Part shown: piece after piece, positions 1 to 42,961 of the stretch
Numbering within the stretch: position 1 is the first letter of the stretch
Layout of the letters: each line of letters opens with the position of its first letter
Assembly (NCBI GenBank): GCA_016183805.1
Contig: JACPDX010000057.1
Location: forward strand, 1-42,961
From: Bacteroidota bacterium
Lineage (GTDB): Bacteria; Bacteroidota; Bacteroidia; Flavobacteriales_E; Vicingaceae
DNA: 42,961 nucleotides
Direction: 5' to 3'
Position numbers and translations under genes: made by a program
Notes under the pieces: generated by a model
What the model saw: the letters and a program-made list of their open reading frames with translations, nothing else
Told to the model about the DNA's origin: nothing
Database searches by the model: none

Positions 1-1533
1 ACAACAGCCGATTTCGTTCTTTTTACTACTAATGGAGCGGTAACAAATGCAGGGATTTCGCAACTTACAGGAAATGTAGGGACTAACAATGGGTCAAGTA
101 CCTTTTTCGGAAATGTAAATGGTCAAATGCACGATGCTGATTTAGTTAGTGCACAATGTGCTACTGATTTGCTAATTGCTTATAATGACCTAAACAATGC
201 TGTTCCAACTTTTTTTCCTGCTCCCTTATTGGGGAATGGAGATACGCTAATTGCAGGAATTTATTCAATTTCAGCAGCAACAACACTAGATTTAAATCTT
301 TACCTGAATGCACAAGGTAATGCTAATGCCGTATTTATTTTTCAAATTGCAGGACCATTATCCACTACTGCTGGATCAGCAATAAAATTGATTAACGGAG
401 CATTGGCGTGTAATGTTTTTTGGAAAGTTGAAGGATTGGTTGATATGGCAACAGGAACATCTATGAAAGGAACTGTTATTGCAAACAATGCTGCAATTAA
501 CATGAATACCGGATGTACATTGGAAGGTAGAGCTCTTACAACTGCCGGAGCAATTGCCATTAACGGAGTGTTAGCTTTTACTCCAATCGGTTGTGGAAGT
601 CCTGTTCTTACAGGTCCAGCATTACCGAATCTTGCTTCTACAGAGTGTTATGCCATATTTTCTGGCGACGGACCAGTTACAAATAATGGAATTACTACTG
701 TTACCGGAGACGTAGGTACAAACGTTGGTTTAACTACAGGGTACAATCCATTAGATGTAACAGGAAATATTCATCCCATTGCTGATGGTTCTACAGCAGC
801 TTGTGCAGCAGATTTACTAAATGTTTATACATATTTAAATACGCTTGCTTATGATATTGAGTTATTGTATCCTGCACAGTTTGGTAATAATCTGGTTCTT
901 ACACCCCATACATACATAATGAATGGAGCAACCTCTTTTACTGACACACTTTTCCTTAATGCTTTAGGTGATGCAAATGCAGTTTTTGTTATCCAAATAA
1001 ATGGAGCGATGTCTACAAGCACTTATTCAAAAGTTATATTAACTAATGGTGCACAGGCAAAAAATGTGTACTGGAAAATTGATGGAGCTGTAGGCATAAA
1101 CGATTATTCTGTTTTTAACGGAACTATTATTTGTAACAATGGTGCAATTGATTTAGCTACCGGTGTGGTAGTAAATGGAAGAGCATTTACCACTTCAGGG
1201 ACTTTAATTACTAATGCTTGTAGCGTAGTAGCTCAAACAATACCTGGAAGCTGTTCAACGGTTGGTATTTCAGCACTTGATGCGACTAATGAAGCAATTA
1301 CCATTTATCCAAACCCATTTAGTACATCTGCAACCATTGTATTAAATGATTTTTCTAAATCAAATACGATCGAACTAAGAATGCATAACGTGTTAGGAAA
1401 AGAAATGATGAACAAAGTTATTTCTACTTCAACCACTACTTTCGATACAAGTAATCTTCCTTCCGGAGTTTATTTCTATCAAGTAATTGACGATAATAAA
1501 ACCGTTCAATCAGGAAAATTAGTTAAACAGTAA
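1..1533 (+). CDS. Ice-binding-like (DUF3494) T9SS-secreted protein, 5' partial
   Basis: The reading frame is open from base 1, so the true start and signal peptide lie outside the window. Two tandem DUF3494 (ice-binding-like beta-helix) domains are visible, roughly codons 1-200 and 215-420, each with the typical FFPAPL / VYWK-VEG / MKGT-NNAAI pattern. The last ~75 residues, beginning ITIYPNPF and ending in a GKLVKQ-type tail, form a type A T9SS sorting domain (Por_Secre_tail), so the protein should cross the outer membrane and be attached or released. The DUF3494 region is paralogous to the N-terminal half of the interrupted gene at 9269-12715. DUF3494 proteins bind ice in some bacteria, but the domain is also found in non-polar species as an adhesin-like module, so ice binding is not proven. 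A strong terminator follows at once. Confidence 0.88.
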   Translation, partial: TTADFVLFTTNGAVTNAGISQLTGNVGTNNGSSTFFGNVNGQMHDADLVSAQCATDLLIAYNDLNNAVPTFFPAPLLGNGDTLIAGIYSISAATTLDLNLYLNAQGNANAVFIFQIAGPLSTTAGSAIKLINGALACNVFWKVEGLVDMATGTSMKGTVIANNAAINMNTGCTLEGRALTTAGAIAINGVLAFTPIGCGSPVLTGPALPNLASTECYAIFSGDGPVTNNGITTVTGDVGTNVGLTTGYNPLDVTGNIHPIADGSTAACAADLLNVYTYLNTLAYDIELLYPAQFGNNLVLTPHTYIMNGATSFTDTLFLNALGDANAVFVIQINGAMSTSTYSKVILTNGAQAKNVYWKIDGAVGINDYSVFNGTIICNNGAIDLATGVVVNGRAFTTSGTLITNACSVVAQTIPGSCSTVGISALDATNEAITIYPNPFSTSATIVLNDFSKSNTIELRMHNVLGKEMMNKVISTSTTTFDTSNLPSGVYFYQVIDDNKTVQSGKLVKQ

Positions 1534-1550
1534 AAAGTAATTTTAACAAA

Positions 1551-1584
1551 AGCCTGCTACAATAATATTGTAGCAGGCTTTTTT
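1551..1584 (+). terminator. Rho-independent terminator
   Basis: A perfect 13-bp stem (AGCCTGCTACAAT / ATTGTAGCAGGCT) with a 3-nt loop is followed by a T run. It ends the DUF3494 gene and separates it from the phosphorelay operon promoter that begins 9 bp later. Confidence 0.92.
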
Positions 1585-1592
1585 ATTACATA

Positions 1593-1660
1593 AAGTGTAA
1601 ATTATGTAACTACTTGTTTAAGTTGTGTAACACTTACTCTTTTAAAGGTGCTCACCTTTG
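1593..1660 (+). promoter_or_regulatory. Regulon promoter 1 (phosphorelay operon)
   Basis: Direct half-sites ATGTAAC (1604-1610) and GTGTAAC (1625-1631) are 21 bp apart. They are followed by TTAAAG and a -7 element CACCTTTG (1653-1660). The spacing from GTTGTG (1622) to the last G is 39 bases, the same as in nine other promoters in this window. An outer AAGTGT / ACACTT pair gives it partial dyad symmetry. The first gene starts 45 bases downstream. Confidence 0.8.
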
Positions 1661-1704
1661 TATGATAGGTTATAACTGGTATTAACCTATTAATATCAAA
1701 CAAG

Positions 1705-2103
1705 ATGAACAATTCACCCATTCAACTATTTATTGTCGAAGACAATCATGTTTATTCGTTAATGCTTAAAAATGCATTAAAAGAAAAAGGAAATTTTGAA
1801 ATTACAACCATGTTAACAGGTGAATACTGTCTTAATAAATTAGACCTTAATCCACAAGTCATTATTCTTGATCACCTGTTAGCACCACCCGACGATATTT
1901 TAGGACCCGGTATAACAGGTTTAGAAGTAATGAAACAAATCCATGCAAAAAAACCAAATCTTCCGGTTATCATTTTATCAAACCAAACCGATACACAAGT
2001 AGCTGCAGATTATTGGCAAGCGGGAGTTTTTGATTACATGGAGAAAAATTTAATGATCATGGATAAACTTTTGGTATCCATTTTAAAAGCTGTAAATAAA
2101 TAG
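1705..2103 (+). CDS. Stand-alone receiver-domain response regulator
   Basis: This 132-residue protein is a single CheY-like receiver domain with no output domain. The acidic pocket is E12-D13 (VEDN), the phosphoacceptor is D56 (VIILDHLL), the switch residue is S92 and the conserved lysine is K114. After D56 there is a loop extended by several residues (PPDDILGPG) relative to a typical receiver. It is the first gene of an operon with a hybrid kinase, an Hpt protein and a second receiver, so it probably accepts or drains phosphoryl groups from the relay. Its promoter is one of the ten similar promoters, suggesting feedback control. The output partner is not encoded nearby. Confidence 0.9.
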   Translation: MNNSPIQLFIVEDNHVYSLMLKNALKEKGNFEITTMLTGEYCLNKLDLNPQVIILDHLLAPPDDILGPGITGLEVMKQIHAKKPNLPVIILSNQTDTQVAADYWQAGVFDYMEKNLMIMDKLLVSILKAVNK

Positions 2104-2140
2104 AAAACTGTCAATTTGAAGCAGAAAATAATTATAAAAC

Positions 2141-4855
2141 ATGAAAAACAATTTCCTTAATCAACTTCATATTGATAAAACTAATCTTCAAAGCATTCGA
2201 AGAATTGTTTTAAAAGTTGTTATTGCATTTTCAATTGTTGCAGGATTATTTTTTATTGCTATTTATATTACACATCAAAAGCTTTCTCAATTAACAGAAT
2301 CAGTATCCGCTATACTCAACCCTAACATTAAACTTAATAAATTAAAAGAAATAACTGTTGGTCTTTATAGTGCAGAGGCCAATGTAAAAGCATATAATAT
2401 TAGGCATGATACCGCTTATTTGCTGAGCTATGAAAATTACATTACCACCTTAAACACTCAAATAGATACCTTGCTTTTATTGTCAAGTATAGATAAAATT
2501 AATGTTGGGATAAGCGAAATAAAATACAACCAAAATTTTTCAGCACAAATTGACACTTTAAAAAATTTAATAAATATCAGAATTGATTTTTTTAATGAAT
2601 ACATCGCATTAAAAACAGAAAAAAGTACTGATAATTTACTGTTGCATGTGCTGAAAAAAATAAAAATTCAAAAACCTAAGGTTAACAATGTTACTGTTGA
2701 AGCTGCTAATAACACAACTAAAGATGTTGTTGTTAAAAATATAGACCATGAGGAAGAAAATATTATCCAAAAAAAGGAATTTACTATTAAATCATTTTTT
2801 TCAAGATTATTCTCATCAAAAAATAACAAAAAAGAAAAAGTGAAAGAAATTGATGAAGAGAAAAAAATTGAAGTAGAGGGAAAAATAGAAATAGACATCC
2901 ATCCACCAGGTTTGGTATTAACTACCCCATCTTCAGATTCGGTTCAAAAAACCATGCAACAAATTATTTCAAAAACTCAGCAGGAAGAGCAACTAAAGGA
3001 CAGTAATTTATTAGCTAAAGAAATGGATCTTGCTCAACGAGAATATATGTTGACCAATAAAATTTTTTACCTGTTGAACGACATGGAAGAAAAAGAACTC
3101 GTTGAAGGAATTAAAAGAATCCATGCTGCCACTCAAGAAGCTAATACAAAAATAAGTTTTATTAGTAATTGGCTTATTATTTTCGGCATAATACTCGCCT
3201 TAATGTTCTCCTATTACATTTATCGCGATATTTTAAAAGCCAAAAGTTTTAGAGAAAAACTTCGCCAAACCACTTTAAAAAGTGAAAAATTAGCTTCAAA
3301 ATATTCCTTGAGTCTTATCGAAGCTAGCCTTGATCCATTAGTTACCATCAGTTCAAAAGGAAAAATTACCGGTATGAATGAAGCAACCGTAAATATTACG
3401 GGATTAACACGCGAAAAACTAATTGGTTCTGATTTTCTGAATTATTTTACCGAACCACAAATGGCACATGCTGTTTACAAAGAAATATTTGCGAAAGGAT
3501 TTGTTATCGATTCTCCACTAACCATTCGACACAAAGACGGCAAATTGACCGATGTGTTGTTTAATGGTTCTGTTTATAAAGATGATAGCGGAAATGTTTT
3601 AGGAGTTGTAGTTGTTGCAAGAGATATTACAGAACAAAATCTTTTTGAACATGAATTGATTGAAGCAAAAAGTAAAGCGGAACAAGCCACAAAAATAGCA
3701 GAAAAATCTAACCAGTTAAAAGAATCTTTTTTGGCAAATATGAGCCATGAAATTCGTACTCCTATGAATGCCATTATTGGGTTTTCAGATATTTTATATA
3801 AAAGAAAATTGGGTGTGCAAGAGAAAGAATTTGTTACTATCATAAAATCTGCGGGTGAAAATTTGCTTAAAATAATTAATGATATACTCGATATATCAAA
3901 AATTGATGCAGGTATGATGACTTTTGAAGAAGACGATTTCAGTATTAAAGAAACATTCAAAACGCTTAATGTCATGCTATTGGGTAAAGCACAAGAAAAA
4001 AATCTTGATTTAATATTTAGCTGCGATGATAATGTTCCTGATACTTTTAAAGGAGACCAAACTCGCCTTACTCAAATTATTATTAATCTGGTGGGCAATG
4101 CTATAAAATTTACCAATGAAGGTAGTGTTCAGGTATATGGAAAAGTTGGTAAAATAGATAAGGAAATTGCGTTTATAGAGTTTTCAATAACTGATACAGG
4201 GATAGGGATATCAAAAAATAAACTAGCGACTATTTTTGAACGTTTTCAACAAGCAGAATCACACACCACCAGAAAATATGGTGGGACAGGGCTTGGTTTG
4301 AGTATTGCTAAACAATTAATTGAACTTCAGGGAGGAAAGTTGTTGGTTAAAAGCGAGCTGAACATGGGATCAGCGTTTACATTTTCAATACCTTACCAAA
4401 TGTCAACTCAAGTTCAGAAACCATTACAACAGATAGAAAAAAAATACAATCTAAAAGAACTGGGTCAATTAAACATCTTGCTGGTTGAAGACAATCAATT
4501 GAATGTGATGTTGATAAAAAGTTTGTTCTCAGAAAACGATTTAAAATTACAAACTGCCGAAAACGGAAAAGTTTGTTTAGAACTACTCAAAGAAAACAAG
4601 GGTTCAATTGAATTTTCAAACTATTTTGACATTATTTTAATGGATATGGAAATGCCAGAAATGAACGGATATGAAACGGTTAACATCATTCGTAATAAGT
4701 TAAAAAACAATATCCCAATTATTGCCATGACAGCTAATGCAATGGCTGGAGAAAGAGAAAAATGTTTGGATTTAGGTATGAATGATTACATTTCAAAACC
4801 AATAGATTCAACACAACTATTCGAAAAAATAAATGATTTAACACTTAATTCTTAA
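2141..4855 (+). CDS. Hybrid sensor histidine kinase (PAS-HisKA-HATPase-REC)
   Basis: This is a 904-residue inner-membrane kinase. TM1 is at about residues 23-46 and TM2 at about 341-363. They enclose a ~290-residue, mostly helical, lysine/glutamate-rich periplasmic sensor of no family I can name. A PAS domain follows (about 392-505), then HisKA with phospho-His H536 (SHEIRTPMN). The HATPase has NLVGNAIKF, DTGIGI and GGTGLGLSI boxes, and the C-terminal receiver has phosphoacceptor D835 (LMDMEMPEMNG). The gene begins 37 bases after the first receiver gene and ends 4 bases before an Hpt gene. The layout fits a His-Asp-His-Asp phosphorelay. The sensor region has an unusual charged, low-complexity stretch at about residues 215-255. 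Confidence 0.95.
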   Translation: MKNNFLNQLHIDKTNLQSIRRIVLKVVIAFSIVAGLFFIAIYITHQKLSQLTESVSAILNPNIKLNKLKEITVGLYSAEANVKAYNIRHDTAYLLSYENYITTLNTQIDTLLLLSSIDKINVGISEIKYNQNFSAQIDTLKNLINIRIDFFNEYIALKTEKSTDNLLLHVLKKIKIQKPKVNNVTVEAANNTTKDVVVKNIDHEEENIIQKKEFTIKSFFSRLFSSKNNKKEKVKEIDEEKKIEVEGKIEIDIHPPGLVLTTPSSDSVQKTMQQIISKTQQEEQLKDSNLLAKEMDLAQREYMLTNKIFYLLNDMEEKELVEGIKRIHAATQEANTKISFISNWLIIFGIILALMFSYYIYRDILKAKSFREKLRQTTLKSEKLASKYSLSLIEASLDPLVTISSKGKITGMNEATVNITGLTREKLIGSDFLNYFTEPQMAHAVYKEIFAKGFVIDSPLTIRHKDGKLTDVLFNGSVYKDDSGNVLGVVVVARDITEQNLFEHELIEAKSKAEQATKIAEKSNQLKESFLANMSHEIRTPMNAIIGFSDILYKRKLGVQEKEFVTIIKSAGENLLKIINDILDISKIDAGMMTFEEDDFSIKETFKTLNVMLLGKAQEKNLDLIFSCDDNVPDTFKGDQTRLTQIIINLVGNAIKFTNEGSVQVYGKVGKIDKEIAFIEFSITDTGIGISKNKLATIFERFQQAESHTTRKYGGTGLGLSIAKQLIELQGGKLLVKSELNMGSAFTFSIPYQMSTQVQKPLQQIEKKYNLKELGQLNILLVEDNQLNVMLIKSLFSENDLKLQTAENGKVCLELLKENKGSIEFSNYFDIILMDMEMPEMNGYETVNIIRNKLKNNIPIIAMTANAMAGEREKCLDLGMNDYISKPIDSTQLFEKINDLTLNS

Positions 4856-4859
4856 AACC

Positions 4860-5246
4860 ATGATAAAAACTAAACCTAATAACAACATTTCTACTGTTTG
4901 TAACTTCAATTACCTTTCGGAATTAATGGGTGGAAAAATACATTTGATTAAAAAAATAATGGACACTTTTTTGGTGCAAGTAAAAGAAGAACTTGAATCA
5001 TTGAATAGTGCTATAACCGAAAAAGATTATACAGCCACAAAAAACTTAGCTCACACCATGAAATCATCTGTATCTATTATGGGGATTTCTACACTTCAGC
5101 CTATTTTAAAAGAAATGGAAAGCTTAGGAATGGAGACAACATGTTCTGATAGTTATAGGGATGAAAAATTAAGTGAATTAAATCTGAATCTAAATGAAAT
5201 TTGCAAAAAAGCATTTGTAGAAATTGAAAATTATAGTTTCTCCTAA
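4860..5246 (+). CDS. Hpt-domain phosphotransfer protein
   Basis: A 128-residue, all-helical protein carrying the Hpt signature around H65 (LAHTMKSS, compare the family AHxLKGSS). It should shuttle phosphoryl groups between the receiver of the upstream hybrid kinase and the stand-alone receivers on either side. It starts 4 bases after the kinase stop codon and 35 bases before the next receiver gene, so translational coupling to the kinase is likely. A start at ATG 4860 places the four-helix bundle at about residues 15-110. Confidence 0.88.
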   Translation: MIKTKPNNNISTVCNFNYLSELMGGKIHLIKKIMDTFLVQVKEELESLNSAITEKDYTATKNLAHTMKSSVSIMGISTLQPILKEMESLGMETTCSDSYRDEKLSELNLNLNEICKKAFVEIENYSFS

Positions 5247-5281
5247 AAAAATAAAAAATTATTCACTTAAAACTCAACGCC

Positions 5282-5707
5282 ATGAACCTATTTAAAAACA
5301 TTTTCACGAAATCAACACCAAAAGAACACACTATTTTTATAGTGGAAGACAACGAGGTTTATGCAAACCTATTGGAAGCGTTTTTAATGCTCCATTTTCC
5401 GGAAATACATGCAATAAAAAAATTTACTTCGGGTGAAGCTTGTCTAAATGAATCCTTCCAAATTCCTACTGTTATCATCATGGATCATTTATTAAATAAG
5501 AATCAAAGTGGTGCTGCCACAGGGCTTTCTATTATTAAAAAAATGAAAATAGCTAATCCTGATTTAAACATTATTTTATTAAGTGCCCAGACAGAAATTG
5601 AAGTTGTTTCTAAAACAATAGCCAAATATGGAGGTATTTATATTCCAAAAAATGAGGAAGCATTTCATAATATAGAACAACAGGTTAAACAATTTTTTGG
5701 AATATAA
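5282..5707 (+). CDS. Stand-alone receiver-domain response regulator (second copy)
   Basis: This 141-residue protein has one receiver domain with E22-D23 (VEDN), phosphoacceptor D68 (VIIMDHLL), switch S101 and lysine K123. It shares the unusual DHLL motif and an extended loop with the receiver at 1705-2103, so the two are paralogues. No DNA-binding or enzymatic domain follows. As the last gene of the phosphorelay operon it is a likely terminal or competing phosphate acceptor; its target is unknown and might be a protein partner. Confidence 0.9.
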   Translation: MNLFKNIFTKSTPKEHTIFIVEDNEVYANLLEAFLMLHFPEIHAIKKFTSGEACLNESFQIPTVIIMDHLLNKNQSGAATGLSIIKKMKIANPDLNIILLSAQTEIEVVSKTIAKYGGIYIPKNEEAFHNIEQQVKQFFGI

Positions 5708-5713
5708 AACTCA

Positions 5714-5781
5714 AAGTGTGAATGTTGTAACTCCTTCTTAAAGTTGTGTAACACTTTTAAGTTTTGAGCTAACTACCTTTA
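5714..5781 (+). promoter_or_regulatory. Regulon promoter 2
   Basis: Half-sites TTGTAAC (5725-5731) and GTGTAAC (5746-5752) are 21 bp apart, with the outer AAGTGT and ACACTT elements. The -7 element is TACCTTTA (5774-5781), the only one of the ten with a consensus T at its first position. Spacing from GTTGTG to the end of the -7 is 39 bases. It drives the small tail-anchored protein gene 41 bases downstream. Confidence 0.8.
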
Positions 5782-5821
5782 TTCTATGCAAAAATTCATT
5801 TGCAAACTAAAATAACTAATT

Positions 5822-6136
5822 ATGAAAAAAACAACTTTTTGCTTAATGGTAGCGTGTTTATCATTAACCTTTCAACCACTTCAATCAAGTGCTGCAACAA
5901 CGTCTGAAAAGCCACCAAAATCAATACCTATGACACCCGCAGAAGCGAATACGTTAACCTTAAGGTTAAATGAAATAAATACCTTAGACAAATCTTCATT
6001 AACTCACTCCCAAAAAAAAGAATTACGTGGTGAAGTTAAAACTATCGAAAAACAGCTTCGTGCAGGCGGTGGTGGTGTTTATATCTCTGTAGGAGCAATT
6101 ATCATCATTCTTTTATTGTTAATTATTTTATTATAA
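5822..6136 (+). CDS. Small exported tail-anchored protein (Bacteroidota stress-type), paralogue 1
   Basis: This 104-residue protein has an N-terminal signal peptide (about 1-25), a short charged helical middle with LNEINTLDKSSLT and a K/E-rich helix, then a glycine run and a C-terminal hydrophobic segment VYISVGAIIIILLLLIILL. The last 22 residues are identical to those of the protein at 16235-16528. I know similar short proteins from many Flavobacteriia, but none has a function I can name. Signal peptide plus terminal membrane anchor implies a periplasmic middle domain. It lies under one regulon promoter and its paralogue under another. Confidence 0.82.
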   Translation: MKKTTFCLMVACLSLTFQPLQSSAATTSEKPPKSIPMTPAEANTLTLRLNEINTLDKSSLTHSQKKELRGEVKTIEKQLRAGGGGVYISVGAIIIILLLLIILL

Positions 6137-6142
6137 AATGAT

Positions 6143-6367
6143 ATGGAAACCAAACAATCGTTGGGCGAAAAAATACTTCATATTACCCTAAAAATAAAGG
6201 AACAATATCCTGAATTAGGTAAATATTTAGATGAGATGCCTATTACAATCCCCGATAAAAAATATCCTATAATAACTTCAAAAATTTTACAGGATTACTA
6301 TAATTCGTTGACTTCATTGTTAGATAATTATCTATTAGAAGAGTTTTGTAACAATGAAATGAATTAA
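6143..6367 (+). CDS. Hypothetical 74-residue protein
   Basis: A small acidic, soluble, mostly helical protein (IKEQYPELGKYLDEMP... LLDNYLLEEFCNNEMN) without signal peptide or recognised motif. It begins 6 bases after the preceding stop codon and is followed by a terminator, so it is the second and last gene of a two-gene operon under regulon promoter 2. I do not recognise a family. The start at ATG 6143 is the only one giving a full-length frame. Confidence 0.7.
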   Translation: METKQSLGEKILHITLKIKEQYPELGKYLDEMPITIPDKKYPIITSKILQDYYNSLTSLLDNYLLEEFCNNEMN

Positions 6368-6389
6368 CAATTTTTGTTACAAAATTAAA

Positions 6390-6424
6390 AACACCTTCAG
6401 CATAAAATCTAAGGTGTTTTTTTA
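6390..6424 (+). terminator. Rho-independent terminator
   Basis: The stem AACACCTT / AAGGTGTT with a 13-nt loop, followed by a run of T, closes the two-gene operon at 5822-6367. Confidence 0.8.
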
Positions 6425-6434
6425 TTTAAAAGTT

Positions 6435-6502
6435 ATGTGTGAATAATACAACTTATCTCGAAAGTTGTGTAACACTTTATTATGCCAATTGCCTCTTCTT
6501 TG
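6435..6502 (+). promoter_or_regulatory. Regulon promoter 3
   Basis: Starts with ATGTGTGAATAAT. Half-sites ATACAAC (6446-6452) and GTGTAAC (6467-6473) are 21 bp apart. The -7 element is CTTCTTTG (6495-6502), and the fixed 39-base spacing is kept. It lies 56 bases upstream of the PorE-like gene. Confidence 0.8.
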
Positions 6503-6557
6503 TATAATGAAAATTGGTTCAAAAAAAAGCCACTTACAATTTATAAATTGAAACAAC

Positions 6558-8534
6558 ATGAAAAATTTAAAACAATTCGTACTCCTTATTTTTGTGATAA
6601 CTTCAGGGTTGTCCGCACAAGTGCATGCGAACGAATATGATACTAAAGTTAAAGAGGCAGGTAAAAATTTTGACAACGGAAAATTCGACATGGCTTTACC
6701 ATTGTATCTCGATTTAGCAGAATTCGATTCTTTAAATCCTGATATGAATTTTAGAATTGGTATCTGCTATTTGAATTCCAGAACAGAAAAACAAAAATCT
6801 GTGTATTATTTAGAAAAAGCCATTGCTTGCATTAATAAATGCTCTATTAAAGAAGATAAAGCGAATGTAATGGCTTTTAAAGCCTTAGGCGATGCTTATC
6901 ATTTAACCTACAAATTTGATAGGGCAATAGTAAGTTATGAAAAATTCAAATCCTTGTTATCGGATAATAAAAAAGACCAAGCGTTGATTCCGGAAGTAGA
7001 TCGGAAAATAGAAATGTGTAAGGTGGGTAAACAATTGGTTGCTTCTCCTATTAAAGTTAAAATAGAAAATATGGGTGAAGCTATTAATTCTCCATTTGCA
7101 GATTATTCTCCGGTATTAACTGCCGATGAATCTACCCTCATTTTTACTACCAGAAGAGCGGAAAGTACAGGTCGAAATTTAGATTATGCCGGTTTGTTTT
7201 TTGAGGACATTTATATTTCTCATAAAAAAGATTCCCTTTGGTCAAAGGCTGTTTCGATTAATCGACCTATTAATACCATCGGAAATGAAGCTACTGTAGG
7301 AATATCAATAGATGGTCAAACCATATTAATTTACAAAGATGATAATGGTGATGGTAATATTTATTCCACAAGTTTGAATGGCGAATTATGGTCAATTCCT
7401 AAAAAATTAAACGATAATATCAATACAACAAGCTGGGAACCAAGTGCTTTTATTTCTGCCGATGGCAATACCTTGTATTTTACGAGCAATCGAGAAGGTG
7501 GGTTTGGAGGACGAGATATTTATTTAAGTAAAAAAACAACCGATGGAGATTGGGGCATAGCAGTAAATCTAGGCTCAACCATTAACACTCCTTTCGATGA
7601 AGATGCACCTTTTATTCACCCAGATGGAATTACTTTATACTTTACTTCAAACGGGCATAAAACCATGGGAGGTTTTGATATCTTTTCAACAAGCATGTTA
7701 GCCAATAATGAATGGACAACTCCTGTTAATATCGGCTTTCCGATTAATACTACCGATGATGATATTTATTATAATGTAAGTGCTGATAACAAAAGGGCTT
7801 ATTATTCTTCTTTTAAAGAAGGCGGCTTGGGTGAAAAAGATAATTATGCGATTACTTTTTATGAATATAAAGAATCTCCGCTTACCGTTTTAAAAGGAGG
7901 AATTACCGATATTCATGGAAAGGTGCCAAAAATTATTGAGATTATCGTTACAGATAATGAAACTGGAGAACTTGTTGGAATTTACCATTCCAATTCAAAA
8001 ACCGGTGAATATTTATTTATTCTACCTTCAGGAAAAAATTACAACATCACTCATGAATCGGAAGGCTACTTGTTTCAATCCGTTAATATGGATGTTACTC
8101 AAAACAAGAAGTATTATTTCAGCCAAAACACGATACAACTTGAACCGATTGCTGTTGGTTCAAAAGTAGTGTTAAACAATATTTTTTTTGATTTCGACAA
8201 AGCAACACTTCGAAACATTTCTAACGTGGAGTTGAGTAAGCTCTATAAATTGTTAACCAAAAATCCGGGTATGGTAGTAGAAATTTCTGGGCATACCGAT
8301 TCTAAAGGAAGTGAGGAATATAATGTTCAACTTTCGGAAGAGAGAGCTCAATCAGTTGTTAACTACTTAATCGAAAAAGGGATTAACAAAAATCAAATGG
8401 TAGCAAAAGGATATGGAAAATCAGATCCTGCGGCGAACAATATCAATGCCGATGGAAGTGATAATCCGGAAAACAGACAACTAAACCGAAGAGCTGAATT
8501 AAAAATTATAAAAATAAAATCTCTAAAAAAATAG
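6558..8534 (+). CDS. PorE-like OmpA-family protein (TPR, PD40 propeller, CRD, OmpA)
   Basis: This 658-residue exported protein has a signal peptide (1-24), TPR-like helices (about 25-165), WD40-like PD40 propeller repeats (about 180-430, with repeated YFTSN-GG-GG-DIY/F motifs), a carboxypeptidase-regulatory-type domain (about 445-525) and a C-terminal OmpA peptidoglycan-binding domain (about 545-655, GHTDSKGSEEYN...LSEERA). The same domain order is described for the T9SS-associated protein PorE of Porphyromonas gingivalis. It probably sits in the periplasm and links an outer-membrane complex to peptidoglycan. It is a single-gene unit under regulon promoter 3. A paralogue occurs at 13723-15711 next to a PorP/SprF gene. 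Confidence 0.9.
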   Translation: MKNLKQFVLLIFVITSGLSAQVHANEYDTKVKEAGKNFDNGKFDMALPLYLDLAEFDSLNPDMNFRIGICYLNSRTEKQKSVYYLEKAIACINKCSIKEDKANVMAFKALGDAYHLTYKFDRAIVSYEKFKSLLSDNKKDQALIPEVDRKIEMCKVGKQLVASPIKVKIENMGEAINSPFADYSPVLTADESTLIFTTRRAESTGRNLDYAGLFFEDIYISHKKDSLWSKAVSINRPINTIGNEATVGISIDGQTILIYKDDNGDGNIYSTSLNGELWSIPKKLNDNINTTSWEPSAFISADGNTLYFTSNREGGFGGRDIYLSKKTTDGDWGIAVNLGSTINTPFDEDAPFIHPDGITLYFTSNGHKTMGGFDIFSTSMLANNEWTTPVNIGFPINTTDDDIYYNVSADNKRAYYSSFKEGGLGEKDNYAITFYEYKESPLTVLKGGITDIHGKVPKIIEIIVTDNETGELVGIYHSNSKTGEYLFILPSGKNYNITHESEGYLFQSVNMDVTQNKKYYFSQNTIQLEPIAVGSKVVLNNIFFDFDKATLRNISNVELSKLYKLLTKNPGMVVEISGHTDSKGSEEYNVQLSEERAQSVVNYLIEKGINKNQMVAKGYGKSDPAANNINADGSDNPENRQLNRRAELKIIKIKSLKK

Positions 8535-8565
8535 AATAATTTCTTTGAGAAAATTTAATAAAACC

Positions 8566-8633
8566 ATGTGTGAAAAATATAACTTATTTGAAAAGTTGTG
8601 TAAGACTAACCTATCTAAAAGTGTTCACTTTTG
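8566..8633 (+). promoter_or_regulatory. Regulon promoter 4
   Basis: Starts with ATGTGTGAA. Half-sites ATATAAC (8577-8583) and GTGTAAG (8598-8604) are 21 bp apart. TAAAAG is followed by the -7 element CACTTTTG (8626-8633), at the fixed 39-base spacing. The gene starts 38 bases downstream. Confidence 0.78.
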
Positions 8634-8670
8634 ATGTGTAATAATTCTGTTACAAATTAAATTCAATAAA

Positions 8671-8976
8671 ATGAGAGATTCTAAAAATTGCATTGATGCT
8701 TGTTTAGCATGTGTAGTAACTTGCGAAAGTTGTATTACTGATTGTATTAAAGAAGGGAACCAAGCCTGTATTTTGTTATGTCGCGATTGTGCCGACATTT
8801 GTGCTTTGTGTGCTAGATTGGAAGCAAGAGGTTCGCAATTTGCTAAAGAATTGTGTGCTTTATGCGTAAAAGTATGTACTGCTTGTGCTGAAGAATGTAG
8901 TAAACATGCTTCACACCACGAAAGTTGTAAAGCTTGTGCTGAGGCTTGTAAAAAATGTGCTGCAACTTGTGCATAA
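8671..8976 (+). CDS. Cysteine-rich four-helix-bundle copper-binding protein (DUF326/Csp-like)
   Basis: A 101-residue protein with 21 cysteines, mostly spaced CxxC or CxxxC along amphipathic helices, plus a histidine group (KHASHH at 78-83). This pattern matches the DUF326 / Csp copper-storage family, whose helix-lined cores hold many Cu(I) ions through thiolates. There is no signal peptide, so it resembles the cytosolic Csp3 type rather than exported Csp1. It is monocistronic, preceded by regulon promoter 4 and followed by a terminator-like hairpin. Placement in a stress-like regulon suggests protection against copper or thiol stress; that role is inferred. Confidence 0.88.
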   Translation: MRDSKNCIDACLACVVTCESCITDCIKEGNQACILLCRDCADICALCARLEARGSQFAKELCALCVKVCTACAEECSKHASHHESCKACAEACKKCAATCA

Positions 8977-9016
8977 TTAAACATTATTAAAAACCCAAAT
9001 TTACTCACCTTTGTTT

Positions 9017-9058
9017 AAAAAGAGACTGTCTCACAACTCGTGAAATAGCCTCTTTTTT
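9017..9058 (+). terminator. Probable terminator hairpin
   Basis: AAAAGAG(A)CT pairs with AG(C)CTCTTTT across a ~20-nt loop, followed by TT and an AT-rich stretch. The stem has one mismatch, so it is weaker than the others. The rest of the 8977-9268 gap holds regulon promoter 5 and nothing else recognised. Confidence 0.5.
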
Positions 9059-9163
9059 AATTTTTATTCAGGCTCCCTCCTATCGGAAACCATGTCTCAA
9101 ATATTCAATTCTCAGGAGTTTGTTTTAGTATTGAGATTTCCTCTTTTTTATTATCAAAACTAA

Positions 9164-9231
9164 ATGTGTGAATAATACAACTTATAAAAAAAGTTGTGTA
9201 ATACATTCTACTTAAAAGAGATACACCTTTG
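9164..9231 (+). promoter_or_regulatory. Regulon promoter 5 (adhesin / PorP / PorE-like operon)
   Basis: Starts with ATGTGTGAATAAT. Half-sites ATACAAC (9175-9181) and GTGTAAT (9196-9202) are 21 bp apart. TAAAAG is followed by the -7 element CACCTTTG (9224-9231), at the fixed 39-base spacing. An upstream TTG at 9194 that extends the adhesin frame lies inside the second half-site and cannot be the start; ATG 9269 is 38 bases downstream of the -7 element. Confidence 0.8.
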
Positions 9232-10900
9232 CTATGTGAAAATTTATTCACCAATTAAAATAACTAAAATGAAAAATAAATTACTTCTAATTACAATAGT
9301 GCTGACATTATTGTTTTTCCCGAAGGTAAATTTCGGACAAGCTCCCAATTTGGGAACAACAGCTGATTTTGCACTATTTACAAGTGTAGGTGCTGTATCA
9401 AACGCAGGAACTACCTACCTCACTAAAGTAACAGGAAACGTAGGTACAAACTCTGCTCCAACCATTACCGGTTTTGGTAATGTTGATGGACAAATGCACT
9501 ATGGTGGAGACCCTGCCAGTACACAAGCTAGTGCCGATTTAATTATTGCTTATGGCGATATTAATGTTGCAGTTCCAACATTTTTTCCTGCACCTTTAAT
9601 GGGTAACGGACAAATTTTAAATGCCGGTGTTTACTCTATAACTGCACCAACCATTACATTAAATTTAGACTTAACGTTGGATGCTCAAGGCGACCCTTCG
9701 GCTATCTTTATTATTCAATTAAACGGAGCTTTTTCTACCAATGCAAATTCAGAAGTGATATTGGTAAATGGTGCTCAGGCATGTAATGTGTATTGGAAAG
9801 TAGAAGGTTTAGTAGATATGGCAACAGGAACTTCCATGAAAGGAACACTGATTGTTAACAATGCAGCCATAAACATGAGTACAGGTGTAACACTTGAAGG
9901 TAGAGCACTTTCTACTGCTGGTGCAATTACAGTTGAATCATTACTAGCTTACACACCTAGAGGTTGCGGTTTGCCACTTTTAACAGGACCTCTTGCTCCT
10001 AACCTAGCTTCAATAGAATGTTACACTATTTTTTCTTCAGATGGACCAGTTGATAATGTTGGTATCACCAATGTTGTTGGAGATATAGGAACAAATAATG
10101 GTACAGTAACTGGTTACAACCCTTTATTAGTTGTAGGTATCATTCATACCGTACCCGATCCTTCAACAGTTTTAGCAGCTTCAGATTTATTGAATGCTTA
10201 TGCCTATTTAAACGCATTACCTTTTGATATCGAATTGTTATTTCCTGCTCAATTTGGACACAATTTGGTTTTAACACCTCATACCTATATTATGAATGGA
10301 GCGGTAACTTTTACTGACACCGTTTTTCTTAACGCAGAAGGAAATCCTGATGCTGTATTTGTAATTCAAGTAAAAGGTGCTTTTGCTACAACCACTTTTT
10401 CAAATGTGATGATGATAAATGGTACTAAAGCTGAAAATGTGTATTGGATGGTTGATGGTGCTGTAAGTATCAATGATTTTTCTGTTTTTAATGGAACAAT
10501 TATTTGTAACAATGGTGCAATGGATTTAACCAATGGTGTTGAACTTTATGGTAGAGCCTTAACCACCACAGGTGCTTTAAGTACTTTTGCAATTAATGCT
10601 ACCATGCCTCCAGGATGTGGAGGAACTTCTGCTCCATTAATTATTACTCAACCAACCGATCAATCTGCTTGTAACGGTGAATCGGTAAGTTTTACGGTTT
10701 CTGCTACAGGAACCAACCTTACTTATCAATGGAGAATAGGAACTACCAACCTTGTTGATGGTGGAAACATTTCTGGAGCAACAACAGCAACATTAACTAT
10801 TAATCCTGCAACAGCATTAGATGTTGCTACCGATTACAATGTAGTTGTTACCGGAGATTTTGCTCCAAGCGAAACATCAAATAATGTTAGCCTAACAATA

Positions 10901-12157
10901 AACCCGATTGCGACAAGCAGTACCAATGCTACCATTTGCCAAGGCGATAGTATGCTAATCGGCGGTGTTTATCAAAATACTCCGGGAAATTACTCTGACA
11001 CCATTGTTGGCGGAAGTAGTTTAGGTTGTGATAGTATTGTAACAATAACGTTAATAGTAAACCCGATTGCGACAAGCAATACCAACGCTACCATTTGCCA
11101 AGGCGATAGCATCTTAATTGGCGGTGTTTATCAAAATACTTCTGGAAATTACGCTGACACCATTGTTGGTGGAAGCAGCTTGGGTTGCGATAGTGTTATT
11201 ACCACCATTTTAACAGTAAACCCAATTGCCACAAGCAACGCAAATACTACCATTTGTCAAGGCGATAGTATCTTAATCGGCGGTGTTTATCAAAATACTT
11301 CGGGAAATTACGCTGACACCATTGTTGGCGGAAGCAGCTTGGGTTGCGATAGTGTTATTACTACTACATTAATAGTAAACCCAATTGCCACAAGCAATAC
11401 AAACGCTACCATTTGCCAAGGCGATAGTATTTTAATTAACGGCGTTTATCAAAATACTTCTGGAAATTATACTGATACCATTGTTGGAGGAAGCAGCTTA
11501 GGTTGCGATAGTGTTATTACCACCATTTTAACAGTAAATCCAATTGCCACAAGCAACGCCAACGCTACCATCTGTCAAGGCGATAGTATTTTAATCTATG
11601 GTGTTTATCAAAATACTTCGGGCAATTACTCTGACACCATTGTTGGCGGAAGTAGCTTAGGTTGCGATAGTGTTATTACTACTACATTAATAGTAAACCC
11701 AATTGCCACAAGCAATACAAACGCTACCATTTGCCAAGGCGATAGTATTTTAATTAACGGTGTTTAAAATTACGCTGATACCATTGTTGGCGGAAGCAGT
11801 TTAGGTTGCGATAGTATTGCAACAACAACTTTAATAGTAAACCCAACTGCCACAAGCAATACAGATGTTAGTATTTGCCAAGGCGATAGTATTTTAATCT
11901 ATGGTATTTATCAAAATATTTCTGGCAATTACACTGACACAATTGTTGGCGGAAGCAGTTTAGGTTGCGATAGTATTGCAACAACAACTTTAATAGTAAA
12001 CCCAACTGCCACAAGCAACACAAATGTTAGTATTTGTCAAGGCGATAGTATTCTAATCGGCGGTGTTTATCAAAATACTTCGGGAAATTACGCTGACACC
12101 ATTGTTGGTGGAAGCAGTTTAGGTTGCGATAGTATTACAATAACAACTTTAACGGTA
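10901..12157 (+). repeat. Eight tandem 159-bp coding repeats
   Basis: Repeat starts are 10901, 11060, 11219, 11378, 11537, 11696, 11840 and 11999. Seven copies are 159 bp (53 codons) and the sixth is 144 bp because of a 15-bp deletion. Each encodes a unit beginning NP-ATS, with ICQGDSILI, YQN-SGNY, DTIVGGSSLGCDS. Each unit has two cysteines. The copies are very similar at DNA level, which favours slippage or recombination. Confidence 0.93.
11765..11767 (+). other. Premature in-frame TAA in repeat 6
   Basis: Other repeats read GGT GTT TAT CAA AAT ACT TCG GGA AAT TAC here. This copy reads GGT GTT TAA AAT TAC, so 15 bases are lost and TAT...GGA fuses into TAA. The frame is unchanged on both sides. 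Confidence 0.9.
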
Positions 12158-12754
12158 ATTTCCACTCCTATTGCAATTGCAACAAGTAATTCGCCAATTT
12201 GTTTGGGAGAATCCATCAACTTAAATGCAGCTACTGTTTCAGGTGCAAATTACGATTGGACAGGTCCAAATGGATTTGTTTCTTCAAATCAGAATCCGGT
12301 AATTCTTTCTGCTACAGCTTTAGAAGCAGGTACTTATACATTAACTGTTACTGATATTACCTGTTCATCTTCTTCTTCTTCAAATATTACAGTAGTAATA
12401 AATGATTGTAGCACTGACACATCTAATGTTCTTGATTTTAATATACCGGAAGGATTTTCACCAAACAATGATGGAACAAACGATTTGTTTGTGATTAGAG
12501 GAATCGACAGGTTTCCTGCCAACACTTTTGTAATCTTTAACCGTTGGGGAGTTCAAATATTTGAAGCTAGTCCTTATAAAAATGAATGGGACGGAAAATC
12601 GACAACAGGAATTAGAATTGGCGGCGATGATTTACCGGTTGGAACTTACTTCTATCTACTTGATTTAGGCGACGGTTCTGAAATTTATAAAGGAACCATT
12701 TATCTAAACAAATAAACACTAAAACTAATCTACAACAAATAAAAATAAGAAATT

Positions 12755-13696
12755 ATGAAAACACCTATAAAAATAACACTTGCGATGGCATTGACCTTAG
12801 GGAGTTTAGCCTCGTATGCTCAGCAAGCACCATTGTTTACACATTACATGTACAATACATTAGCGGTAAACCCTGGTTATGCCGGAAGTAGAGAAGCTTT
12901 AACAGTAACAGCATTGCACCGTTCGCAATGGGTTGATTTTGCTGGAGCTCCTACAACTCAAACATTAACCATGCACTCACCAATAATCAACGAACACATT
13001 GGAGTTGGATTATCTGTTTTGAATGATAAAATAGGCCCAACTAATAACACATCAATAGTTGCTGATTTTGCTTATAGAATGAAGTTAACTCAAAAATCTA
13101 AATTAGCGTTGGGCTTAAGTGCTGGTGCAAACATTTTTCAGGCCAACTTAAATACCCTGAATTTAGACCAACCAAATGATGCTGTTTTTCAAAACAATGT
13201 GAACAATAAAACCACGCCAAATGTTGGTTTTGGTATGTACTATTCTAGAGAACGTTTTTATGCAGGACTTTCTGCTCCTAACTTAATTGAAAATAGTTAT
13301 TCGGAAGTTAATCAAGCCGGTGGAAGCACGTTAATTGCAAAAGAACAACGACATTACTTTTTTATTGCCGGTGCTTTAATCAACTTAGGTCATAATTTAG
13401 ATTTTAAACCAACCACTTTAATAAAAGTAACCGAGGCAGCTCCTATTCAAGCTGACCTTACCGCATCTTTTATAATAATGAAAAGATTATTGTTGGGTGG
13501 TATGTATAGAACCGGTGATGCTGTTGGTGGTTTAATTGGTTATGATGTTACTGAACAACTTCATATCGGTTATTCTTACGATTGGAGTTTAGGCTTAGAA
13601 ACAGGCAAGTATAACAATGGAAGTCATGAAATTATGTTACGATACGATTTTATCTTCTCTAGTAAAAAACAAATCCACTCACCAAGAAATTTTTAA
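12755..13696 (+). CDS. PorP/SprF family type IX secretion membrane protein
   Basis: A 313-residue outer-membrane beta-barrel with a signal peptide (about 1-22, ending SYAQQ) and the family hallmark PLFTHYMYNTLAVNPGYAG near the mature N-terminus, followed by HRSQWVDFAGAP. Proteins of this family anchor or help secrete CHU_C (type B) cargo; SprF for SprB in Flavobacterium is the known example. It lies 39 bases after the CHU_C-bearing adhesin frame and 26 bases before a PorE-like gene, so the three form a cargo / outer-membrane partner / peptidoglycan-anchor set. With the adhesin interrupted, this gene may now lack its normal cargo. Confidence 0.93.
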   Translation: MKTPIKITLAMALTLGSLASYAQQAPLFTHYMYNTLAVNPGYAGSREALTVTALHRSQWVDFAGAPTTQTLTMHSPIINEHIGVGLSVLNDKIGPTNNTSIVADFAYRMKLTQKSKLALGLSAGANIFQANLNTLNLDQPNDAVFQNNVNNKTTPNVGFGMYYSRERFYAGLSAPNLIENSYSEVNQAGGSTLIAKEQRHYFFIAGALINLGHNLDFKPTTLIKVTEAAPIQADLTASFIIMKRLLLGGMYRTGDAVGGLIGYDVTEQLHIGYSYDWSLGLETGKYNNGSHEIMLRYDFIFSSKKQIHSPRNF

Positions 13697-13722
13697 GACT
13701 AACTAATTTAAAAAATAAAGAC

Positions 13723-15711
13723 ATGAAAAAATTATTTATAATACTCACCTGTATTGGAATTGGCTCAAGTGCCTTTGCCCAAGAAAAATCAACTCGAGAA
13801 AAAAAAGGCGACAAACAGTATTTTGTTTACTCTTTTGAAAAAAGTATCGATTACTATTCGAATACCAAAAACTTAACTCCTGAAGGTCAACGACGATTAG
13901 CAGAAAGTTATTACAACATCAATCAAAACTTTTTAGCCGAAGAAGCTTATTCAAAACTAATAAGCACCAATCAAGGACTGGTAGCAAACGATTATTTTGT
14001 ATTTGCACGACTTTTAAAAGCAAATGGCAAAAACGACCAATCGTTAACTGTTATGGATAAATTTGCCGAGTTAAATCCTAATGATTTAAGAGCTAAAGAT
14101 TATGTGGCGAACAAATCGAAATTGGCTGAATTAACCGCAGACGGTGGAAAATACAAAATTCAAGCACAATCGGTAAATACTGATGATGACGATTTTGGTC
14201 CAATTTATTACAAAGACAAAATTATTTTTTCATCAACAAATTCGGCTCCTAAAATGATTGTGAAAAATTACAATTGGACAGGAAAACCTTTTTGGAACAT
14301 ATTTATTGCTGACGTTGAAGACGGACAATTAAAAAATGCTAAAGTTTTTGATAAAAGTTTAAACGGTAATTTGCACGATGGTCCTGCTAGTTTTAGCAAC
14401 GATGGTACTTTTATGGCTTTTACCAGAAACAATTACAAAGATAAAAGTACAGATAAAGTAGTTGAACTTCAAATTCACTTTAGCACATTTACTGATGGAA
14501 AATGGTCAAAATCTGAGCCTTTTTTCCTAAATAATTCGGAATATTCTGTTGGTCATCCATCGTTAACTGCAAACGGAAAAACCATGTATTTTACTAGCGA
14601 TATGTCTGGAGGTTTTGGCGGTTCAGATATTTATAGAACTACCAAAAATGATGATGGTACTTGGAATAAAGCAGAAAACATGGGCGACAAAATAAATACC
14701 GAAAGCGATGAAATGTTTCCTTTTATTGAAGAAAACAGCCAAAAACTTTATTTCTCATCAAACGGACGATTTGGTTTAGGCGGATTAGATGTTTTTGTTA
14801 CCGACATAACAGGCTCAATAGTTGGAAATGTTCAAAATGCCGGATTCCCTTTAAATACATTAGCAGATGATTATGCAGTAATTGTAAACAGTACTTCAAC
14901 CAAAGGATATGTTTCATCAGACAGAGCCGGTGGCTTGGGTGGCGACGATATTTATGCTTTTGATATTACAGAAACAACTAAAACCGAACAATTGGTTGCA
15001 ATCGAAAAAAGAATCGAAGGTATTGCTAAGGATAAAAATGAAACGCCTTTAACAAATACTTACGTTACTTTATTTGATGATAAAGGAATGGTATTAGACA
15101 CTTTTACTACTCAAACTGATGGTGCTTTTACTTTTGCGGTTGAAACCAATAAGAACTTTACCTTAACTGGTAAAAAAGAAAAATACAACGATGGTTTTAC
15201 AGATGCCAACACGCTTAGTGATGTAGCAATTGTCAAAGCAGATATAATTCTTTTAACTAAAAAAGAAGTAGTAGCTCAAAAAGTAAAAGTGGGTGAAGAT
15301 TTAGGAAAAATAGTAGAATTTAATCCCATTTATTTCGATTACGATAAATACGACATTCGTAAAGATGCAAAAAGTGAATTAGCTAAAATTATAGAGGTGA
15401 TGAACGATTATCCTAATATGGTGGTAGAACTTGGAGCTCATACCGATTGTAGAGCAAACAATGCTTACAACCAGAATTTATCGAACCAAAGAGCTAAAGA
15501 AACTGCTGATTACGTTAAAAAAAGCATCACTAATCCTTCAAGAATTTCCGGTAAAGGTTATGGCGAAACGAAACTGTTAACCAACTGCCCTTGTTCCGGC
15601 GATGTAATTTCGGAATGTTCTGAAGCTGAACATCAAAAAAACAGACGTACTGAGTTTATTATTAAAAGTACCGGTAAGATAACAATGCCTGAAAAATTGA
15701 CTGATAAATAA
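13723..15711 (+). CDS. PorE-like OmpA-family protein (second copy)
   Basis: This 662-residue exported protein has a signal peptide (1-19, ending SAFAQ), TPR-like helices (about 25-140), PD40 propeller repeats (about 145-420; YFTSDMSGGFGGSDIY, YFSSNGRFGLGGLDVF), a carboxypeptidase-regulatory-type domain (about 430-510) and a C-terminal OmpA domain (about 530-655; AHTDCRANNAYN, LSNQRAKE). It follows PorP/SprF by 26 bases. It should tether the secretion partner complex to peptidoglycan. It has the same domain order as the protein at 6558-8534 but quite different sequence outside motifs, so the duplication is old. Confidence 0.9.
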   Translation: MKKLFIILTCIGIGSSAFAQEKSTREKKGDKQYFVYSFEKSIDYYSNTKNLTPEGQRRLAESYYNINQNFLAEEAYSKLISTNQGLVANDYFVFARLLKANGKNDQSLTVMDKFAELNPNDLRAKDYVANKSKLAELTADGGKYKIQAQSVNTDDDDFGPIYYKDKIIFSSTNSAPKMIVKNYNWTGKPFWNIFIADVEDGQLKNAKVFDKSLNGNLHDGPASFSNDGTFMAFTRNNYKDKSTDKVVELQIHFSTFTDGKWSKSEPFFLNNSEYSVGHPSLTANGKTMYFTSDMSGGFGGSDIYRTTKNDDGTWNKAENMGDKINTESDEMFPFIEENSQKLYFSSNGRFGLGGLDVFVTDITGSIVGNVQNAGFPLNTLADDYAVIVNSTSTKGYVSSDRAGGLGGDDIYAFDITETTKTEQLVAIEKRIEGIAKDKNETPLTNTYVTLFDDKGMVLDTFTTQTDGAFTFAVETNKNFTLTGKKEKYNDGFTDANTLSDVAIVKADIILLTKKEVVAQKVKVGEDLGKIVEFNPIYFDYDKYDIRKDAKSELAKIIEVMNDYPNMVVELGAHTDCRANNAYNQNLSNQRAKETADYVKKSITNPSRISGKGYGETKLLTNCPCSGDVISECSEAEHQKNRRTEFIIKSTGKITMPEKLTDK

Positions 15712-15727
15712 TAGAAATCCATTTTTT

Positions 15728-15767
15728 AATTCCAACAGTCCGTCAGATAACGGACTGTTGGAATTTT
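15728..15767 (+). terminator. Strong terminator with 16-bp stem
   Basis: A perfect 16-bp stem, AATTCCAACAGTCCGT (15728-15743) and ACGGACTGTTGGAATT (15750-15765), with a 6-nt loop, then TT. It ends the adhesin-PorP-PorE-like operon. The core TCCGTCAG...ACGGA resembles the hairpin at 39222-39239. Confidence 0.85.
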
Positions 15768-15928
15768 CTGTAATAATCTATAAACAAAGATCTCAACCTT
15801 TTTATTTTGTTAAAACAACTAAAATCAAGTATTTAGCTAACGTATGTTTCTTTTTGCTTTTCTTTCTTTTTCTAAATTTGTTTCGTTAAATGAATTTAAA
15901 CCTAGTAGGTTTTATAACTAAAAAAACT
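15768..15928. other. Gene-free AT-rich part of the 15712-16026 gap
   Basis: Between the terminator and regulon promoter 6 no gene is seen. It contains a pyrimidine-rich stretch, an exact -7 consensus TAAATTTG (15873-15880) and a short palindrome AAACCTAGTAGGTTT (15898-15912). A tiny transcript is conceivable, but nothing beyond these two short matches supports it. Confidence 0.4.
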
Positions 15929-15992
15929 ATGAATGATGTAACAACCCCAAAAAGTTATGTAACAACATTTCTATTAAAGTATCACACTTTTG
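15929..15992 (+). promoter_or_regulatory. Regulon promoter 6
   Basis: Identical half-sites ATGTAAC (15936-15942) and ATGTAAC (15957-15963) are 21 bp apart. TTAAAG is followed by the -7 element CACTTTTG (15985-15992). The fixed 39-base spacing from GTTATG is kept. The CsbD gene starts 35 bases downstream. Confidence 0.8.
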
Positions 15993-16026
15993 TATAGTGA
16001 GAGCAAATTCAAAAGATCATAAAACC

Positions 16027-16215
16027 ATGAGCAATACAACAGAAATAAAAGGAACATGGAACGAGCAAAAAGGAATATTAAAACAAAAATTTGCCGTTCT
16101 AACTGATAATGATTTAATGTTTAATGAAGGTAAGCGAGACGAAATGCTTGGTAAACTTCAAATCATATTAGGAAAAACCAAAGAAGAATTAAACAAAATT
16201 ATAGCAGAACTCTAA
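16027..16215 (+). CDS. CsbD family general stress protein
   Basis: This 62-residue hydrophilic protein shows the CsbD pattern: IKGTWNEQKGILKQKFA, then LTDNDL, then KRDEMLGKLQIILGKTKEELNKII. CsbD is controlled by sigma B in Bacillus and is a common stress-induced protein of unclear mechanism. An upstream GTG (15997) would add ten residues but lies only a few bases after the -7 element, so ATG 16027 is chosen. It is the first gene of a two-gene operon with a small tail-anchored protein. Its presence supports reading the shared promoter class as a stress regulon. Confidence 0.9.
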   Translation: MSNTTEIKGTWNEQKGILKQKFAVLTDNDLMFNEGKRDEMLGKLQIILGKTKEELNKIIAEL

Positions 16216-16234
16216 ACCTTTAAACTTAAAAAAG

Positions 16235-16528
16235 ATGAAAAAAATAACCGTATCAATATTAACGGTAGCATTACTGTTAATAAATCCAGTAAATTTAAAA
16301 GCAGAGAACACCTCTCCTACTATTGAAAATTCAGCTGAATCGACTACTTTATTAAACCGATTAGATGAAATTAATGTAATGGATAAATCGGAACTTAAAT
16401 TCTCAGAAAAAAGAGCATTACGAAAAGAAGTGAAATCGATTGAAAAACAACTTCGTTCAGGTGGTGGTGTTTATATTTCTGTAGGAGCAATCATTATCAT
16501 TCTTTTATTGTTGATTATTTTATTGTAA
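16235..16528 (+). CDS. Small exported tail-anchored protein, paralogue 2
   Basis: This 97-residue protein has a signal peptide (about 1-23), a central charged helix (RLDEINVMDKSELKFSEKRALRK) and a C-terminal membrane segment, VYISVGAIIIILLLLIILL, preceded by GGG. The C-terminal 22 residues equal those of the protein at 5822-6136, while the N-terminal halves differ considerably. Such strict tail conservation suggests that the membrane segment itself is the functional part, perhaps for oligomerisation or partner binding. It is 19 bases after CsbD, under regulon promoter 6. No function is known to me. Confidence 0.82.
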   Translation: MKKITVSILTVALLLINPVNLKAENTSPTIENSAESTTLLNRLDEINVMDKSELKFSEKRALRKEVKSIEKQLRSGGGVYISVGAIIIILLLLIILL

Positions 16529-16569
16529 AAATTGATTTCCAACTGGCTCACAACTATTCAATAATTCAA

Positions 16570-16631
16570 AAAACAGATGGAAAACAAAAAAAGTTCTATA
16601 ACACTTTTTGGGTCAAGGGTTTCGACCTTTG
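16570..16631 (+). promoter_or_regulatory. Regulon promoter 7, one clear half-site
   Basis: The right half-site CTATAAC (16596-16602), within GTTCTATAACACTTT, and the -7 element GACCTTTG (16624-16631) keep the 39-base spacing. The expected left half-site (16575-16581) has no match. This is the weakest member of the set and may be a lower-affinity promoter. The permease gene starts 28 bases downstream. Confidence 0.55.
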
Positions 16632-16658
16632 ACGTTCATGTTTATTAAATACAAACTA

Positions 16659-17747
16659 ATGACCATTACGGCTTCTTCATTCATAAAAAAACTATTGGTA
16701 CTGTTTCTTGTTTTTGCAGGATTGTATTTTGCCAAAGAATTTTTAATGCCATTAGCAATTGCTGGAGTTATTGCCACTCTCTTTTTACCATATAGCAGGT
16801 GGATGGAAAGTAAAAAAGTACCCAAAGGATTGGCTGTGCTAATTTGTCTGATAGTATTATTGTTGGTAATAGCAGGTATAAGTACGTTGCTTGGCTGGCA
16901 AATTTTTGAATTGGCAAACGATTTTGAATTAATAAAACAAAGAGCCATTGAACAAACTGATCGTATTCAACAATATATTCTTCTTCATTTTGGTATGTCA
17001 GCAAAAAATCAGGTAGAGGCCATTAAGGAACAGCAACCTTTCTTTGCAGGAATTATAAAGTCGTTAGCTGGTTCGCTTACCAACGTATTCACCAATTTTA
17101 TTCTCATACTGGTTTATATTTTCTGTATCCTATTTTATAGAGGGCACATTAAAAATTTCCTCATCAAACTTTCTCCCCCTGCTCAACAAAAAAATATGGA
17201 AAAAATAGTTTCCAGTTCTACTCGAGTTTCACAACATTACTTACTTGGATTATCCAAAATGATAGTGCTTTTGTGGATAATGTATTTCATCGGATTTACC
17301 ATATTAGGTGTTAAAAACGCACTGTTTTTTGCAGTATTATGTGGTCTGTTAGAGGTAATACCATTTTTAGGAAACATAATAGGAACTACACTTACTATTT
17401 TGGTAGCCGCAGTTAATGGTGCAAGTTTACCAATGTTAGGAGGTATTGCAATTACTTACGGTATAGTACAATTGATACAAGGTTGGATATTAGAACCACT
17501 CATTGTAGGTACACAAGTAAAAATTAATCCTTTTACCACAATCATAGCTCTGGTTATTGGAGAATTAATTTGGGGAATACCCGGAATTTTTATAGCTATT
17601 CCGCTTATTGCCATACTTAAAATTGTGTTCGACCATGTAGAATCGCTAAAACCCTTCGGGTATTTGATAGGCGAAGTTGAAACAATAAAAAATGAACCTG
17701 TGATAATTAAAAAAATAAAAAAACAAGTAAAGAAGTTAATAAATTGA
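16659..17747 (+). CDS. AI-2E family transporter (PerM/YdiK-like permease)
   Basis: A ~362-residue polytopic inner-membrane protein with about seven or eight hydrophobic segments, an early pair (about 10-60), a soluble helical insert (about 85-130) and a hydrophobic C-terminal half with IPFLGNIIG, LEPLIVG and GIPGIFIAIPL, all typical of the AI-2E/PerM family. Family members export varied substrates or act as Na+/H+ antiporters; substrate cannot be read here. Upstream in-frame TTG 16608 and ATG 16638 fall in or at the promoter, so ATG 16659 is preferred. The C-terminus is lysine-rich. It is monocistronic and appears to belong to the shared regulon. Confidence 0.9.
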   Translation: MTITASSFIKKLLVLFLVFAGLYFAKEFLMPLAIAGVIATLFLPYSRWMESKKVPKGLAVLICLIVLLLVIAGISTLLGWQIFELANDFELIKQRAIEQTDRIQQYILLHFGMSAKNQVEAIKEQQPFFAGIIKSLAGSLTNVFTNFILILVYIFCILFYRGHIKNFLIKLSPPAQQKNMEKIVSSSTRVSQHYLLGLSKMIVLLWIMYFIGFTILGVKNALFFAVLCGLLEVIPFLGNIIGTTLTILVAAVNGASLPMLGGIAITYGIVQLIQGWILEPLIVGTQVKINPFTTIIALVIGELIWGIPGIFIAIPLIAILKIVFDHVESLKPFGYLIGEVETIKNEPVIIKKIKKQVKKLIN

Positions 17748-17779
17748 ATTGTTTCTAATCGATTTATTTTTCCAAAACA

Positions 17780-17847
17780 ATGTGTGAATGATGTAACTTG
17801 TAGTAAGAGTTATGTAACCTATTTTAGCTTAAAGTAAACCAACTTTG
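17780..17847 (+). promoter_or_regulatory. Regulon promoter 8
   Basis: Starts with ATGTGTGAATGAT. Identical half-sites ATGTAAC (17791-17797) and ATGTAAC (17812-17818) are 21 bp apart. TTAAAG is followed by the -7 element CAACTTTG (17840-17847), with the fixed 39-base spacing. The gene starts 29 bases downstream. Confidence 0.8.
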
Positions 17848-17875
17848 ATATGAATCAACACTACAAAAAATAATC

Positions 17876-18274
17876 ATGCATAAAAACAAAAAAATATTAA
17901 TTATTGAACCAGATGGCTTAATCGCTCTTGATTTAAAACGTGAGTTAGAAAAAGAAGGTTTTTCTGTTAAAAGAGCAAATTCGATGATTGCTTCGGAGAT
18001 AATTATTACAAATGGCAATAAAAACCTCGTTATAGCAAACACCGATGTTCAAACCCAACCTTTTTTTGATAAATTAAAAAACGTGTTGAAAAAATGTCAA
18101 TTACCTCTTATCTGGATTGGAACATTATCGAATAATGAAGCATTGAAAAAAAGCGATGGAATTAATGTTATTGGAACTTTTTCAATGCCTTTTATAAGTA
18201 AAGATGTTGTCTCTTTTATTGTTAATTATTTTAATAAAAAAATTAAGCCTTTGTTTAAAATTGAAAAACTATGA
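17876..18274 (+). CDS. Degenerate receiver-like protein
   Basis: This 132-residue protein is predicted to have the receiver fold: KILIIEPD at strand 1, KNLVIANTDV at strand 3, LPLIWIGT at strand 4 and VIGTFSMPF at strand 5. The usual acidic pair is reduced to E11-P12-D13, the phosphoacceptor position falls on N55 (D57 is two residues later), and the conserved lysine before PF is M104. It is therefore probably a pseudo-receiver that signals without phosphorylation or by binding a partner. It has no output domain. It is monocistronic under regulon promoter 8, and its stop codon overlaps the start of the next promoter. A non-receiver alpha/beta protein cannot be excluded. Confidence 0.72.
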   Translation: MHKNKKILIIEPDGLIALDLKRELEKEGFSVKRANSMIASEIIITNGNKNLVIANTDVQTQPFFDKLKNVLKKCQLPLIWIGTLSNNEALKKSDGINVIGTFSMPFISKDVVSFIVNYFNKKIKPLFKIEKL

Positions 18275-18334
18275 ATAATACAACTTTTAAATAAAGTTAT
18301 GTAACACTTTAATGTTTAAAGTCAACCACCTTTG
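18271..18334 (+). promoter_or_regulatory. Regulon promoter 9
   Basis: Half-sites ATACAAC (18278-18284) and ATGTAAC (18299-18305) are 21 bp apart. TTAAAG is followed by the -7 element CACCTTTG (18327-18334). The site begins inside the stop codon (TGA, 18272-18274) of the preceding gene. The first in-frame ATG is 40 bases downstream, matching the other promoters. Confidence 0.8.
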
Positions 18335-18373
18335 TTTAGTGAAACTTATTTCACAACTTAAAAATTAGAAAAC

Positions 18374-18994
18374 ATGAAATACACATTATCCACGAATTCG
18401 CTTAAAAATAAAAAAGCAATGAGTAAAAAACTTATCACAATAACATTATTGTTGTTAACCATGGTTCATTTTAATGGATATGCACAAGAAAAATACGGGA
18501 AAACCTTGAATTTAGGATTAGGAGTTGGTGGTTACTCCGGATATTATAGTTACGTAGGTAGATCTTTACCTGTATTCCATATTAATTATGAATTTGATGT
18601 TGCCAAAAATTTTACGTTAGCTCCATTTTTGAGTTTCTACTCTTATTCTAACCAATATTATTGGAAAGGAAACAAAAATTATCCTGACAGATATTATACT
18701 TATAAAGAAACAGTTATTCCTATTGGAGTAAAAGGTACTTATTATTTTGATGAATTACTTCGTGCAAATGATAAATGGGATTTTTATCTTGCAGGAACAC
18801 TTGGTTTTGCAATTGTTAATTCCACCTGGGACAATGATTATTATGGAGATAAAAACTACTATCAAAGAGGAAGTTCATTATATCTTGATGTTCATGTAGG
18901 AGCCGAATATCACTTTAACAATACTTTAGGAGCTTTTCTTGATTTATCGAGTGGTGTTTCTACAATTGGACTTGCTATACATCTGGCTAAATAA
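18374..18994 (+). CDS. Exported outer-membrane beta-barrel-like protein
   Basis: This 206-residue protein has an in-frame 15-residue hydrophilic leader before a normal signal peptide that begins at M16 (MSKKLITITLLLLTM..., cleaved near GYAQ). The mature part is rich in tyrosine and alternating hydrophobic residues (YSYVGR, FTLAPFLSFYSY, YLDVHVGAEYHF), as in small outer-membrane barrels. ATG 18374 is 40 bases from the promoter, like the neighbours, whereas ATG 18419 would be 85 bases away, so initiation at 18374 is plausible although the signal peptide suggests 18419. The 45-nt leader ending in ATGAGTAAAA resembles those at 28506 and 29094. Specific function unknown. Confidence 0.75.
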   Translation: MKYTLSTNSLKNKKAMSKKLITITLLLLTMVHFNGYAQEKYGKTLNLGLGVGGYSGYYSYVGRSLPVFHINYEFDVAKNFTLAPFLSFYSYSNQYYWKGNKNYPDRYYTYKETVIPIGVKGTYYFDELLRANDKWDFYLAGTLGFAIVNSTWDNDYYGDKNYYQRGSSLYLDVHVGAEYHFNNTLGAFLDLSSGVSTIGLAIHLAK

Positions 18995-19002
18995 TTATAA
19001 AC

Positions 19003-19068
19003 ATGTGAATTATACAAATTAATTCAACAACTATACAACAACAAACAGCTAAATACCCATCACCTTTG
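19003..19068 (+). promoter_or_regulatory. Regulon promoter 10, diverged half-sites
   Basis: Half-sites ATACAAA (19012-19018) and ATACAAC (19033-19039) are 21 bp apart, and the -7 element CACCTTTG (19061-19068) keeps the same spacing as in the other nine. The GTT that normally precedes the second half-site is ACT here. The lipoprotein start is 38 bases downstream. Confidence 0.65.
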
Positions 19069-19105
19069 CTAAGTGAAAATTACTTCACAATTAAAACCAA
19101 AAAAC

Positions 19106-19546
19106 ATGAAAAAATCGATCTTTATTATTGCATCAGCAACCTTAATCTCAAGCTTAGTATTAACTAGCTGTAGCACATCTTCAGAACAAGTAGAAAATGC
19201 AGAACAAGCAGTAACTGATGCCAACAATGAATTAGAAAAAGCGAACCAAGAGTATTTAGCCGATATGGAAAAGTACCGAACGGAAACAGCCGAAAAATTT
19301 GCCTCAAACGATAAAAGTGTTGTTGAATTTAACGAACGAATTTCAAAAGAAAAAAAAGAAGCAAAAGCTGATTATCAAAAGAAAATTGCTGAATTAAATC
19401 AGAAAAACAGCGATTTGAAGAAAAAAATGGATGATTACAAAGCTGAAGGAAAAGAGCAATGGGAAACTTTTAAAACTGAGTTTAGTCATGATATGGATGA
19501 ACTAGGTCAAGCTTTTAAAGATTTAACAGTTACAAATGTAAATTAA
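19106..19546 (+). CDS. Coiled-coil lipoprotein
   Basis: A 146-residue protein with a lipoprotein signal ending in the lipobox LTSC at about residue 22, followed by a long, strongly charged heptad-rich helix to the C-terminus (EQAVTDANNELEKANQEY..., KKIAELNQKNSDLKKKMDDYK). It is probably anchored by lipid to the inner or outer membrane and extends into the periplasm. A GTG at 19073 would add 11 residues before the signal peptide and is rejected. It lies 28 bases before a PorT-family barrel gene, likely in one operon under regulon promoter 10. No specific family is recognised. Confidence 0.82.
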   Translation: MKKSIFIIASATLISSLVLTSCSTSSEQVENAEQAVTDANNELEKANQEYLADMEKYRTETAEKFASNDKSVVEFNERISKEKKEAKADYQKKIAELNQKNSDLKKKMDDYKAEGKEQWETFKTEFSHDMDELGQAFKDLTVTNVN

Positions 19547-19573
19547 TACATAAACCAAAAAAAAATAGAAATC

Positions 19574-20215
19574 ATGAAAAAATTAAAATTAGTAGCACTA
19601 GCTTTAACCATTGTTAGCTTTAGTGCAAATGCTCAAGATGAATCAAGTATGGATACCAGAGATGAATTACAATTTGGAGCTAAAATAGGTTTAAACTATG
19701 CCAACGTGTATGATTCTAAAGGTGAAGAATTTGATGCAGATGCAAAATTTGGTATGGCAATCGGTGGCTTTATATCTATTCCAATTGGAACATATATTGG
19801 TGTTCAACCAGAGGTATTGTATTCTCAAAAAGGATTTAGAGCAACAGGTAAAATTTTAGGGTTAAACTACGATTTTACAAGAACAACTAGTTATTTAGAT
19901 ATTCCATTGTATTTTGCTTTAAAACCTTCTGAATTTATTACCATTCTTGCTGGTCCTCAGTTTTCTTACTTGTTGTCAAAAAAAGACGTTTTTGCAACAA
20001 CAGTAACAACTATCGAACAAGAACAAGAATTTGAAAACGATAATATCCGTAAAAATACACTAGGAGCTTCTTTAGGTGTTGATATTAATATTGGTCATCT
20101 TGTTTTTGGTGCCAGAGCAAATTGGGATTTACAAGAAAACAATGGCGACGGAACTTCAACCACACCACGTTATAAAAACCAATGGTTACAAGCAACAGTA
20201 GGTTTTAAATTTTAA
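19574..20215 (+). CDS. PorT-family outer-membrane beta-barrel protein
   Basis: This 213-residue protein has a signal peptide (1-20, ending ANAQD) and the outer_membrane beta-barrel (OMP_b-brl_2 / PorT-like) pattern: FGAKIGLNYANV, FGMAIGGFISIPI, IGVQPEVLYSQKGF, YLDIPLYFALKP, ILAGPQFSYLL and a C-terminal TVGFKF. Most members of this family in Bacteroidota have no known substrate, and similarity to PorT does not imply a secretion role. It follows the coiled-coil lipoprotein by 27 bases. Confidence 0.85.
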   Translation: MKKLKLVALALTIVSFSANAQDESSMDTRDELQFGAKIGLNYANVYDSKGEEFDADAKFGMAIGGFISIPIGTYIGVQPEVLYSQKGFRATGKILGLNYDFTRTTSYLDIPLYFALKPSEFITILAGPQFSYLLSKKDVFATTVTTIEQEQEFENDNIRKNTLGASLGVDINIGHLVFGARANWDLQENNGDGTSTTPRYKNQWLQATVGFKF

Positions 20216-20218
20216 ATA

Positions 20219-20270
20219 TTTTAGTTTAATTCAAAGTTAGTTTTAGTTTAATTCAACGTTAGTTTTAGTT
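20219..20270 (+). repeat. 22-bp direct tandem repeat, 2.3 copies
   Basis: The unit AGTTTAATTCAAAGTTAGTTTT is present once, then again with one change (AAAG to ACGT region), then as a partial third copy AGTT. Units are 22 bp, about two helical turns. It lies right after the stop codon of the PorT-like gene and just before a hairpin. Confidence 0.75.
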
Positions 20271-20277
20271 AAGTGGG

Positions 20278-20318
20278 GTAGTTCTTTAGATGCTCAGCAA
20301 TGAGCATCTAATAACTAC
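20278..20318 (+). promoter_or_regulatory. Strong hairpin in the leader of the lmo0937/YtxH genes
   Basis: A perfect 8-bp stem GATGCTCA / TGAGCATC closes a GCAA tetraloop (20289-20308). An outer stem GTAGTT (20278-20283) / AACTAC (20313-20318) extends it across a small internal loop. No T run follows, so it may be a processing, stability or attenuator structure rather than a simple terminator. Confidence 0.6.
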
Positions 20319-20348
20319 TTAAGGTTTAAAAAATTTAAAAAACAAATT

Positions 20349-20504
20349 ATGGGAAACTTACTTTATACCATCGCAGTTATATTAGTCATTTTTTGGGCAA
20401 TAGGGTTCATTGGCTACAATGTTGGAGGTCTTATTCATGTGCTGCTTGTTATTGCAGTAATATCAATACTACTACGACTAATAAAAGGAAACAAAATAGT
20501 TTAA
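20349..20504 (+). CDS. lmo0937 family small membrane protein
   Basis: A 51-residue protein starting MGNLLYTIAVILVIFWAIG and continuing with GGLIHVLLVIAVISILLRLI: two short hydrophobic segments around a glycine turn, as in the lmo0937 family (DUF5670). This family is widespread, usually stress-associated, and of unknown function. The gene is short and lies in a different frame from a longer non-coding frame at 20393-20623. It is 21 bases before YtxH, with which it probably forms an operon. ATG 20349 follows an AT-rich leader typical of this genome. Confidence 0.88.
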   Translation: MGNLLYTIAVILVIFWAIGFIGYNVGGLIHVLLVIAVISILLRLIKGNKIV

Positions 20505-20525
20505 TCAATAAAAAAAATAGAAATT

Positions 20526-20798
20526 ATGAGCACAGGAAAAATTGTATTAGGTGTAGTAGCAGGCGTAGCCGTTGGTGCATTATTAGGTGTATTATTTGCA
20601 CCAGACAAAGGATCAGAAACTAGAAAAAAAATTGCTAGAAAAAGTTCTGACACAGTTAACGATTTGAAAAAGAAATTTGAAAACTTGATGGATGATGTTG
20701 CCGAAAAATTTGAAGACGGTAAAGAAGAAGTCGCAGAAGCTTATGGTAAAGTAAAAACCAAAGCAACTGAATTTAGTAAAGACGGACAAGCAGCATAA
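20526..20798 (+). CDS. YtxH domain-containing protein
   Basis: A 90-residue protein with an N-terminal glycine-rich membrane segment (IVLGVVAGVAVGALLGVLFAP) followed by DKGSETRKKIARKS and an amphipathic helical tail, the exact layout of YtxH proteins. These are general-stress proteins of unknown mechanism in Firmicutes and are common in Bacteroidota next to lmo0937 and holin-like genes. The tail is predicted to be coiled coil facing the cytoplasm. Confidence 0.92.
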   Translation: MSTGKIVLGVVAGVAVGALLGVLFAPDKGSETRKKIARKSSDTVNDLKKKFENLMDDVAEKFEDGKEEVAEAYGKVKTKATEFSKDGQAA

Positions 20799-20898
20799 TA
20801 GCGAGGATTATTCAACTATATAGCCTTGGTAACTACTTGGGTTATGTAGTTTAATGATTTTTTACAAACAAACAATTCATTAATTAAAAACATAAAAA

Positions 20899-21252
20899 AT
20901 GGAAAATAGAATGTACATTTTAGAACCTTTGTTCGATAGAGCTGAAGACTATGTTAAAACTAGCTTTGAGTTGTATAAACTCAAAACAATAAGCAAAACT
21001 GCCGAAGTTGTTTCAACTTTTGTATCTCGTGGAGCTGTTCTTATAGTGCTTTCCATGTTTTTAGTTTTTGTAAGTATTGGATTAGCTCTTTGGTTAGGCG
21101 ATTTACTCGGAAAAACCTATTTGGGCTTTTTCTGTGTTGCCGCTTTTTACATCGTGTTAGGGGGTGTTTTATTTTACTTTCTGCACCAATACATAAAACG
21201 CCAAATAAGCAATTCAATCATCTCAGAAGTTTTTAATAAAAATCATGGATAA
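20899..21252 (+). CDS. Phage-holin-like / DUF1469-type membrane protein (stress cassette)
   Basis: This 117-residue protein has an N-terminal amphipathic helix (about 5-40), two transmembrane segments (about 47-69 and 76-97) and a short basic C-terminus. It matches the 'phage holin family' label given to YqjE/DUF1469-type membrane proteins that accompany YtxH genes. It is not evidence of a prophage: no lysis or structural phage genes are nearby. It overlaps the next gene by 8 bases, so the two are translationally coupled. ATG 20911 (residue 5) is an alternative start. Confidence 0.78.
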   Translation: MENRMYILEPLFDRAEDYVKTSFELYKLKTISKTAEVVSTFVSRGAVLIVLSMFLVFVSIGLALWLGDLLGKTYLGFFCVAAFYIVLGGVLFYFLHQYIKRQISNSIISEVFNKNHG

Positions 21253-21640
21253 AATAACCAATATTGCCGAATTAAATAAAGCTATTTTATTGCTCGAAGC
21301 CAAACAATCGCTTGAAAGTTGTATGCTAAAAGAACAGTTTAAAATAACTTACGAAAGTTTAAAACCGATAAACTTTATCAGGAATACTTTTAAAGAATTG
21401 GTTACAGCACCCGATTTTAAAGAAGATTTATTGAATACCTCCATTAGTTTAGCTGCAGGGTACTTCTCTAAAAAACTAGCCATTGGCTCAACCAACAACC
21501 CTTTTAAACAAATTTTAGGTAGTTTCCTTCAAATGGGTGTTACCAGTATCGTTTCCAAAAACTCTGATGATATCAGGGCAAAATTTATGGATATTGTAAG
21601 TATTATTTTTCAGAAAAAGGAAAAAGAACCTTACAAATGA
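21245..21640 (+). CDS. Hypothetical protein coupled to holin-like gene
   Basis: A 131-residue protein with no signal peptide. It is helical at the N-terminus (about 5-45) with a weakly hydrophobic central region (LLNTSISLAAGYFSKKLAIG and FKQILGSFLQMGVTSIVSKN) and a basic tail. It overlaps the preceding gene by 8 bases and probably works with it. Similar proteins accompany YtxH/holin-like genes in other Bacteroidota as I recall them, often compared with YqjK-type proteins. No motif allows a functional call. The 169 bases after it hold only AT-rich sequence and the htrA promoter region. Confidence 0.7.
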   Translation: MDKITNIAELNKAILLLEAKQSLESCMLKEQFKITYESLKPINFIRNTFKELVTAPDFKEDLLNTSISLAAGYFSKKLAIGSTNNPFKQILGSFLQMGVTSIVSKNSDDIRAKFMDIVSIIFQKKEKEPYK

Positions 21641-21809
21641 CTTTTTCTACATTTTAAGTACATTAAAATCCAAGCCTTAACAAAACATTGAATTTAATAT
21701 TTTTTAAGATTTCGATTAACATTTTTTAACACCAAACACGCATAACCTCTTATAAAAATAGCGTTTTTGTGCTAAATTTTGTAGTTATTAATCTTTAAAT
21801 TCAAACATC

Positions 21810-23273
21810 ATGAAAAATTCAGTAAAACAATTTAGTTCAATGCTTTTTGTAGCATTATTAAGTGGTATTTTTTCTGTATTTATTTATCAAAAATTAGTTA
21901 GCCCAAACAGGGTAACTGTTGTTGAAAATAAAACCCCAACAACTAACGGAGTATTAACCAACCTTAACATAAAAGATGGAGGTTTAACCAATTTTGAATA
22001 TGCTGCAGAAATCTCTACTAATGCAGTAGTTCACATTAAAACAGAAGCAGTTTATCCTCAGCAAATTGACCCTTTGTATGAATTTTTTTATGGCCGTTCA
22101 TTTAAACAACAACCTCAAGTGGTACAAGGTGCCGGATCTGGCGTAATTCTGTCGGAAGATGGGTACATTGTTACCAACAACCATGTGATAGATAGAACAA
22201 GTACTATTAACGTAACTCTAAACAATAAAAAAACATACAAAGCCGAATTAATTGGTACAGATCTAAGTACAGATATTGCTCTACTTAAAATTGATGCTAA
22301 AGATTTACCATCAGTAAGTTTCGGGAATTCTAATGAGTTGAATGTTGGTCAATGGGTTTTAGCCGTTGGAAATCCGTTTAACCTAACATCTACAGTAACA
22401 GCCGGAATAATTAGCGCCAAAGCAAGAAACATTAATATTTTGAGTGGTAACAGCAGTAATGGCTTACCGCCTATCGAATCGTTTATTCAAACCGATGCTG
22501 CTGTTAACCCTGGAAATAGTGGTGGAGCTCTTGTAAATGCCAGCGGGGAGTTAATTGGAATTAACACAGCTATTCAATCTAATACAGGTTCTTATACAGG
22601 TTATTCGTTTGCAATTCCTTCAAACATTGTACAGAAAGTAGTAAACGATTTAAAAGAGTACGGAACTGTTCAACGGGCATTTATTGGCGTAAGTATTCAA
22701 AACGTTGATGAAAAAATTGCCGAAGAATTAAACTTAAACAATTTATCGGGAGTTTATGTAAACAGCGTAACCAAAAATGGTTCTGCATCTAAATCCGGAA
22801 TAAAATCGGGCGACATCATTAAAAAAGTAGGAAATAAAAATGTTACTGATGTACCCGAATTACAAGAACAAATTAGCCAATTCAGACCGGGAGATAAAGT
22901 AAATATTACTGTTTTTAGAGATGATAAAGAACTAGAAATACCTATCGTTTTAAAAAACTTGAACGGTGAAGAGGATTTAATTTCTTACGAAGAAAACAAA
23001 ACACACCGACTTTTAGGAGCTCGTTTAGAAGACTTAGATGCTAAACAAAAGAAAGAATTAAATATTGAAAATGGTATTAAAGTAGAAGAAGTTTTTGCCG
23101 GAAAACTAAGAAATGTTGGTATTCGGGAAGGTTTTATCATCACTAAAATAAACCATACACCCGTTAAAAGTGTTAAAGCCTTTACCGATATGTTATCAAC
23201 CACAAAAGGTGGAGTTTTAATTGAGGGGTTCTATGAAAACGGCAAAAGAGAGTTTTATGGTTTTGGTGTTTAG
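21810..23273 (+). CDS. Periplasmic Do/HtrA (DegP-like) serine protease
   Basis: This 487-residue protein has an N-terminal hydrophobic segment (about 9-29) that is a signal peptide or anchor. The trypsin-like domain carries the triad H125 (TNNHVID), D155 (STDIALLKID) and S237 (GNSGGAL), and two PDZ domains follow (about 290-385 and 400-485). It degrades or refolds misfolded envelope proteins. It is monocistronic, with a terminator 20 bases after its stop. The second PDZ is somewhat short but complete. Promoter region AT-rich; a TTTTG-type -7 lies around 21776-21781. It does not carry the regulon half-sites found upstream of 19 kb. Confidence 0.95.
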   Translation: MKNSVKQFSSMLFVALLSGIFSVFIYQKLVSPNRVTVVENKTPTTNGVLTNLNIKDGGLTNFEYAAEISTNAVVHIKTEAVYPQQIDPLYEFFYGRSFKQQPQVVQGAGSGVILSEDGYIVTNNHVIDRTSTINVTLNNKKTYKAELIGTDLSTDIALLKIDAKDLPSVSFGNSNELNVGQWVLAVGNPFNLTSTVTAGIISAKARNINILSGNSSNGLPPIESFIQTDAAVNPGNSGGALVNASGELIGINTAIQSNTGSYTGYSFAIPSNIVQKVVNDLKEYGTVQRAFIGVSIQNVDEKIAEELNLNNLSGVYVNSVTKNGSASKSGIKSGDIIKKVGNKNVTDVPELQEQISQFRPGDKVNITVFRDDKELEIPIVLKNLNGEEDLISYEENKTHRLLGARLEDLDAKQKKELNIENGIKVEEVFAGKLRNVGIREGFIITKINHTPVKSVKAFTDMLSTTKGGVLIEGFYENGKREFYGFGV

Positions 23274-23292
23274 TTTTTGTTAGTAAAATGTT

Positions 23293-23321
23293 AAGCCGTA
23301 GATTTTTCTACGGCTTTTTTT
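23293..23321 (+). terminator. Rho-independent terminator
   Basis: A perfect 10-bp stem AAGCCGTAGA / TCTACGGCTT with a TTTT loop, followed by a T run. It ends the htrA transcript. Confidence 0.92.
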
Positions 23322-23424
23322 GTTATTTTTTTTCGTCAAATCTTAACTAAATTACGACAAAAACTCTTTATTCATCAATAAATAAAAAGTAATCCTATTT
23401 TTATTTTTCAAACAAATTTATGGT

Positions 23425-23432
23425 TAAGTTTG
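23425..23432 (+). promoter_or_regulatory. -7 element of rpoD
   Basis: TAAGTTTG matches the Bacteroidota -7 consensus TAnnTTTG exactly and lies 35 bases before the rpoD start. No clear -33 TTG was found. Confidence 0.6.
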
Positions 23433-23466
23433 CCTAACCCTATCCATATTAACATAAACTATCTTA

Positions 23467-24330
23467 ATGAGACAACTCAAAATCACCAAATCTATTACTA
23501 ATCGTGATAGTGCATCTCTTGATAAATACTTACAAGAAATCGGAAGAGAAGAGTTAATAACAGCGGAAGATGAAGTAGAATTAGCCCGTAAAATTAGACA
23601 AGGCGACAAAAGAGCTTTAGAAAAACTGGTAAAAGCTAATTTAAGGTTTGTGGTTTCAGTTTCGAAACAATATCAAAATCAAGGACTTACATTGCCGGAT
23701 TTAATTAACGAAGGTAATTTAGGTTTAATTAAAGCTGCTCAACGTTTTGATGAAACACGAGGATTCAAGTTTATTTCTTATGCCGTTTGGTGGATTCGCC
23801 AATCAATTCTTCAAGCTATTGCTGAACAGGCAAGAATTGTACGGTTACCCTTGAATCAGGTTGGGTCGTTAAACAGAATTAACAAAGCCTTTTCAAAATT
23901 GGAACAAGAATTTGAAAGAGAACCATCGGTTGACGAATTGGCTCATATTCTTGAATTAGGCGAAGATAAAATTGTCGATTCCATGAAAATCTCAGGAAGG
24001 CACGTCTCGGTTGATGCTCCTTTTAGAGATGATGAAGATGGGAACTTACTGGATGTGTTAGCAAATAATGATACTCCAAACTCAGATCTTGCTTTAATGA
24101 ATGAGTCTTTACAAAGAGAAATATGTAGGTCATTATCTACTTTAACAGATAAAGAACAAGAAGTATTAAGAATGTTTTTTGGTATTGGTATAGTTCATCC
24201 ATTATCACTAGAAGAAATTGGAGAAAAATTTAATTTAACTCGTGAAAGAGTTCGACAAATTAAAGAAAAAGCCATTAGAAGATTAAGACATTCATCCCGA
24301 AGCAATTTATTAAAAACATATTTAGGATAA
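23467..24330 (+). CDS. rpoD: RNA polymerase primary sigma factor RpoD (short Bacteroidota type)
   Basis: This 287-residue sigma-70 has region 1.2 (about 17-50), region 2 ([35 protein letters not shown]), region 3, and region 4 with the helix-turn-helix [28 protein letters not shown]. It lacks the long region 1.1 of proteobacterial RpoD, which is normal for the primary sigma of this phylum that reads TAnnTTTG promoters. It lies 14 bases before the GAPDH gene, so co-transcription is possible. ATG 23467 starts the conserved [14 protein letters not shown]-terminus. Confidence 0.96.
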
Positions 24331-24343
24331 AAACTTTTTTAAA

Positions 24344-25804
24344 ATGGAATTAGCAGACAATAAAGCAGCTTACGAATTTAGATTAAATCAGTACGTAAAT
24401 GACGAAAAATCAGCTATAAACTTAATCAGTTATATAGGCGATTTAATGTATGGTAAATCAGTAGAACTAATATTATTTAGGAATCCATTGGTTGGCAAAA
24501 ACATCTCAGAAGTATTAAAGTTACACAAAGTAGCAAAATCAATTGTTTTTAACCCTGTAAGTATTCAGGAAACAACCTCTATCGCTAAAGAATTGTGCAA
24601 CTTGAATTTAGCTCCATCAAAATTAGATATTGGTAAATTAGCCAGTGAGTGGAGTTTAGAAAAAAACAAATACAATTCTCAACTAGATTTTTTGAAAGAT
24701 AAACTAGCTGGTTTTGATAATTCAAATACACCATTTATAACTCCAAAAGATGTTGTCCTTTATGGTTTTGGTAGAATTGGTAGATTAGCAGCCCGAGAAT
24801 TAATAAAACAAGCCGGTAAAGGACAACAACTAAGGCTAAAAGCCATTGTAACCAGAGGTGTAACACCGGAAACTATTACTAAAAGAGCAGCTCTACTAAG
24901 AAACGACTCCGTTCATGGTTTGTTTTCAGGAACTGTTGACGAAGATATAGAAAACAATGCATTAATCATTAATGGTCAAATTGTTAAAATGATTGATGCC
25001 GCTAATCCCGAAGATATTGATTATACAGCTTATGGAATAAATGACGCATTAATTATTGATAATACAGGTGTCTTTAAAGATAAAGAGGCTTTATCCAGAC
25101 ATTTAAAATCTAAAGGAGCCAGTAAAGTATTATTAACAGCTCCGGGTAAAGAAGTTCCTAACATTGTTTATGGTATTAATGAGGATGAGTTTAATGTTGA
25201 TGAGTTAAATATTTTCTCTGCCGCATCATGTACTACCAACGCAATAGCCCCTATTTTATATACCATTGAAAATAAATTAGGTATCATAAAAGGCCATATA
25301 GAAACTGTTCACGCATATACCAATGACCAAAATTTATTGGACAACATGCACAAAAAACCTCGTAGAGGTCGTTCAGCTGCAATTAATATGGTCATTACTT
25401 CTACCGGAGCCGGTGATGCAGTTACTAAAGTTGTTCCCAGCTTAAAAGACAAGCTAACTGCGAATGCTGTTAGAGTACCTACACCAAATGGTTCATTAGC
25501 CATTTTAAATTTAAATATCGGAAAAGAAACTTCTGTCGTAGAAGTAAATGAAATAATAAGAGCTGCTGCTTTAGAAGGAAAATTGGTTAATCAAATAAAA
25601 TACGAAAACGACCCTGAATTAGTATCAAACGATATTATTGGAAATACTTGCTGTTCTGTTTTTGATAGTATGGCAACCATTGTATCTAGAGACAAAAAAA
25701 ATATTGTACTTTATGTTTGGTACGACAACGAATTTGGTTACACTAAACAAGTTATTCGTTTAGCAAAACACGTTGCTAAAGTTAGAAGATTGATTTACTA
25801 TTAA
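24344..25804 (+). CDS. gap: Glyceraldehyde-3-phosphate dehydrogenase, long form
   Basis: This 486-residue enzyme oxidises glyceraldehyde 3-phosphate to 1,3-bisphosphoglycerate in glycolysis. The NAD-binding motif YGFGRIGRLAAREL begins near residue 139, the catalytic cysteine is C296 (SAASCTTNAIAP) and the catalytic histidine is H323 (ETVHAYTNDQ). The C-terminus has the conserved WYDNEFGYTKQV. An extra N-terminal region of about 130 residues precedes the Rossmann domain, making it longer than the usual ~335 residues. Such long GAPDHs occur in Bacteroidota and some other phyla, and the role of the extension is not known to me. A terminator follows. Confidence 0.94.
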   Translation: MELADNKAAYEFRLNQYVNDEKSAINLISYIGDLMYGKSVELILFRNPLVGKNISEVLKLHKVAKSIVFNPVSIQETTSIAKELCNLNLAPSKLDIGKLASEWSLEKNKYNSQLDFLKDKLAGFDNSNTPFITPKDVVLYGFGRIGRLAARELIKQAGKGQQLRLKAIVTRGVTPETITKRAALLRNDSVHGLFSGTVDEDIENNALIINGQIVKMIDAANPEDIDYTAYGINDALIIDNTGVFKDKEALSRHLKSKGASKVLLTAPGKEVPNIVYGINEDEFNVDELNIFSAASCTTNAIAPILYTIENKLGIIKGHIETVHAYTNDQNLLDNMHKKPRRGRSAAINMVITSTGAGDAVTKVVPSLKDKLTANAVRVPTPNGSLAILNLNIGKETSVVEVNEIIRAAALEGKLVNQIKYENDPELVSNDIIGNTCCSVFDSMATIVSRDKKNIVLYVWYDNEFGYTKQVIRLAKHVAKVRRLIYY

Positions 25805-25828
25805 AAAAAGATAAAAAATCTATTATTT

Positions 25829-25859
25829 AAAAGCTTTCATCGTTTGATGGAAGCTTTTG
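25829..25859 (+). terminator. Rho-independent terminator
   Basis: A 13-bp stem AAAAGCTTTCATC / GATGGAAGCTTTT (one G-T pair) with a GTTT loop. It lies between the GAPDH gene and the HEAT-repeat gene, ending 16 bases before the latter's ATG. Confidence 0.78.
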
Positions 25860-25874
25860 TATTATAAAAAAATT

Positions 25875-26405
25875 ATGGAGGTAGAAAACAACAACCGATT
25901 TAACAATATTATCAAAGACTTAAAATCTGATGATAAAGAAAAAATAATAGTTGCCATCAAGCAATTGAGAAGTCACGGACAAAAAGAGGCTATTGCCGAA
26001 ATTTTAGAAGTATATACTCAAACAAAAGATGAAGAAATAAAATCTCAACTTACCAATTTATTGTTTGATCTAAAAAGTGAAACAGCTATACAGCCCCTAT
26101 TTAAAGCCATTAACGAGCCCAAATACAAATCAATTAAACCCTTTTTAATATCTATATTTTGGCAATCTTCTTTAGATGCTAGTGAACATTTAAATACACT
26201 GGTAAATTTAGCTGTAAATGGTGATTATACTATTTGTTTAGAGGTATTAACCGTTATAGAAAATTTTGACACTACTTTTGATGAACAAGACATTGTAGAT
26301 GCTGTTTATGATATTGATGAAGCTCTTGATGATGCTGAAGATATTAAATATAAGCTGCTACTTAGCATAAAAGAAGTTATTACCAATCTCGCTGTTGACT
26401 ATTAA
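25875..26405 (+). CDS. HEAT-repeat-like protein
   Basis: A 176-residue soluble acidic protein made of paired helices resembling HEAT repeats (SDDKEKIIVAIKQLRSHGQKEAIAEILEVYTQT, then EIKSQLTNLLFDLK, etc.), probably a protein-interaction scaffold. A TTG at 25857 extends the frame by six codons but lies in the terminator stem region, so ATG 25875 is used. The C-terminus is acidic (DIDEALDDAEDIKY). The gene is adjacent to core genes with no obvious functional link. Confidence 0.82.
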   Translation: MEVENNNRFNNIIKDLKSDDKEKIIVAIKQLRSHGQKEAIAEILEVYTQTKDEEIKSQLTNLLFDLKSETAIQPLFKAINEPKYKSIKPFLISIFWQSSLDASEHLNTLVNLAVNGDYTICLEVLTVIENFDTTFDEQDIVDAVYDIDEALDDAEDIKYKLLLSIKEVITNLAVDY

Positions 26406-26486
26406 CAAGTGTTAATAACTATATTTTCTACCATCTTCTTTTTATTTATGCTACTAAATGAAGGGTTCTACAAAATAATTTTTATG

Positions 26487-26505
26487 ATTATTATGGCATA
26501 ATAAT
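26487..26505. promoter_or_regulatory. Perfect 9-bp-arm palindrome upstream of the exported-protein operon
   Basis: ATTATTATG and CATAATAAT flank a single G. It lies about 50 bases upstream of the -7 element of the six-gene operon. It could be an operator for a dimeric regulator or a short cruciform; it has no T run. Confidence 0.45.
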
Positions 26506-26555
26506 TGTTTTGATCTAAAAAAATTAAAATCATGTTTTAACGAATGATTTTTTTG

Positions 26556-26563
26556 TAGCTTTG
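26556..26563 (+). promoter_or_regulatory. -7 element of the six-gene exported-protein operon
   Basis: TAGCTTTG matches TAnnTTTG exactly and lies 26 bases before the first start codon. The regulon half-sites seen upstream of 19 kb are absent. Confidence 0.65.
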
Positions 26564-26588
26564 GTTCTTAATTTAAAATATTCATTGT

Positions 26589-27944
26589 ATGAAAAAAACG
26601 TTTAGTAGAACAAAAGCATTAATTAATCTATCTTTAATCACATTATCGATAGTTGGTGTAAATCAACAAAGTTTCGCTCAAACTGAGGAAACCAAAGGAA
26701 AAGAAAAAGAAAAAAAAGAATCTGGTAAAATTGATGCAACAGACAAATCTACTGCCGCAATTAAATACCGAAGAAGTTCACTTCATACCATGATTATTGA
26801 AGATGCAAAACTTCCTAAAATTGATATCATTCTTAAAACTTTTAACGAAGCTCCCTTTCCAGATAAATATAACAATCATACTGTTGGAGAAAAATCGTTT
26901 AACCTTGCTAATTATACTGTTGAACAAGTTGTAGCTGAAGGCGAAAAAGCTGAAAAAGAGGATAAAGATTTAAGTCCAGCTATTAATAAATATTTTGCTG
27001 ATAGTAAAACTGCAAATAAAATTATTGCTAAATGGTTCAGCAGAAAAGACAATGGTGCTTTTGACATGAGTCTTATCGAAGAACGAGGAATGTACGATGC
27101 TTCTGCTCAGGACATAGCTGTTGCGTCCAGTACCGCAAGAGGTGATGCAATGTTGGCTGATGCAGGTGAAGAGTTGTTACCAAATACATTTGTGGTTGTT
27201 AACTATTCTAAATTTGTTAGTAATGAACCTATTGCTCTAGCTATAAAAAATAGTACTTATGCACTTGCGGCTTCTAAACCTGGTGCTTTTAAAGAAATTG
27301 CTGAAAAAGCAGCTGATGTACTTTACAATAAAACTAAAGACGGTTATTCTGTTTGGACTACAGCATATCTTTATCAAATTAATTGGAACGATTCTACTTC
27401 TGCAGTTTTTTATCAAAATTATTGGATGGATGATTCTAAAATTGACCCGGCTAAAAAAGAAGCCTTTGACAACTCTGATTTGTTTAAATTAGAATTGTTG
27501 GGTTTTCAAAAAGCTTCCATCTTAATTTCAGGATTGGGTGCTAATGCCAAAGATGAAGATATGATTATTAAAAATGCTACTTTAAAATCTATCGATGCAG
27601 TTTATGCTAAATTACAACGTAAATTTGAAAAATTCAGAACTAAAACCCCATTAACCGGTGTAGATCCATTAACCGCTAAAATTGGATTAAAAGAAGGTGT
27701 TGAAAATGGTGATAAATACGAAGTACTAGAACAAACAATAGATGAATTAGGAAAAGTAAAATACAAAAGAAAAGGTGTAATAAATGTTGAGAAAAATAAA
27801 ATTTGGAACAACAAATTTGCACCGGGTGAAGAACCTGTGGATGAAGAAGGAAATCCAATCAAATTAGATTATACTTTAGATTTTACTACATTTAAAGGTG
27901 GTAAAGGATATTACCCTGGAATGCTTATCAGACAAATCAATTAA
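26589..27944 (+). CDS. Exported protein of unknown function, first gene of six-gene operon
   Basis: A 451-residue protein with a signal peptide (about 1-31, ending SFAQT), a charged K/E-rich linker (32-55) and a soluble alpha/beta region with no motif I recognise. Notable conserved-looking segments are RRSSLHTMIIEDA, a central ELLPNTFVVVNYSKF and a C-terminal YYPGMLIRQIN. It is followed at 20 bases by two paralogous small exported proteins, then a DUF6175-type protein and others, all with signal peptides. The set looks like a periplasmic or outer-membrane assembly; the role is unknown. It is not GldN, whose motifs are absent. Confidence 0.8.
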   Translation: MKKTFSRTKALINLSLITLSIVGVNQQSFAQTEETKGKEKEKKESGKIDATDKSTAAIKYRRSSLHTMIIEDAKLPKIDIILKTFNEAPFPDKYNNHTVGEKSFNLANYTVEQVVAEGEKAEKEDKDLSPAINKYFADSKTANKIIAKWFSRKDNGAFDMSLIEERGMYDASAQDIAVASSTARGDAMLADAGEELLPNTFVVVNYSKFVSNEPIALAIKNSTYALAASKPGAFKEIAEKAADVLYNKTKDGYSVWTTAYLYQINWNDSTSAVFYQNYWMDDSKIDPAKKEAFDNSDLFKLELLGFQKASILISGLGANAKDEDMIIKNATLKSIDAVYAKLQRKFEKFRTKTPLTGVDPLTAKIGLKEGVENGDKYEVLEQTIDELGKVKYKRKGVINVEKNKIWNNKFAPGEEPVDEEGNPIKLDYTLDFTTFKGGKGYYPGMLIRQIN

Positions 27945-27964
27945 TAACTAAAAATAAATAAATT

Positions 27965-28486
27965 ATGAAAAAAATGATTAACAAAGCAAGTTTATTAACC
28001 GGTGTCTTTCTTGCTTTTACACTATTTGCATCAGCTCAAGCTGGTAAACAAAAAAAAGCAGACAAAGCTACTGCAAGTTGGAGATATGAAATAGAATGTG
28101 TTGGTATTGGTCAACCGGGAACTAAACTAATAAAAGTTTGGTCGTACTCTAAAAATGCTAATATAGCTACAAGTCAAGCTAAAAAGAATGCAGTTCATGG
28201 AATTATTTTTCAAGGATATGCTGGTGGTGGACAAGGTTGTACTCCTCAAAAACCGTTAGCCAATGATCCATCATTAGAACAATCAAAAGCAGATTTCTTT
28301 GATCCATTTTTTGCCGAAGGTGGAAAATACATGAAATTTGTATCTTCTTCAGGTGATGCTACTCCTACTCCAATTAAAGTTGGTAAAGAGTATAAAGTTG
28401 GTGTTGTGGTTACAGTTATGACTGATTTATTAAGAAAAGACCTTGAAGCAGCAGGAATAGTAAAAGGATTATCATCAGGATTTTAA
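27965..28486 (+). CDS. Small exported protein, paralogue A (unknown function)
   Basis: This 173-residue protein has a signal peptide (about 1-25, ending ASAQA). The mature part is WRYEIECVGIGQPG..., then an alpha-helical QAKKNAVHGIIFQGYAGG segment, then a cysteine (GCTPQ), DPFFAEGGKYMKFV and a beta-rich end VGVVVTVMTDLLRKDLEAAGI. The next gene shares this plan: YEVE-ECLG, EQAKKNAV-D-LFKG, a cysteine, FF-GPY--F and a C-terminal VIVRV. The layout resembles small LPP20/FlgT-N-type periplasmic domains only loosely. Function unknown. Confidence 0.78.
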   Translation: MKKMINKASLLTGVFLAFTLFASAQAGKQKKADKATASWRYEIECVGIGQPGTKLIKVWSYSKNANIATSQAKKNAVHGIIFQGYAGGGQGCTPQKPLANDPSLEQSKADFFDPFFAEGGKYMKFVSSSGDATPTPIKVGKEYKVGVVVTVMTDLLRKDLEAAGIVKGLSSGF

Positions 28487-28505
28487 CCTTTAAAACTTTA
28501 TAACT

Positions 28506-29063
28506 ATGAACACGAAGTCTCACGAATACAATAATCTAAAATATAAAATCATGAGTAAAACAATATTTAAAACATCATGTATTTTACTACTATTTCTAGT
28601 AGGGTTTACATTTAACTCTTCTGCTCAAAAAAAACAGAAAAAAACAGCTGGATTTTATGAGGTTGAATCAGAATGTTTAGGAGTAGAAGGCGATGGCTCT
28701 CAAACCATTAGAGCTCATGGTAAAGGTAGAAACAGAGAAGATGCAATGGAACAAGCTAAAAAAAATGCTGTAAAAGATGTTCTTTTCAAAGGTATATCAA
28801 AAGGCAGTAAAGAATGTAATGTAAAACCAATATTGTTTAATCCAAACGCCAGAGAAAAATTTGAGGATTATTTCAATGCATTTTTTGTAGATCAAGGACC
28901 TTACAAAGAATTTATCACTTCTGAAGACGCTTCAGATATGCATAGTGATGTTAGAAAAGGTCGATCTCAAGCTGGTTCACAAGAAGACTATGCTGTAATT
29001 GTAAGAGTTCAACGTGCTAAACTTAAAGAACGTATGATTCAAGATAAAATCATCACTCAATAA
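28506..29063 (+). CDS. Small exported protein, paralogue B, with repeated 45-nt leader
   Basis: This 185-residue protein, from ATG 28506, carries 15 hydrophilic residues (MNTKSHEYNNLKYKI) before a normal signal peptide that starts at M16 (ATG 28551) and ends near NSSAQ. The mature part is a paralogue of the preceding protein, with EVESECLGVEG, DAMEQAKKNAVKDVLFKG and AVIVRVQRAKLKERM. The first 55 nt differ at only three positions from those of the gene at 29094. The signal peptide suggests translation from 28551, but an ATG at the same relative place is kept in both copies. Function unknown. Confidence 0.77.
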   Translation: MNTKSHEYNNLKYKIMSKTIFKTSCILLLFLVGFTFNSSAQKKQKKTAGFYEVESECLGVEGDGSQTIRAHGKGRNREDAMEQAKKNAVKDVLFKGISKGSKECNVKPILFNPNAREKFEDYFNAFFVDQGPYKEFITSEDASDMHSDVRKGRSQAGSQEDYAVIVRVQRAKLKERMIQDKIITQ

Positions 29064-29093
29064 TTAACTTATTAAAAATTTAAACTAAAAAAA

Positions 29094-30089
29094 ATGAACA
29101 CGAAGTCTCACGAATACAATAAACTAAAACTTAAAATCATGAGTAAAAAAATTATATTATTATCATTATCAACAATATTAGTATCAGCATTAGCTTTTGG
29201 ACAGGCAAAAAAACCAACCATTATGGTTGTACCAAGTGATCAATGGTGCATCTCTAATGGTTATGTTATGGAATTTGACAATCAAGGTACTAAAGTTAAA
29301 ATTCCAGATTACAAAAAAGCTTTTCAGGAAAATTCAGAAATAAATACTGTAATCAGTGCTATTAATGGTATGATGGCAGAACGTGATTTTCCATTAAAAA
29401 ATATGGAATCAGCAATTAAAACTTTAGAATCTGAAGCAGCAGAAAACAATATGTTAACTTCTAAATCAGGAAGTGGTTTAAGTGAATCTCCTGTTGATGC
29501 GTTAAAAAGAGTTGCAAAAGCTGATATCATCATGCAATTATCTTGGACGGTTAATACAACTGGCCCCAAAAAATCAATCACATTTAATTTACAAGGTTTA
29601 GATGCATACACAGACAAACAAATAGCTACAGCTGTTGGTACCGGTGCACCTTCTTTCTCTGCTGAAACTGCTGTATTGTTACAGGAAGCTGTAACTGCTC
29701 ATATTGATAATTTTAATGCAACTTTAATGAAACATTTTGAAGACATGTTTGCTAATGGTAGAGAAATTATCATCCGTATCAAAAAATTTGATTCTTGGTC
29801 TGAAGATTTAGAATCTGAATTTGATGGTAAAGAATTGAGTGAAATCATTGAAGAATGGATGACTGCTAATACAGTAAAAGGAAGATTTAATACTTCTGAT
29901 GCAACAGAAAATATGATGCTATTCGAACAAGTTCGTATTCCATTGTATAACGATGCCGGAAAAGCTATTGATGCAAGAGGATTTACAAAAGGCTTACAAA
30001 CCTTCCTAAAAAACCCACCTTATTCAATTACTAATAAATTAATGATGAAAGGATTAGGTCAGGCTGTAATCGTTTTAGGAGAAAAATAA
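29094..30089 (+). CDS. DUF6175-type exported protein, with repeated 45-nt leader
   Basis: This 331-residue protein, from ATG 29094, has the same 15-residue hydrophilic leader as the previous gene, then a signal peptide from M16 (ATG 29139) ending at AFGQA. The mature part begins KKPTIMVVPSDQWCISNGYVMEFDNQG and continues with VDALKRVAKADIIMQLSW and TLMKHFEDMF, matching a Bacteroidota family I know as DUF6175. The alternating strand-helix layout resembles the LpoB/CsgG N-terminal fold, an inference. It is the fourth gene of the exported-protein operon. A name search would settle the family label. Confidence 0.8.
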   Translation: MNTKSHEYNKLKLKIMSKKIILLSLSTILVSALAFGQAKKPTIMVVPSDQWCISNGYVMEFDNQGTKVKIPDYKKAFQENSEINTVISAINGMMAERDFPLKNMESAIKTLESEAAENNMLTSKSGSGLSESPVDALKRVAKADIIMQLSWTVNTTGPKKSITFNLQGLDAYTDKQIATAVGTGAPSFSAETAVLLQEAVTAHIDNFNATLMKHFEDMFANGREIIIRIKKFDSWSEDLESEFDGKELSEIIEEWMTANTVKGRFNTSDATENMMLFEQVRIPLYNDAGKAIDARGFTKGLQTFLKNPPYSITNKLMMKGLGQAVIVLGEK

Positions 30090-30114
30090 TTATCACTAAT
30101 AAAAAATTTTAATT

Positions 30115-31062
30115 ATGAAAAATATAACTAAAGTAGGCCTTGCAGTACTTGTGCTTTTCAGTACTATTTCATTTGCACAAGAGAACTCTAAAGATGCCAA
30201 TAATATTATGCTAACCTCATGGGTACCACCAACAATTGATGGTATGCCAGCTGCATCGAGAGCTAACCTTACCAATAAATTAAACCAAGTTGTTACACAA
30301 AATGGATTAGGTGGTAGCCCTTACAATTCAAGATTTATTATTTCTGCAAATGTAACTGTTAATACTAAAGATATACTTCCCGGGCCTCCTCCAATGCATG
30401 CTTACAATTTGGATATTACTTTATACATCGGGGATGGATATGAAGGAACACAATTTGCAAGTCAAACAATATCAGTTAAAGGTGTTGGAACAAATGAAAC
30501 AAAGGCATACAATGCCGGATTAAAGAATTTTAAAGCAGACAGCCCTGAATTACAGGCATTTGTTCAAAAAGGTAAACAAAAAATAATACAATATTATAAA
30601 GACAACTGCGATTTAATAATTAAAAAAGCCAACACTCTAGCTGGTCAAGATCAGTATGAAGAGGCTATCTTTATGTTGTCTGCTGTTCCTAGTGCATGTG
30701 AAGAGTGTTATACTAAAGCAATGAATGCTATTAAACCCATTTATCAAAATCAAATTGATAAAGAGTGTAAAGTAAAATTACAGGAAGCAACAGGTATTTG
30801 GAATGCATCTCAAGATATGGCTGCAGCAGAACAAGCAGGAGCTATATTAGCTTCAATAAATCCAGATGCTTCATGTATTGCACAAGCTAAAACTTTGTCT
30901 AATAGCATTGCAGCTAAGGTAAAACAAATTGATGACAGAGAATGGAAATACATTGTTAAAGATCAACAGCAAGAAAGCGAGAGAATTGCAGCTATAAAAG
31001 CTATTGGTGTAGCCTATGGAAATGGCCCTAAAGCAAACGTAACATACAAGTCAATTTGGTAA
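30115..31062 (+). CDS. Exported TPR-like protein of unknown function
   Basis: This 315-residue protein has a signal peptide (about 1-21, ending SFAQE). A beta-rich N-terminal half follows (RFIISANVTVNTKDILPGPPPMHAYNLDITLYIGDG, SVKGVGTNETKAY), then a helical TPR-like part with paired cysteines (SAVPSACEECYTKAMNAI, IDKECKVKL, PDASCIAQA). The C-terminus is a long charged helix. I recall close relatives in Bacteroides genomes next to DUF6175 genes. The two halves suggest a strand-rich ligand or partner domain followed by a scaffold. It lies 25 bases after the DUF6175-type gene. Confidence 0.78.
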   Translation: MKNITKVGLAVLVLFSTISFAQENSKDANNIMLTSWVPPTIDGMPAASRANLTNKLNQVVTQNGLGGSPYNSRFIISANVTVNTKDILPGPPPMHAYNLDITLYIGDGYEGTQFASQTISVKGVGTNETKAYNAGLKNFKADSPELQAFVQKGKQKIIQYYKDNCDLIIKKANTLAGQDQYEEAIFMLSAVPSACEECYTKAMNAIKPIYQNQIDKECKVKLQEATGIWNASQDMAAAEQAGAILASINPDASCIAQAKTLSNSIAAKVKQIDDREWKYIVKDQQQESERIAAIKAIGVAYGNGPKANVTYKSIW

Positions 31063-31092
31063 TTTTTAATTATTTGAATTAATTTTTTTATT

Positions 31093-31710
31093 ATGAAAAA
31101 AGCTTTAATAATAATCGTGATATTAACAAGTTCAGCTATCAAAGCTCAAACAAACGACGTAAGTATCAATGTTTTAAATTTCATTATCTCAACCTATGAA
31201 GTTGGTTTTGAACATGGATTTGGAGAAAAGCAATCAGTTGGTTTAAATGTAAATTTTACCAATAAAAATATGTTTGAATCTGGTGGAAAAAAATATTCTG
31301 AGTTTAATATTATACCAACGTATAAATATTTTACTTCACCAGAAAAAGGTGCTGATGGTTTTTATTTAGGTGTTTATGGAAGATACAGAAGTTCAAGTTC
31401 AAAAGACAATGAATTTATTGCTTATAATCCAACAACATTTGTACTAACAAATGAAAAAACGGATGTTACCTCTTCAACAATAGCTTTGGGGGCATTAACA
31501 GGTTATAAATGGGTTGCAAATAACGGATTTTTTGTAGAACCTGAAATAGGTATCGGAAAAGCCATTGTTAATTCAATTACTGTTAGCAACAAAAATGCTG
31601 AAGAAAATAACATGGATAAAAATTGGAATCGAAATGATTATTTACCAGTTCTAGGTAATAAAATTGGGCTTGATTTAAGAATTGCCTTTAAAATCGGTAA
31701 AAGATTTTAA
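31093..31710 (+). CDS. Small outer-membrane beta-barrel, last gene of the exported-protein operon
   Basis: A 205-residue protein with a signal peptide (about 1-19, ending IKAQT) and alternating-strand sequence typical of an OMP beta-barrel: ISTYEVGFEHGFGEKQSVGLNVNF, GFYLGVYGRYRSS, LGALTGYKWV, GFFVEPEIGIGKAI, ending in FKIGKRF. It could give the five upstream soluble exported proteins an outer-membrane connection. Length suggests 8-10 strands. A perfect 23-bp inverted repeat terminator follows. Confidence 0.82.
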   Translation: MKKALIIIVILTSSAIKAQTNDVSINVLNFIISTYEVGFEHGFGEKQSVGLNVNFTNKNMFESGGKKYSEFNIIPTYKYFTSPEKGADGFYLGVYGRYRSSSSKDNEFIAYNPTTFVLTNEKTDVTSSTIALGALTGYKWVANNGFFVEPEIGIGKAIVNSITVSNKNAEENNMDKNWNRNDYLPVLGNKIGLDLRIAFKIGKRF

Positions 31711-31727
31711 AGGTTCATACTATTATA

Positions 31728-31774
31728 TTAAAAGAAAAAGGGTTGAAATTAAATTTCAACCCTTTTTCTTTTAA
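31728..31774 (+). terminator. Very long terminator, 23-bp arms
   Basis: The arms at 31728-31750 and 31752-31774 are perfectly complementary around one central A. The core GGGTTGAAATT / AATTTCAACCC is flanked by AAAAG and CTTTT runs, so it can act in both directions. It closes the six-gene operon. Confidence 0.93.
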
Positions 31775-31809
31775 TAAATCTTAACAAGATTTAACAATTA
31801 AACCGTAAC

Positions 31810-31826
31810 TAAATTTGTTAAATTTG
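31810..31826 (+). promoter_or_regulatory. Tandem -7 elements before the S41 protease
   Basis: TAAATTTG occurs twice, at 31810-31817 and 31819-31826, both exact matches to TAnnTTTG. The second lies 26 bases before the start codon. Confidence 0.6.
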
Positions 31827-31851
31827 TGTATCAGCTATAAAAAATATCACA

Positions 31852-33441
31852 ATGATAAAAAAAACCACAGCACTTTCTCTCATCTTATTTTCATTTATAA
31901 GTTTGAAAGCTCAATTTGCAACCGAAGGAGGTCGAAAGTTTGATGCACTTTTACAATATATTAATTATGCTTATGTTGACACAACCAATGAAAATAAAAT
32001 TGTTGAAAATGCAATTGTAGCTGCTTTAAAAGAATTAGATCCCCACTCTGTTTATATTCCGTCTGATGAAGTAAAAAAAATGAATGAACCTTTGGTTGGT
32101 AATTTTGAAGGCATTGGAATTCAATTTAACATTTTAAACGATACGTTAGTTGTTGTTTCTCCAATTGCCGGTGGCCCAAGTGAAAAGGTTGGAATACTAG
32201 CTGGAGACAAAATAATTGCTGTAAACGCAGAAAACATAGCAGGAATTGGCCTTCAAAATAGCGATGTACAAAATAAATTAAGAGGAAAAAAAGGTACAAA
32301 AGTAAATGTTACTATTCTTAGAAGTGGGAAAAAAGATTGGTTAGATTTTACTATTACTCGCGATGAAATTCCAATTTTTAGTGTCGATGCTTCATTTATG
32401 GCAACACCAGATATTGGTTACATTAAAATTAATCGATTTGCCCAAAATACCGATAAAGAATTTACCGATGCTTTAGAAGCCTTAAAAAAACAAAAAATGA
32501 AACACTTAATTATTGATTTAAGTGGAAATGGTGGAGGTTACCTTAAAACAGCAATTCAACTGGCAGATGAATTATTGGACGATAAAAAACTTATCGTTTT
32601 TACAGAAGGTAACAAAAACCCTAAACAAGAATATTACACTGCTGTAAAAGGTGGATTTGAAAAAGGTAAATTAGTTATTTTAATTGATGAGGGTTCTGCA
32701 TCAGCTTCCGAAATTGTTTCAGGTGCAGTACAAGATTACGATAGGGGCTTAATCATTGGTCGTCGTTCGTTTGGTAAGGGGTTAGTACAGAAACCATTTA
32801 CATTAACCGATGGTTCTGCTATTCGATTAACCATTGCCAGATATTTCACTCCTTCCGGAAGATGTATTCAACGCTCTTACGAAGGTGGTAAAGATGATTA
32901 TTATGATGAAATGACACGTAGATATGAACATGGTGAATTAATGACTGCTGACAGTATCACTTTTCCTGATTCTCTTAAATTTGAAACCATAAATAGCAAA
33001 AGAGTAGTCTATGGGGGGGGAGGTATAATGCCTGATGTATTTGTTCCTATTGATACCAGTCTATATTCCGAATATTTTGGTATAGTAAACAGAAAAGGTT
33101 TTTTTAATGATTTTACACTTTCACTAATGGATAGCAGAAGAAAAGAATTTGAAAAAAAATATACTTCTGTTAGTGATTTCGCAACCAACTTTGATGTAGA
33201 AAAAGAATTGTTTACTGAATTTATTGAATATGCTAAAAATAACAAGGTAGAACCAAATGAAGAACAAATTAACATCTCTAAACCCATCATTTTAAATAGA
33301 TTAAAAGCTTTGGTTGCGAGGAATATATGGGGGACATCGGCGTTTTACCAAATTTCAAGTAATTTTAACAATTCTTATCTAAAAGCAATCGAAGAAATAA
33401 ATAACGATACGTTTAAAAAAGAAAAATTAGTGTATAATTAA
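31852..33441 (+). CDS. S41 family carboxy-terminal processing peptidase
   Basis: This 529-residue protein has a signal peptide (about 1-20, ending LKAQ), an N-terminal helical part with LDPHSVYIP, a PDZ domain (about 80-170, LAGDKIIAVN), and a tail-specific protease core with catalytic S284 (GSASASEIVSG) and K309 (SFGKGLVQ). The 25-residue spacing equals that of Prc/CtpA. It cleaves C-terminal tails of envelope proteins. A C-terminal extension of ~180 residues follows the core, as usual in Bacteroidota members. It lies 13 bases before a DUF1573 gene. Confidence 0.94.
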   Translation: MIKKTTALSLILFSFISLKAQFATEGGRKFDALLQYINYAYVDTTNENKIVENAIVAALKELDPHSVYIPSDEVKKMNEPLVGNFEGIGIQFNILNDTLVVVSPIAGGPSEKVGILAGDKIIAVNAENIAGIGLQNSDVQNKLRGKKGTKVNVTILRSGKKDWLDFTITRDEIPIFSVDASFMATPDIGYIKINRFAQNTDKEFTDALEALKKQKMKHLIIDLSGNGGGYLKTAIQLADELLDDKKLIVFTEGNKNPKQEYYTAVKGGFEKGKLVILIDEGSASASEIVSGAVQDYDRGLIIGRRSFGKGLVQKPFTLTDGSAIRLTIARYFTPSGRCIQRSYEGGKDDYYDEMTRRYEHGELMTADSITFPDSLKFETINSKRVVYGGGGIMPDVFVPIDTSLYSEYFGIVNRKGFFNDFTLSLMDSRRKEFEKKYTSVSDFATNFDVEKELFTEFIEYAKNNKVEPNEEQINISKPIILNRLKALVARNIWGTSAFYQISSNFNNSYLKAIEEINNDTFKKEKLVYN

Positions 33442-33454
33442 ATAATTATTACAA

Positions 33455-34006
33455 ATGAAAGAAAACATTAAAATTGGATTATTAGGCATTATAGCCTTAA
33501 CCTTGGTTGTAGATACTTTTTTTATGGATAAAAGTAATTCTTCCGCAGTATCAGAACCTACAAATAATATAGTATCAAATGTTGCTGCAACACAACCCAA
33601 CTCTCTTCCTCCAAATCCAATAACCAATCCAACTAATCCTCAACAACCACAACCACAACAACCATCTCAATCCGAAACTAGAGCTAAAACATCTATTAAA
33701 TTTGCTGATATGAGCCATAATTTTGGCGAAATAAACCAAGAGTCAAAAAATACTCATGTTTTTAAATTTACCAATACGGGTAACCAACCCTTAATTATCG
33801 AAAATGCAACAGGTTCTTGTGGTTGTACAGTTCCTACGTTTCCTAAAGAACCTATTGCACCCGGTAAAACAGGTGAAATTGAAGTGGTTTACAGTCCCGG
33901 ACAACAACAGGGTGAACAAATGAAAACGGTTAGTATTACAGCTAATACTGATCCAATTGTCACAACATTAAACATTTCAGCTAAAGTAAAAGTGGTAACT
34001 AAATAA
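33455..34006 (+). CDS. DUF1573 domain protein
   Basis: A 183-residue protein with one N-terminal hydrophobic segment (about 7-24), a proline/glutamine/asparagine-rich linker (about 45-75, PPNPITNPTNPQQPQPQQP) and a DUF1573 immunoglobulin-like domain (about 85-180; FGEINQESKNTHVFKFTNTGNQPLII, SCGCTVPTFPKEPI). The domain is very common in Bacteroidota secretomes; its CGC motif is conserved in the family. It is probably anchored in the membrane and exposed to the periplasm. It is 13 bases after the S41 gene and converges with the next gene with two bases between. Confidence 0.88.
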   Translation: MKENIKIGLLGIIALTLVVDTFFMDKSNSSAVSEPTNNIVSNVAATQPNSLPPNPITNPTNPQQPQPQQPSQSETRAKTSIKFADMSHNFGEINQESKNTHVFKFTNTGNQPLIIENATGSCGCTVPTFPKEPIAPGKTGEIEVVYSPGQQQGEQMKTVSITANTDPIVTTLNISAKVKVVTK

Positions 34007-34008
34007 TT

Positions 34009-35133
34009 TTAGTTAATTAGTATTGTTTGATACTCCATTTGATTTTTGGATGTGATTTCCAAAATATACATTCCTTTTTGCCAAGTGCTTACTTGAATGA
34101 ATAAGGGATTGTGATATTCATATAATACAACTCCAAGTGTATTGATAACCCTTATTTTATCTACAGATTTACTAAAGTTTATACAAGAAGAACTTGGGTT
34201 AGGATATACTTTTATTCCTTTTTGATTAATTACTTCCTCCACCCCAACTACACCTGAATTACAATCAAATTGGCTTAAAAATTTCCAAATTTCACTACTT
34301 GCATGAATATCTCTGTTCGTATTTCCATTTGATGGAATATCAATAGAACCTCCCGGCCAAGTGTGTCCGCCGTTTAAAATCTTTAATCCATAAATTTTAG
34401 AATTTCCATCACATTGATTATAAATACTTAACTCTGCTGTTGAATTATCTGTTAAGTTTAGGTTTGGATAATTAACAATACTTGGAGAAGTATTGCATCC
34501 ATTGTGATTATTCCACCATGTAATCATATCATTATACGAACGATAAGCAAATGCCGAACCATTAAAATTAACCACAGGATCGGCATTTCCCTGTATTTGC
34601 ATAATAGGAACTGCTCTTGTAGTTTGACAATAAAAAGCAACGCTATCAGCCAACATACCTGTTATTCCTGCAATTGCAGCAATTTTATTTTCGAGTTCAC
34701 AAGCCAAACGATGACTCATAAAACCACCATTACTCATCCCTATTGAATACACCCTACAGGGATTTATTGAATAATTAGAAAGCATAGTATCAATTAATGC
34801 CGATAAAAACCCAACATCATCAACCCCTGAATGATAGGGAGAACTCCATCCTGAATTCCATGCATTGTTGACACCATCAGGATAAACAACAATTACATTT
34901 GCTGTGTCGGCAACTACATTAAAATTGCTGTATTGCTCCTGAGCCGAAGCAGAAGATGTATAACCATGTAAATTAAGCACCAGCGAATAAGTTGATACAG
35001 GGCTATAATTAGGTGGTAAATGAACGATATAGGTTCGTAATAAACCATCATAATTAAAACTAAAATTTTGACCAAAAACATCGTTTTGGAGAAGAATTAT
35101 TAATGTAAAAAGATAAAGTATTCGTTTCATCAT
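34009..35133 (-). CDS. Secreted PHB-depolymerase-like esterase with T9SS tail
   Basis: This 374-residue protein has a signal peptide (about 1-21, ending VFGQN) and an alpha/beta-hydrolase of the polyhydroxybutyrate depolymerase / LpqC family: oxyanion LNLHGYTSS, nucleophile S134 (GMSNGG), D185 (GNADPVV) and H257 (GGHTWPGG). A type A T9SS sorting domain (about 307-374, IKVYPNPSSSC, ...YQTILIN) follows, so it is secreted to the surface or medium. Feruloyl or acetyl-xylan esterases share this fold, so the substrate is open. Starts M1 or M2 (35133 or 35130) are equivalent. Its 3' end is 2 bp from the DUF1573 stop with no terminator between, so read-through or antisense overlap is likely. Confidence 0.9.
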   Translation of the reverse strand: MMKRILYLFTLIILLQNDVFGQNFSFNYDGLLRTYIVHLPPNYSPVSTYSLVLNLHGYTSSASAQEQYSNFNVVADTANVIVVYPDGVNNAWNSGWSSPYHSGVDDVGFLSALIDTMLSNYSINPCRVYSIGMSNGGFMSHRLACELENKIAAIAGITGMLADSVAFYCQTTRAVPIMQIQGNADPVVNFNGSAFAYRSYNDMITWWNNHNGCNTSPSIVNYPNLNLTDNSTAELSIYNQCDGNSKIYGLKILNGGHTWPGGSIDIPSNGNTNRDIHASSEIWKFLSQFDCNSGVVGVEEVINQKGIKVYPNPSSSCINFSKSVDKIRVINTLGVVLYEYHNPLFIQVSTWQKGMYILEITSKNQMEYQTILIN

Positions 35134-35232
35134 ACCACTAAAGTAAACAAAATGAGATGAACTGTAATAAATCAGTTGGTCATTTTTAATATTATTAATA
35201 CTTTTAACGAACTTAAAAAAACATAAAAAACT

Positions 35233-36909
35233 ATGGGATTTCCTTCAGATATTGAAATTGCTCAAAAAAACGTAATGGAGCATATTACAAAAATTTCTTC
35301 TAAATTGGGTATAGCTGATGATGATTTAGAAATGTATGGTAAGTACAAAGCCAAATTACCACTTACTCTGATAAATAAAGATAAAATTAATAACAGTTCA
35401 TTAATTTTAGTTACAGCCCTTACTCCCACTCCTGCCGGAGAAGGAAAAACAACAACTTCAATTGGATTAACCGAAGGATTAAATAAAATTGGTAAAAAAG
35501 CAATGGTTGTTTTACGTGAACCTTCTTTAGGTCCCGTTTTTGGTATTAAAGGTGGTGCTGCAGGTGGTGGTTATGCTCAAGTAGTTCCAATGGAAGACAT
35601 TAATTTACATTTTACCGGTGATTTTTCTGCCATTGAAAAAGCAAACAATTTACTTTCTGCCCTTATCGATAATAACATACAAAACAAAACCAATAATTTG
35701 GGAATAGATGCTCGTACCGTGGTTTGGAAACGTGTAATGGATATGAACGACCGATCGTTACGTGAAATTGTGATTGGACTTGGTGGAACTGGAAACGGAG
35801 TGCCTCGACAGGATGGATTTAATATTACCCCTGCTTCTGAAGTAATGGCTATTTTGTGTATGGCACAAAGTTTTGAAGATTTAAAACAAAAATTGGGAAA
35901 CATTTTTGTCGGATTTACATTCGCAAAAAAACCTGTTTATGCCCGTGATTTAATGGCTGAAAATGCAATGGCAATACTTTTAAAAGATGCCATTAAACCC
36001 AATTTAGTTCAAACGTTAGAAGGAAATCCAGCGATTATACATGGCGGCCCATTTGCCAACATTGCACAAGGAACTAACACCATTTTAGCAACAAAAATGG
36101 GCTTGTCGTTAGCTGATTATGTAGTTACAGAAGCAGGTTTTGGTGCTGATTTAGGTGCTGAAAAATTCTTAAACATTAAATGTGTTACAGCAGGTTTAAA
36201 ACCTAAGGCATTGGTATTGGTAGCTACTATTAGAGCTTTACGCCATCATGGAGGTGCTACAAAAGAGCAATTTAATGAGATTAGTTTAGAGAGAGTAACT
36301 AAAGGTTTTGCAAACCTTCAAAAACACATCGAAAACTGTAAAAAATTTGGTTTAAACCCTGTTGTAGCCATCAATGCTTTTCCATCAGATTCAAAAGAAG
36401 AAGTTGTATTTATCCAGAAATCATGCGAAAAAATGGGCGTTAAAGCAGTTGTTGCCGAAGGTTTTGCAAAAGGTGGAGAAGGAATGACAGAATTAGCAAA
36501 AGCAGTAGTTGGAGAAATTGATTTAAAGAAAAATAATTTCACTCCTTTGTACAATTGGAACTTGACCATAAAAGAAAAAATTGAACGAATTGCCAAAGAA
36601 ATTTATGGTGCTGATGGTGTTGACTATTCAAAACAAGCATTACAAGATTTGAAGAAAATTGAAGGGCTTGGTTTACAAGCTTTACCCGTTTGTATGGCAA
36701 AAACACAAAAATCGTTTTCGGATAACGAAAGTTTAACCGGGCGACCAACAGGTTTTAGAGTTAATGTTCGTGAATTTGAATTTGCTTCGGGTGCTGGATT
36801 TGTAATACCTATTTTAGGAAACATGATGCGTATGCCAGGTTTGCCTGAACATCCGGCCTCTGAAGGAATGATCATTGATAATAACGGGAAAATTTCCGGG
36901 TTGTCTTAA
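35233..36909 (+). CDS. fhs: Formate--tetrahydrofolate ligase
   Basis: This 558-residue enzyme joins formate to tetrahydrofolate using ATP, giving 10-formyl-THF for one-carbon metabolism. The phosphate-binding loop TPTPAGEGKTTTS is at residues 65-77. Family signatures LREPSLGPVFGIKGGAAGGGYAQVVPMEDINLHFTGD and PTGFRVNVREFE are present, and length matches the family (~555). A possible promoter is TTG (35176-35178), 20 bases, then TACTTTTA (35199-35206). The gene is monocistronic on this strand; a small hairpin of AAACCTAAC / GTTAGGTTT lies downstream. Confidence 0.97.
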   Translation: MGFPSDIEIAQKNVMEHITKISSKLGIADDDLEMYGKYKAKLPLTLINKDKINNSSLILVTALTPTPAGEGKTTTSIGLTEGLNKIGKKAMVVLREPSLGPVFGIKGGAAGGGYAQVVPMEDINLHFTGDFSAIEKANNLLSALIDNNIQNKTNNLGIDARTVVWKRVMDMNDRSLREIVIGLGGTGNGVPRQDGFNITPASEVMAILCMAQSFEDLKQKLGNIFVGFTFAKKPVYARDLMAENAMAILLKDAIKPNLVQTLEGNPAIIHGGPFANIAQGTNTILATKMGLSLADYVVTEAGFGADLGAEKFLNIKCVTAGLKPKALVLVATIRALRHHGGATKEQFNEISLERVTKGFANLQKHIENCKKFGLNPVVAINAFPSDSKEEVVFIQKSCEKMGVKAVVAEGFAKGGEGMTELAKAVVGEIDLKKNNFTPLYNWNLTIKEKIERIAKEIYGADGVDYSKQALQDLKKIEGLGLQALPVCMAKTQKSFSDNESLTGRPTGFRVNVREFEFASGAGFVIPILGNMMRMPGLPEHPASEGMIIDNNGKISGLS

Positions 36910-36931
36910 TAAAATATTAAACCTAATAATT

Positions 36932-36964
36932 AAACCTAACTGGTTTTAAAAACCTGTTAGGTTT
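36932..36964 (+). terminator. Hairpin after fhs
   Basis: AAACCTAAC (36932-36940) pairs with GTTAGGTTT (36956-36964); the inner GGTTTT / AAAACC extends the stem with mismatches. No long T run follows, and the next start codon is 8 bases away, so termination is not certain. Confidence 0.5.
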
Positions 36965-36972
36965 ATGTACCA

Positions 36973-37203
36973 ATGAAAGAGTTAAACAAAGGAAACCCTG
37001 AACTACTTATAGAATTGGTTAATGTTCAAATGCCTTATGGTAAATACAAGGGCACGTTTATTTGTAATATTCCTGAATATTATTTGGTATGGTATAAACA
37101 AAAAGGTTTTCCTAAAGGAAAATTAGGAATGTTATTAGAAACTATGCTTGAAATAAAGATAAATGGTTTGGAATATTTACTGACCCCTTTAAAAAAGCGT
37201 TAA
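36973..37203 (+). CDS. DUF3820 family protein
   Basis: A 76-residue protein with the DUF3820 pattern MPYGKYKGTFICNIPEYYLVWYKQKGFPKGKLGMLLETMLEIKINGLEYLL. The family is called a putative quorum-sensing-regulated virulence factor from one Pseudomonas member, but its real role is unclear; related folds occur near exonuclease domains. It overlaps the convergent C40 peptidase gene by 4 bases: both stop codons share TTAA. Confidence 0.88.
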   Translation: MKELNKGNPELLIELVNVQMPYGKYKGTFICNIPEYYLVWYKQKGFPKGKLGMLLETMLEIKINGLEYLLTPLKKR

Positions 37204-37982
37204 ATAATTTTCTTTATCAACCGCAATCGATGAGAATATTGGTTGGTTTCAATATTATAAATTCCCTGATGGTCGAGTTTATCAATTCTAACTTTGCCAG
37301 AAGCATGAATAATTTTGTTATTGTCTAATACCATTCCAACATGAATAATATTTCCCTCATCGTTATCAAAAAATGCTAAATCTCCAGCTTCTGATTCTTC
37401 AACAAAACTCAACGTTTGACCAACTTTAGCTTGTTGAGATGCATCTCTCGGTAATTGAACTCCATTTAATTTATACAAAATTTGAGTAAACCCTGAACAA
37501 TCAATTCCTAAAGGAGAACGACCACCCCACAAATAGGGAGCATTTAAGTAGATGTAGGCATTTTCTATAAGTTTGTTTTTGGTATTTTTCTTTAATCCAT
37601 CAAACGTTAATCCATCAAAAACGTATTCGCTTTTATTAAATGTTATGTTGTTGTTTTTATAGTTTGGCAAAAAACTACCCAAAACAATAGGAATGTACTC
37701 TTCGGTAGTTTTATTCTGAATAACATGAATCAATTCAGCACTTAACACTTTTGAATGAACGTTGATGTGTTCAAATTCTTCTATCGAAATTTCGGTAATT
37801 TGTTTTTTGTCAACCCAACAATCATAATCATCAAAAGCAGTTTTTATTTTTCGCCAGTCACCCTTTTTTTCTTCATAAATTTTAACGGTTTCACCAAATA
37901 ACAATTGGGTAACCATTTCACTTTTATCAGAGGGTTCGAACCGACAAGGTACTACGCTTAAATGACAAATTCCGTATTTCAA
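37200..37982 (-). CDS. C40 (NlpC/P60) cell-wall peptidase with SH3 domains
   Basis: A 260-residue protein with two SH3-like parts (about 1-65 and 75-130; an N-terminal VVPCRFEPSDKSEMVTQLLFGE motif) and a C-terminal NlpC/P60 domain with catalytic C162 (GIDCSGF), H214 (IIHVGMVL) and H226 (IIHASG). It resembles the Bacteroides enzymes that cleave gamma-D-Glu-L-Lys/DAP bonds in murein peptides and recycle cell-wall fragments. No obvious signal peptide is seen from ATG 37982, so it may be cytoplasmic like the recycling enzymes. It ends with a 4-base overlap of the convergent DUF3820 gene. Confidence 0.9.
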   Translation of the reverse strand: MKYGICHLSVVPCRFEPSDKSEMVTQLLFGETVKIYEEKKGDWRKIKTAFDDYDCWVDKKQITEISIEEFEHINVHSKVLSAELIHVIQNKTTEEYIPIVLGSFLPNYKNNNITFNKSEYVFDGLTFDGLKKNTKNKLIENAYIYLNAPYLWGGRSPLGIDCSGFTQILYKLNGVQLPRDASQQAKVGQTLSFVEESEAGDLAFFDNDEGNIIHVGMVLDNNKIIHASGKVRIDKLDHQGIYNIETNQYSHRLRLIKKII

Positions 37983-37984
37983 AA

Positions 37985-38013
37985 TGGTAATTAGAAATTA
38001 GAGATTAGAAGTT
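37985..38013. repeat. Short AATTAGAAATTAGAGATT-type intergenic repeat
   Basis: One copy of the repeat seen as an inverted pair at 41880-41922, located in the short gap between the C40 and thiolase genes. It is unpaired here. Confidence 0.55.
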
Positions 38014-38029
38014 TTACATTAATCAGTTA

Positions 38030-39205
38030 TCAAACGTTTTCAATAATCATTGCGGAAGCACCTCCACCACCATTACAAATTGCAGCAGCACCTAATTTAC
38101 CTCCATTTTGTTTTAACACATTAATTAATGTTACAATGATTCTAGCACCCGAATTACCAAGTGGATGACCTAAAGCAACTGCACCGCCGTTAACATCAAC
38201 TTTTGCAGCATCAATATTTAATAATTTAGTATTGGCTAATCCTACCACGGCAAATGCCTGATTTAATTCCCAGAAATCAATATCAGTTGATTTCAAATTT
38301 GCTTTAGTTAATGCTTTGTTTACCGCAAGAGTTGGTGATGTTGTAAACCATTCCGGAGCTTGAGCAGCATCGGCATAGTTTACAATTTTGGCGATTGGTT
38401 TTAATCCCAATTCTTCCATTTTTTCTTTACTCATTAAAATTAATGCCGAAGCACCATCATTTAATGTAGAGGCATTTGCTGCTGTAACAGTTCCTTCTTT
38501 ATCAAAAACAGGGCTTAATACCGGAATTTTATCCATATTTACGTTAGTAAATTCTTCATCCTTAGTAACTACAATTGCATCTCCTTTTCGTTGAGGGACT
38601 TCTACAGGCACCACTTCTTCGTTAAATTTACCGGCATCCCAAGCTGCTGCAGAACGTTTGTATGAAGTAATGGCAAAATTATCCTGATCTAATCTGCTTA
38701 ATTTATATTCCGTTGCACATTTTTCGGCACAAACACCCATATGAACTCTATTGTAAACATCGGTTAAACCATCTTTCACCATTCCGTCAATCATTTTAAC
38801 ATCGCCTAATTTTGTTGAAATTCTGGCATTATAGTAATGAGGAACCAAACTCATGTTTTCCATACCTCCAACAACGACACATTGGTTATCTCCAGTCATA
38901 ATTGATTGTGCTCCCAACATGATAGCTTTCATGCCTGATGCACAAACTTTATTTACCGTGGTACAAGGTACACTTTGGTTTAATCCTGCAAAAATTGCAG
39001 CCTGACGAGCAGGAGCTTGACCAAGATTTGCCTGAAGTACATTTCCCATAAACACTTCATCAACAACATCAACATTAATGTTTGCCTTTTTTAAAGCTCC
39101 TTTTATTGCCACTGCACCTAATTTTGGAGCTTCAACTGTAGATAAATTTCCAAGAAAACTCCCTATTGGGGTTCTCGCTGCCGAGATAATATATACTTCT
39201 TTCAT
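38030..39205 (-). CDS. Acetyl-CoA C-acetyltransferase (thiolase)
   Basis: This 391-residue thiolase condenses two acetyl-CoA or cleaves 3-ketoacyl-CoA. The acyl-accepting cysteine is C88 (VNKVCASGMK), the base H347 (GHPLGNSGARI) and the second cysteine C377 (ICNGGGGASA). The N-terminus has the family KEVYIISAARTPIGSF. It is most similar in motifs to the biosynthetic/degradative AtoB type rather than FadA; the exact pathway cannot be told from this window. Its promoter probably includes a minus-strand -7 TAGCTTTA (39247-39254), and a short hairpin lies in the 5' leader. The gap from the C40 gene is 47 bases. Confidence 0.94.
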   Translation of the reverse strand: MKEVYIISAARTPIGSFLGNLSTVEAPKLGAVAIKGALKKANINVDVVDEVFMGNVLQANLGQAPARQAAIFAGLNQSVPCTTVNKVCASGMKAIMLGAQSIMTGDNQCVVVGGMENMSLVPHYYNARISTKLGDVKMIDGMVKDGLTDVYNRVHMGVCAEKCATEYKLSRLDQDNFAITSYKRSAAAWDAGKFNEEVVPVEVPQRKGDAIVVTKDEEFTNVNMDKIPVLSPVFDKEGTVTAANASTLNDGASALILMSKEKMEELGLKPIAKIVNYADAAQAPEWFTTSPTLAVNKALTKANLKSTDIDFWELNQAFAVVGLANTKLLNIDAAKVDVNGGAVALGHPLGNSGARIIVTLINVLKQNGGKLGAAAICNGGGGASAMIIENV

Positions 39206-39221
39206 AATTTATAGTTGTTTA

Positions 39222-39239
39222 ATCCGTCAGTTGACGGAT
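39222..39239. repeat. Hairpin ATCCGTCA / TGACGGAT in thiolase leader
   Basis: A perfect 8-bp stem with a 2-nt centre, between the putative -7 element and the start of the minus-strand thiolase gene. Its core CCGTCAG...ACGG also forms the centre of the terminator at 15728-15767. Confidence 0.6.
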
Positions 39240-39363
39240 GCTATTTTAAAGCTACGAAGTTAGTTATTTCATGTTAAAACTCTAAACAAAACAACATTAA
39301 TTTGCTTTTGAATATTAGAAGTAATTTTTTTAGAATTACTTTTACTTTTTAAATGATTATTTA

Positions 39364-41430
39364 ATGCCTAAAAAAATAATAAACAGTATTAGAGATAAAC
39401 ACGAGTTTATTTTTAAGATATTGATTTTTTTGTCAGCCATTACGTTGGTAGTTTTTCTTTTTCCCAGAGAGGGAAAATTCAAATACGAATATCAAAAAAA
39501 TAAAACATGGGCACATCAAGATCTATATGCCCCTTTTGATTTCGCTATTTTAAAATCTCAGCAGGAAATCGAAAAAGAAAAACATAGCATACAAAACTCT
39601 CATCTGCTATACTTTAATAGAACTTTAGATCTTGAAAAAAAATCAATTGATGATTTTAATTTAAAATTAAATACACTTTTTGATGAAAATTTGGCAAATA
39701 AATTAAATAAGGAAACTTATCTAAATTTAGGCACTAAAATTTTGTATAAAATATACGATATTGGTGTATATGAACCTTCCCAAGAACTCAATAACATAAA
39801 AGCTAATCATCCCATATTATTATTAAACGAACAAAACATTGGTGAAGAATTTGAGTTTAACGATTTATTAACCAAAGAAAGAGCTTTTACAATTATTGAT
39901 AACGAGTTCACGCCTTTAGATACTGCTTTAACCAGCCTGATAAAAAACAGTTTACGGGTAAATATTGTTTACGACAAAAAACTCTCCGATGACCAATTAA
40001 TAAATGATTTAAAAAACATTTCTTCAACACGAGGAGGTATGGTAAATGGTCAGAAAATAATAACCAATGGTGAATTTATTAATGAGGAAAAATTTCTAAT
40101 CCTTGAATCGCTAAAAAATGATTATGAAAATAAGCTCGGGAGTAGCACTTCATTTTCATGGATATTGATAGGTCAATTTATTATTGTTTCTATTTTATTT
40201 TACACTCTTTTTATTTTCCTAAAAAATGTATCCGGCAAAATTTTTTACGAAAACAAAGACATTGTTTTTCTGGTAATGGTAATGGTTGGATTTTTATTAA
40301 TGACTATTTTAGTATTAACCCCAATGGGTATTGGTGCAACTTTAAATGTTTATTTAGTTCCATTTTGCTCCCTCCCTATTCTTATCCGAACGTTCTTTGG
40401 TAATAGAATAGCCCTCTTTGTTTATGTGATTACTATTTTTATCATCAGTTTTATGGTTCCAAATTCTTTTGAATTTGTTTTGATAGAAATTATTGCAGGT
40501 ATTATTACTCTTTTTACCATTTTAAATGTTAATAAACGTTCGGAGTTGTTTTATACCGCTTTAATCATATTTGCTTCTTATTCTTTAACTTATGTTGGCT
40601 TTTCAATTATTCAGGAAGGAAATATTTCGACCATAAACTTAAAAAGTTTAAGTTGGTTTGCCATAAGTGCAGGGTTAACTGTTTTTTCTTACAATTTCGT
40701 TTACGTACTTGAAAAAATGTATGGATACATTTCGGATGTAACCTTACTGGAATTATCTGATACGAACAATAAACTTTTACGCGAACTAAATTTAAAAGCT
40801 CCCGGCACGTTTCAACATTCATTACAAGTTGCTAATTTGGCAGAAGAAGCCAGTCGTGAAATTGGTGGAAACCCGCTTTTAGTAAGAACCGGAGCATTGT
40901 ATCATGATATTGGTAAAATGCTTGCTCCTGCTTATTTTATCGAAAATCAATCGTCAGGTGTTAACCCTCACGATGATTTGAGCTACGAAGAAAGTGCCTC
41001 AATAATTATTAGCCATGTGATTAACGGCATTGAAATTGCAAAAAAACATCAATTGCCAGAACAGATTATTGATTTTATTCGCACACACCACGGGACTTTA
41101 AAAACACAATATTTTTTACGAATGTTTGCTGCTGATAATCCTGATTTTAATATTGAAGATAAAATGTTTCAATACCCTGGACCTATTCCTTTTACCAAAG
41201 AAACCGCTATTTTAATGATGGCTGATAGTGTTGAAGCTGCATCGAGAAGTTTGAAAAAATACAACTTGGAAACCATTACCGATTTGGTAAACTCTATTTT
41301 AGATGCTCAAGTCAACGAAAACCAATTTAACAATACCGATATTACCTTTAAAGACATCACCATCGTTAAACGCCTGTTTATTAAAAAACTCATGAACATC
41401 TATCACGTTCGAGTTGAATATCCGAAGTAA
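39364..41430 (+). CDS. PgpH-type 7TM-HD phosphodiesterase (c-di-AMP family)
   Basis: This 688-residue membrane protein has a TM near the N-terminus (about 18-36), an extracytoplasmic 7TMR-HDED domain (about 45-255), about seven TM segments (260-455) and a cytosolic HD domain: H485 (GTFQHSLQVA), H514-D515 (LYHDIGK), then later SHVINGIEIAKKH and RTHHGT metal ligands. This is the architecture of PgpH, which hydrolyses cyclic di-AMP in Listeria; here the substrate is inferred. c-di-AMP signalling is linked to osmotic and envelope stress. No DAC is in the window. The gene is monocistronic. Confidence 0.93.
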   Translation: MPKKIINSIRDKHEFIFKILIFLSAITLVVFLFPREGKFKYEYQKNKTWAHQDLYAPFDFAILKSQQEIEKEKHSIQNSHLLYFNRTLDLEKKSIDDFNLKLNTLFDENLANKLNKETYLNLGTKILYKIYDIGVYEPSQELNNIKANHPILLLNEQNIGEEFEFNDLLTKERAFTIIDNEFTPLDTALTSLIKNSLRVNIVYDKKLSDDQLINDLKNISSTRGGMVNGQKIITNGEFINEEKFLILESLKNDYENKLGSSTSFSWILIGQFIIVSILFYTLFIFLKNVSGKIFYENKDIVFLVMVMVGFLLMTILVLTPMGIGATLNVYLVPFCSLPILIRTFFGNRIALFVYVITIFIISFMVPNSFEFVLIEIIAGIITLFTILNVNKRSELFYTALIIFASYSLTYVGFSIIQEGNISTINLKSLSWFAISAGLTVFSYNFVYVLEKMYGYISDVTLLELSDTNNKLLRELNLKAPGTFQHSLQVANLAEEASREIGGNPLLVRTGALYHDIGKMLAPAYFIENQSSGVNPHDDLSYEESASIIISHVINGIEIAKKHQLPEQIIDFIRTHHGTLKTQYFLRMFAADNPDFNIEDKMFQYPGPIPFTKETAILMMADSVEAASRSLKKYNLETITDLVNSILDAQVNENQFNNTDITFKDITIVKRLFIKKLMNIYHVRVEYPK

Positions 41431-41510
41431 AGTCTTCAGTTCTCGGTCAACAAACAAAACACTTTTTTAAAGTATTGTTTTGCGAGTTATCTATGCAGAT
41501 TGTAGACTGT

Positions 41511-41861
41511 TTAATTTCCACCTCCAGTAGCTTTTCCTTTTGTGGTTTTAACTTTTTGATGGACTTTTTTATTGTGTTTTGCTCTGGCTTTTTGCGATTC
41601 CGCTTGTTTTTTCTTCAATTCTTTTTCTTCTTTTTTAGCCATCTTTTTAGGATTATCAGCGTCTTTATTTTCTTTACGAGCTTCTTCGGCATACTGAACA
41701 CTCATCGGTTTATTTCTTCGAACTCCAGTATCGTAATGACCCTGTTTTTTGTTTTTGGTGGTTCTTCCTTGAAACATGTTGTTTTGATCTAACTTTTTAC
41801 TACACGAAAAAGACATTATTACCAAAATAACAAGGGGAAATATTTTTATGTATCTGTTCAT
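41511..41861 (-). CDS. Small basic lipoprotein, unknown function
   Basis: This 116-residue protein has a lipoprotein signal ending in FSC (C20), then SKKLDQNNMFQG and a lysine-rich tail (KKMAKKEEKELKKKQAESQKARAKHNKK) ending in GKATGGGN. It is almost certainly lipid-anchored and highly basic, which would favour contact with peptidoglycan or nucleic acid. It lies downstream of a SCO-like gene but is separated from it by a strong inverted repeat. Coding strand is supported by the lipobox; the overlapping plus-strand frame at 41475-41792 is F/S-rich noise. Confidence 0.72.
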   Translation of the reverse strand: MNRYIKIFPLVILVIMSFSCSKKLDQNNMFQGRTTKNKKQGHYDTGVRRNKPMSVQYAEEARKENKDADNPKKMAKKEEKELKKKQAESQKARAKHNKKVHQKVKTTKGKATGGGN

Positions 41862-41879
41862 TTTAATTAAAAAATTAGA

Positions 41880-41922
41880 AATTAGAAATTGGAGATTAAT
41901 TTCAAATCTCTAATTTCTAATT
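41880..41922. terminator. Inverted intergenic repeat (bidirectional terminator)
   Basis: AATTAGAAATTGGAGATT (41880-41897) and AATCTCTAATTTCTAATT (41905-41922) form an 18-bp stem with one G-T pair and a 7-nt loop. It separates the SCO and lipoprotein genes on the minus strand. A single related copy lies at 37985-38013. Confidence 0.75.
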
Positions 41923-41923
41923 A

Positions 41924-42568
41924 TTATTCATATTCATTCAATAACGTATTTATATCGTTAATTAGTCTGTCAACATCATTTTCTGATGTTCCATCGTAAA
42001 AACCTCTGATGCGTTTTTCTTTATCAATCAACACAAAATTTTCGGTATGAATAAAATCATCAACGCCGCCATCTCCTTCTGTTATTGCTGCAAAGTAGGT
42101 TTTTCGAGCTAAATCGTAAATCTGTTTTTTATCGCCGGTTACTAAGTTCCATTTATTAGCGTTTATATTATGTTTTGTGGCGTATTCTTTTAAAACAGGA
42201 ACAGAATCGTGTTCGGGCATTACGGTATGTGAAAGAAAAAGAATATCGTTATTCGATTTAAACTTATCCACCACTCGTTCCATTTGTTTCGTCATTTTTG
42301 GACAAATGGTCGGGCAAGTAACAAAAAAGAAATCGGCAACATAAATTTTATCTTCATAATCTTTTTCAGTAATTGTTTTACCATCTTGGTTGGTTAAACT
42401 AAAACTACCCACTCGATGGAGTTTTGTTACTCCTTGCACGGATTCATCGACTAATTTTGGGTTAATATCAGAAGGATTAAAAACAGGAAGGACTTTTGGT
42501 TTGATTAAAAAATATGCAATAACCATTCCTATTACTACAATTATAATTGCCGGGATTAATCGTTTCAT
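41924..42568 (-). CDS. SCO family copper/thiol protein
   Basis: A 214-residue protein with an N-terminal TM anchor (about 4-22) and a thioredoxin-like fold with the Sco metal motif C85-x3-C89 (FVTCPTICPKM) and the later histidine H174 (DDFIHTENFVLID). SCO proteins deliver Cu to cytochrome c oxidase CuA or act as thiol oxidoreductases. It is immediately preceded by a thioredoxin-like gene, overlapping by 4 bases (ATGA), supporting a redox/maturation operon. It ends 2 bases before the intergenic repeat. Confidence 0.92.
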   Translation of the reverse strand: MKRLIPAIIIVVIGMVIAYFLIKPKVLPVFNPSDINPKLVDESVQGVTKLHRVGSFSLTNQDGKTITEKDYEDKIYVADFFFVTCPTICPKMTKQMERVVDKFKSNNDILFLSHTVMPEHDSVPVLKEYATKHNINANKWNLVTGDKKQIYDLARKTYFAAITEGDGGVDDFIHTENFVLIDKEKRIRGFYDGTSENDVDRLINDINTLLNEYE

Positions 42569-42961
42569 TTTTTACTGTTCATCCTTTGTTCCAAAACTTG
42601 TTGAAGCAATTCGGTGTCTAATTTTTTACCGATAATTATTTTATCCTTATCCAACAAATAAATTTGTGGTGTTGTAAAAATATCATACGTTTTACTGTAA
42701 TTTAAACTTTTTACATCTGTTAACCCAGACAAAACATATTCATTTACTTTTTGTTGGTCCTTATAAACTTCTTGAGGTACGGCAACATTAATAAAATCTA
42801 ATTTATGTTCTACAATAAACTTTTTCCAAGCATCGTCGTGATTAGAACTTACGGCATAAACAGCTATGTTTTTATCTTTAATGGTTTCATAATACGTTGC
42901 CAATTTTGGCAATTCTTTTTTACAATGTCCACACTCCGGATCCCAAAAAACTAATACCGTA
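42565..42961 (-). CDS. Thioredoxin-like (TlpA/redoxin) protein, 5' partial
   Basis: The frame stays open to the window edge on the minus strand, so the N-terminus is missing. The visible part starts TVLVFWDPECGHCKKELP, with the redox pair CGHC, followed by a typical thioredoxin-fold body (VYAVSSNHDDAWKKFI, YDIFTTPQIYLLDKD) and C-terminal helix. Bacteroidota homologues often carry a DUF5106-like N-terminal domain. A start at TTG 42912 would exclude the active site and is rejected. It overlaps the SCO gene by 4 bases (ATGA), so the two are probably co-translated. Confidence 0.9.
   Translation of the reverse strand, partial: TVLVFWDPECGHCKKELPKLATYYETIKDKNIAVYAVSSNHDDAWKKFIVEHKLDFINVAVPQEVYKDQQKVNEYVLSGLTDVKSLNYSKTYDIFTTPQIYLLDKDKIIIGKKLDTELLQQVLEQRMNSKK

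Follow-up and report, generated by a model that had tools for sequence, protein, structure and literature searches.

A stop codon inside the repeat stalk of a putative T9SS-tailed, double-headed ice-binding protein gene from a member of the Vicingaceae

Several described systems, as far as the accessible portions of their reports go, resemble parts of the locus analyzed here. IBPv, a two-domain antifreeze protein, comes from a bacterium of the Vostok ice core (Flavobacteriaceae strain 3519-10) and is secreted as a 54-kDa protein (PDB code 5UYT; PMC5673226). MpIBP of Marinomonas primoryensis is a 1.5-MDa protein exported by RTX-type secretion, and its Ca-dependent ice-binding domain is held off the cell by a tandem-repeat stalk of ~120 repeats of 104 residues (PMC5014055). 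Proteins of the type IX secretion system (T9SS) with type B sorting domains have been reported in complex with PorP-like proteins, and PG1035 also with PorE, which has suggested that they are anchored in this way; examples are SprB-SprF and PG1035-PorP-PorE (PMC9143113). Double-domain ice-binding proteins (IBPs) are recorded from Central Arctic ice metagenomes, which hold 455 of them, with 278 of the 335 classified ones assigned to Flavobacteriales; the accessible part of that report mentions neither a T9SS type B tail nor a repeat stalk (PMC9957290). In the accessible literature, ice-binding proteins and T9SS are rarely mentioned together, and then as single mentions of T9SS, and the terms CHU_C, secretion, Bacteroid and Flavobacteri are absent from the main text, as far as accessible, of PMC12337378. 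The literature searched, mostly without subscription papers, yielded no coupling of DUF3494 with type IX secretion, so novelty is unproven.

The window, by which we mean the whole 42,961-nucleotide stretch of DNA that was analyzed (contig JACPDX010000057.1 of assembly GCA_016183805.1, a Vicingaceae genome), contains a three-gene cassette on its forward strand. The first gene had been called a T9SS adhesin in a sequence-only reading; the assignment to a T9SS surface-protein gene stands, but that reading missed a double ice-binding head. The truncated coding sequence, at 9269-11767, encodes 832 aa when translated from the ATG at 9269 (the list of open reading frames gives the frame from an upstream TTG at 9194). 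Its N-terminus is likely a Sec signal peptide, as judged by eye. Two DUF3494/Ice_binding domains (PF11999) follow at 9389-9937 (135.9 bits) and 10049-10582 (110.5 bits), each of which singly exceeds the cut-off of 28.7, and over the full head the profile matches two stretches with 222.5 bits in total (E 6.1e-66). The best match among solved structures is 5UYT, which aligns over residues 25-452 (E 9.6e-135). Judged by this alignment, the head is homologous over both domains to IBPv and shares with it the tandem pair of DUF3494-type domains, a double head that it also has in common with the Central Arctic proteins (PMC9957290).

By homology, the double DUF3494 head would bind ice, and its score against the NCBIfam equivalog IBP_CFB (NF045625) is 69.5 bits, below the cut-off of 400. 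We take the ice-binding domain of MpIBP to be of a family other than DUF3494. Unlike IBPv (PMC5673226), the protein encoded in the window would continue beyond the head, although the gene is broken here: into a weak Ig-like domain at 10634-10849 (Ig_3, residues 457-528, E 4.7e-6, 27.4 bits, under the Pfam cut-off of 30), a repeat stalk and a type B sorting domain. A head carried on a tandem-repeat stalk would work like MpIBP, which differs in its Ca-dependent ice-binding domain, in its size and in using RTX-type secretion rather than T9SS (PMC5014055).

The stalk is encoded by an array of eight tandem units of 53 aa at 10901-12157, found by direct reading and a scripted parse; TRF detects the same array (period 159, 8.0 copies, 10899-12152). 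Seven of the eight units are 159 bp long and the sixth, at 11696-11839, is 144 bp (48 codons). Its loss of 15 bp keeps the frame and produces a TAA stop at 11765-11767, after which the same frame stays open (11768-12715) through the remainder of unit 6, units 7 and 8, an Ig/PKD-like stretch that scores under its cut-off and the sorting domain, up to the next in-frame stop at 12713-12715. The sequence-only reading had reported the short unit, its stop and the preserved frame, and both direct reading and the scripted parse bear this out: the short unit and the stop are a genuine feature of the assembled sequence. Its description of the repeats as near-identical was an overstatement, as pairwise identity among the units is 80.5-91.8% and the longest exact repeat in 10801-12300 measures 101 bp (copies at 11342-11442 and 11660-11760); the array holds no exact repeat of 110 bp. 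An AlphaFold2 model of a two-unit stalk, made from an alignment of 10 sequences, reached a mean pLDDT of 54.2 and a pTM of 0.37, which is too low for a structure-based search, and comparison of the stalk with solved structures gave nothing of weight (best E 0.17). Elsewhere in the window, at 20219-20270, there is a short tandem repeat with a 22-bp period and 2.4 copies.

The T9SS type B sorting domain at 12440-12709 matches CHU_C (PF13585, 6.5e-27) and TIGR04131 (54.2 bits, cut-off 35) in an open frame, and is intact as had been claimed; it scores over the cut-off yet lies behind the stop, outside the translated product. Two open genes follow. The first, at 12755-13696, encodes a PorP/SprF family outer-membrane protein (TIGR03519, 283.2 bits, cut-off 90.55), and the second, at 13723-15711, a PD40-OmpA protein that scores 304.4 bits against PorE (NF052230, cut-off 600) and 396.7 against CHU_0125_OmpA (cut-off 620); because both NCBIfam scores are under their cut-offs, we name it merely PorE/CHU_0125-like. 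Both genes are intact, as the earlier reading had said. The placement of a type B sorting domain gene beside PorP/SprF and PorE-like genes recalls SprB-SprF and PG1035-PorP-PorE, which differ in their head domains (PMC9143113). Upstream of the cassette lie a second PD40-OmpA protein (6558-8534), with no PorP gene adjacent to it among the listed open reading frames, and a small Cys-rich protein (8671-8976) that matches the Csp1 copper-storage family under the cut-off (TIGR04401, 40.2 bits against 100).

An unbroken cassette would expose both ice-binding domains on the outside of the cell. Its substrate would carry, in order, the Sec signal, two IBPv-type DUF3494 domains, the Ig-like domain, the repeat stalk and the type B sorting domain, and its partners would be the cassette's own PorP/SprF-type barrel, presumably the anchor since type B proteins are reported in complex with PorP-like proteins (PMC9143113), and the PorE/CHU_0125-like OmpA protein. 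The truncated product would be exported by Sec and, having no type B signal, would end up periplasmic or degraded.

Residues 1-545 were searched in 46 family genomes, including the genome under study, and 13 of them returned matches, some solely via the Ig part. We gathered 31 open reading frames from 24 chosen sources, of which nine were scanned for tail type, the others being left unclassified and some running off their contig or locus. Type B tails were found in three of the nine (loci L029, L011 and L046) and type A tails in six, including the paralog with which the window begins; more type B relatives may lie beyond the nine. In all three type B relatives (L029; L011, in genome G042; L046, in genome G029) the frame is open throughout, so that the double head and the type B domain stand in one translated product. 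The nearest ortholog is that of L029 (887 aa), from the metagenome-assembled genome Flavobacteriales bacterium CG18 32_9, with three stalk units against eight here; L029 and G032:C272 are taken as the same. Stalks vary between relatives, with Ig and DUF11 domains in L011 and PKD-like ones in L046. PorP/SprF and then an OmpA protein lie downstream in each of the four type B loci, the window included, and the adjacent PorP/SprF exceeds the TIGR03519 cut-off in all four.

Other ice-binding genes were seen along the way. The paralog at 1-1530 encodes a further protein with two DUF3494 domains, truncated by the start of the contig and ending in a T9SS tail of type A (TIGR04183), and the genome as a whole contains seven DUF3494 domains in four open frames, two of the frames in the window and two on contig C63. 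In another member of the family, the ice-binding query matches six times at G014:C13:49988-58084; four of these matches contain several internal stops, and the stretch is perhaps a decayed cluster of ice-binding genes.

The cassette has its closest counterpart in another genus. Against G032, a genome of the same family, residues 1-545 are 87% identical, PorP 93% and the PorE-like protein 84%. In the three genomes of the same genus, searched by protein (the DUF3494 model was run on the genome under study only), the DUF3494 part found no match in any, a single match in G001 covering residues 437-545 only; the best-scoring PorP proteins there are 37, 36 and 49% identical, and the best PorE-like ones 35, 30 and 31%. 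Three control genes of the window behave differently: the gene at 26589-27941 is 70-71% identical within the genus, only slightly above the 68% in G032; that at 31852-33438 is 78, 78 and 83% (the last partial) within the genus and 68% in G032; and that at 39364-41427 is 60-71% within the genus, with no match in G032. Because the cassette is closest to the other genus while the three backbone genes favor their own, we read this as a probable movement of the cassette between genera as a block, in either direction. At the DNA level, 1734-5738 and 9163-15711 align collinearly to L029 with about 78-86% identity, a closer likeness than that of the three control genes. The shared stretches within 1734-15711 include a 904-aa open reading frame upstream of the cassette, kinase-like by eye; nothing in the L029 piece matches the segment at 5.74-9.16 kb.

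Constraint on the gene was compared on the two sides of the break. Between the window and L029, dN/dS is 0.144 before the array (bootstrap 95% 0.107-0.196) and 0.171 behind it (0.095-0.287), so constraint on the codons past the stop is roughly that on the codons ahead of it, and the break is therefore recent or artificial. The fraction of the window branch estimated to lack constraint is 0.06, with a wide 95% bootstrap interval of -0.15 to 0.33, so that an unconstrained span of as much as roughly one third of that branch is possible. A long-lost protein with a decaying locus could have left a frame that is open but for one internal stop, but no further stop occurs up to 12715, dN/dS past the stop is far from 1, and PorP and the PorE-like gene are at 0.074 and 0.123. 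On the dN/dS values we reject old decay and find the old pseudogene hardly credible. The first in-frame ATG, GTG or TTG after the stop at which translation could restart is the TTG at 12203, past the array and far from the stop.

A single event explains the loss of 15 bp with one exact placement and with zero microhomology or flanking direct repeat. This absence is unremarkable because, of the 938 positions at which the seven full units could lose 15 bp, 397 are likewise without microhomology. When the loss is parsed as two steps (12 + 3 bp), a 4-base repeat is available for the larger one. Of 1015 enumerated 15-bp deletions over the seven full units, 13 would yield a stop. Stops are rare in units of this kind: among the 150 matches listed for a two-unit query in 60 genomes, including the genome under study, two bear a stop, namely the one here and one with a TAG in G059. 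Within the genome itself, no second stop-bearing unit appeared among the 32 matches of one search or among the matches listed of 57 in another. A 24-mer spanning the junction, with two mismatches allowed, occurred in one of 395 genomes of the class, once, in the genome under study; G001 and G032 lie outside these 395, and the G032 array (read as L029) is without a short unit.

Unit 6 also has the look of a mosaic. Its left part has 1 mismatch in 71 positions to unit 4 and its right part 4 in 73 to unit 7, and by eye all four of the latter fall within the first ~20 bases past the junction. Unit 6 thus looks like a product of recombination within the array, to go by these similarities. As the source of the junction itself, a mosaic of unit 4 and unit 7 was considered and set aside: it is suggestive, but its breakpoint is not tied to the deletion, since the mismatches to unit 7 cluster right behind the junction.

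The main rival explanation is an error of assembly or consensus, in which the real units would be full-length, and perhaps more numerous, and the short unit would be a misjoin. The genome is a draft of 109 contigs, and the junction sits 6 bases beyond the end of the 101-bp exact repeat at 11660-11760, a spot where short-read assembly can fail; the mosaic make-up of unit 6, the constraint on the frame past the stop and the three relatives with the same head and tail intact would also fit. On the other hand, all exact repeats are shorter than 110 bp, so that reads of ~150 bases could presumably resolve the array, the junction sequence is unique in the genome, the single-event parse shows no overlap of the sort that encourages misjoins, and the breakpoint of the mosaic need not coincide with the junction. 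We regard such an error as possible, and as a tentative alternative to be taken seriously.

The sequence-only reading had proposed that slippage between repeats deletes and restores the segment, so that production of the surface protein would alternate between on and off. We reject slippage between units: the change is 15 bp within a 159-bp unit, and whole-unit slippage could discard that unit but not restore the segment. Nor does the 15-bp loss, as a single event without microhomology, look like the slippage between direct repeats that marks phase variation. A broader form of the idea has recombination between stalk units removing and restoring the stop. The units are alike enough to recombine, with exact runs of up to 101 bp, the frame is preserved at any unit number, orthologs differ in that number (eight against three), and the frame past the stop is kept; yet the deletion is not that of a whole unit and, as one event, has no flanking direct repeat (the two-step parse has its 4-base repeat), shedding the stop-bearing unit, a conceivable step from off to on, would be one-way, no substrate for the return step was found, and the genome contains the junction only once. 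We think a reversible switch improbable. Very unlikely, too, is a mobile T9SS-anchored ice-adhesin cassette whose fast-recombining stalk gains and sheds a stop-bearing unit and so switches ice adhesion off and on.

We lean, with modest confidence, towards a null or strain-level allele that arose recently, rather than a dedicated switch, in a probably transferred gene whose product would be a surface protein with a double ice-binding head and a T9SS tail; the comparison comprised one genome per species. A small deletion within one of the eight stalk units would have removed 15 bp and by chance created a stop. As for the stop, it is probably either a recent break of an ordinary kind or an artefact, and its surroundings matter more: an IBPv-type head combined with a T9SS type B tail and its own PorP/SprF would give Bacteroidota a way of making an ice adhesin that differs from the RTX-based one of Marinomonas.
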